DNA of 64,000 bases from Sipunculus nudus. Taxonomy: Eukaryota > Annelida > Sipuncula > Golfingiida > Sipunculidae. Shown in pieces: positions 1 to 64,000 of this stretch. The translations under genes and the position numbers were made by a program. The stretch spans positions 68,041,917-68,105,916 of the forward strand of contig CM049319.1 of the NCBI GenBank assembly GCA_026874595.1. Direction: 5' to 3'. The number at the start of each line of letters is the position of its first letter. The stretch's first letter is position 1. The notes under the pieces were generated by a model. That model searched no databases. It was not told the origin of the DNA and was given only the letters and a program-made list of their open reading frames with translations.

Positions 1-349
1 TAGAGCATAGGAAAGTGAATCTCGTTGTTGAACCGTGCCGCCGTGTAGAGGATATGAAAGTGAACCTCGTATGTGAACCGTGCCACCGAGTAGAGCATAG
101 GAAAGTCAATCTCGTTGTTGAACCGTGCCACCCTGTCGAGCATAGGAAAGTGAACCTCGTATATGAACCGTTCCGCCGAGTAGAGCATAGGAAAGTGAAC
201 CTCGTATATGAACCGTGCCACCGTGTAGAGCATAGGAAAGTGAAAATCGTTGTTGAACCGTGCCACCGAGTAGAGGATATGAAAGTGAACCTCGTATGTG
301 AACCGTGCCGCCGTGTAGAGCATAGGAAAGTGAACCTCGTATATGAACC

Positions 350-529
350 GTTCAGCCATGAAGAGCATAGGAGAGTGAACCTCGTATATGAACAGTGCCG
401 CCATGTAGAGCATAGGAAAGTGAACCTCGTATATGAACCGTTCAGCCATGAAGAGCATAGGAGAGTGAACCTCGTATATGAACAGTGCCGCCATGTAGAG
501 CATAGGAAAGTGAACCTCGTATATTAACC
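350..529. repeat. 90-bp dimer repeated twice, before a TATATTAACC monomer
   Basis: A TTCAGCCATGAAGAG monomer followed by a GAACAGTGCCGCC monomer occurs twice in a row. The same doubled dimer is found near 12900-13078, 53290-53470 and 55720-55900. Most other module ends have this dimer only once, so the doubling marks a subset of junctions. Confidence 0.82.
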
Positions 530-1652
530 GTTCCGCCGAGTAGAGCATAGGAAAGTGAACCTCGTATCTGAACCGTGCCACCGTGTAGAGCATAGGAAAG
601 TGAACCTCGTTGTTGAACCGTGCCACCCTGTAGAGCATAGGAAAGTGAACCTCGTATATGAACCGTTCCGCCGAATAGAGCATAGGAAAGTGAACCTCGT
701 ATATGAACCCTGCCACCGTGTAGAGCATAGGAAAGTGAACCTCGTTGTTGAACCGTGCCACCCTGTAGAGCATAGGAGAGTGAACCTCGTATGTGAACCT
801 TGCCGCCGTGTAGAGCATAGGAAAGTGAACCTCGTTGTTGAACCGTGCCACCGTGTAGAGCATAGGAAAGTGAACCTCTTATATGAACCGTGCCACCCTG
901 TAGTGCATAGGAAAATGAACCTCGTATATGAACCGTGCCACCGAGTAGAGCATAGGAAAGTGAACCTCGTATATGAACCGTTCAGCCATGTAGAGCATAG
1001 GAGAGTGAACCTCGTATGTGAACCGTGCCGCCGTGTAGAGCATAGGAGAGTGAACCTCGTATGTGAACCGTGCCGCCGTGTAGAGGATATGAAAGTGAAC
1101 CTCGTTGTTGAACCGTGCCACCGAGTAGAGGATATGAAAGTGAACCTCGTATGTGAACCGTGCCGCCGTGTAGAGGATATGAAAGTGAACCTCGTATATG
1201 AACCGTGCCACCGAGTAGAGCATAGGAAAGTGAATCTCGTTGTTGAACCGTGCCGCCGTGTAGAGGATATGAAAGTGAACCTCGTATGTGAACCGTGCCA
1301 ACGAGTAGAGCATAGGAAAGTCAATCTCGTTGTTGAACCGTGCCACCCTGTCGAGCATAGGAAAGTGAACCTCGTATATGAACCGTTCCGCCGAGTAGAG
1401 CATAGGAAAGTGAACCTCGTATATGAACCGTGCCACCGTGTAGAGCATAGGAAAGTGAACCTCGTATATGAACCGTTCAGCCATGTAGAGCATAGGAGAG
1501 TGAACCTCGTATGTGAACCGTGCCGCCGTGTAGAGCATAGGAAAGTGAACCTCGTATATGAACCGTTCAGCCATGAAGAGCATAGGAGAGTGAACCTCGT
1601 ATATGAACAGTGCCGCCATGTAGAGCATAGGAAAGTGAACCTCGTATATTAA
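528..1652. repeat. 25-monomer (1,125-bp) module, type example
   Basis: A run of 25 monomers in fixed order begins just after a TATATTAACC monomer and has TATCTG in its first full unit. Equivalent 1,125-bp modules lie at 4983-6107, 13079-14203, 17534-18658, 40378-41502, 49196-50320, 53471-54595, 55901-57025 and 60356-61480. Versions short of one monomer lie at 38938-40017 and 50681-51760. It is the largest block that is shared nearly intact by families 1 and 2, so it is probably older than both long units. Confidence 0.85.
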
Positions 1653-2870
1653 CCGTTCCGCCGAGTAGAGCATAGGAAAGTGAACCTCGTATCTGAACCG
1701 TGCCACCGTGTAGAGCATAGGAAAGTGAACCTCGTATATGAACCGTGCCACCCTGTAGAGCATAGGAAAGTGAACCTCGTATATGAACCGTTCCGCCGAA
1801 TAGAGCATAGGAAAGTTAACCTCGTATATGAACCCTGCCACCGTGTAAAGCATAGGAAAGTGAACCTCGTTGTTGAACCGTGCCACCCTGTAGAGCATAG
1901 GAGAGTAAACCTCGTATGTGAACCTTGCCGCCGTGTAGAGCATAGGAAAGTGAACCTCGTTGTTGAACCGTGCCACCCTGTAGAGCATAGGAGAGTGAAC
2001 CTCGTATGTGAACCTTGCCGCCGTGTAGAGCATAGGAAAGTGAACCTCATTGTTGAACCGTGCCACCGTGTAGAGCATAGGAAAGTGAACCTCTTATATG
2101 AACCGTGCCACCCTGTAGAGCATAGGAAAATGAACCTCGTATATGAACCGTGCCACCGAGTAGAGCATAGGAAAGTGAACCTCGTATATGAACCGTTCAG
2201 CCATGTAGAGCATAGGAGAGTGAACCTCGTATGTGAACCGTGCCGCCGTGTAGAGCATAGGAGAGTGAACCTCGTATGTGAACCGTGCCGCCGTGTAGAG
2301 GATATGAAAGTGAACCTCGTTGTTGAACCGTGCCACCGAGTAGAGGATATGAAAGTGAACCTCGTATGTGAACCGTGCCGCCGTGTAGAGGATATGAAAG
2401 TGAACCTCGTATATGAACCGTGCCACCGAGTAGAGCATAGGAAAGTGAATCTCGTTGTTGAACCGTGCCGCCGTGTAGAGGATATGAAAGTGAACCTCGT
2501 ATGTGAACCGTGCCACCGAGTAGAGCATAGGAAAGTCAATCTCGTTGTTGAACCGTGCCACCCTGTCGAGCATAGGAAAGTGAACCTCGTATATGAACCG
2601 TTCCGCCGAGTAGAGCATAGGAAAGTGAACCTCGTATATGAACCGTGCCACCGTGTAGAGCATAGGAAAGTGAAAATCGTTGTTGAACCGTGCCACCGAG
2701 TAGAGGATATGAAAGTGAACCTCGTATTTGAACCGTGCCGCCGTGTAGAGGATATGAAAGTGAACCTCGCATGTGAACCGGACCGCCGTGTAGAGGATAT
2801 GAAAGTGAACCTCGTATATGAACCGTGCCACCGAGTAGAGCATAGGAAAGTGAACCTCGTATATGAACCG

Positions 2871-3140
2871 TTCAGCCATGTAGAGCATAGGAGAGTGAAC
2901 CTCGTATGTGAACCGTGCCGCCGTGTAGAGCATAGGAAAGTGAACCTCGTATATGAACCGTTCAGCCATGTAGAGCATAGGAGGGTGAACCTCGTATGTG
3001 AACCGTGCCGCCGTGTAGAGCATAGGAAAGTGAACCTCGTATATGAACCGTTCAGCCATGTAGAGCATAGGAGAGTGAACCTCGTATGTGAACCGTGCCG
3101 CCGTGTAGAGCATGGGAGAGTGAACCTCGTATGTAAACCG
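2871..3140. repeat. 90-bp dimer repeated three times
   Basis: The pair TTCAGCCATG monomer plus CCGCCGTG monomer occurs at 2871, 2961 and 3051, each 90 bp apart. The same triplet is at matching places in the other family 1 copies and near 9710-9980. The middle repeat carries GAGGGTG (near 2984), which tags this site in every copy. Confidence 0.85.
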
Positions 3141-3645
3141 TGCCGCCGTGTAGAGCATGGGAGAGTGAACCTCGTTGTTGAACCGTTCCACCCTGTAGAG
3201 CATAGGAAAGTGAACCTCATATATGAACCGTTCCGCCGAGTAGAGCATAGGAAAGTGAACCTCGTATATGAACCGTGCCACCGTGTAGAGCATAGGAAAT
3301 TGAACCTCGTTTTTGAACCGTGCCACCGTGTAGAGCAAAGGAAAGTGAACCTCGTATATGAACCGTGACACCGTGTAGAGCATAGGAAAGTGAACCTCGT
3401 ATATGAACCGTGCCACCGTGTAGAGCATAGGAAAGTGAACCTCGTATATGAACCGTGCCACCCTGTAGAGCATAGGAAAGTGAACCTCGTATATGAACCG
3501 TGCCACCCTGTAGAGCATAGGAAAGTGAACCTCGTATATGAACCGTTCCGCCGAGTAGAGCATAGGAAAGTGAACCTCGTATATGAACCGTGCCACCGTG
3601 TAGAGCATAGGAAAGTGAACCTCGTTGTTGAACCGTGCCACCGAG

Positions 3646-3735
3646 TAGAGCATAGGAAAGTGAACCTCGTTCTCAAACCATTCCGCCATGTAAGGCAGAG
3701 GACACTGAATCTGGTTGTCGAACCGTGCCACCGAG
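3646..3735. repeat. Divergent marker dimer (type example of 28)
   Basis: Two neighbouring monomers depart strongly from the consensus, with GTTCTCAAACCATTCCGCC followed by GGACACTGAATCTGG. The GTTCT of each copy starts at 3669, 7854, 9110, 10370, 11180, 16220, 20405, 21661, 22921, 23731, 25574, 26834, 28226, 29351, 30521, 32139, 33306, 34566, 36184, 37354, 38479, 43564, 44824, 46442, 47612, 48737, 59042 and 63227. Subtypes are visible: GGCAGAGG with GAATCTGG (mostly family 1), GGCAAAGG with GATTCTGG (11180, 23731 and nearly all of 25-48 kb), GGGAGAGG (7854, 20405, 63227), and GTTCTTAAACC with GGACAGTG (28226, 38479, 48737). Confidence 0.92.
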
Positions 3736-6700
3736 TGGAGCATAGGAAAGTGAATCTCGTTGTTGAACAGTGCCGCCGTGTAGAGGATATGAAAGTGATT
3801 CTCGTATATGAACCGTGCCACCGAGTAGAGCATAGGAGAGTGAATCTCGTTGTTGAACCGTGCCGCCGTGTAGAGGATATGAAAGTGAACCTCGTATGTG
3901 AACCGTGCCGCCGTGTAGAGGATATGAAAGTGAACCTCGTATATGAACCGTGCCACCGAGTAGAGCATAGGAAAGTGAACCTCGTATATGAACGGTTCAG
4001 CCATGTAGAGCATAGGAGAGTGAACCTCGTATGTGAACCGTGCCGCAATGTAGAGCATAGGAAAGTGAACCTCGTATATGAACCGTTCAGCCATGTAGAG
4101 CATAGGAGAGTGAACCTCGTATGTGAACCGTGCCGCCGTGTAGAGCATAGGAAAGTGAACCTCGTATATGAACCGTTCAGCCATGAAGAGCATAGGAGAG
4201 TGAACCTCGTATATGAACAGTGCCGCCATGTGAATCATAGGAAAGTGAACCTCGTATATTAACCGTTTCGCCGAGTAGAGCATAGGAAAGTGAACCTCGT
4301 ATATGAACCGTGCCACCGTGTAGAGCATAGGAAAGTGAACCTCGTTGTTGAACCGTGCCACCCTGTAGAGCATAGGAAAGTGAACCTCGTATATGAACCG
4401 TTCCGCCGAATAGAGCATAGGAAAGTGAACCTCGTATATGAACCCTGCCACCGTGTAGAGCATAGGAAAGTGAACCTCGTTGTTGAACCGTGCCAACCTG
4501 TAGAGCATAGGAGAGTGAACCTCGTATGTGAACCTTGCCGCCGTGTAGAGCATAGGAAAGTGAACCTCGTTGTTGAACCGTGCCACCGTGTAGAGCATAT
4601 GAAAGTGAACCTCGTATATGAACCGTGCCACCCTGTAGAACATAGGAAAATGAACCTCGTATAAGAACCGTGCCACCGAGTAGAGCATAGGAAAGTGAAC
4701 CTCGTATATGAACCGTTCAGCCATGTAGAGCATAGGAGAGTGAACCTCGTATGTGAACCGTGCCGCCGTGTAGAGCATAGGAAAGTGAACCTCGTATATG
4801 AACCGTTCAGCCATGTAGAGCATAGGAGAGTGAACCTCGTATGTGAACCGTGCCACCGTGTAGAGCATAGGAAAGTGAACCTCGTATATGAACCGTTCAG
4901 CCATGAAGAGCATAGGAGAGTGAACCTCGTATATGAACAGTGCCGCCATGTAGAGCATAGGAAAGTGAACCTCGTATATTAACCGTTCCGCCGAGTAGAG
5001 CATAGGAAAGTGAACCTCGTATCTGAACCGTGCCACCGTGTAGAGCATAGGAAAGTGAACCTCGTTGTTGAACCGTGCCACCCTGTAGAGCATAGGAAAG
5101 TGAACCTCGTATATGAACCGTTCCGCCGAATAGAGCATAGGAAAGTGAACCTCGTATATGAACCCTGCCACCGTGTAGAGCATAGGAAAGTGAACCTCGT
5201 TGTTGAACCGTGCCACCCTGTAGAGCATAGGAGAGTGAACCTCGTATGTGAACCTTGCCGCCGTGTAGAGCATAGGAAAGTGAACCTCGTTGTTGAACCG
5301 TGCCACCGTGTAGAGCATAGGAAAGTGAACCTCTTATATGAACCGTGCCACCCTGTAGTGCATAGGAAAATGAACCTCGTATATGAACCGTGCCACCGAG
5401 TAGAGCATAGGAAAGTGAACCTCGTATATGAACCGTTCAGCCATGTAGAGCATAGGAGAGTGAACCTCGTATGTGAACCGTGCCGCCGTGTAGAGCATAG
5501 GAGAGTGAACCTCGTATGTGAACCGTGCCGCCGTGTAGAGGATATGAAAGTGAACCTCGTTGTTGAACCGTGCCACCGAGTAGAGGATATGAAAGTGAAC
5601 CTCGTATGTGAACCGTGCCGCCGTGTAGAGGATATGAAAGTGAACCTCGTATATGAACCGTGCCACCGAGTAGAGCATAGGAAAGTGAATCTCGTTGTTG
5701 AACCGTGCCGCCGTGTAGAGGATATGAAAGTGAACCTCGTATGTGAACCGTGCCAACGATTAGAGCATAGGAAAGTCAATCTCGTTGTTGAACCGTGCCA
5801 CCCTGTCGAGCATAGGAAAGTGAACCTCGTATATGAACCGTTCCGCCGAGTAGAGCATAGGAAAGTGAACCTCGTATATGAACCGTGCCACCGTGTAGAG
5901 CATAGGAAAGTGAACCTCGTATATGAACCGTTCAGCCATGTAGAGCATAGGAGAGTGAACCTCGTATGTGAACCGTGCCGCCGTGTAGAGCATAGGAAAG
6001 TGAACCTCGTATATGAACCGTTCAGCCATGAAGAGCATAGGAGAGTGAACCTCGTATATGAACAGTGCCGCCATGTAGAGCATAGGAAAGTGAACCTCGT
6101 ATATTAACCGTTCCGCCGATTAGAGCATAGGAAAGTGAACCTCGTATCTGAACCGTGCCACCGTGTAGAGCATAGGAAAGTGAACCTCGTATATGAACCG
6201 TGCCACCCTGTAGAGCATAGGAAAGTGAACCTCGTATATGAACCGTTCCGCCGAATAGAGCATAGGAAAGTGAACCTCGTATATGAACCCTGCCACCGTG
6301 TAAAGCATAGGAAAGTGAACCTCGTTGTTGAACCGTGCCACCCTGTAGAGCATAGGAGAGTAAACCTCGTATGTGAACCTTGCCGCCGTGTAGAACATAG
6401 GAAAGTGAACCTCGTTGTTGAACCGTGCCACCCTGTAGAGCATAGGAGAGTGAACCTCGTATGTGAACCTTGCCGCCGTGTAGAGCATAGGAAAGTGAAC
6501 CTCATTGTTGAACCGTGCCACCGTGTAGAGCATAGGAAAGTGAACCTCTTATATGAACCGTGCCACCCTGTAGAGCATAGGAAAATGAACCTCGTATATG
6601 AACCGTGCCACCGAGTAGAGCATAGGAAAGTGAACCTCGTATATGAACCGTTCAGCCATGTAGAGCATAGGAGAGTGAACCTCGTATGTGAACCGTGCCG

Positions 6701-8460
6701 CCGTGTAGAGCATAGGAGAGTGAACCTCGTATGTGAACCGTGCCGCCGTGTAGAGGATATGAAAGTGAACCTCGTTGTTGAACCGTGCCACCGAGTAGAG
6801 GATATGAAAGTGAACCTCGTATGTGAACCGTGCCGCCGTGTAGAGGATATGAAAGTGAACCTCGTATATGAACCGTGCCACCGAGTAGAGCATAGGAAAG
6901 TGAATCTCGTTGTTGAACCGTGCCGCCGTGTAGAGGATATGAAAGTGAACCTCGTATGTGAACCGTGCCACCGAGTAGAGCATAGGAAAGTCAATCTCGT
7001 TGTTGAACCGTGCCACCCTGTCGAGCATAGGAAAGTGAACCTCGTATATGAACCGTTCCGCCGAGTAGAGCATAGGAAAGTGAACCTCGTATATGAACCG
7101 TGCCACCGTGTAGAGCATAGAAAAGTGAAAATCGTTGTTGAACCGTGCCACCGAGTAGAGGATATGAAAGTGAACCTCGTATTTGAACCGTGCCGCCGTG
7201 TAGAGGATATGAAAGTGAACCTCGCATGTGAACCGTGCCGCCGTGTAGAGGATATGAAAGTGAACCTCGTATATGAACCGTGCCACCGAGTAGAGCATAG
7301 GAAAGTGAACCTCGTATATGAACCGTTCAGCCATGTAGAGCATAGGAGAGTGAACCTCGTATGTGAACCGTGCCGCCGTGTAGAGCATAGGAAAGTGAAC
7401 CTCGTATATGAACCGTTCAGCCATGTAGAGCATAGGAGGGTGAACCTCGTATGTGAACCGTGCCGCCGTGTAGAGCATAGGAAAGTGAACCTCGTTTTTG
7501 AACCGTGCCACCGTGTAGAGCAAAGGAAAGTGAACCTCGTATATGAACCGTGCCACCGTGTAGAGCATAGGAAAGTGAACCTCGTATATGAACCGTGCCA
7601 CCGTGTAGAGCATAGGAAAGTGAACCTCGTATATGAACCGTGCCACCCTGTAGAGCATAGGAAAGTGAACCTCGTATATGAACCGTGCCACCCTGTAGAG
7701 CATAGGAAAGTGAACCTCGTATATGAACCGTTCCGCCGAGTAGAGCATAGGAAAGTGAACCTCGTATATGAACCGTGCCACCGTGTAGAGCATAGGAAAG
7801 TGAACCTCGTTGTTGAACCGTGCCACCGAGTAGAGCATAGGAAAGTGAACCTCGTTCTCAAACCATTCCGCCATGTAAGGGAGAGGACACTGAATCTGGT
7901 TGTCGAACCGTGCCACCGAGTGGAGCATAGGAAAGTGAATCTCGTTGTTGAACAGTGCCGCCGTGTAGAGGATATGAAAGTGAACCTCGTATATGAACCG
8001 TGCCACCGAGTAGAGCATAGGAGAGTGAATCTCGTTGTTGAACCGTGCCGCCGTGTAGAGGATATGAAAGTGAACCTCGTATGTGAACCGTGCCGCCGTG
8101 TAGAGGATATGAAAGTGAACCTCGTATATGAACCGTGCCACCGAGTAGAGCATAGGAAAGTGAACCTCGTATATGAACCTTTCAGCCATGTAGAGCATAG
8201 GAGAGTGAACCTCGTATGTGAACCGTGCCGCCCTGTAGAGCATAGGAAAGTGAACCTCGTATATGAACCGTTCAGCCATGTTGAGCATAGGAGAGTGAAC
8301 CTCGTATGTGAACCGTGCCGCCGTGTAGAGCTTAGGAAAGTGAACCTCGTATATGAACCGTTCAGCCATGAAGAGCATAGGAAAGTGAACCTCGTATATG
8401 AACAGTGCCGCCATGTGAATCATAGGAAAGTGAACCTCGTATATTAACCGTTTCGCCGAG

Positions 8461-8501
8461 TAGAGCATAGGAAAATCTCGTATATGAACCGTGCCACCGT
8501 G
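8461..8501. repeat. 41-bp short monomer (4-bp deletion), copy 1
   Basis: The unit reads GGAAAATCTCG where a full variant reads GGAAAGTGAATCTCG, so GTGA is missing. This one event makes the family 1 period 12,551 rather than 12,555 bp and shifts the reading frame of the array. Confidence 0.93.
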
Positions 8502-11500
8502 TAGAGCATAGGAAAGTGAACCTCGTTGTTGAACCGTGCCACCCTGTAGAGCATAGGAAAGTGAACCTCGTATATGAACCGTTCCGCCGAATAGAGCATA
8601 GGAAAGTGAACCTCGTATATGAACCCTGCCACCGTGTAGAGCATAGGAAAGTGAACCTCGTTGTTGAACCGTGCCACCCTGTAGAGCATAGGAAAGTGAA
8701 CCTCGTTGTTGAACCGTGCCACCGTGTAGAGCATATGAAAGTGAACCTCGTATATGAACCGTGCCACCCTGTAGAGCATAGGAAAATGAACCTCGTATAA
8801 GAACCGTGCCACCGAGTAGAGCATAGGAAAGTGAACCTCGTATATGAACCGTTCAGCCATGTAGAGCATAGGAGAGTGAACCTCGTATGTGAACCGTGCC
8901 GCCGTGTAGAGCATAGGAAAGTGAACCTCGTATATGAACCGTTCAGCCATGTAGAGCATAGGAGAGTGAACCTCGTATATGAACCGTTCCGCCGGGTAGA
9001 GCATAGGAAAGTGAACCTCGTATATGAACCGTGCCACCGTGTAGAGCATAGGAAAGTGAACCTCGTTGTTGAACCGTGCCACCGAGTAGAGCATAGGAAA
9101 GTGAACCTCGTTCTCAAACCATTCCGCCATGTAAGGCAGAGGACACTGAATCTGGTTGTCGAACTGTGCCACCGAGTGGAGCATGGGAAAGTGAATCTCG
9201 TTGTTGAACCGTGCCGCCGTGTAGAGGATATGAAAGTGAACCTCGTATATGAAGCATGCCACCGAGTAGAGCATAGGAGAGTGAATCTCGTTGTTGAACC
9301 GTGCCGCCGTGTAGAGGATATGAAAGTGAATCTCGTTGTTGAACCGTGCCGCCGTGTAGAGCATAGGAAAGTCAATCTCGTTGTTGAACCGTGCCACCCT
9401 GTCGAGCATAGGAAAGTGAACCTCGTATATGAACCGTTCCGCCGAGTAGAGCATAGGAAAGTGAACCTCGTATATGAACCGTGCCACCGTGTAGAGCATA
9501 GGAAAGTGAAAATCGTTGTTGAACCGTGCCACCGAGTAGAGGATATGAAAGTGAACCTCGTATGTGAACCGTGCCGCCGTGTAGAGGATATGAAAGTGAA
9601 CCTCGCATGTGAACCGTGCCGCCGTGTAGAGGATATGAAAGTGAACCTCGTATATGAACCGTGCCACCGAGTAGAGCATAGGAAAGTGAACCTCGTATAT
9701 GAACCGTTCAGCCATGTAGAGCATAGGAGAGTGAACCTCGTATGTGAACCGTGCCGCCGTGTAGAGCATAGGAAAGTGAACCTCGTATATGAACCGTTCA
9801 GCCATGTAGAGCATAGGAGGGTGAACCTCGTATGTGAACCGTGCCGCCGTGTAGAGCATAGGAAAGTGAACCTCGTATATGAACCGTTCAGCCATGTAGA
9901 GCATAGGAGAGTGAACCTCGTATGTGAACCGTGCCGCCGTGTAGAGCATGGGAGAGTGAACCTCGTATGTAAACCGTGCCGCCGTGTAGAGCATGGGAGA
10001 GTGAACCTCGTTGTTGAACCGTGCCACCCTGTAGAGCATAGGAAAGTTAACCTCGTATATGAACCGTTCCGCCGAGTAGAGCATAGGAAAGTGAACCTCG
10101 TATATGAACCGTGCCACCGTGTAGAGCATAGGAAAGTGAACCTCGTATATGAACCGTGCCACCCTGTAGAGCATAGGAAAGTGAACCTCGTATATGAACC
10201 GTGCCAGCCTGTAGAGCATAGGAAAGTGAACCTCGTATATGAACCGTTCCGCCGAGTAGAGCATAGGAAAGTGAACCTCGTATATGAACCGTGCCACCGT
10301 GTAGAGCATAGGAAAGTGAACCTCGTTGTTGAACCGTGCCACCGAGTAGAGCATAGGAAAGTGAACCTCGTTCTCAAACCATTCCGCCATGTAAGGCAGA
10401 GGACACTGAATCTGGTTGTCGAACCGTGCCACCGAGTGGAGCATAGGAAAGTGAATCTCGTTGTTGAACAGTGCCGCCGTGTAGAGGATATGAAAGTGAA
10501 CCTCGTATATGAACCGTGCCACCGAGTAGAGCATAGGAGAGTGAATCTCGTTGTTGAACCGTGCCGCCGTGTAGAGGATATGAAAGTGAACCTCGTATGT
10601 GAACCGTGCCGCCGTGTAGAGGATATGAAAGTGAACCTCGTATATGAACCGTGCCACCAAGTAGAGCATAGGAAAGTGAACCTCGTATATGAACCGTTCA
10701 GCCATGTAGAGCATAGGAGAGTGAACCTCGTATGTGAACCGTGCCGCCGTGTAGAGCATAGGAAAGTGAACCTCGTATATGAACCGTTCACCAATGTAGA
10801 GCATAGGAGAGGGAACCTCGTATATGAACCGTGCCGCCATGTAGAGATTAGGAAAGTGAACCTCGTATATGACCCGTTCCGCCGAGTAGAGCATAGGAAA
10901 GTGAACCTCGTATATGAACCGTGCCACCGTGTAGAGCATAGGAAAGTGAACCTCGTATATGAACCGTGCCACCCTGTAGAGCATAGGAAAGTGAACCTCG
11001 TATATGAACCGTGCCACCCTGTAAAGCATAGGAAAGTGAACCTCGTATATGAACCGTTCCGCCGAGTAGAGCATAGGAAAGTGAACCTCGTATATGAACC
11101 GTGCCACCGTGTAGAGCATAGGAAAGTGAACCTCGTTGTTGAACCGTGCCACCGAGTAGAGCATAGGAAAGTGAACCTCGTTCTCAAACCATTCCGCCAT
11201 GTAAGGCAAAGGACACTGATTCTGGTTGTCGAACCGTGCCACCGAGTGGAGCATAGGAAAGTGAATCTCGTTGTTGAACCGTGCCGCCGTGTAGAGGATA
11301 TGAAAGTGAACCTCGTATATGAACCGTGCCACCGAGTAGAGCATAGGAGAGTGAATCTCGTTGTTGAACCGTGCCGCCGTGTAGAGGATATGAAAGTGAA
11401 CCTCGTATGTGAACCGTGCCGCCGTGTAGAGGATATGAAAGTGAACCTCGTATATGAACCGTGCCACCGAGTAGAGCATAGGAAAGTGAACCTCGTATAT

Positions 11501-12551
11501 GAACCGTTCAGCCATGTAGAGCATAGGAGAGTGAACCTCGTATGTGAACCGTGCCGCCGTGTAGAGCATAGGAAAGTGAACCTCGTATATGAACCGTTCA
11601 GCCATGTAGAGCATAGGAGAGTGAACCTGGTATGTGAACCGTGCCGCCGTGTAGAGCATAGGAAAGTGAACCTCGTATATGAACCGTTCAGCCATGAAGA
11701 GCATAGGAGAGTGAACCTCGTATATGAACAGTGCCGCCATGTGAATCATAGGAAAGTGAACCTCGTATATTAACCGTTCCGCCGAGTAGAGCATAGGAAA
11801 GTGAACCTCGTATATGAACCGTGCCACCGTGTAGAGCATAGGAAAGTGAACCTCGTTGTTGAACCGTGCCACCCTGTAGAGCATAGGAAAGTGAACCTCG
11901 TATATGAACCGTTCCGCCGAATAGAGCATAGGAAAGTGAACCTCGTATATGAACCCTGCCACCGTGTAGAGCATAGGAAAGTGAACCTCGTTGTTGAACC
12001 GTGCCACCCTGTAGAGCATAGGAGAGTGAACCTCGTATGTGAACCTTGCCGCCGTGTAGAGCATAGGAAAGTGAACCTCGTATATGAACCGTTCCGCCGA
12101 ATAGAGCATAGGAAAGTGAACCTCGTATATGAACCCTGCCGCCGTGTAGAGCATAGGAAAGTGAACCTCATTGTTGAACCGTGCCACCGTGTAGAGCATA
12201 GGAAAGTGAACCTCTTATATGAACCGTGCCACCCTGTAGAGCATAGGAAAATGAACCTCGTATATGAACCGTGCCACCGAGTAGAGCATAGGAAAGTGAA
12301 CCTCGTATATGAACCGTTCAGCCATGTAGAGCATAGGAGAGTGAACCTCGTATGTGAACCGTGCCGCCGTGTAGAGCATAGGAGAGTGAACCTCGTATGT
12401 GAACCGTGCCGCCGTGTAGAGGATATGAAAGTGAACCTCGTTGTTGAACCGTGCCACCGAGTAGAGGATATGAAAGTGAACCTCGTATGTGAACCGTGCC
12501 GCCGTGTAGAGGATATGAAAGTGAACCTCGTATATGAACCGTGCCACCGAG

Positions 12552-15500
12552 TAGAGCATAGGAAAGTGAATCTCGTTGTTGAACCGTGCCGCCGTGTAGA
12601 GGATATGAAAGTGAACCTCGTATGTGAACCGTGCCACCGAGTAGAGCATAGGAAAGTCAATCTCGTTGTTGAACCGTGCCACCCTGTCGAGCATAGGAAA
12701 GTGAACCTCGTATATGAACCGTTCCGCCGAGTAGAGCATAGGAAAGTGAACCTCGTATATGAACCGTGCCACCGTGTAGAGCATAGGAAAGTGAAAATCG
12801 TTGTTGAACCGTGCCACCGAGTAGAGGATATGAAAGTGAACCTCGTATGTGAACCGTGCCGCCGTGTAGAGCATAGGAAAGTGAACCTCGTATATGAACC
12901 GTTCAGCCATGAAGAGCATAGGAGAGTGAACCTCGTATATGAACAGTGCCGCCATGTAGAGCATAGGAAAGTGAACCTCGTATATGAACCGTTCAGCCAT
13001 GAAGAGCATAGGAGAGTGAACCTCGTATATGAACAGTGCCGCCATGTAGAGCATAGGAAAGTGAACCTCGTATATTAACCGTTCCGCCGAGTAGAGCATA
13101 GGAAAGTGAACCTCGTATCTGAACCGTGCCACCGTGTAGAGCATAGGAAAGTGAACCTCGTTGTTGAACCGTGCCACCCTGTAGAGCATAGGAAAGTGAA
13201 CCTCGTATATGAACCGTTCCGCCGAATAGAGCATAGGAAAGTGAACCTCGTATATGAACCCTGCCACCGTGTAGAGCATAGGAAAGTGAACCTCGTTGTT
13301 GAACCGTGCCACCCTGTAGAGCATAGGAGAGTGAACCTCGTATGTGAACCTTGCCGCCGTGTAGAGCATAGGAAAGTGAACCTCGTTGTTGAACCGTGCC
13401 ACCGTGTAGAGCATAGGAAAGTGAACCTCTTATATGAACCGTGCCACCCTGTAGTGCATAGGAAAATGAACCTCGTATATGAACCGTGCCACCGAGTAGA
13501 GCATAGGAAAGTGAACCTCGTATATGAACCGTTCAGCCATGTAGAGCATAGGAGAGTGAACCTCGTATGTGAACCGTGCCGCCGTGTAGAGCATAGGAGA
13601 GTGAACCTCGTATGTGAACCGTGCCGCCGTGTAGAGGATATGAAAGTGAACCTCGTTGTTGAACCGTGCCACCGAGTAGAGGATATGAAAGTGAACCTCG
13701 TATGTGAACCGTGCCGCCGTGTAGAGGATATGAAAGTGAACCTCGTATATGAACCGTGCCACCGAGTAGAGCATAGGAAAGTGAATCTCGTTGTTGAACC
13801 GTGCCGCCGTGTAGAGGATATGAAAGTGAACCTCGTATGTGAACCGTGCCAACGAGTAGAGCATAGGAAAGTCAATCTCGTTGTTGAACCGTGCCACCCT
13901 GTCGAGCATAGGAAAGTGAACCTCGTATATGAACCGTTCCGCCGAGTAGAGCATAGGAAAGTGAACCTCGTATATGAACCGTGCCACCGTGTAGAGCATA
14001 GGAAAGTGAACCTCGTATATGAACCGTTCAGCCATGTAGAGCATAGGAGAGTGAACCTCGTATGTGAACCGTGCCGCCGTGTAGAGCATAGGAAAGTGAA
14101 CCTCGTATATGAACCGTTCAGCCATGAAGAGCATAGGAGAGTGAACCTCGTATATGAACAGTGCCGCCATGTAGAGCATAGGAAAGTGAACCTCGTATAT
14201 TAACCGTTCCGCCGAGTAGAGCATAGGAAAGTGAACCTCGTATCTGAACCGTGCCACCGTGTAGAGCATAGGAAAGTGAACCTCGTATATGAACCGTGCC
14301 ACCCTGTAGAGCATAGGAAAGTGAACCTCGTATATGAACCGTTCCGCCGAATAGAGCATAGGAAAGTTAACCTCGTATATGAACCCTGCCACCGTGTAAA
14401 GCATAGGAAAGTGAACCTCGTTGTTGAACCGTGCCACCCTGTAGAGCATAGGAGAGTAAACCTCGTATGTGAACCTTGCCGCCGTGTAGAGCATAGGAAA
14501 GTGAACCTCGTTGTTGAACCGTGCCACCCTGTAGAGCATAGGAGAGTGAACCTCGTATGTGAACCTTGCCGCCGTGTAGAGCATAGGAAAGTGAACCTCA
14601 TTGTTGAACCGTGCCACCGTGTAGAGCATAGGAAAGTGAACCTCTTATATGAACCGTGCCACCCTGTAGAGCATAGGAAAATGAACCTCGTATATGAACC
14701 GTGCCACCGAGTAGAGCATAGGAAAGTGAACCTCGTATATGAACCGTTCAGCCATGTAGAGCATAGGAGAGTGAACCTCGTATGTGAACCGTGCCGCCGT
14801 GTAGAGCATAGGAGAGTGAACCTCGTATGTGAACCGTGCCGCCGTGTAGAGGATATGAAAGTGAACCTCGTTGTTGAACCGTGCCACCGAGTAGAGGATA
14901 TGAAAGTGAACCTCGTATGTGAACCGTGCCGCCGTGTAGAGGATATGAAAGTGAACCTCGTATATGAACCGTGCCACCGAGTAGAGCATAGGAAAGTGAA
15001 TCTCGTTGTTGAACCGTGCCGCCGTGTAGAGGATATGAAAGTGAACCTCGTATGTGAACCGTGCCACCGAGTAGAGCATAGGAAAGTCAATCTCGTTGTT
15101 GAACCGTGCCACCCTGTCGAGCATAGGAAAGTGAACCTCGTATATGAACCGTTCCGCCGAGTAGAGCATAGGAAAGTGAACCTCGTATATGAACCGTGCC
15201 ACCGTGTAGAGCATAGGAAAGTGAAAATCGTTGTTGAACCGTGCCACCGAGTAGAGGATATGAAAGTGAACCTCGTATTTGAACCGTGCCGCCGTGTAGA
15301 GGATATGAAAGTGAACCTCGCATGTGAACCGGACCGCCGTGTAGAGGATATGAAAGTGAACCTCGTATATGAACCGTGCCACCGAGTAGAGCATAGGAAA
15401 GTGAACCTCGTATATGAACCGTTCAGCCATGTAGAGCATAGGAGAGTGAACCTCGTATGTGAACCGTGCCGCCGTGTAGAGCATAGGAAAGTGAACCTCG

Positions 15501-18500
15501 TATATGAACCGTTCAGCCATGTAGAGCATAGGAGGGTGAACCTCGTATGTGAACCGTGCCGCCGTGTAGAGCATAGGAAAGTGAACCTCGTATATGAACC
15601 GTTCAGCCATGTAGAGCATAGGAGAGTGAACCTCGTATGTGAACCGTGCCGCCGTGTAGAGCATGGGAGAGTGAACCTCGTATGTAAACCGTGCCGCCGT
15701 GTAGAGCATGGGAGAGTGAACCTCGTTGTTGAACCGTTCCACCCTGTAGAGCATAGGAAAGTGAACCTCATATATGAACCGTTCCGCCGAGTAGAGCATA
15801 GGAAAGTGAACCTCGTATATGAACCGTGCCACCGTGTAGAGCATAGGAAATTGAACCTCGTTTTTGAACCGTGCCACCGTGTAGAGCAAAGGAAAGTGAA
15901 CCTCGTATATGAACCGTGACACCGTGTAGAGCATAGGAAAGTGAACCTCGTATATGAACCGTGCCACCGTGTAGAGCATAGGAAAGTGAACCTCGTATAT
16001 GAACCGTGCCACCCTGTAGAGCATAGGAAAGTGAACCTCGTATATGAACCGTGCCACCCTGTAGAGCATAGGAAAGTGAACCTCGTATATGAACCGTTCC
16101 GCCGAGTAGAGCATAGGAAAGTGAACCTCGTATATGAACCGTGCCACCGTGTAGAGCATAGGAAAGTGAACCTCGTTGTTGAACCGTGCCACCGAGTAGA
16201 GCATAGGAAAGTGAACCTCGTTCTCAAACCATTCCGCCATGTAAGGCAGAGGACACTGAATCTGGTTGTCGAACCGTGCCACCGAGTGGAGCATAGGAAA
16301 GTGAATCTCGTTGTTGAACAGTGCCGCCGTGTAGAGGATATGAAAGTGATTCTCGTATATGAACCGTGCCACCGAGTAGAGCATAGGAGAGTGAATCTCG
16401 TTGTTGAACCGTGCCGCCGTGTAGAGGATATGAAAGTGAACCTCGTATGTGAACCGTGCCGCCGTGTAGAGGATATGAAAGTGAACCTCGTATATGAACC
16501 GTGCCACCGAGTAGAGCATAGGAAAGTGAACCTCGTATATGAACGGTTCAGCCATGTAGAGCATAGGAGAGTGAACCTCGTATGTGAACCGTGCCGCAAT
16601 GTAGAGCATAGGAAAGTGAACCTCGTATATGAACCGTTCAGCCATGTAGAGCATAGGAGAGTGAACCTCGTATGTGAACCGTGCCGCCGTGTAGAGCATA
16701 GGAAAGTGAACCTCGTATATGAACCGTTCAGCCATGAAGAGCATAGGAGAGTGAACCTCGTATATGAACAGTGCCGCCATGTGAATCATAGGAAAGTGAA
16801 CCTCGTATATTAACCGTTTCGCCGAGTAGAGCATAGGAAAGTGAACCTCGTATATGAACCGTGCCACCGTGTAGAGCATAGGAAAGTGAACCTCGTTGTT
16901 GAACCGTGCCACCCTGTAGAGCATAGGAAAGTGAACCTCGTATATGAACCGTTCCGCCGAATAGAGCATAGGAAAGTGAACCTCGTATATGAACCCTGCC
17001 ACCGTGTAGAGCATAGGAAAGTGAACCTCGTTGTTGAACCGTGCCAACCTGTAGAGCATAGGAGAGTGAACCTCGTATGTGAACCTTGCCGCCGTGTAGA
17101 GCATAGGAAAGTGAACCTCGTTGTTGAACCGTGCCACCGTGTAGAGCATATGAAAGTGAACCTCGTATATGAACCGTGCCACCCTGTAGAACATAGGAAA
17201 ATGAACCTCGTATAAGAACCGTGCCACCGAGTAGAGCATAGGAAAGTGAACCTCGTATATGAACCGTTCAGCCATGTAGAGCATAGGAGAGTGAACCTCG
17301 TATGTGAACCGTGCCGCCGTGTAGAGCATAGGAAAGTGAACCTCGTATATGAACCGTTCAGCCATGTAGAGCATAGGAGAGTGAACCTCGTATGTGAACC
17401 GTGCCACCGTGTAGAGCATAGGAAAGTGAACCTCGTATATGAACCGTTCAGCCATGAAGAGCATAGGAGAGTGAACCTCGTATATGAACAGTGCCGCCAT
17501 GTAGAGCATAGGAAAGTGAACCTCGTATATTAACCGTTCCGCCGAGTAGAGCATAGGAAAGTGAACCTCGTATCTGAACCGTGCCACCGTGTAGAGCATA
17601 GGAAAGTGAACCTCGTTGTTGAACCGTGCCACCCTGTAGAGCATAGGAAAGTGAACCTCGTATATGAACCGTTCCGCCGAATAGAGCATAGGAAAGTGAA
17701 CCTCGTATATGAACCCTGCCACCGTGTAGAGCATAGGAAAGTGAACCTCGTTGTTGAACCGTGCCACCCTGTAGAGCATAGGAGAGTGAACCTCGTATGT
17801 GAACCTTGCCGCCGTGTAGAGCATAGGAAAGTGAACCTCGTTGTTGAACCGTGCCACCGTGTAGAGCATAGGAAAGTGAACCTCTTATATGAACCGTGCC
17901 ACCCTGTAGTGCATAGGAAAATGAACCTCGTATATGAACCGTGCCACCGAGTAGAGCATAGGAAAGTGAACCTCGTATATGAACCGTTCAGCCATGTAGA
18001 GCATAGGAGAGTGAACCTCGTATGTGAACCGTGCCGCCGTGTAGAGCATAGGAGAGTGAACCTCGTATGTGAACCGTGCCGCCGTGTAGAGGATATGAAA
18101 GTGAACCTCGTTGTTGAACCGTGCCACCGAGTAGAGGATATGAAAGTGAACCTCGTATGTGAACCGTGCCGCCGTGTAGAGGATATGAAAGTGAACCTCG
18201 TATATGAACCGTGCCACCGAGTAGAGCATAGGAAAGTGAATCTCGTTGTTGAACCGTGCCGCCGTGTAGAGGATATGAAAGTGAACCTCGTATGTGAACC
18301 GTGCCAACGATTAGAGCATAGGAAAGTCAATCTCGTTGTTGAACCGTGCCACCCTGTCGAGCATAGGAAAGTGAACCTCGTATATGAACCGTTCCGCCGA
18401 GTAGAGCATAGGAAAGTGAACCTCGTATATGAACCGTGCCACCGTGTAGAGCATAGGAAAGTGAACCTCGTATATGAACCGTTCAGCCATGTAGAGCATA

Positions 18501-21500
18501 GGAGAGTGAACCTCGTATGTGAACCGTGCCGCCGTGTAGAGCATAGGAAAGTGAACCTCGTATATGAACCGTTCAGCCATGAAGAGCATAGGAGAGTGAA
18601 CCTCGTATATGAACAGTGCCGCCATGTAGAGCATAGGAAAGTGAACCTCGTATATTAACCGTTCCGCCGATTAGAGCATAGGAAAGTGAACCTCGTATCT
18701 GAACCGTGCCACCGTGTAGAGCATAGGAAAGTGAACCTCGTATATGAACCGTGCCACCCTGTAGAGCATAGGAAAGTGAACCTCGTATATGAACCGTTCC
18801 GCCGAATAGAGCATAGGAAAGTGAACCTCGTATATGAACCCTGCCACCGTGTAAAGCATAGGAAAGTGAACCTCGTTGTTGAACCGTGCCACCCTGTAGA
18901 GCATAGGAGAGTAAACCTCGTATGTGAACCTTGCCGCCGTGTAGAACATAGGAAAGTGAACCTCGTTGTTGAACCGTGCCACCCTGTAGAGCATAGGAGA
19001 GTGAACCTCGTATGTGAACCTTGCCGCCGTGTAGAGCATAGGAAAGTGAACCTCATTGTTGAACCGTGCCACCGTGTAGAGCATAGGAAAGTGAACCTCT
19101 TATATGAACCGTGCCACCCTGTAGAGCATAGGAAAATGAACCTCGTATATGAACCGTGCCACCGAGTAGAGCATAGGAAAGTGAACCTCGTATATGAACC
19201 GTTCAGCCATGTAGAGCATAGGAGAGTGAACCTCGTATGTGAACCGTGCCGCCGTGTAGAGCATAGGAGAGTGAACCTCGTATGTGAACCGTGCCGCCGT
19301 GTAGAGGATATGAAAGTGAACCTCGTTGTTGAACCGTGCCACCGAGTAGAGGATATGAAAGTGAACCTCGTATGTGAACCGTGCCGCCGTGTAGAGGATA
19401 TGAAAGTGAACCTCGTATATGAACCGTGCCACCGAGTAGAGCATAGGAAAGTGAATCTCGTTGTTGAACCGTGCCGCCGTGTAGAGGATATGAAAGTGAA
19501 CCTCGTATGTGAACCGTGCCACCGAGTAGAGCATAGGAAAGTCAATCTCGTTGTTGAACCGTGCCACCCTGTCGAGCATAGGAAAGTGAACCTCGTATAT
19601 GAACCGTTCCGCCGAGTAGAGCATAGGAAAGTGAACCTCGTATATGAACCGTGCCACCGTGTAGAGCATAGAAAAGTGAAAATCGTTGTTGAACCGTGCC
19701 ACCGAGTAGAGGATATGAAAGTGAACCTCGTATTTGAACCGTGCCGCCGTGTAGAGGATATGAAAGTGAACCTCGCATGTGAACCGTGCCGCCGTGTAGA
19801 GGATATGAAAGTGAACCTCGTATATGAACCGTGCCACCGAGTAGAGCATAGGAAAGTGAACCTCGTATATGAACCGTTCAGCCATGTAGAGCATAGGAGA
19901 GTGAACCTCGTATGTGAACCGTGCCGCCGTGTAGAGCATAGGAAAGTGAACCTCGTATATGAACCGTTCAGCCATGTAGAGCATAGGAGGGTGAACCTCG
20001 TATGTGAACCGTGCCGCCGTGTAGAGCATAGGAAAGTGAACCTCGTTTTTGAACCGTGCCACCGTGTAGAGCAAAGGAAAGTGAACCTCGTATATGAACC
20101 GTGCCACCGTGTAGAGCATAGGAAAGTGAACCTCGTATATGAACCGTGCCACCGTGTAGAGCATAGGAAAGTGAACCTCGTATATGAACCGTGCCACCCT
20201 GTAGAGCATAGGAAAGTGAACCTCGTATATGAACCGTGCCACCCTGTAGAGCATAGGAAAGTGAACCTCGTATATGAACCGTTCCGCCGAGTAGAGCATA
20301 GGAAAGTGAACCTCGTATATGAACCGTGCCACCGTGTAGAGCATAGGAAAGTGAACCTCGTTGTTGAACCGTGCCACCGAGTAGAGCATAGGAAAGTGAA
20401 CCTCGTTCTCAAACCATTCCGCCATGTAAGGGAGAGGACACTGAATCTGGTTGTCGAACCGTGCCACCGAGTGGAGCATAGGAAAGTGAATCTCGTTGTT
20501 GAACAGTGCCGCCGTGTAGAGGATATGAAAGTGAACCTCGTATATGAACCGTGCCACCGAGTAGAGCATAGGAGAGTGAATCTCGTTGTTGAACCGTGCC
20601 GCCGTGTAGAGGATATGAAAGTGAACCTCGTATGTGAACCGTGCCGCCGTGTAGAGGATATGAAAGTGAACCTCGTATATGAACCGTGCCACCGAGTAGA
20701 GCATAGGAAAGTGAACCTCGTATATGAACCGTTCAGCCATGTAGAGCATAGGAGAGTGAACCTCGTATGTGAACCGTGCCGCCCTGTAGAGCATAGGAAA
20801 GTGAACCTCGTATATGAACCGTTCAGCCATGTTGAGCATAGGAGAGTGAACCTCGTATGTGAACCGTGCCGCCGTGTAGAGCTTAGGAAAGTGAACCTCG
20901 TATATGAACCGTTCAGCCATGAAGAGCATAGGAAAGTGAACCTCGTATATGAACAGTGCCGCCATGTGAATCATAGGAAAGTGAACCTCGTATATTAACC
21001 GTTTCGCCGAGTAGAGCATAGGAAAATCTCGTATATGAACCGTGCCACCGTGTAGAGCATAGGAAAGTGAACCTCGTTGTTGAACCGTGCCACCCTGTAG
21101 AGCATAGGAAAGTGAACCTCGTATATGAACCGTTCCGCCGAATAGAGCATAGGAAAGTGAACCTCGTATATGAACCCTGCCACCGTGTAGAGCATAGGAA
21201 AGTGAACCTCGTTGTTGAACCGTGCCACCCTGTAGAGCATAGGAAAGTGAACCTCGTTGTTGAACCGTGCCACCGTGTAGAGCATATGAAAGTGAACCTC
21301 GTATATGAACCGTGCCACCCTGTAGAGCATAGGAAAATGAACCTCGTATAAGAACCGTGCCACCGAGTAGAGCATAGGAAAGTGAACCTCGTATATGAAC
21401 CGTTCAGCCATGTAGAGCATAGGAGAGTGAACCTCGTATGTGAACCGTGCCGCCGTGTAGAGCATAGGAAAGTGAACCTCGTATATGAACCGTTCAGCCA

Positions 21501-24500
21501 TGTAGAGCATAGGAGAGTGAACCTCGTATATGAACCGTTCCGCCGGGTAGAGCATAGGAAAGTGAACCTCGTATATGAACCGTGCCACCGTGTAGAGCAT
21601 AGGAAAGTGAACCTCGTTGTTGAACCGTGCCACCGAGTAGAGCATAGGAAAGTGAACCTCGTTCTCAAACCATTCCGCCATGTAAGGCAGAGGACACTGA
21701 ATCTGGTTGTCGAACTGTGCCACCGAGTGGAGCATGGGAAAGTGAATCTCGTTGTTGAACCGTGCCGCCGTGTAGAGGATATGAAAGTGAACCTCGTATA
21801 TGAAGCATGCCACCGAGTAGAGCATAGGAGAGTGAATCTCGTTGTTGAACCGTGCCGCCGTGTAGAGGATATGAAAGTGAATCTCGTTGTTGAACCGTGC
21901 CGCCGTGTAGAGCATAGGAAAGTCAATCTCGTTGTTGAACCGTGCCACCCTGTCGAGCATAGGAAAGTGAACCTCGTATATGAACCGTTCCGCCGAGTAG
22001 AGCATAGGAAAGTGAACCTCGTATATGAACCGTGCCACCGTGTAGAGCATAGGAAAGTGAAAATCGTTGTTGAACCGTGCCACCGAGTAGAGGATATGAA
22101 AGTGAACCTCGTATGTGAACCGTGCCGCCGTGTAGAGGATATGAAAGTGAACCTCGCATGTGAACCGTGCCGCCGTGTAGAGGATATGAAAGTGAACCTC
22201 GTATATGAACCGTGCCACCGAGTAGAGCATAGGAAAGTGAACCTCGTATATGAACCGTTCAGCCATGTAGAGCATAGGAGAGTGAACCTCGTATGTGAAC
22301 CGTGCCGCCGTGTAGAGCATAGGAAAGTGAACCTCGTATATGAACCGTTCAGCCATGTAGAGCATAGGAGGGTGAACCTCGTATGTGAACCGTGCCGCCG
22401 TGTAGAGCATAGGAAAGTGAACCTCGTATATGAACCGTTCAGCCATGTAGAGCATAGGAGAGTGAACCTCGTATGTGAACCGTGCCGCCGTGTAGAGCAT
22501 GGGAGAGTGAACCTCGTATGTAAACCGTGCCGCCGTGTAGAGCATGGGAGAGTGAACCTCGTTGTTGAACCGTGCCACCCTGTAGAGCATAGGAAAGTTA
22601 ACCTCGTATATGAACCGTTCCGCCGAGTAGAGCATAGGAAAGTGAACCTCGTATATGAACCGTGCCACCGTGTAGAGCATAGGAAAGTGAACCTCGTATA
22701 TGAACCGTGCCACCCTGTAGAGCATAGGAAAGTGAACCTCGTATATGAACCGTGCCAGCCTGTAGAGCATAGGAAAGTGAACCTCGTATATGAACCGTTC
22801 CGCCGAGTAGAGCATAGGAAAGTGAACCTCGTATATGAACCGTGCCACCGTGTAGAGCATAGGAAAGTGAACCTCGTTGTTGAACCGTGCCACCGAGTAG
22901 AGCATAGGAAAGTGAACCTCGTTCTCAAACCATTCCGCCATGTAAGGCAGAGGACACTGAATCTGGTTGTCGAACCGTGCCACCGAGTGGAGCATAGGAA
23001 AGTGAATCTCGTTGTTGAACAGTGCCGCCGTGTAGAGGATATGAAAGTGAACCTCGTATATGAACCGTGCCACCGAGTAGAGCATAGGAGAGTGAATCTC
23101 GTTGTTGAACCGTGCCGCCGTGTAGAGGATATGAAAGTGAACCTCGTATGTGAACCGTGCCGCCGTGTAGAGGATATGAAAGTGAACCTCGTATATGAAC
23201 CGTGCCACCAAGTAGAGCATAGGAAAGTGAACCTCGTATATGAACCGTTCAGCCATGTAGAGCATAGGAGAGTGAACCTCGTATGTGAACCGTGCCGCCG
23301 TGTAGAGCATAGGAAAGTGAACCTCGTATATGAACCGTTCACCAATGTAGAGCATAGGAGAGGGAACCTCGTATATGAACCGTGCCGCCATGTAGAGATT
23401 AGGAAAGTGAACCTCGTATATGACCCGTTCCGCCGAGTAGAGCATAGGAAAGTGAACCTCGTATATGAACCGTGCCACCGTGTAGAGCATAGGAAAGTGA
23501 ACCTCGTATATGAACCGTGCCACCCTGTAGAGCATAGGAAAGTGAACCTCGTATATGAACCGTGCCACCCTGTAAAGCATAGGAAAGTGAACCTCGTATA
23601 TGAACCGTTCCGCCGAGTAGAGCATAGGAAAGTGAACCTCGTATATGAACCGTGCCACCGTGTAGAGCATAGGAAAGTGAACCTCGTTGTTGAACCGTGC
23701 CACCGAGTAGAGCATAGGAAAGTGAACCTCGTTCTCAAACCATTCCGCCATGTAAGGCAAAGGACACTGATTCTGGTTGTCGAACCGTGCCACCGAGTGG
23801 AGCATAGGAAAGTGAATCTCGTTGTTGAACCGTGCCGCCGTGTAGAGGATATGAAAGTGAACCTCGTATATGAACCGTGCCACCGAGTAGAGCATAGGAG
23901 AGTGAATCTCGTTGTTGAACCGTGCCGCCGTGTAGAGGATATGAAAGTGAACCTCGTATGTGAACCGTGCCGCCGTGTAGAGGATATGAAAGTGAACCTC
24001 GTATATGAACCGTGCCACCGAGTAGAGCATAGGAAAGTGAACCTCGTATATGAACCGTTCAGCCATGTAGAGCATAGGAGAGTGAACCTCGTATGTGAAC
24101 CGTGCCGCCGTGTAGAGCATAGGAAAGTGAACCTCGTATATGAACCGTTCAGCCATGTAGAGCATAGGAGAGTGAACCTGGTATGTGAACCGTGCCGCCG
24201 TGTAGAGCATAGGAAAGTGAACCTCGTATATGAACCGTTCAGCCATGAAGAGCATAGGAGAGTGAACCTCGTATATGAACAGTGCCGCCATGTGAATCAT
24301 AGGAAAGTGAACCTCGTATATTAACCGTTCCGCCGAGTAGAGCATAGGAAAGTGAACCTCGTATATGAACCGTGCCACCGTGTAGAGCATAGGAAAGTGA
24401 ACCTCGTTGTTGAACCGTGCCACCCTGTAGAGCATAGGAAAGTGAACCTCGTATATGAACCGTTCCGCCGAATAGAGCATAGGAAAGTGAACCTCGTATA

Positions 24501-24632
24501 TGAACCCTGCCACCGTGTAGAGCATAGGAAAGTGAACCTCGTTGTTGAACCGTGCCACCCTGTAGAGCATAGGAGAGTGAACCTCGTATGTGAACCTTGC
24601 CGCCGTGTAGAGCATAGGAAAGTGAACCTCGT
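12552..24632. repeat. 12,551-bp higher-order repeat, family 1, copy 2
   Basis: This is the second, adjacent copy of the 279-monomer unit. It follows copy 1 monomer by monomer until 24632; at 24633 it reads T where the copy 1 equivalent (12082) reads A, and the order of monomer types then changes. It shares with copy 1, but not with copy 3, four variants at 16350-16351, 16545, about 16598 and 17047. This makes copies 1 and 2 closest relatives in that stretch. It carries the same 41-bp monomer as copy 1, at 21012-21052. Confidence 0.92.
21012..21052. repeat. 41-bp short monomer, copy 2
   Basis: The same 4-bp loss as at 8461, exactly 12,551 bp downstream. Sharing it shows that the deletion came before the duplication. 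Confidence 0.93.
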
Positions 24633-25192
24633 TGTTGAACCGTGCCACCGTGTAGAGCATATGAAAGTGAACCTCGTATATGAACCGTGCCACCCTGTAG
24701 AGCATAGGAAAATGAACCTCGTATAAGAACCGTGCCACCGAGTAGAGCATAGGAAAGTGAACCTCGTATATGAACCGTTCAGCCATGTAGAGCATAGGAG
24801 AGTGAACCTCGTATGTGAACCGTGCCGCCGTGTAGAGCATAGGAAAGTGAACCTCGTATATGAACCGTTCAGCCATGTAGAGCATAGGAGAGTGAACCTC
24901 GTATGTGAACCGTGCCGCCGTGTAGAGCATAGGAAAGTGAACCTCGTATATGAACCGTTCAGCCATGTAGAGCATAGGAGAGTGAACCTTGTATATGAAC
25001 CGTGCCGCCATGTAGAGATTAGGAAAGTGAACCTCGTATATGAACCGTTCCGCCGAGTAGAGCATAGGAAAGTGAACCTCGTATATGAACCGTGCCACCG
25101 AGTAGAGCATAGGAAAGTGAATCTCGTTGTTGAACCGTGCCGCCGTGTAGAGGATATGAAAGTGAACCTCGTATATGAACCGTGCCGCCGTG

Positions 25193-25235
25193 TAGAGGAT
25201 ATGAAAGTGACTCGTATATGAACCGTGCCACCGAG
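25193..25235. repeat. 43-bp short monomer (2-bp deletion), mosaic region
   Basis: The unit reads AAAGTGACTCG instead of AAAGTGAACCTCG, so two bases are missing. It is the first of four such monomers and the only one left of the 4.05-kb repeat. Confidence 0.92.
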
Positions 25236-25573
25236 TAGAGCATAGGAAAGTGAACCTCGTATATGAACCGTTCAGCCATGTAGAGCATAGGAGAGTGAAC
25301 CTCGTATGTGAACCGTGCTGCCCTGTAGAGCATAGGAAAGTGAACCTCATATATGAACCGTTCAGCCATGTAGAGCATAGGAAAGTGAACCTCGTATATG
25401 AACCGTGCCACCCTGTAGAGCATAGGAAAGTGAACCTCGTATATGAACCGTTCCGCCGAGTAGAGCATAGGAAAGTGAACCTCGTATATGAACCGTGCCA
25501 CCGTGTAGAGCATAGGAAAGTGAACCTCGTTGTTGAACCGTGCCACCGAGTAGAGCATAGGAAAGTGAACCTC

Positions 25574-26833
25574 GTTCTCAAACCATTCCGCCATGTAAGG
25601 CAAAGGACACTGATTCTGGTTGTCGAACCGTGCCACCGAGTGGAGCATAGGAAAGTGAATCTCGTTGTTGAACCGTGCCGCCGTGTAGAGGATATGAAAG
25701 TGAACCTCGTATATGAACCGTGCCACCGAGTAGAGCATAGGAGAGTGAATCTCGTTGTTGAACCGTGCCGCCGTGTAGAGGATATGAAAGTGAACCTCGT
25801 ATGTGAACCGTGCCGCCGTGTAGAGGATATGAAAGTGAACCTCGTATATGAACCGTGCCACCGAGTAGAGCATAGGAAAGTGAACCTCGTATATGAACCG
25901 TTCAGCCATGTAGAGCATAGGAGAGTGAACCTCGTATGTGAACCGTTCAGCCATGTAGAGCATAGGAGAGTGAACCTCGTATGTGAACCGTGCCGCCGTG
26001 TAGAGCATAGGAAAGTGAACCTCGTATATGAACCGTTCAGCCATGAAGAGCATAGGAGAGTGAACCTCGTATATGAACCGTGCCGCCATGTAGAGCATAG
26101 GAAAGTGAACCTCGTATATTAACCGTTCCGCCGAGTAGAGCATAGGAAAGTGAACCTCGTATATGAACCGTGCCACCGTGTAGAGCATAGGAAAGTGAAC
26201 CTCGTTGTTGAACCGTGCCACCCTGTAGAGCATAGGAAAGTGAACCTCGTATATGAACCGTTCCGCCGAATAGAGCATAGGAAAGTGAACCTCGTATATG
26301 AACCGTGCCACCGTGTAGAGCATAGGAAAGTGAACCTCGTTGTTGAACCGTGCCACCCTGTAGAGCATAGGAAAGTGAACCTCGTATGTGAACCTTTCCG
26401 CCGTGTAGAGCATAGGAAAGTGAACCTCGTATATGAACCGTTCACCAATGTAGAGCATAGGAGAGTGAACCTCGTATATGAACCGTGCCGCCATGTAGAG
26501 ATTAGGAAAGTGAACCTCGTATATGAACCGTTCCGCCGAGTAGAGCATAGGAAAGTGAACCTCGTATATGAACCGTGCCACCGTGTAGAGCATAGGAAAG
26601 TGAACCTCGTATATGAACCGTGCCACCCTGTAGAGCATAGGAAAGTGAACCTCGTATATGAACCGTGCCACCCTGTAGAGCATAGGAAAGTGAACCTCGT
26701 ATATGAACCGTTCCGCCGAGTAGAGCATAGGAAAGTGAACCTCGTATATGAACCGTGCCACCGTGTAGAGCATAGGAAAGTGAACCTCGTTGTTGAACCG
26801 TGCCACCGAGTAGAGCATAGGAAAGTGAACCTC
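25574..26833. repeat. 28-monomer (1,260-bp) unit between marker dimers
   Basis: Marker dimers are exactly 1,260 bp apart here and also at 9110-10370, 21661-22921, 33306-34566 and 43564-44824. The interval 7854-9110 is 1,256 bp, which is the same length less the 4-bp deletion. Twenty-eight monomers is therefore a recurring spacing in both families. Other recurring spacings are 810, 1125, 1170, 1618 and 4185 bp. Confidence 0.8.
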
Positions 26834-26945
26834 GTTCTCAAACCATTCCGCCATGTAAGGCAAAGGACACTGATTCTGGTTGTCGAACCGTGCCACCGAG
26901 TGGAGCATAGGAAAGTGAATCTCGTTGTTGAACCGTGCCGCCGTG

Positions 26946-26987
26946 TAGAGGATATGAAATTCCTCGTATATGAACCGTGCCACCGAG
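26946..26987. repeat. 42-bp short monomer, single occurrence
   Basis: The unit reads GATATGAAATTCCTCG where relatives read GATATGAAAGTGAACCTCG. Three bases are lost net, with a local change. It was not seen elsewhere in the window, so it is a recent private event. The length change keeps the reading frame. Confidence 0.88.
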
Positions 26988-29900
26988 TAGAGCATAGGAG
27001 AGTGAATCTCGTTGTTGAACCGTGCCGCCGTGTAGAGGATATGAAAGTGAACCTCGTATGTGAACCGTGCCGCCGTGTAGAGGATATGAAAGTGAACCTC
27101 GTATATGAACCGTGCCACCGAGTAGAGCATAGGAAAGTGAACCTCGTATATGAACCGTTCAGCCATGTAGAGCATAGGAGAGTGAACCTCGTATGTGAAC
27201 CGTGCCGCCCTGTAGAGCATAGGAAAGTGAACCTCGTATATGAACCGTTCAGCCATGTAGAGCATAGGAGAGTGAACCTCGTGTGTGAACCGTGCCGCCG
27301 TGTAGAGCATAGGAAAGTGAACCTCGTATATGAACCGTTCAGCCATGAAGAGCATAGGAGAGTGAACTTCGTATATGAACCGTGCCGCCATGTAGAGCAT
27401 AGGAAAATGAACCTCGTATATTAACCGTTCCGCCGAGTAGAGCATAGGAAAGTGAACCTCGTATATGAACCGTGCCACCGTGTAGAGCATAGGAAAGTGA
27501 ACCTCGTTGTTGAACCGTGCCACCCTGTAGAGCATAGGAAAGTGAACCTCGTATATGAACCGTTCCGCCGAATAGAGCATAGGAAAGTGAACCTCGTATA
27601 TGAACCGTGCCACCGTGTAGAGCATAGGAAAGTGAACCTCGTTGTTGAACCGTGCCACCCTGTAGAGCATAGGAAAGTGAACCTCGTATGTGAACCTTTC
27701 CGCCGTGTAGAGCATAGGAAAGTGAACCTCGTTGTTGAACCGTGCCACCGTGTAGAGCATATGAAAGTGAACCTCGTATATGAACCGTGCCACCCTGTAG
27801 AGCATAGGAAAATGAACCTCGTATAAGAACCGTGCCACCGAGTAGAGCATAGGAAAGTGAACCTCGTATATGAACCGTTCAGCCATGTAGAGCATAGGAG
27901 AGTGAACCTCGTATGTGAACCGTGCCGCCGTGTAGAGCATAGGAAAGTGAACCTCGTATATGAACCGTTCAGCCATGTAGAGCATAGCAGAGTGAACCTC
28001 GTATGTGAACCGTGCCGCCGTGTAGAGCATAGGAAAGTGAACCTCGTTGTTGAACCGTGCCACCCTGTAGAGCATAGGAAAGTGAACCTCGTATATGAAC
28101 CGTTCCGCCGAGTAGAGCATAGGAAAGTGAACCTCGTATATGAACCGTGCCACCGAGTAGAGCATAGGAAAGTGAACCTCGTTGTTGAACCGTGCCACCG
28201 AGTAGAGCATAGGTAAGTGAACCTCGTTCTTAAACCATTCCGCCATGTAAGGCAGAGGACAGTGAATCTGGTTGTCGAACCGTGCCGCCGTGTAGAGCAT
28301 AGGAAAGTGAATCTCGTTGTTGAACCGTGCCGCCGTGTAGAGGATATGAAAGTGAACCTCGTATATGAACCGTGCCACCGAGTAGAGCATAGGAGAGTGA
28401 ATCTCGTTGTTGAACCGTGCCGCCGTGTAGAGGATATGAAAGTGAACCTCGTATGTGAACCGTGCCACCGTGTAGAGCATAGGAAAGTGAACCTCGTATA
28501 TGAACCGTTCAGCCATGTAGAGCATAGGAGAGTGAACCTCGTATGTGAACCGTGCCACCATGTAGAGCATAGGAAAGTGAACCTCGTATATGAACCGTTC
28601 AGCCATGAAGAGCATAGGAGAGTGAACCTCGTATATGAACAGTGCCGCCATGTAGAGCATAGGAAAGTGAACCTCGTATATTAACCGTTCCGCCGAGTAG
28701 AGCATAGGAAAGTGAACCTCGTATCTGAACCGTGCCACCGTGTAGAGCATAGGAAAGTGAACCTCGTTGTTGAACCGTGCCACCCTGTAGAGCATAGGAA
28801 AGTGAACCTCGTATATGAACCGTTCCGCCGAATAGAGCATAGGAAAGTGAACCTCGTATATGAACCCTGCCACCGTGTAGAGCATAGGAAAGTGAACCTC
28901 GTTGTTGAACCGTGCCACCCTGTAGAGCATAGGAGAGTGAACCTCGTATGTGAACCTTGCCGCCGTGTAGAGCATAGGAAATTGAACCTCGTTGTTGAAC
29001 CGTGCCACCGTGTAGAGCATAGGAAAGTGAACCTCTTATATGAACCGTGCCACCCTGTAGTGCATAGGAAAATGAACCTCGTATATGAACCGTGCCACCG
29101 AGTAGAGCATAGGAAAGTGAACCTCGTATATGAACCGTTCAGCCATGTAGAGCATAGGAGAGTGAACCTCGTATGTGAACCGTGCCGCCGTGTAGAGCAT
29201 AGGAGAGTGAATCTCGTTGTTGAACCGTGCCGCCGTGTAGAGGATATGAAAGTGAACCTCGTATATGAACCGTGCCACCGTGTAGAGCATAGGAAAGTGA
29301 ACCTCGTTGTTGAACCGTGCCACCCTGTAGAGCATAGGAAAGTGAACCTCGTTCTCAAACCATTCCGCCATGTAAGGCAAAGGACACTGATTCTGGTTGT
29401 CGAACCGTGCCACCGAGTGGAGCATAGGAAAGTGAATCTCGTTGTTGAACCGTGCCGCCGTGTAGAGGATATGAAAGTGAACCTCGTATATGAACCGTGC
29501 CACCGAGTAGAGCATAGGAGAGTGAATCTCGTTGTTGAACCGTGCCGCCGTGTAGAGGATATGAAAGTGAACCTCGTATGTGAACCGTGCCGCCGTGTAG
29601 AGGATATGAAAGTGAACCTCGTATATGAACCGTGCCACCGAGTAGAGCATAGGAAAGTGAACCTCGTATATGAACCGTTCAGCCATGTAGAGCATAGGAG
29701 AGTGAACCTCGTATGTGAACCGTGCCGCCCTGTAGAGCATAGGAAAGTGAACCTCGTATATGAACCGTTCAGCCATGTAGAGCATAGGAGAGTGAACCTC
29801 GTATGTGAACCGTGCCGCCGTGTAGAGCATAGGAAAGTGAACCTCGTATATGAACCGTTCAGCCATGAAGAACATAGGAGAGTGAACCTCGTATATGAAC

Positions 29901-31397
29901 CGTGCCGCCATGTAGAGCATAGGAAAGTGAACCTCGTATATTAACCGTTCCGCCGAGTAGAGCATAGGAAAGTGAACCTCGTATATGAACCGTGCCACCG
30001 TGTAGAGCATAGGAAAGTGAACCTCGTTGTTGAACCGTGCCACCCTGTAGAGCATAGGAAAGTGAACCTCGTATATGAACCGTTCAGCCGAATAGAGCAT
30101 AGGAAAGTGAACCTCGTATATGAACCGTGCCACCGTGTAGAGCATAGGAAAGTGAACCTCGTTGTTGAACCGTGCCACCCTGTAGAGCATAGGAAAGTGA
30201 ACCTCGTATGTGAACCTTTCCGCCGTGTAGAGCATAGGAAAGTGAACCTCGTTGTTGAACCGTGCCACCGTATAGAGCATATGAAAGTGAACCTCGTATA
30301 TGAACCGTGCCGCCGTGTAGACCATAGGAAAGTGAACCTCGTATATGAACCGTTCACCAATGTAGAGCATAGGAGAGTGAACCTCGTATATGAACCGTGC
30401 CGCCATGTAGAGATTAGGAAAGTGAACCTCGTATATGAACCGTGCCACCGTGTAGAGCATAGGAAAGTGAACCTCGTTGTTGAACCGTGCCACCGAGTAG
30501 AGCATAGGAAAGTGAACCTCGTTCTCAAACCATTCCGCCATGTAAGGCAAAGGACACTGATTCTGGTTGTCGAACCGTGCCACCGAGTGGAGCATAGGAA
30601 AGTGAATCTCGTTGTTGAACCGTGCCGCCGTGTAGAGGATATGAAAGTGAACCTCGTATATGAACCGTGCCACCGAGTAGAGCATAGGAGAGTGAATCTC
30701 GTTGTTGAACCGTGCCGCCGTGTAGAGGATATGAAAGTGAACCTCGTATGTGAACCGTGCCGCCGTGTAGAGGATATGAAAGTGAACCTCGTATATGAAC
30801 CGTGCCACCGAGTAGAGCATAGGAAAGTGAACCTCGTATATGAACCGTTCAGCCATGTAGAGCATAGGAGAGTGAACCTCGTATGTGAACCGTGCCGCCG
30901 TGTAGAGCATAGGAAAGTGAACCTCGTATATGAACCGTTCAGCCATGTAGAGCATAGGAGAGTGAACCTCGTATGTGAACCGTGCCGCCGTGTAGAGCAT
31001 AGGAAAGTGAACCTCGTATATGAACCGTTCAGCCATGTAGAGCATAGGAGAGTGAACCTTGTATATGAACCGTGCCGCCATGTAGAGATTAGGAAAGTGA
31101 ACCTCGTATATGAACCGTTCCGCCGAGTAGAGCATAGGAAAGTGAACCTCGTATATGAACCGTGCCACCGAGTAGAGCATAGGAAAGTGAACCTCGTATA
31201 TGAACCGTGCCGCCGTGTAGAGCATAGGAAAGTGAACCTCGTATATGAACCGTGCCACCGAGTAGAGCATAGGAAAGTGAACCTCGTATATGAACCGTGC
31301 CACCGAGTAGAGCATAGGAAAGTGAATCTCGTTGTTGAACCGTGCCGCCGTGTAGAGGATATGAAAGTGAACCTCGTATATGAACCGTGCCGCCGTG

Positions 31398-31440
31398 TAG
31401 AGGATATGAAAGTGACTCGTATATGAACCGTGCCACCGAG
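31398..31440. repeat. 43-bp short monomer, left 4.05-kb copy
   Basis: The same 2-bp loss as at 25193, in the same local context: two GGATAT monomers before it and TTCAGCCATG after it. Confidence 0.92.
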
Positions 31441-32205
31441 TAGAGCATAGGAAAGTGAACCTCGTATATGAACCGTTCAGCCATGTAGAGCATAGGAGAG
31501 TGAACCTCGTATGTGAACCGTGCCGCCCTGTAGAGCATAGGAAAGTGAACCTCATATATGAACCGTTCAGCCATGTAGAGCATAGGAAAGTGAATCCCGT
31601 TGTTGAACCGTGCCGCCGTGTAGAGGATATGAAAGTGAACCCCGTATGTGAACCGTGCCGCCGCGTAGAGGATATGAAAGTGAACCTCGTATATGAACCG
31701 TGCCACCGAGTAGAGCATAGGAAAGTGAACCTCGTATATGAACCGTTCAGCCATGTAGAGCATAGGAGAGTGAACCTCGTATGTGAACCGTGCCGCCGTG
31801 TAGAGCATAGGAAAGTGAACCTCGTATATGAACCGTTCACCAATGTAGAGCATAGGAGAGTGAACCTCGTATATGAACCGTGCCGCCATGTAGAGATTAG
31901 GAAAGTGAACCTCGTATATGAACCGTGCCAACCTGTAGAGCATAGGAAAGTGAACCTCGTATATGAACCGTGCCACCCTGTAGAGCATAGGAAAGTGAAC
32001 CTCGTATATGAACCGTTCCGCCGAGTAGAGCATAGGAAAGTGAACCTCGTATATGAACCGTGCCACCGTGTAGAGCATAGGAAAGTGAACCTCGTTGTTG
32101 AACCGTGCCACCGAGTAGAGCATAGGAAAGTGAACCTCGTTCTCAAACCATTCCGCCATGTAAGGCAAAGGACACTGATTCTGGTTGTCGAACCGTGCCA
32201 CCGAG

Positions 32206-32247
32206 TGGAGCATAGGAAAGTGAATCTCGTTGTTGAACCGTGCCGTG
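32206..32247. repeat. 42-bp short monomer, single occurrence
   Basis: CCGTGCCGTGTAG replaces CCGTGCCGCCGTGTAG, a 3-bp loss. It is absent from the matching site in the right 4.05-kb copy (about 36290) and from family 2 copy B, so it is private to this spot. It explains the shift from 4,045 to 4,048 bp in the 4.05-kb repeat. Confidence 0.88.
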
Positions 32248-34225
32248 TAGAGGATATGAAAGTGAACCTCGTATATGAACCGTGCCACCGAGTAGAGCAT
32301 AGGAGAGTGAATCTCGTTGTTGAACCGTGCCGCCGTGTAGAGGATATGAAAGTGAACCTCGTATGTGAACCGTGCCGCCGTGTAGAGGATATGAAAGTGA
32401 ACCTCGTATATGAACCGTGCCACCGAGTAGAGCATAGGAAAGTGAACCTCGTATATGAACCGTTCAGCCATGTAGAGCATAGGAGAGTGAACCTCGTATG
32501 TGAACCGTGCCGCCCTGTAGAGCATAGGAAAGTGAACCTCGTATATGAACCGTTCAGCCATGTAGAGCATAGGAGAGTGAACCTCGTATGTGAACCGTGC
32601 CGCCGTGTAGAGCATAGGAAAGTGAACCTCGTATATGAACCGTTCAGCCATGAAGAGCATAGGAGAGTGAACCTCGTATATGAACCGTGCCGCCATGTAG
32701 AGCATAGGAAAGTGAACCTCGTATATTAACCGTTCCGCCGAGTAGAGCATAGGAAAGTGAACCTCGTATATGAACCGTGCCACCCTGTAGAGCATAGGAA
32801 AGTGAACCTCGTTGTTGAACCGTGCCACCCTGTAGAGCATAGGAAAGTGAACCTCGTATATGAACCGTTCAGCCGAATAGAGCATAGGAAAGTGAACCTC
32901 GTATATGAACCGTGCCACCGTGTAGAGCATAAGAAAATGAACCTCGTTGTTGAACCGTGCCTCCCTGTAGAGCATAGGAAAGTGAACCTCGTATGTGAAC
33001 CTTTCCGCCGTGTAGAGCATAGGAAAGTGAACCTCGTTGTTGAACCGTGCCACCGTGTAGAGCATAGGAAAGTGAACCTCGTATATGAACCGTGCCGCCG
33101 TGTAGACCATAGGAAAGTGAACCTCGTATATGAACCGTTCACCAATGTAGAGCATAGGAGAGTGAACCTCGTATATGAACCGTGCCGCCATGTAGAGATT
33201 AGGAAAGTGAACCTCGTATATGAACCGTGCCACCGTGTAGAGCATAGGAAAGTGAACCTCGTTGTTGAACCGTGCCACCGAGTAGAGCATAGGAAAGTGA
33301 ACCTCGTTCTCAAACCATTCCGCCATGTAAGGCAAAGGACACTGATTCTGGTTGTCGAACCGTGCCACCGAGTGGAGCATAGGAAAGTGAATCTCGTTGT
33401 TGAACCGTGCCGCCGTGTAGAGGATATGAAAGTGAACCTCGTATATGAACCGTGCCACCGAGTAGAGCATAGGAGAGTGAATCTCGTTGTTGAACCGTGC
33501 CGCCGTGTAGAGGATATGAAAGTGAACCTCGTATGTGAACCGTGCCGCCGTGTAGAGGATATGAAAGTGAACCTCGTATATGAACCGTGCCACCGAGTAG
33601 AGCATAGGAAAGTGAACCTCGTATATGAACCGTTCAGCCATGTAGAGCATAGGAGAGTGAACCTCGTATGTGAACCGTGCCGCCCTGTAGAGCATAGGAA
33701 AGTGAACCTCGTATATGAACCGTTCAGCCATGTAGAGCATAGGAGAGTGAACCTCGTATGTGAACCGTGCCGCCGTGTAGAGCATAGGAAAGTGAACCTC
33801 GTATATGAACCGTTCAGCCATGAAGAGCATAGGAGAGTGAACCTCGTATATGAACCGTGCCGCCATGTAGAGCATAGGAAAATGAACCTCGTATATGAAC
33901 CGTTCCGCCGAGTAGAGCATAGGAAAGTGAACCTCGTATATGAACCGTGCCACCCTGTAGAGCATAGGAAAGTGAACCTCGTATGTGAACCTTTCCGCCG
34001 TGTAGAGCATAGGAAAGTGAACCTCGTTGTTGAACCGTGCCGCCGTGTAGAGCATAGGAAAGTGAACCTCGTATATGAACCGTTCAGCCATGTAGAGCAT
34101 AGCAGAGTGAACCTCGTATGTGAACCGTGCCGCCGTGTAGAGCATAGGAAAGTGAACCTCGTATATGAACCGTTCAGCCATGTAGAGCATAGGAGAGTGA
34201 ACCTTGTATATGAACCGTGCCGCCA

Positions 34226-37200
34226 TGTAGAGCATAGGAAAGTGAACCTCGTATGTGAACCTTTCCGCCGTGTAGAGCATAGGAAAGTGAACCTCGTTGT
34301 TGAACCGTGCCACCGTGTAGAGCATATGAAAGTGAACCTCGTATATGAACCGTGCCGCCGTGTAGACCATAGGAAAGTGAACCTCGTATATGAACCGTTC
34401 ACCAATGTAGAGCATAGGAGAGTGAACCTCGTATATGAACCGTGCCGCCATGTAGAGATTAGGAAAGTGAACCTCGTATATGAACCGTGCCACCGTGTAG
34501 AGCATAGGAAAGTGAACCTCGTTGTTGAACCGTGCCACCGAGTAGAGCATAGGAAAGTGAACCTCGTTCTCAAACCATTCCGCCATGTAAGGCAAAGGAC
34601 ACTGATTCTGGTTGTCGAACCGTGCCACCGAGTGGAGCATAGGAAAGTGAATCTCGTTGTTGAACCGTGCCGCCGTGTAGAGGATATGAAAGTGAACCTC
34701 GTATATGAACCGTGCCACCGAGTAGAGCATAGGAGAGTGAATCTCGTTGTTGAACCGTGCCGCCGTGTAGAGGATATGAAAGTGAACCTCGTATGTGAAC
34801 CGTGCCGCCGTGTAGAGGATATGAAAGTGAACCTCGTATATGAACCGTGCCACCGAGTAGAGCATAGGAAAGTGAACCTCGTATATGAACCGTTCAGCCA
34901 TGTAGAGCATAGGAGAGTGAACCTCGTATGTGAACCGTGCCGCCGTGTAGAGCATAGGAAAGTGAACCTCGTATATGAACCGTTCAGCCATGTAGAGCAT
35001 AGGAGAGTGAACCTCGTATGTGAACCGTGCCGCCGTGTAGAGCATAGGAAAGTGAACCTCGTATATGAACCGTTCAGCCATGTAGAGCATAGGAGAGTGA
35101 ACCTTGTATATGAACCGTGCCGCCATGTAGAGATTAGGAAAGTGAACCTCGTATATGAACCGTTCCGCCGAGTAGAGCATAGGAAAGTGAACCTCGTATA
35201 TGAACCGTGCCACCGAGTAGAGCATAGGAAAGTGAACCTCGTATATGAACCGTGCCGCCGTGTAGAGCATAGGAAAGTGAACCTCGTATATGAACCGTGC
35301 CACCGAGTAGAGCATAGGAAAGTGAACCTCGTATATGAACCGTGCCACCGAGTAGAGCATAGGAAAGTGAATCTCGTTGTTGAACCGTGCCGCCGTGTAG
35401 AGGATATGAAAGTGAACCTCGTATATGAACCGTGCCGCCGTGTAGAGGATATGAAAGTGACTCGTATATGAACCGTGCCACCGAGTAGAGCATAGGAAAG
35501 TGAACCTCGTATATGAACCGTTCAGCCATGTAGAGCATAGGAGAGTGAACCTCGTATGTGAACCGTGCCGCCGTGTAGAGCATAGGAAAGTGAACCTCAT
35601 ATATGAACCGTTCAGCCATGTAGAGCATAGGAAAGTGAATCCCGTTGTTGAACCGTGCCGCCGTGTAGAGGATATGAAAGTGAACCCCGTATGTGAACCG
35701 TGCCGCCGCGTAGAGGATATGAAAGTGAACCTCGTATATGAACCGTGCCACCGAGTAGAGCATAGGAAAGTGAACCTCGTATATGAACCATTCAGCCATG
35801 TAGAGCATAGGAGAGTGAACCTCGTATGTGAACCGTGCCGCCGTGTAGAGCATAGGAAAGTGAACCTCGTATATGAACCGTTCACCAATGTAGAGCATAG
35901 GAGAGTGAACCTCGTATATGAACCGTGCCGCCATGTAGAGATTAGGAAAGTGAACCTCGTATATGAACCGTGCCACCCTGTAGAGCATAGGAAAGTGAAC
36001 CTCGTATATGAACCGTGCCACACTGTAGAGCATAGGAAAGTGAACCTCGTATATGAACCGTTCCGCCGAGTAGAGCATAGGAAAGTGAACCTCGTATATG
36101 AACCGTGCCACCGTGTAGAGCATAGGAAAGTGAACCTCGTTGTTGAACCGTGCCACCGAGTAGAGCATAGGAAAGTGAACCTCGTTCTCAAACCATTCCG
36201 CCATGTAAGGCAAAGGACACTGATTCTGGTTGTCGAACCGTGCCACCGAGTGGAGCATAGGAAAGTGAATCTCGTTGTTGAACCGTGCCGCCGTGTAGAG
36301 GATATGAAAGTGAACCTCGTATATGAACCGTGCCACCGAGTAGAGCATAGGAGAGTGAATCTCGTTGTTGAACCGTGCCGCCGTGTAGAGGATATGAAAG
36401 TGAACCTCGTATGTGAACCGTGCCGCCATGTAGAGGATATGAAAGTGAACCTCGTATATGAACCGTGCCACCGAGTAGAGCATAGGAAAGTGAACCTCGT
36501 ATATGAACCGTTCAGCCATGTAGAGCATAGGAGAGTGAACCTCGTATGTGAACCGTGCCGCCCTGTAGAGCATAGGAAAGTGAACCTCGTATATGAACCG
36601 TTCAGCCATGTAGAGCATAGGAGAGTGAACCTCGTATGTGAACCGTGCCGCCGTGTAGAGCATAGGAAAGTGAACCTCGTATATGAACCGTTCAGCCATG
36701 AAGAGCATAGGAGAGTGAACCTCGTATATGAACCGTGCCGCCATGTAGAGCATAGGAAAGTGAACCTCGTATATTAACCGTTCCGCCGAGTAGAGCATAG
36801 GAAAGTGAACCTCGTATATGAACCGTGCCACCGTGTAGAGCATAGGAAAGTGAACCTCGTTGTTGAACCGTGCCACCCTGTAGAGCATAGGAAAGTGAAC
36901 CTCGTATATGAACCGTTCAGCCGAATAGAGCATAGGAAAGTGAACCTCGTATATGAACCGTGCCACCGTGTAGAGCATAAGAAAGTGAACCTCGTTGTTG
37001 AACCGTGCCTCCCTGTAGAGCATAGGAAAGTGAACCTCGTATGTGAACCTTTCCGCCGTGTAGAGCATAGGAAAGTGAACCTCGTTGTTGAACCGTGCCA
37101 CCGTGTAGAGCATATGAAAGTGAACCTCGTATATGAACCGTGCCGCCGTGTAGACCATAGGAAAGTGAACCTCGTATATGAACCGTTCACCAATGTAGAG

Positions 37201-38210
37201 CATAGGAGAGTGAACCTCGTATATGAACCGTGCCGCCATGTAGAGATTAGGAAAGTGAACCTCGTATATGAACCGTGCCACCGTGTAGAGCATAGGAAAG
37301 TGAACCTCGTTGTTGAACCGTGCCACCGAGTAGAGCATAGGAAAGTGAACCTCGTTCTCAAACCATTCCGCCATGTAAGGCAAAGGACACTGATTCTGGT
37401 TGTCGAACCGTGCCACCGAGTGGAGCATAGGAAAGTGAATCTCGTTGTTGAACCGTGCCGCCGTGTAGAGGATATGAAAGTGAACCTCGTATATGAACCG
37501 TGCCACCGAGTAGAGCATAGGAGAGTGAATCTCGTTGTTGAACCGTGCCGCCGTGTAGAGGATATGAAAGTGAACCTCGTATGTGAACCGTGCCGCCGTG
37601 TAGAGGATATGAAAGTGAACCTCGTATATGAACCGTGCCACCGAGTAGAGCATAGGAAAGTGAACCTCGTATATGAACCGTTCAGCCATGTAGAGCATAG
37701 GAGAGTGAACCTCGTATGTGAACCGTACCGCCCTGTAGAGCATAGGAAAGTGAACCTCGTATATGAACCGTTCAGCCATGTAGAGCATAGGAGAGTGAAC
37801 CTCGTATGTGAACCGTGCCGCCGTGTAGAGCATAGGAAAGTGAACCTCGTATATGAACCGTTCAGCCATGAAGAGCATAGGAGAGTGAACCTCGTATATG
37901 AACCGTGCCGCCATGTAGAGCATAGGAAAATGAACCTCGTATATGAACCGTTCCGCCGAGTAGAGCATAGGAAAGTGAACCTCGTATATGAACCGTGCCA
38001 CCCTGTAGAGCATAGGAAAGTGAACCTCGTATGTGAACCTTTCCGCCGTGTAGAGCATAGGAAAGTGAACCTCGTTGTTGAACCGTGCCGCCGTGTAGAG
38101 CATAGGAAAGTGAACCTCGTATATGAACCGTTCAGCCATGTAGAGCATAGCAGAGTGAACCTCGTATGTGAACCGTGCCGCCGTGTAGAGCATAGGAAAG
38201 TGAACCTCGT
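34226..38210. repeat. 4.05-kb nested repeat, right copy
   Basis: This is the partner of 30181-34225. The match ends at 38210, after which this copy reads TTGTTG where the left copy reads TATATG (34161-34166). Its 43-bp monomer is at 35443-35485. Most of the two-copy block recurs inside family 2 copy B at the 10,258-bp offset, which gives a repeat within a repeat. Confidence 0.85.
35443..35485. repeat. 43-bp short monomer, family 2 copy A
   Basis: The same 2-bp loss; it accounts for the 10,258-bp rather than 10,260-bp period of family 2. Confidence 0.92.
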
Positions 38211-40017
38211 TGTTGAACCGTGCCACCCTGTAGAGCATAGGAAAGTGAACCTCGTATATGAACCGTTCCGCCGAGTAGAGCATAGGAAAGTGAACCTCGT
38301 TGTTGAACCGTGCCACCCTGTAGAGCATAGGAAAGTGAACCTCGTATATGAACCGTTCCGCCGAGTAGAGCATAGGAAAGTGAACCTCGTATATGAACCG
38401 TGCCACCGAGTAGAGCATAGGAAAGTGAACCTCGTTGTTGAACCGTGCCACCGAGTAGAGCATAGGTAAGTGAACCTCGTTCTTAAACCATTCCGCCATG
38501 TAAGGCAGAGGACAGTGAATCTGGTTGTCGAACCGTGCCGCCGTGTAGAGCATAGGAAAGTGAATCTCGTTGTTGAACCGTGCCGCCGTGTAGAGGATAT
38601 GAAAGTGAACCTCGTATATGAACCGTGCCACCGAGTAGAGCATAGGAGAGTGAATCTCGTTGTTGAACCATGCCGCCGTGTAGAGGATATGAAAGTGAAC
38701 CTCGTATGTGAACCGTGCCACCGTGTAGAGCATAGGAAAGTGAACCTCGTATATGAACCGTTCACCCATGTAGAGCATAGGAGAGTGAACCTCGTATGTG
38801 AACCGTGCCACCGTGTAGAGCATAGGAAAGTGAACCTCGTATATGAACCGTTCAGCCATGAAGAGCATAGGAGAGTGAACCTCGTATATGAACAGTGCCG
38901 CCATGTAGAGCATAGGAAAGTGAACCTCGTATATTAACCGTTCCGCCGAGTAGAGCATAGGAAAGTGAACCTCGTATCTGAACCGTGCCACCGTGTAGAG
39001 CATAGGAAAGTGAACCTCGTTGTTGAACCGTGCCACCCTGTAGAGCATAGGAAAGTGAACCTCGTATATGAACCGTTCCGCCGAATAGAGCATAGGAAAG
39101 TGAACCTCGTATATGAATCCTGCCACCGTGTAGAGCATAGGAAAGTGAACCTCGTTGTTGAACCGTGCCACCCTGTAGAGCATAGGAGAGTGAACCTCGT
39201 ATGTGAACCTTGCCACCGTGTAGAGCATAGGAAAGTGAACCTCTTATATGAACCGTGCCACCCTGTAGTGCATAGGAAAATGAACCTCGTATATGAACCG
39301 TGCCACCGAGTAGAGCATAGGAAAGTGAACCTCGTATATGAACCGTTCAGCCATGTAGAGCATAGGAGAGTGAACCTCGTATGTGAACCGTGCCGCCGTG
39401 TAGAGCATAGGAGAGTGAACCTCGTATGTGAACCGTGCCGCCGTGTAGAGGATATGAAAGTGAACCTCGTTGTTGAACCGTGCCACCGAGTAGAGGATAT
39501 GAAAGTGAACCTCGTATGTGAACCGTGCCGCCGTGTAGAGGATATGAAAGTGAACCTCGTATATGAACCGTGCCACCGAGTAGAGCATAGGAAAGTGAAT
39601 CTCGTTGTTGAACCGTGCCGCCGTGTAGAGGATATGAAAGTGAACCTCGTATGTGAACCGTGCCAACGAGTAGAGCATAGGAAAGTCAATCTCGTTGTTG
39701 AACCGTGCCACCCTGTCGAGCATAGGAAAGTGAACCTCGTATATGAACCGTTCCGCCGAGTAGAGCATAGGAAAGTGAACCTCGTATATGAACCGTGCCA
39801 CCGTGTAGAGCATAGGAAAGTGAACCTCGTATATGAACCGTTCAGCCATGTAGAGCATAGGAGAGTGAACCTCGTATGTGAACCGTGCCGCCGTGTAGAG
39901 CATAGGAAAGTGAACCTCGTATATGAACCGTTCAGCCATGAAGAGCATAGGAGAGTGAACCTCGTATATGAACAGTGCCGCCATGTAGAGCATAGGAAAG
40001 TGAACCTCGTATATTAA

Positions 40018-40377
40018 CCGTTCCGCCGAGTAGAGCATAGGAAAGTGAACCTCGTATCTGAACCGTGCCACCGTGTAGAGCATAGGAAAGTGAACCTCGT
40101 ATATGAATCGTGCCACCCTGTAGAGCATAGGAAAGTGAACCTCGTATATGAACCGTTCCGCCGAATAGAGCATAGGAAAGTGAACCTCGTATATGAACCG
40201 TTCACCCATGTAGAGCATAGGAGAGTGAACCTCGTATGTGAACCGTGCCACCGTGTAGAGCATAGGAAAGTGAACCTCGTATATGAACCGTTCAGCCATG
40301 AAGAGCATAGGAGAGTGAACCTCGTATATGAACAGTGCCGCCATGTAGAGCATAGGAAAGTGAACCTCGTATATTAA
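40018..40377. repeat. 8-monomer (360-bp) shortened module
   Basis: A short unit lies between two full modules. It has the start (TATCTG monomer) and the end (GAAGAG, ACAGTG and TATATTAACC monomers) of the 25-monomer module but lacks the 17 monomers between. The same short unit is in family 2 copy B at 50321-50680, so the internal loss came before the 10,258-bp duplication. Unequal pairing within a module would explain it. Confidence 0.8.
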
Positions 40378-43300
40378 CCGTTCCGCCGAGTAGAGCATAG
40401 GAAAGTGAACCTCGTATCTGAACCGTGCCACCGTGTAGAGCATAGGAAAGTGAACCTCGTTGTTGAACCGTGCCACCCTGTAGAGCATAGGAAAGTGAAC
40501 CTCGTATATGAACCGTTCCGCCGAATAGAGCATAGGAAAGTGAACCTCGTATATGAACCCTGCCACCGTGTAGAGCATAGGAAAGTGAAGCTCGTTGTTG
40601 AACCGTGCCACCCTGTAGAGCATAGGAGAGTGAACCTCGTATGTGAACCTTGCCGCCGTGTAGAGCATAGGAAAGTGAACCTCGTTGTTGAACCGTGCCA
40701 CCGTGTAGAGCATAGGAAAGTGAACCTCTTATATGAACCGTGCCACCCTGTAGTGCATAGGAAAATGAACCTCGTATATGAACCGTGCCACCGAGTAGAG
40801 CATAGGAAAGTGAACCTCGTATATGAACCGTTCAGCCATGTAGAGCATAGGAGAGTGAACCTCGTATGTGAACCGTGCCGCCGTGTAGAGCATAGGAGAG
40901 TGAACCTCGTATGTGAACCGTGCCGCCGTGTAGAGGATATGAAAGTGAACCTCGTTGTTGAACCGTGCCACCGAGTAGAGGATATGAAAGTGAACCTCGT
41001 ATGTGAACCGTGCCGCCGTGTAGAGGATATGAAAGTGAACCTCGTATATGAACCGTGCCACCGAGTAGAGCATAGGAAAGTGAATCTCGTTGTTGAACCG
41101 TGCCGCCGTGTAGAGGATATGAAAGTGAACCTCGTATGTGAACCGTGCCAACGAGTAGAGCATAGGAAAGTCAATCTCGTTGTTGAACCGTGCCACCCTG
41201 TCGAGCATAGGAAAGTGAACCTCGTATATGAACCGTTCCGCCGAGTAGAGCATAGGAAAGTGAACCTCGTATATGAACCGTGCCACCGTGTAGAGCATAG
41301 GAAAGTGAACCTCGTATATGAACCGTTCACCCATGTAGAGCATAGGAGAGTGAACCTCGTATGTGAACCGTGCCGCCGTGTAGAGCATAGGAAAGTGAAC
41401 CTCGTATATGAACCGTTCAGCCATGAAGAGCATAGGAGAGTGAACCTCGTATATGAACAGTGCCGCCATGTAGAGCATAGGAAAGTGAACCTCGTATATT
41501 AACCGTTCCGCCGAGTAGAGCATAGGAAAGTGAACCTCGTATCTGAACCGTGCCACCGTGTAGAGCATAGGAAAGTGAACCTCGTATATGAACCGTGCCA
41601 CCCTGTAGAGCATAGGAAAGTGAACCTCGTATATGAACCGTTCCGCCGAATAGAGCATAGGAAAGTGAACCTCGTATATGAACCCTGCCACCGTGTAAAG
41701 CATAGGAAAGTGAACCTCATTGTTGAACCGTGCCACCGTGTAGAGCATAGGAAAGTGAACCTCTTATATGAACCGTGCCACCCTGTAGAGCATAGGAAAA
41801 TGAACCTCGTATATGAACCGTGCCACCGAGTAGAGCATAGGAAAGTGAACCTCGTATATGAACCGTTCAGCCATGTAGAGCATAGGAGAGTGAACCTCGT
41901 ATGTGAACCGTGCCGCCGTGTAGAGCATAGGAGAGTGAACCTCGTATGTGAACCGTGCCGCCGTGTAGAGGATATGAAAGTGAACCTCGTTGTTGAACCG
42001 TGCCAGCGAGTAGAGGATATGAAAGTGAACCTCGTATGTGAACCGTGCCGCCGTGTAGAGGATATGAAAGTGAACCTCGTATATGAACCGTGCCACCGAG
42101 TAGAGCATAGGAAAGTGAATCTCGTTGTTGAACCGTGCCGCCGTGTAGAGGATATGAAAGTGAACCTCGTATGTGAACCGTGCCAACGAGTAGAGCATAG
42201 GAAAGTCAATCTCGTTGTTGAACCGTGCCACCCTGTCGAGCATAGGAAAGTGAACCTCGTATATGAACCGTTCCGCCGAGTAGAGCATAGGAAAGTGAAC
42301 CTCGTATATGAACCGTGCCACCGTGTAGAGCATAGGAAAGTGAACCTCGTATATGAACCGTTCAGCCATGTAGAGCATAGGAGAGTGAACCTCGTATGTG
42401 AACCGTGCCGCCGTGTAGAGCATAGGAAAGTGAACCTCGTATATGAACCGTTCAGCCATGAAGAGCATAGGAGAGTGAACCTCGTATATGAACAGTGCCG
42501 CCATGTAGAGCATAGGAAAGTGAACCTCGTATATTAACCGTTCCGCCGAGTAGAGCATAGGAAAGTGAACCTCGTATCTGAACCGTGCCACCGTGTAGAG
42601 CATAGGAAAGTGAACCTCGTATATGAACCGTGCCACCCTGTAGAGCATAGGAAAGTGAACCTCGTATATGAACCGTTCCGCCGAATAGAGCATAGGAAAG
42701 TGAACCTCGTATATGAACCGTTCAGCCATGTAGAGCATAGGAGAGTGAACCTCGTATGTGAACCGTGCCGCCCTGTAGAGCATAGGAAAGTGAACCTCGT
42801 ATATGAACCGTTCAGCCATGTAGAGCATAGGAGAGTGAACCTCGTATGTGAACCGTGCCGCCGTGTAGAGCATAGGAAAGTGAACCTCGTATATGAACCG
42901 TTCAGCCATGAAGAGCATAGGAGAGTGAACCTCGTATATGAACCGTGCCGCCATGTAGAGCATAGGAAAGTGAACCTCGTATATTAACCGTTCCGCCGAG
43001 TAGAGCATAGGAAAGTGAACCTCGTATATGAACCGTGCCACCCTGTAGAGCATAGGAAAGTGAACCTCGTTGTTGAACCGTGCCACCCTGTAGAGCATAG
43101 GAAAGTGAACCTCGTATATGAACCGTTCAGCCGAATAGAGCATAGGAAAGTGAACCTCGTATATGAACCGTGCCACCGTGTAGAGCATAAGAAAATGAAC
43201 CTCGTTGTTGAACCGTGCCTCCCTGTAGAGCATAGGAAAGTGAACCTCGTATGTGAACCTTTCCGCCGTGTAGAGCATAGGAAAGTGAACCTCGTTGTTG

Positions 43301-45700
43301 AACCGTGCCACCGTGTAGAGCATAGGAAAGTGAACCTCGTATATGAACCGTGCCGCCGTGTAGACCATAGGAAAGTGAACCTCGTATATGAACCGTTCAC
43401 CAATGTAGAGCATAGGAGAGTGAACCTCGTATATGAACCGTGCCGCCATGTAGAGATTAGGAAAGTGAACCTCGTATATGAACCGTGCCACCGTGTAGAG
43501 CATAGGAAAGTGAACCTCGTTGTTGAACCGTGCCACCGAGTAGAGCATAGGAAAGTGAACCTCGTTCTCAAACCATTCCGCCATGTAAGGCAAAGGACAC
43601 TGATTCTGGTTGTCGAACCGTGCCACCGAGTGGAGCATAGGAAAGTGAATCTCGTTGTTGAACCGTGCCGCCGTGTAGAGGATATGAAAGTGAACCTCGT
43701 ATATGAACCGTGCCACCGAGTAGAGCATAGGAGAGTGAATCTCGTTGTTGAACCGTGCCGCCGTGTAGAGGATATGAAAGTGAACCTCGTATGTGAACCG
43801 TGCCGCCGTGTAGAGGATATGAAAGTGAACCTCGTATATGAACCGTGCCACCGAGTAGAGCATAGGAAAGTGAACCTCGTATATGAACCGTTCAGCCATG
43901 TAGAGCATAGGAGAGTGAACCTCGTATGTGAACCGTGCCGCCCTGTAGAGCATAGGAAAGTGAACCTCGTATATGAACCGTTCAGCCATGTAGAGCATAG
44001 GAGAGTGAACCTCGTATGTGAACCGTGCCGCCGTGTAGAGCATAGGAAAGTGAACCTCGTATATGAACCGTTCAGCCATGAAGAGCATAGGAGAGTGAAC
44101 CTCGTATATGAACCGTGCCGCCATGTAGAGCATAGGAAAATGAACCTCGTATATGAACCGTTCCGCCGAGTAGAGCATAGGAAAGTGAACCTCGTATATG
44201 AACCGTGCCACCCTGTAGAGCATAGGAAAGTGAACCTCGTATGTGAACCTTTCCGCCGTGTAGAGCATAGGAAAGTGAACCTCGTTGTTGAACCGTGCCG
44301 CCGTGTAGAGCATAGGAAAGTGAACCTCGTATATGAACCGTTCAGCCATGTAGAGCATAGCAGAGTGAACCTCGTATGTGAACCGTGCCGCCGTGTAGAG
44401 CATAGGAAAGTGAACCTCGTATATGAACCGTTCAGCCATGTAGAGCATAGGAGAGTGAACCTTGTATATGAACCGTGCCGCCATGTAGAGCATAGGAAAG
44501 TGAACCTCGTATGTGAACCTTTCCGCCGTGTAGAGCATAGGAAAGTGAACCTCGTTGTTGAACCGTGCCACCGTGTAGAGCATATGAAAGTGAACCTCGT
44601 ATATGAACCGTGCCGCCGTGTAGACCATAGGAAAGTGAACCTCGTATATGAACCGTTCACCAATGTAGAGCATAGGAGAGTGAACCTCGTATATGAACCG
44701 TGCCGCCATGTAGAGATTAGGAAAGTGAACCTCGTATATGAACCGTGCCACCGTGTAGAGCATAGGAAAGTGAACCTCGTTGTTGAACCGTGCCACCGAG
44801 TAGAGCATAGGAAAGTGAACCTCGTTCTCAAACCATTCCGCCATGTAAGGCAAAGGACACTGATTCTGGTTGTCGAACCGTGCCACCGAGTGGAGCATAG
44901 GAAAGTGAATCTCGTTGTTGAACCGTGCCGCCGTGTAGAGGATATGAAAGTGAACCTCGTATATGAACCGTGCCACCGAGTAGAGCATAGGAGAGTGAAT
45001 CTCGTTGTTGAACCGTGCCGCCGTGTAGAGGATATGAAAGTGAACCTCGTATGTGAACCGTGCCGCCGTGTAGAGGATATGAAAGTGAACCTCGTATATG
45101 AACCGTGCCACCGAGTAGAGCATAGGAAAGTGAACCTCGTATATGAACCGTTCAGCCATGTAGAGCATAGGAGAGTGAACCTCGTATGTGAACCGTGCCG
45201 CCGTGTAGAGCATAGGAAAGTGAACCTCGTATATGAACCGTTCAGCCATGTAGAGCATAGGAGAGTGAACCTCGTATGTGAACCGTGCCGCCGTGTAGAG
45301 CATAGGAAAGTGAACCTCGTATATGAACCGTTCAGCCATGTAGAGCATAGGAGAGTGAACCTTGTATATGAACCGTGCCGCCATGTAGAGATTAGGAAAG
45401 TGAACCTCGTATATGAACCGTTCCGCCGAGTAGAGCATAGGAAAGTGAACCTCGTATATGAACCGTGCCACCGAGTAGAGCATAGGAAAGTGAACCTCGT
45501 ATATGAACCGTGCCGCCGTGTAGAGCATAGGAAAGTGAACCTCGTATATGAACCGTGCCACCGAGTAGAGCATAGGAAAGTGAACCTCGTATATGAACCG
45601 TGCCACCGAGTAGAGCATAGGAAAGTGAATCTCGTTGTTGAACCGTGCCGCCGTGTAGAGGATATGAAAGTGAACCTCGTATATGAACCGTGCCGCCGTG

Positions 45701-45743
45701 TAGAGGATATGAAAGTGACTCGTATATGAACCGTGCCACCGAG
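45701..45743. repeat. 43-bp short monomer, family 2 copy B
   Basis: The same 2-bp loss, 10,258 bp after 35443. Confidence 0.92.
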
Positions 45744-48700
45744 TAGAGCATAGGAAAGTGAACCTCGTATATGAACCGTTCAGCCATGTAGAGCATAGGA
45801 GAGTGAACCTCGTATGTGAACCGTGCCGCCGTGTAGAGCATAGGAAAGTGAACCTCATATATGAACCGTTCAGCCATGTAGAGCATAGGAAAGTGAATCC
45901 CGTTGTTGAACCGTGCCGCCGTGTAGAGGATATGAAAGTGAACCCCGTATGTGAACCGTGCCGCCGCGTAGAGGATATGAAAGTGAACCTCGTATATGAA
46001 CCGTGCCACCGAGTAGAGCATAGGAAAGTGAACCTCGTATATGAACCATTCAGCCATGTAGAGCATAGGAGAGTGAACCTCGTATGTGAACCGTGCCGCC
46101 GTGTAGAGCATAGGAAAGTGAACCTCGTATATGAACCGTTCACCAATGTAGAGCATAGGAGAGTGAACCTCGTATATGAACCGTGCCGCCATGTAGAGAT
46201 TAGGAAAGTGAACCTCGTATATGAACCGTGCCACCCTGTAGAGCATAGGAAAGTGAACCTCGTATATGAACCGTGCCACCCTGTAGAGCATAGGAAAGTG
46301 AACCTCGTATATGAACCGTTCCGCCGAGTAGAGCATAGGAAAGTGAACCTCGTATATGAACCGTGCCACCGTGTAGAGCATAGGAAAGTGAACCTCGTTG
46401 TTGAACCGTGCCACCGAGTAGAGCATAGGAAAGTGAACCTCGTTCTCAAACCATTCCGCCATGTAAGGCAAAGGACACTGATTCTGGTTGTCGAACCGTG
46501 CCACCGAGTGGAGCATAGGAAAGTGAATCTCGTTGTTGAACCGTGCCGCCGTGTAGAGGATATGAAAGTGAACCTCGTATATGAACCGTGCCACCGAGTA
46601 GAGCATAGGAGAGTGAATCTCGTTGTTGAACCGTGCCGCCGTGTAGAGGATATGAAAGTGAACCTCGTATGTGAACCGTGCCGCCATGTAGAGGATATGA
46701 AAGTGAACCTCGTATATGAACCGTGCCACCGAGTAGAGCATAGGAAAGTGAACCTCGTATATGAACCGTTCAGCCATGTAGAGCATAGGAGAGTGAACCT
46801 CGTATGTGAACCGTGCCGCCCTGTAGAGCATAGGAAAGTGAACCTCGTATATGAACCGTTCAGCCATGTAGAGCATAGGAGAGTGAACCTCGTATGTGAA
46901 CCGTGCCGCCGTGTAGAGCATAGGAAAGTGAACCTCGTATATGAACCGTTCAGCCATGAAGAGCATAGGAGAGTGAACCTCGTATATGAACCGTGCCGCC
47001 ATGTAGAGCATAGGAAAGTGAACCTCGTATATTAACCGTTCCGCCGAGTAGAGCATAGGAAAGTGAACCTCGTATATGAACCGTGCCACCGTGTAGAGCA
47101 TAGGAAAGTGAACCTCGTTGTTGAACCGTGCCACCCTGTAGAGCATAGGAAAGTGAACCTCGTATATGAACCGTTCAGCCGAATAGAGCATAGGAAAGTG
47201 AACCTCGTATATGAACCGTGCCACCGTGTAGAGCATAAGAAAGTGAACCTCGTTGTTGAACCGTGCCTCCCTGTAGAGCATAGGAAAGTGAACCTCGTAT
47301 GTGAACCTTTCCGCCGTGTAGAGCATAGGAAAGTGAACCTCGTTGTTGAACCGTGCCACCGTGTAGAGCATATGAAAGTGAACCTCGTATATGAACCGTG
47401 CCGCCGTGTAGACCATAGGAAAGTGAACCTCGTATATGAACCGTTCACCAATGTAGAGCATAGGAGAGTGAACCTCGTATATGAACCGTGCCGCCATGTA
47501 GAGATTAGGAAAGTGAACCTCGTATATGAACCGTGCCACCGTGTAGAGCATAGGAAAGTGAACCTCGTTGTTGAACCGTGCCACCGAGTAGAGCATAGGA
47601 AAGTGAACCTCGTTCTCAAACCATTCCGCCATGTAAGGCAAAGGACACTGATTCTGGTTGTCGAACCGTGCCACCGAGTGGAGCATAGGAAAGTGAATCT
47701 CGTTGTTGAACCGTGCCGCCGTGTAGAGGATATGAAAGTGAACCTCGTATATGAACCGTGCCACCGAGTAGAGCATAGGAGAGTGAATCTCGTTGTTGAA
47801 CCGTGCCGCCGTGTAGAGGATATGAAAGTGAACCTCGTATGTGAACCGTGCCGCCGTGTAGAGGATATGAAAGTGAACCTCGTATATGAACCGTGCCACC
47901 GAGTAGAGCATAGGAAAGTGAACCTCGTATATGAACCGTTCAGCCATGTAGAGCATAGGAGAGTGAACCTCGTATGTGAACCGTGCCGCCCTGTAGAGCA
48001 TAGGAAAGTGAACCTCGTATATGAACCGTTCAGCCATGTAGAGCATAGGAGAGTGAACCTCGTATGTGAACCGTGCCGCCGTGTAGAGCATAGGAAAGTG
48101 AACCTCGTATATGAACCGTTCAGCCATGAAGAGCATAGGAGAGTGAACCTCGTATATGAACCGTGCCGCCATGTAGAGCATAGGAAAATGAACCTCGTAT
48201 ATGAACCGTTCCGCCGAGTAGAGCATAGGAAAGTGAACCTCGTATATGAACCGTGCCACCCTGTAGAGCATAGGAAAGTGAACCTCGTATGTGAACCTTT
48301 CCGCCGTGTAGAGCATAGGAAAGTGAACCTCGTTGTTGAACCGTGCCGCCGTGTAGAGCATAGGAAAGTGAACCTCGTATATGAACCGTTCAGCCATGTA
48401 GAGCATAGCAGAGTGAACCTCGTATGTGAACCGTGCCGCCGTGTAGAGCATAGGAAAGTGAACCTCGTTGTTGAACCGTGCCACCCTGTAGAGCATAGGA
48501 AAGTGAACCTCGTATATGAACCGTTCCGCCGAGTAGAGCATAGGAAAGTGAACCTCGTTGTTGAACCGTGCCACCCTGTAGAGCATAGGAAAGTGAACCT
48601 CGTATATGAACCGTTCCGCCGAGTAGAGCATAGGAAAGTGAACCTCGTATATGAACCGTGCCACCGAGTAGAGCATAGGAAAGTGAACCTCGTTGTTGAA

Positions 48701-50320
48701 CCGTGCCACCGAGTAGAGCATAGGTAAGTGAACCTCGTTCTTAAACCATTCCGCCATGTAAGGCAGAGGACAGTGAATCTGGTTGTCGAACCGTGCCGCC
48801 GTGTAGAGCATAGGAAAGTGAATCTCGTTGTTGAACCGTGCCGCCGTGTAGAGGATATTAAAGTGAACCTCGTATATGAACCGTGCCACCGAGTAGAGCA
48901 TAGGAGAGTGAATCTCGTTGTTGAACCATGCCGCCGTGTAGAGGATATGAAAGTGAACCTCGTATGTGAACCGTGCCACCGTGTAGAGCATAGGAAAGTG
49001 AACCTCGTATATGAACCGTTCACCCATGTAGAGCATAGGAGAGTGAACCTCGTATGTGAACCGTGCCACCGTGTAGAGCATAGGAAAGTGAACCTCGTAT
49101 ATGAACCGTTCAGCCATGAAGAGCATAGGAGAGTGAACCTCGTATATGAACAGTGCCGCCATGTAGAGCATAGGAAAGTGAACCTCGTATATTAACCGTT
49201 CCGCCGAGTAGAGCATAGGAAAGTGAACCTCGTATCTGAACCGTGCCACCGTGTAGAGCATAGGAAAGTGAACCTCGTTGTTGAACCGTGCCACCCTGTA
49301 GAGCATAGGAAAGTGAACCTCGTATATGAACCGTTCCGCCGAATAGAGCATAGGAAAGTGAACCTCGTATATGAATCCTGCCACCGTGTAGAGCATAGGA
49401 AAGTGAACCTCGTTGTTGAACCGTGCCACCCTGTAGAGCATAGGAGAGTGAACCTCGTATGTGAACCTTGCCGCCGTGTAGAGCATAGGAAAGTGAACCT
49501 CGTTGTTGAACCGTGCCACCGTGTAGAGCATAGGAAAGTGAACCTCTTATATGAACCGTGCCACCCTGTAGTGCATAGGAAAATGAACCTCGTATATGAA
49601 CCGTGCCACCGAGTAGAGCATAGGAAAGTGAACCTCGTATATGAACCGTTCAGCCATGTAGAGCATAGGAGAGTGAACCTCGTATGTGAACCGTGCCGCC
49701 GTGTAGAGCATAGGAGAGTGAACCTCGTATGTGAACCGTGCCGCCGTGTAGAGGATATGAAAGTGAACCTCGTTGTTGAACCGTGCCACCGAGTAGAGGA
49801 TATGAAAGTGAACCTCGTATGTGAACCGTGCCGCCGTGTAGAGGATATGAAAGTGAACCTCGTATATGAACCGTGCCACCGAGTAGAGCATAGGAAAGTG
49901 AATCTCGTTGTTGAACCGTGCCGCCGTGTAGAGGATATGAAAGTGAACCTCGTATGTGAACCGTGCCAACGAGTAGAGCATAGGAAAGTCAATCTCGTTG
50001 TTGAACCGTGCCACCCTGTCGAGCATAGGAAAGTGAACCTCGTATATGAACCGTTCCGCCGAGAAGAGCATAGGAAAGTGAACCTCGTATATGAACCGTG
50101 CCACCGTGTAGAGCATAGGAAAGTGAACCTCGTATATGAACCGTTCAGCCATGTAGAGCATAGGAGAGTGAACCTCGTATGTGAACCGTGCCGCCGTGTA
50201 GAGCATAGGAAAGTGAACCTCGTATATGAACCGTTCAGCCATGAAGAGCATAGGAGAGTGAACCTCGTATATGAACAGTGCCGCCATGTAGAGCATAGGA
50301 AAGTGAACCTCGTATATTAA

Positions 50321-50680
50321 CCGTTCCGCCGAGTAGAGCATAGGAAAGTGAACCTCGTATCTGAACCGTGCCACCGTGTAGAGCATAGGAAAGTGAACCT
50401 CGTATATGAATCGTGCCACCCTGTAGAGCATAGGAAAGTGAACCTCGTATATGAACCGTTCCGCCGAATAGAGCATAGGAAAGTGAACCTCGTATATGAA
50501 CCGTTCACCCATGTAGAGCATAGGAGAGTGAACCTCGTATGTGAACCGTGCCACCGTGTAGAGCATAGGAAAGTGAACCTCGTATATGAACCGTTCAGCC
50601 ATGAAGAGCATAGGAGAGTGAACCTCGTATATGAACAGTGCCGCCATGTAGAGCATAGGAAAGTGAACCTCGTATATTAA
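50321..50680. repeat. 8-monomer (360-bp) shortened module, copy B
   Basis: This is the family 2 copy B counterpart of 40018-40377, with the same internal joint and the same GAATCGTGCC variant near 50410. Confidence 0.8.
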
Positions 50681-53123
50681 CCGTTCCGCCGAGTAGAGCA
50701 TAGGAAAGTGAACCTCGTATCTGAACCGTGCCACCGTGTAGAGCATAGGAAAGTGAACCTCGTTGTTGAACCGTGCCACCCTGTAGAGCATAGGAAAGTG
50801 AACCTCGTATATGAACCGTTCCGCCGAATAGAGCATAGGAAAGTGAACCTCGTATATGAACCCTGCCACCGTGTAGAGCATAGGAAAGTGAAGCTCGTTG
50901 TTGAACCGTGCCACCCTGTAGAGCATAGGAGAGTGAACCTCGTATGTGAACCTTGCCGCCGTGTAGAGCATAGGAAAGTGAACCTCGTTGTTGAACCGTG
51001 CCACCGTGTAGAGCATAGGAAAGTGAACCTCTTATATGAACCGTGCCACCGAGTAGAGCATAGGAAAGTGAACCTCGTATATGAACCGTTCAGCCATGTA
51101 GAGCATAGGAGAGTGAACCTCGTATGTGAACCGTGCCGCCGTGTAGAGCATAGGAGAGTGAACCTCGTATGTGAACCGTGCCGCCGTGTAGAGGATATGA
51201 AAGTGAACCTCGTTGTTGAACCGTGCCACCGAGTAGAGGATATGAAAGTGAACCTCGTATGTGAACCGTGCCGCCGTGTAGAGGATATGAAAGTGAACCT
51301 CGTATATGAACCGTGCCACCGAGTAGAGCATAGGAAAGTGAATCTCGTTGTTGAACCGTGCCGCCGTGTAGAGGATATGAAAGTGAACCTCGTATGTGAA
51401 CCGTGCCAACGAGTAGAGCATAGGAAAGTCAATCTCGTTGTTGAACCGTGCCACCCTGTCGAGCATAGGAAAGTGAACCTCGTATATGAACCGTTCCGCC
51501 GAGTAGAGCATAGGAAAGTGAACCTCGTATATGAACCGTGCCACCGTGTAGAGCATAGGAAAGTGAACCTCGTATATGAACCGTTCAGCCATGTAGAGCA
51601 TAGGAGAGTGAACCTCGTATGTGAACCGTGCCGCCGTGTAGAGCATAGGAAAGTGAACCTCGTATATGAACCGTTCAGCCATGAAGAGCATAGGAGAGTG
51701 AACCTCGTATATGAACAGTGCCGCCATGTAGAGCATAGGAAAGTGAACCTCGTATATTAACCGTTCCGCCGAGTAGAGCATAGGAAAGTGAACCTCGTAT
51801 CTGAACCGTGCCACCGTGTAGAGCATAGGAAAGTGAACCTCGTATATGAACCGTGCCACCCTGTAGAGCATAGGAAAGTGAACCTCGTATATGAACCGTT
51901 CCGCCGAATAGAGCATAGGAAAGTGAACCTCGTATATGAACCCTGCCACCGTGTAAAGCATAGGAAAGTGAACCTCGTTGTTGAACCGTGCCACCCTGTA
52001 GAGCATAGGAGAGTAAACCTCGTATGTGAACCTTGCCGCCGTGTAGAGCATAGGAAAGTGAACCTCGTTGTTGAACCGTGCCACCCTGTAGAGCATAGGA
52101 GAGTGAACCTCGTATGTGAACCTTGCCGCCGTGTAGAGCATAGGAAAGTGAACCTCATTGTTGAACCGTGCCACCGTGTAGAGCATAGGAAAGTGAACCT
52201 CTTATATGAACCGTGCCACCCTGTAGAGCATAGGAAAATGAACCTCGTATATGAACCGTGCCACCGAGTAGAGCATAGGAAAGTGAACCTCGTATATGAA
52301 CCGTTCAGCCATGTAGAGCATAGGAGAGTGAACCTCGTATGTGAACCGTGCCGCCGTGTAGAGCATAGGAGAGTGAACCTCGTATGTGAACCGTGCCGCC
52401 GTGTAGAGGATATGAAAGTGAACCTCGTTGTTGAACCGTGCCAGCGAGTAGAGGATATGAAAGTGAACCTCGTATGTGAACCGTGCCGCCGTGTAGAGGA
52501 TATGAAAGTGAACCTCGTATATGAACCGTGCCACCGAGTAGAGCATAGGAAAGTGAATCTCGTTGTTGAACCGTGCCGCCGTGTAGAGGATATGAAAGTG
52601 AACCTCGTATGTGAACCGTGCCAACGAGTAGAGCATAGGAAAGTCAATCTCGTTGTTGAACCGTGCCACCCTGTCGAGCATAGGAAAGTGAACCTCGTAT
52701 ATGAACCGTTCCGCCGAGTAGAGCATAGGAAAGTGAACCTCGTATATGAACCGTGCCACCGTGTAGAGCATAGGAAAGTGAACCTCGTATATGAACCGTT
52801 CAGCCATGTAGAGCATAGGAGAGTGAACCTCGTATGTGAACCGTGCCGCCGTGTAGAGCATAGGAAAGTGAACCTCGTATATGAACCGTTCAGCCATGAA
52901 GAGCATAGGAGAGTGAACCTCGTATATGAACAGTGCCGCCATGTAGAGCATAGGAAAGTGAACCTCGTATATTAACCGTTCCGCCGAGTAGAGCATAGGA
53001 AAGTGAACCTCGTATCTGAACCGTGCCACCGTGTAGAGCATAGGAAAGTGAACCTCGTATATGAACCGTGCCACCCTGTAGAGCATAGGAAAGTGAACCT
53101 CGTATATGAACCGTTCCGCCGAA

Positions 53124-55553
53124 TAGAGCATAGGAAAGTGAACCTCGTATATGAACCGTGCCACCGTGTAGAGCATAGGAAAGTGAAAATCGTTGTTGAA
53201 CCGTGCCACCGAGTAGAGGATATGAAAGTGAACCTCGTATGTGAACCGTGCCGCCGTGTAGAGCATAGGAAAGTGAACCTCGTATATGAACCGTTCAGCC
53301 ATGAAGAGCATAGGAGAGTGAACCTCGTATATGAACAGTGCCGCCATGTAGAGCATAGGAAAGTGAACCTCGTATATGAACCGTTCAGCCATGAAGAGCA
53401 TAGGAGAGTGAACCTCGTATATGAACAGTGCCGCCATGTAGAGCATAGGAAAGTGAACCTCGTATATTAACCGTTCCGCCGAGTAGAGCATAGGAAAGTG
53501 AACCTCGTATCTGAACCGTGCCACCGTGTAGAGCATAGGAAAGTGAACCTCGTTGTTGAACCGTGCCACCCTGTAGAGCATAGGAAAGTGAACCTCGTAT
53601 ATGAACCGTTCCGCCGAATAGAGCATAGGAAAGTGAACCTCGTATATGAACCCTGCCACCGTGTAGAGCATAGGAAAGTGAACCTCGTTGTTGAACCGTG
53701 CCACCCTGTAGAGCATAGGAGAGTGAACCTCGTATGTGAACCTTGCCGCCGTGTAGAGCATAGGAAAGTGAACCTCGTTGTTGAACCGTGCCACCGTGTA
53801 GAGCATAGGAAAGTGAACCTCTTATATGAACCGTGCCACCCTGTAGTGCATAGGAAAATGAACCTCGTATATGAACCGTGCCACCGAGTAGAGCATAGGA
53901 AAGTGAACCTCGTATATGAACCGTTCAGCCATGTAGAGCATAGGAGAGTGAACCTCGTATGTGAACCGTGCCGCCGTGTAGAGCATAGGAGAGTGAACCT
54001 CGTATGTGAACCGTGCCGCCGTGTAGAGGATATGAAAGTGAACCTCGTTGTTGAACCGTGCCACCGAGTAGAGGATATGAAAGTGAACCTCGTATGTGAA
54101 CCGTGCCGCCGTGTAGAGGATATGAAAGTGAACCTCGTATATGAACCGTGCCACCGAGTAGAGCATAGGAAAGTGAATCTCGTTGTTGAACCGTGCCGCC
54201 GTGTAGAGGATATGAAAGTGAACCTCGTATGTGAACCGTGCCAACGAGTAGAGCATAGGAAAGTCAATCTCGTTGTTGAACCGTGCCACCCTGTCGAGCA
54301 TAGGAAAGTGAACCTCGTATATGAACCGTTCCGCCGAGTAGAGCATAGGAAAGTGAACCTCGTATATGAACCGTGCCACCGTGTAGAGCATAGGAAAGTG
54401 AACCTCGTATATGAACCGTTCAGCCATGTAGAGCATAGGAGAGTGAACCTCGTATGTGAACCGTGCCGCCGTGTAGAGCATAGGAAAGTGAACCTCGTAT
54501 ATGAACCGTTCAGCCATGAAGAGCATAGGAGAGTGAACCTCGTATATGAACAGTGCCGCCATGTAGAGCATAGGAAAGTGAACCTCGTATATTAACCGTT
54601 CCGCCGAGTAGAGCATAGGAAAGTGAACCTCGTATCTGAACCGTGCCACCGTGTAGAGCATAGGAAAGTGAACCTCGTATATGAACCGTGCCACCCTGTA
54701 GAGCATAGGAAAGTGAACCTCGTATATGAACCGTTCCGCCGAATAGAGCATAGGAAAGTGAACCTCGTATATGAACCCTGCCACCGTGTAAAGCATAGGA
54801 AAGTGAACCTCGTTGTTGAACCGTGCCACCCTGTAGAGCATAGGAGAGTAAACCTCGTATGTGAACCTTGCCGCCGTGTAGAGCATAGGAAAGTGAACCT
54901 CGTTGTTGAACCGTGCCACCCTGTAGAGCATAGGAGAGTGAACCTCGTATGTGAACCTTGCCGCCGTGTAGAGCATAGGAAAGTGAACCTCATTGTTGAA
55001 CCGTGCCACCGTGTAGAGCATAGGAAAGTGAACCTCTTATATGAACCGTGCCACCCTGTAGAGCATAGGAAAATGAACCTCGTATATGAACCGTGCCACC
55101 GAGTAGAGCATAGGAAAGTGAACCTCGTATATGAACCGTTCAGCCATGTAGAGCATAGGAGAGTGAACCTCGTATGTGAACCGTGCCGCCGTGTAGAGCA
55201 TAGGAGAGTGAACCTCGTATGTGAACCGTGCCGCCGTGTAGAGGATATGAAAGTGAACCTCGTTGTTGAACCGTGCCACCGAGTAGAGGATATGAAAGTG
55301 AACCTCGTATGTGAACCGTGCCGCCGTGTAGAGGATATGAAAGTGAACCTCGTATATGAACCGTGCCACCGAGTAGAGCATAGGAAAGTGAATCTCGTTG
55401 TTGAACCGTGCCGCCGTGTAGAGGATATGAAAGTGAACCTCGTATGTGAACCGTGCCACCGAGTAGAGCATAGGAAAGTCAATCTCGTTGTTGAACCGTG
55501 CCACCCTGTCGAGCATAGGAAAGTGAACCTCGTATATGAACCGTTCCGCCGAG
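53124..55553. repeat. 2,430-bp tandem block, left copy, at the family 2 to family 1 junction
   Basis: Positions 53124-55670 match 55554-58100 at an offset of 2,430 bp (54 whole monomers). The left copy ends the family 2 domain and restarts family 1. At 53123 it has A (CGAATAG) where the right copy has G at 55553. A single T/G difference is also visible at the site of 57190, where the right copy has AAGTTAAC. The block contains one full 25-monomer module (53471-54595) and most of the next unit. Confidence 0.85.
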
Positions 55554-57983
55554 TAGAGCATAGGAAAGTGAACCTCGTATATGAACCGTGCCACCGTGTA
55601 GAGCATAGGAAAGTGAAAATCGTTGTTGAACCGTGCCACCGAGTAGAGGATATGAAAGTGAACCTCGTATGTGAACCGTGCCGCCGTGTAGAGCATAGGA
55701 AAGTGAACCTCGTATATGAACCGTTCAGCCATGAAGAGCATAGGAGAGTGAACCTCGTATATGAACAGTGCCGCCATGTAGAGCATAGGAAAGTGAACCT
55801 CGTATATGAACCGTTCAGCCATGAAGAGCATAGGAGAGTGAACCTCGTATATGAACAGTGCCGCCATGTAGAGCATAGGAAAGTGAACCTCGTATATTAA
55901 CCGTTCCGCCGAGTAGAGCATAGGAAAGTGAACCTCGTATCTGAACCGTGCCACCGTGTAGAGCATAGGAAAGTGAACCTCGTTGTTGAACCGTGCCACC
56001 CTGTAGAGCATAGGAAAGTGAACCTCGTATATGAACCGTTCCGCCGAATAGAGCATAGGAAAGTGAACCTCGTATATGAACCCTGCCACCGTGTAGAGCA
56101 TAGGAAAGTGAACCTCGTTGTTGAACCGTGCCACCCTGTAGAGCATAGGAGAGTGAACCTCGTATGTGAACCTTGCCGCCGTGTAGAGCATAGGAAAGTG
56201 AACCTCGTTGTTGAACCGTGCCACCGTGTAGAGCATAGGAAAGTGAACCTCTTATATGAACCGTGCCACCCTGTAGTGCATAGGAAAATGAACCTCGTAT
56301 ATGAACCGTGCCACCGAGTAGAGCATAGGAAAGTGAACCTCGTATATGAACCGTTCAGCCATGTAGAGCATAGGAGAGTGAACCTCGTATGTGAACCGTG
56401 CCGCCGTGTAGAGCATAGGAGAGTGAACCTCGTATGTGAACCGTGCCGCCGTGTAGAGGATATGAAAGTGAACCTCGTTGTTGAACCGTGCCACCGAGTA
56501 GAGGATATGAAAGTGAACCTCGTATGTGAACCGTGCCGCCGTGTAGAGGATATGAAAGTGAACCTCGTATATGAACCGTGCCACCGAGTAGAGCATAGGA
56601 AAGTGAATCTCGTTGTTGAACCGTGCCGCCGTGTAGAGGATATGAAAGTGAACCTCGTATGTGAACCGTGCCAACGAGTAGAGCATAGGAAAGTCAATCT
56701 CGTTGTTGAACCGTGCCACCCTGTCGAGCATAGGAAAGTGAACCTCGTATATGAACCGTTCCGCCGAGTAGAGCATAGGAAAGTGAACCTCGTATATGAA
56801 CCGTGCCACCGTGTAGAGCATAGGAAAGTGAACCTCGTATATGAACCGTTCAGCCATGTAGAGCATAGGAGAGTGAACCTCGTATGTGAACCGTGCCGCC
56901 GTGTAGAGCATAGGAAAGTGAACCTCGTATATGAACCGTTCAGCCATGAAGAGCATAGGAGAGTGAACCTCGTATATGAACAGTGCCGCCATGTAGAGCA
57001 TAGGAAAGTGAACCTCGTATATTAACCGTTCCGCCGAGTAGAGCATAGGAAAGTGAACCTCGTATCTGAACCGTGCCACCGTGTAGAGCATAGGAAAGTG
57101 AACCTCGTATATGAACCGTGCCACCCTGTAGAGCATAGGAAAGTGAACCTCGTATATGAACCGTTCCGCCGAATAGAGCATAGGAAAGTTAACCTCGTAT
57201 ATGAACCCTGCCACCGTGTAAAGCATAGGAAAGTGAACCTCGTTGTTGAACCGTGCCACCCTGTAGAGCATAGGAGAGTAAACCTCGTATGTGAACCTTG
57301 CCGCCGTGTAGAGCATAGGAAAGTGAACCTCGTTGTTGAACCGTGCCACCCTGTAGAGCATAGGAGAGTGAACCTCGTATGTGAACCTTGCCGCCGTGTA
57401 GAGCATAGGAAAGTGAACCTCATTGTTGAACCGTGCCACCGTGTAGAGCATAGGAAAGTGAACCTCTTATATGAACCGTGCCACCCTGTAGAGCATAGGA
57501 AAATGAACCTCGTATATGAACCGTGCCACCGAGTAGAGCATAGGAAAGTGAACCTCGTATATGAACCGTTCAGCCATGTAGAGCATAGGAGAGTGAACCT
57601 CGTATGTGAACCGTGCCGCCGTGTAGAGCATAGGAGAGTGAACCTCGTATGTGAACCGTGCCGCCGTGTAGAGGATATGAAAGTGAACCTCGTTGTTGAA
57701 CCGTGCCACCGAGTAGAGGATATGAAAGTGAACCTCGTATGTGAACCGTGCCGCCGTGTAGAGGATATGAAAGTGAACCTCGTATATGAACCGTGCCACC
57801 GAGTAGAGCATAGGAAAGTGAATCTCGTTGTTGAACCGTGCCGCCGTGTAGAGGATATGAAAGTGAACCTCGTATGTGAACCGTGCCACCGAGTAGAGCA
57901 TAGGAAAGTCAATCTCGTTGTTGAACCGTGCCACCCTGTCGAGCATAGGAAAGTGAACCTCGTATATGAACCGTTCCGCCGAG
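55554..57983. repeat. 2,430-bp tandem block, right copy
   Basis: This is the partner of 53124-55553. It lies inside the third copy of the 12,551-bp unit and corresponds to 12732-15161 there. In family 1 copies 1 and 2 this block occurs once per unit, so the doubling is specific to the junction region. Confidence 0.82.
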
Positions 57984-60900
57984 TAGAGCATAGGAAAGTG
58001 AACCTCGTATATGAACCGTGCCACCGTGTAGAGCATAGGAAAGTGAAAATCGTTGTTGAACCGTGCCACCGAGTAGAGGATATGAAAGTGAACCTCGTAT
58101 TTGAACCGTGCCGCCGTGTAGAGGATATGAAAGTGAACCTCGCATGTGAACCGGACCGCCGTGTAGAGGATATGAAAGTGAACCTCGTATATGAACCGTG
58201 CCACCGAGTAGAGCATAGGAAAGTGAACCTCGTATATGAACCGTTCAGCCATGTAGAGCATAGGAGAGTGAACCTCGTATGTGAACCGTGCCGCCGTGTA
58301 GAGCATAGGAAAGTGAACCTCGTATATGAACCGTTCAGCCATGTAGAGCATAGGAGGGTGAACCTCGTATGTGAACCGTGCCGCCGTGTAGAGCATAGGA
58401 AAGTGAACCTCGTATATGAACCGTTCAGCCATGTAGAGCATAGGAGAGTGAACCTCGTATGTGAACCGTGCCGCCGTGTAGAGCATGGGAGAGTGAACCT
58501 CGTATGTAAACCGTGCCGCCGTGTAGAGCATGGGAGAGTGAACCTCGTTGTTGAACCGTTCCACCCTGTAGAGCATAGGAAAGTGAACCTCATATATGAA
58601 CCGTTCCGCCGAGTAGAGCATAGGAAAGTGAACCTCGTATATGAACCGTGCCACCGTGTAGAGCATAGGAAATTGAACCTCGTTTTTGAACCGTGCCACC
58701 GTGTAGAGCAAAGGAAAGTGAACCTCGTATATGAACCGTGACACCGTGTAGAGCATAGGAAAGTGAACCTCGTATATGAACCGTGCCACCGTGTAGAGCA
58801 TAGGAAAGTGAACCTCGTATATGAACCGTGCCACCCTGTAGAGCATAGGAAAGTGAACCTCGTATATGAACCGTGCCACCCTGTAGAGCATAGGAAAGTG
58901 AACCTCGTATATGAACCGTTCCGCCGAGTAGAGCATAGGAAAGTGAACCTCGTATATGAACCGTGCCACCGTGTAGAGCATAGGAAAGTGAACCTCGTTG
59001 TTGAACCGTGCCACCGAGTAGAGCATAGGAAAGTGAACCTCGTTCTCAAACCATTCCGCCATGTAAGGCAGAGGACACTGAATCTGGTTGTCGAACCGTG
59101 CCACCGAGTGGAGCATAGGAAAGTGAATCTCGTTGTTGAACAGTGCCGCCGTGTAGAGGATATGAAAGTGAACCTCGTATATGAACCGTGCCACCGAGTA
59201 GAGCATAGGAGAGTGAATCTCGTTGTTGAACCGTGCCGCCGTGTAGAGGATATGAAAGTGAACCTCGTATGTGAACCGTGCCGCCGTGTAGAGGATATGA
59301 AAGTGAACCTCGTATATGAACCGTGCCACCGAGTAGAGCATAGGAAAGTGAACCTCGTATATGAACCGTTCAGCCATGTAGAGCATAGGAGAGTGAACCT
59401 CGTATGTGAACCGTGCCGCCGTGTAGAGCATAGGAAAGTGAACCTCGTATATGAACCGTTCAGCCATGTAGAGCATAGGAGAGTGAACCTCGTATGTGAA
59501 CCGTGCCGCCGTGTAGAGCATAGGAAAGTGAACCTCGTATATGAACCGTTCAGCCATGAAGAGCATAGGAGAGTGAACCTCGTATATGAACAGTGCCGCC
59601 ATGTGAATCATAGGAAAGTGAACCTCGTATATTAACCGTTTCGCCGAGTAGAGCATAGGAAAGTGAACCTCGTATATGAACCGTGCCACCGTGTAGAGCA
59701 TAGGAAAGTGAACCTCGTTGTTGAACCGTGCCACCCTGTAGAGCATAGGAAAGTGAACCTCGTATATGAACCGTTCCGCCGAATAGAGCATAGGAAAGTG
59801 AACCTCGTATATGAACCCTGCCACCGTGTAGAGCATAGGAAAGTGAACCTCGTTGTTGAACCGTGCCACCCTGTAGAGCATAGGAGAGTGAACCTCGTAT
59901 GTGAACCTTGCCGCCGTGTAGAGCATAGGAAAGTGAACCTCGTTGTTGAACCGTGCCACCGTGTAGAGCATATGAAAGTGAACCTCGTATATGAACCGTG
60001 CCACCCTGTAGAACATAGGAAAATGAACCTCGTATAAGAACCGTGCCACCGAGTAGAGCATAGGAAAGTGAACCTCGTATATGAACCGTTCAGCCATGTA
60101 GAGCATAGGAGAGTGAACCTCGTATGTGAACCGTGCCGCCGTGTAGAGCATAGGAAAGTGAACCTCGTATATGAACCGTTCAGCCATGTAGAGCATAGGA
60201 GAGTGAACCTCGTATGTGAACCGTGCCACCGTGTAGAGCATAGGAAAGTGAACCTCGTATATGAACCGTTCAGCCATGAAGAGCATAGGAGAGTGAACCT
60301 CGTATATGAACAGTGCCGCCATGTAGAGCATAGGAAAGTGAACCTCGTATATTAACCGTTCCGCCGAGTAGAGCATAGGAAAGTGAACCTCGTATCTGAA
60401 CCGTGCCACCGTGTAGAGCATAGGAAAGTGAACCTCGTTGTTGAACCGTGCCACCCTGTAGAGCATAGGAAAGTGAACCTCGTATATGAACCGTTCCGCC
60501 GAATAGAGCATAGGAAAGTGAACCTCGTATATGAACCCTGCCACCGTGTAGAGCATAGGAAAGTGAACCTCGTTGTTGAACCGTGCCACCCTGTAGAGCA
60601 TAGGAGAGTGAACCTCGTATGTGAACCTTGCCGCCGTGTAGAGCATAGGAAAGTGAACCTCGTTGTTGAACCGTGCCACCGTGTAGAGCATAGGAAAGTG
60701 AACCTCTTATATGAACCGTGCCACCCTGTAGTGCATAGGAAAATGAACCTCGTATATGAACCGTGCCACCGAGTAGAGCATAGGAAAGTGAACCTCGTAT
60801 ATGAACCGTTCAGCCATGTAGAGCATAGGAGAGTGAACCTCGTATGTGAACCGTGCCGCCGTGTAGAGCATAGGAGAGTGAACCTCGTATGTGAACCGTG

Positions 60901-63833
60901 CCGCCGTGTAGAGGATATGAAAGTGAACCTCGTTGTTGAACCGTGCCACCGAGTAGAGGATATGAAAGTGAACCTCGTATGTGAACCGTGCCGCCGTGTA
61001 GAGGATATGAAAGTGAACCTCGTATATGAACCGTGCCACCGAGTAGAGCATAGGAAAGTGAATCTCGTTGTTGAACCGTGCCGCCGTGTAGAGGATATGA
61101 AAGTGAACCTCGTATGTGAACCGTGCCAACGATTAGAGCATAGGAAAGTCAATCTCGTTGTTGAACCGTGCCACCCTGTCGAGCATAGGAAAGTGAACCT
61201 CGTATATGAACCGTTCCGCCGAGTAGAGCATAGGAAAGTGAACCTCGTATATGAACCGTGCCACCGTGTAGAGCATAGGAAAGTGAACCTCGTATATGAA
61301 CCGTTCAGCCATGTAGAGCATAGGAGAGTGAACCTCGTATGTGAACCGTGCCGCCGTGTAGAGCATAGGAAAGTGAACCTCGTATATGAACCGTTCAGCC
61401 ATGAAGAGCATAGGAGAGTGAACCTCGTATATGAACAGTGCCGCCATGTAGAGCATAGGAAAGTGAACCTCGTATATTAACCGTTCCGCCGATTAGAGCA
61501 TAGGAAAGTGAACCTCGTATCTGAACCGTGCCACCGTGTAGAGCATAGGAAAGTGAACCTCGTATATGAACCGTGCCACCCTGTAGAGCATAGGAAAGTG
61601 AACCTCGTATATGAACCGTTCCGCCGAATAGAGCATAGGAAAGTGAACCTCGTATATGAACCCTGCCACCGTGTAAAGCATAGGAAAGTGAACCTCGTTG
61701 TTGAACCGTGCCACCCTGTAGAGCATAGGAGAGTAAACCTCGTATGTGAACCTTGCCGCCGTGTAGAACATAGGAAAGTGAACCTCGTTGTTGAACCGTG
61801 CCACCCTGTAGAGCATAGGAGAGTGAACCTCGTATGTGAACCTTGCCGCCGTGTAGAGCATAGGAAAGTGAACCTCATTGTTGAACCGTGCCACCGTGTA
61901 GAGCATAGGAAAGTGAACCTCTTATATGAACCGTGCCACCCTGTAGAGCATAGGAAAATGAACCTCGTATATGAACCGTGCCACCGAGTAGAGCATAGGA
62001 AAGTGAACCTCGTATATGAACCGTTCAGCCATGTAGAGCATAGGAGAGTGAACCTCGTATGTGAACCGTGCCGCCGTGTAGAGCATAGGAGAGTGAACCT
62101 CGTATGTGAACCGTGCCGCCGTGTAGAGGATATGAAAGTGAACCTCGTTGTTGAACCGTGCCACCGAGTAGAGGATATGAAAGTGAACCTCGTATGTGAA
62201 CCGTGCCGCCGTGTAGAGGATATGAAAGTGAACCTCGTATATGAACCGTGCCACCGAGTAGAGCATAGGAAAGTGAATCTCGTTGTTGAACCGTGCCGCC
62301 GTGTAGAGGATATGAAAGTGAACCTCGTATGTGAACCGTGCCACCGAGTAGAGCATAGGAAAGTCAATCTCGTTGTTGAACCGTGCCACCCTGTCGAGCA
62401 TAGGAAAGTGAACCTCGTATATGAACCGTTCCGCCGAGTAGAGCATAGGAAAGTGAACCTCGTATATGAACCGTGCCACCGTGTAGAGCATAGAAAAGTG
62501 AAAATCGTTGTTGAACCGTGCCACCGAGTAGAGGATATGAAAGTGAACCTCGTATTTGAACCGTGCCGCCGTGTAGAGGATATGAAAGTGAACCTCGCAT
62601 GTGAACCGTGCCGCCGTGTAGAGGATATGAAAGTGAACCTCGTATATGAACCGTGCCACCGAGTAGAGCATAGGAAAGTGAACCTCGTATATGAACCGTT
62701 CAGCCATGTAGAGCATAGGAGAGTGAACCTCGTATGTGAACCGTGCCGCCGTGTAGAGCATAGGAAAGTGAACCTCGTATATGAACCGTTCAGCCATGTA
62801 GAGCATAGGAGGGTGAACCTCGTATGTGAACCGTGCCGCCGTGTAGAGCATAGGAAAGTGAACCTCGTTTTTGAACCGTGCCACCGTGTAGAGCAAAGGA
62901 AAGTGAACCTCGTATATGAACCGTGCCACCGTGTAGAGCATAGGAAAGTGAACCTCGTATATGAACCGTGCCACCGTGTAGAGCATAGGAAAGTGAACCT
63001 CGTATATGAACCGTGCCACCCTGTAGAGCATAGGAAAGTGAACCTCGTATATGAACCGTGCCACCCTGTAGAGCATAGGAAAGTGAACCTCGTATATGAA
63101 CCGTTCCGCCGAGTAGAGCATAGGAAAGTGAACCTCGTATATGAACCGTGCCACCGTGTAGAGCATAGGAAAGTGAACCTCGTTGTTGAACCGTGCCACC
63201 GAGTAGAGCATAGGAAAGTGAACCTCGTTCTCAAACCATTCCGCCATGTAAGGGAGAGGACACTGAATCTGGTTGTCGAACCGTGCCACCGAGTGGAGCA
63301 TAGGAAAGTGAATCTCGTTGTTGAACAGTGCCGCCGTGTAGAGGATATGAAAGTGAACCTCGTATATGAACCGTGCCACCGAGTAGAGCATAGGAGAGTG
63401 AATCTCGTTGTTGAACCGTGCCGCCGTGTAGAGGATATGAAAGTGAACCTCGTATGTGAACCGTGCCGCCGTGTAGAGGATATGAAAGTGAACCTCGTAT
63501 ATGAACCGTGCCACCGAGTAGAGCATAGGAAAGTGAACCTCGTATATGAACCGTTCAGCCATGTAGAGCATAGGAGAGTGAACCTCGTATGTGAACCGTG
63601 CCGCCCTGTAGAGCATAGGAAAGTGAACCTCGTATATGAACCGTTCAGCCATGTTGAGCATAGGAGAGTGAACCTCGTATGTGAACCGTGCCGCCGTGTA
63701 GAGCTTAGGAAAGTGAACCTCGTATATGAACCGTTCAGCCATGAAGAGCATAGGAAAGTGAACCTCGTATATGAACAGTGCCGCCATGTGAATCATAGGA
63801 AAGTGAACCTCGTATATTAACCGTTTCGCCGAG

Positions 63834-63874
63834 TAGAGCATAGGAAAATCTCGTATATGAACCGTGCCACCGTG
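63834..63874. repeat. 41-bp short monomer, copy 3
   Basis: The same 4-bp loss in the third family 1 copy, 42,822 bp after 21012. All three family 1 copies in the window that reach this point carry it. Confidence 0.93.
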
Positions 63875-64000
63875 TAGAGCATAGGAAAGTGAACCTCGTT
63901 GTTGAACCGTGCCACCCTGTAGAGCATAGGAAAGTGAACCTCGTATATGAACCGTTCCGCCGAATAGAGCATAGGAAAGTGAACCTCGTATATGAACCCT

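Follow-up and report, generated by a model that had tools for sequence, protein, structure and literature searches.

A probable recent tandem duplication of a 12,551-bp segment within a layered 45-bp satellite array of Sipunculus nudus

In maize centromere 10, adjacent duplications create higher-order repeats (HORs) of the satellite CentC, and an adjacent duplication of 22.7 kb is also described there; repair of breaks at sites of short homology is the mechanism inferred in that study (PMC4806543). Alpha-satellite units in print include the 58mer and 84mer superHORs of orangutan (PMC12428378), an orangutan 59mer (PMC11276891) and a human 52mer (PMC12385485), while the human 34mer is still given as the largest human unit by PMC12428378. 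For CentromereArchitect, superHORs are HORs composed of HORs, with a default minimum count of 2 (PMC8336445).

The stretch of DNA analyzed here (the window) comprises 64,000 nucleotides of Sipunculus nudus contig CM049319.1 (assembly GCA_026874595.1). Tandem Repeats Finder reported the whole window as one uninterrupted tandem array of period 45 (1–63998, 1,422.8 copies, 86% matches), and together with monomer decomposition this defined a 45-bp satellite array at 1–64000 on the forward strand with the consensus TAGAGCATAGGAAAGTGAACCTCGTATATGAACCGTGCCGCCGTG. Wrap-around decomposition yielded 1,423 monomers, 137 of them distinct; 1,413 were exactly 45 bp, 9 were shorter by 2–4 bp, and the final monomer was truncated by the window end. 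Random monomer pairs had a mean identity of 87.1%, and base composition was flat across the window. Strand folding of two monomer dimers revealed nothing unusual (z = +2.05 and −0.52). The array runs to both window edges, with its flanks out of view, and extends beyond the 64 kb; its setting may be centromeric or heterochromatic. Alpha satellite was ruled out by monomer length, the period being 45 bp throughout versus about 171 bp, and the human alpha-satellite comparison drawn in the preliminary description is for that reason a poor yardstick. A scan with the CENP-B box motif found no match with fewer than two mismatches in the window and six with exactly two (shuffled sequences averaged 194 with two or fewer). 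Because many alpha-satellite monomers lack the box, its absence is supporting evidence only.

Positions 1–12081 (copy 1, forward strand) and 12552–24632 were compared at an offset of 12,551 and differed at one of 12,081 sites (99.992% identity), T at 8180 and G at 20731; the 95% Poisson interval on this single mismatch is 0.03–5.6 differences, or at most 4.6 × 10^-4 per site. The preliminary description had reported two tandem copies, near-identical over about 12 kb and spaced by 279 monomers or 12,551 bp, and both statements were borne out. Register is lost at 12082 and 24633, beyond which 12082–12551 and 24633–25102 differ at 51 of 470 positions, the level of unrelated in-phase monomers. Since the match ends abruptly at 12081 and 24632, the simplest phase of the unit is 12082–24632, with copy 1 beginning 470 bases left of the window. 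In this likeliest phase, copy 2 (12082–24632, forward strand) has 12,551 bp and 279 monomers, and a partner is present for only 12,081 of those bases (12552–24632). The spacing equals 279 × 45 − 4, and the four missing bases are one deletion within a single monomer (8471–8473, forward strand), repeated at 21022 and 63844 and thus marking all three copies described below. An out-of-phase join was rejected as the source of the 12,551-bp spacing because the missing bases fall inside one monomer, and the junction between copies 1 and 2 is therefore in monomer phase. The longest exact run of monomers in the window was 181 monomers, compared with 3–5 after shuffling of monomer order (20 runs), 11–18 under a first-order Markov model (40 simulations) and 27–56 under a third-order model (40 simulations).

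A third copy, partial and cut at the window end, occupies 54959–64000 on the forward strand and differs from 12137–21178 at 6 of 9,042 positions and from 1–8627 at 7 of 8,627. The preliminary description mentioned neither this copy nor the second long duplication and the shorter HORs reported below. It sits 30 kb downstream of the tandem pair, no third unit beginning at 24633; the intervening 24633–54958 is a different mosaic containing pieces of the 12.5-kb unit of up to 2.6 kb, never the whole. Left of 12137, copy 3 diverges (11 of 55 positions over 12082–12136) and so does not begin where the unit does in its likeliest phase, which indicates that the copied block varies between events. Of the seven bases that distinguish copy 1 from copy 3, six fall at four places within 3799–4496 (numbered as in copy 1). 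At each of these places the allele shared by copies 1 and 2 is rare, and copy 3 has the common one, the 27-mer of which occurs 94–125 times in the window. The rare 27-mer was confined to copies 1 and 2 at three of the four places and had one further occurrence at the fourth, 4496. Copies 1 and 2 are therefore closest to each other. The seventh difference is at 8180 and is a change private to copy 1, whose 31-mer occurs once there, the other allele occurring 124 times. The other six differences form a cluster of about 700 bp (3799–4496, 16350–17047 and 59172–59869 in the three copies), two of them as pairs of adjacent bases, and may represent a conversion patch or local errors.

At the junction of copies 1 and 2, the left parent, whose continuation is at 24633, and a relative of the right parent at 41631 have 27 bp in common (12055–12081, forward strand); the monomer type switches after these 27 bp. 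The relative at 41631 is identical to 12082–12531 at 447 of 450 positions, and the true right parent is outside the window. Monomer types, ordered by eye, read ER|T versus NG|H, and the junction is apparently in monomer phase but not at a matching HOR position. All 75 long ungapped repeat pairs in the array had offsets that were multiples of 45 after nine indel-bearing monomers were counted; the pairs span 71 different offsets, and many overlap, so they represent far fewer independent events. Joins thus preserve the 45-bp register. When matching sites were sampled from random in-phase pairs, 26% of them lay in identity runs of at least 27 bp; a 27-bp overlap is accordingly nothing special, and fits homologous exchange but is no proof of it.

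Other large duplications were found at different spacings. A second long pair, which is non-adjacent, consists of 32428–39214 and 42686–49472 (both forward strand, offset 10,258, 3 of 6,787 positions differing); one extra monomer then shifts the offset to 10,303, and the copies continue to 40747 and 51050, respectively, with 1 of 1,537 positions differing. Of the large duplications in the window, the 12,551-bp pair shows the fewest differences. Members of duplications longer than 5 kb span 47,193 of the 64,000 bases, and 1-kb stretches that match another site in the window at 99.5% identity or more take in 59,663 of the 64,000; block copying is thus the rule in this array. The sole gap without a 1-kb partner at 99.5% is 24990–29326, which may be older than the rest of the array. 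Below this level, shared 40-mers were most often spaced by 1,215 bp (27 monomers), and the best local monomer lags included 26, 27, 28, 54, 90, 99, 126 and 153; basic HORs comprise about 25–28 monomers. Two HOR families of about 25–27 monomers each alternate in blocks in the monomer-letter string (grouping and counts by eye). A strongly divergent monomer type starting TAAGG (types X, y and z) appears repeatedly and marks the second family. Within the 12.5-kb unit, an internal repeat has a period of 4,455 bp (99 monomers, 7 of 2,637 positions differing).

These findings probably reflect a recent tandem duplication of the 12,551-bp segment within a layered satellite array, through recombination between monomers that were misaligned but in a common 45-bp register. 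Monomer variants are arranged in HORs of variable order, about 25–28 monomers long, and blocks of these HORs would have been copied as segments of about 1–12 kb. The 12,551-bp segment would then have been duplicated in tandem, either by unequal sister exchange or by break-induced re-replication, candidate routes that the sequence does not separate. The copies, the conserved register, the 27 bp common at the junction and the closer kinship of copies 1 and 2 are seen directly in the sequence, and the process and its recency are inferred. The preliminary suggestion of recent amplification of a large segment, rather than monomer-by-monomer homogenization, fits an identity of 99.992% between copies against 87.1% between random monomers.

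Identity this high would also be expected if an assembler had placed one physical segment, or two haplotypes, twice in tandem, the same reads having been used twice. Identical reads would likewise yield the rare alleles common to copies 1 and 2, and a length of 12.5 kb is within long-read range. Such an assembly duplication is nevertheless unlikely. The segment recurs at 54959–64000 with alleles of its own, the other long duplications have different spacings, and the array as assembled therefore copies long segments repeatedly. Copy 1 also has its private base at 8180, although a consensus error could account for a single base. Together these observations argue against an artefact and do not settle the matter. 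Less probable again is that a genuine 279-mer HOR fills a large array on the left, with only its last two units in view. The 12,551-bp period does reach the left window edge without a break, and copy 3 demonstrates reuse of the segment; against this, the period stops right of 24632, where a different mosaic holds only pieces of the unit of up to 2.6 kb, and the unit itself is built of HORs of about 27 monomers and the 4,455-bp internal repeat. In the boldest form of this reading, to which we likewise give little weight, the array would be an undescribed 45-bp satellite with a homogenization block of about 10–12.5 kb and a 279-mer superHOR tiling beyond the left edge, with more than three times as many monomers per unit as the printed 84mer.

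A protein-coding repeat was also considered and rejected, its probability being close to nil. A period of 45 bp corresponds to 15 codons, the consensus is free of stops in all three minus-strand frames and in plus frame 3, and the longest stop-free run, on the minus strand, reaches 1,894 codons; the long open stretches on that strand follow from a 15-codon period and a consensus without stops there. For 84 distinct substitutions, the synonymous share in the six frames was 0.18–0.31 (expected 0.21–0.30), counted on 45-bp monomers only. Plus frame 3 was somewhat high in a bare comparison (0.29 versus 0.22). Clear evidence of coding constraint was absent, the 2- and 4-bp indels disrupt the reading frame, and stops are present in all six frames.

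Monomer patterns were searched in sequence collections. A 22-base pattern had no match in viral_contigs, and 22- and 20-base patterns had none in genome_contigs; a 17-base pattern matched two viral contigs at one site each, with no tandem array, and these matches were taken as chance. Window positions 1–2430 had no match among phages or plasmids. As the collections searched hold viruses, phages, plasmids, bacteria and archaea, these absences say little about a eukaryotic source. No description of this satellite, or of a 45-bp satellite with higher-order repeats, was found in the literature searched. Of six monomer letter strings queried against the literature, five were absent and one 10-mer was present, in 17 papers unrelated by title. 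A frog satellite with a 45-bp monomer is in print and, as compared by size alone in the text available, is a weak lead.

The 12,551-bp unit had been called a higher-order repeat unit. Two adjacent head-to-tail copies of a multi-monomer unit, far more alike than its monomers, are what the term requires in part, but the period is not sustained over many copies within the window: it ends at 24632, and copy 3 is partial and distant. HOR status is thus not established. In the assembly, two nearly identical blocks meet at a single defined junction, as expected of a segmental tandem duplication. With one tandem pair, a distant partial copy and basic HORs of about 25–28 monomers, the feature is best described as a segmental tandem duplication of recent date within a mosaic satellite, and it looks like ordinary satellite-DNA turnover, not a new kind of repeat. 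The unit had also been called exceptionally long. This holds for monomer count relative to the printed units and is overstated in base pairs: at 171 bp per monomer, the orangutan 84mer (PMC12428378, as available) amounts to about 14.4 kb, so 12.55 kb is no record.

The locus offers a clean example of the growth of a satellite array by whole-block copying. Its value is that one segment is present three times, in copies whose branching order can be read, and that the junction is sharp and in phase; it also cautions that two near-identical tandem copies do not by themselves establish a HOR array.

With this locus, a 45-bp satellite joins the cases of block copying described for longer monomers. 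The CentC monomer is about 156 bp, unlike the 45-bp monomer here. As the available text describes it, maize centromere 10 resembles the 12.5-kb pair in that a block of satellite monomers, there a 10-monomer CentC HOR, was duplicated next to itself, and differs in that the CentC block is much smaller and the 22.7-kb duplication is retrotransposon sequence with 5 nt common at its junction (PMC4806543). The cascading superHORs of orangutan, as far as the available text covers them, share large units, the recurrence of monomer types inside a unit and copies that diverge little, but are built of alpha monomers, and the 58mer array has 67 copies, whereas the S. nudus window has a tandem pair and a distant partial copy (PMC12428378). 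The superHORs of CentromereArchitect are, in the available description, likewise HORs within HORs, and the tandem pair could qualify as one by definition; that scheme was designed for human alpha satellite, and its comparison with a 45-bp array is by definition alone (PMC8336445).
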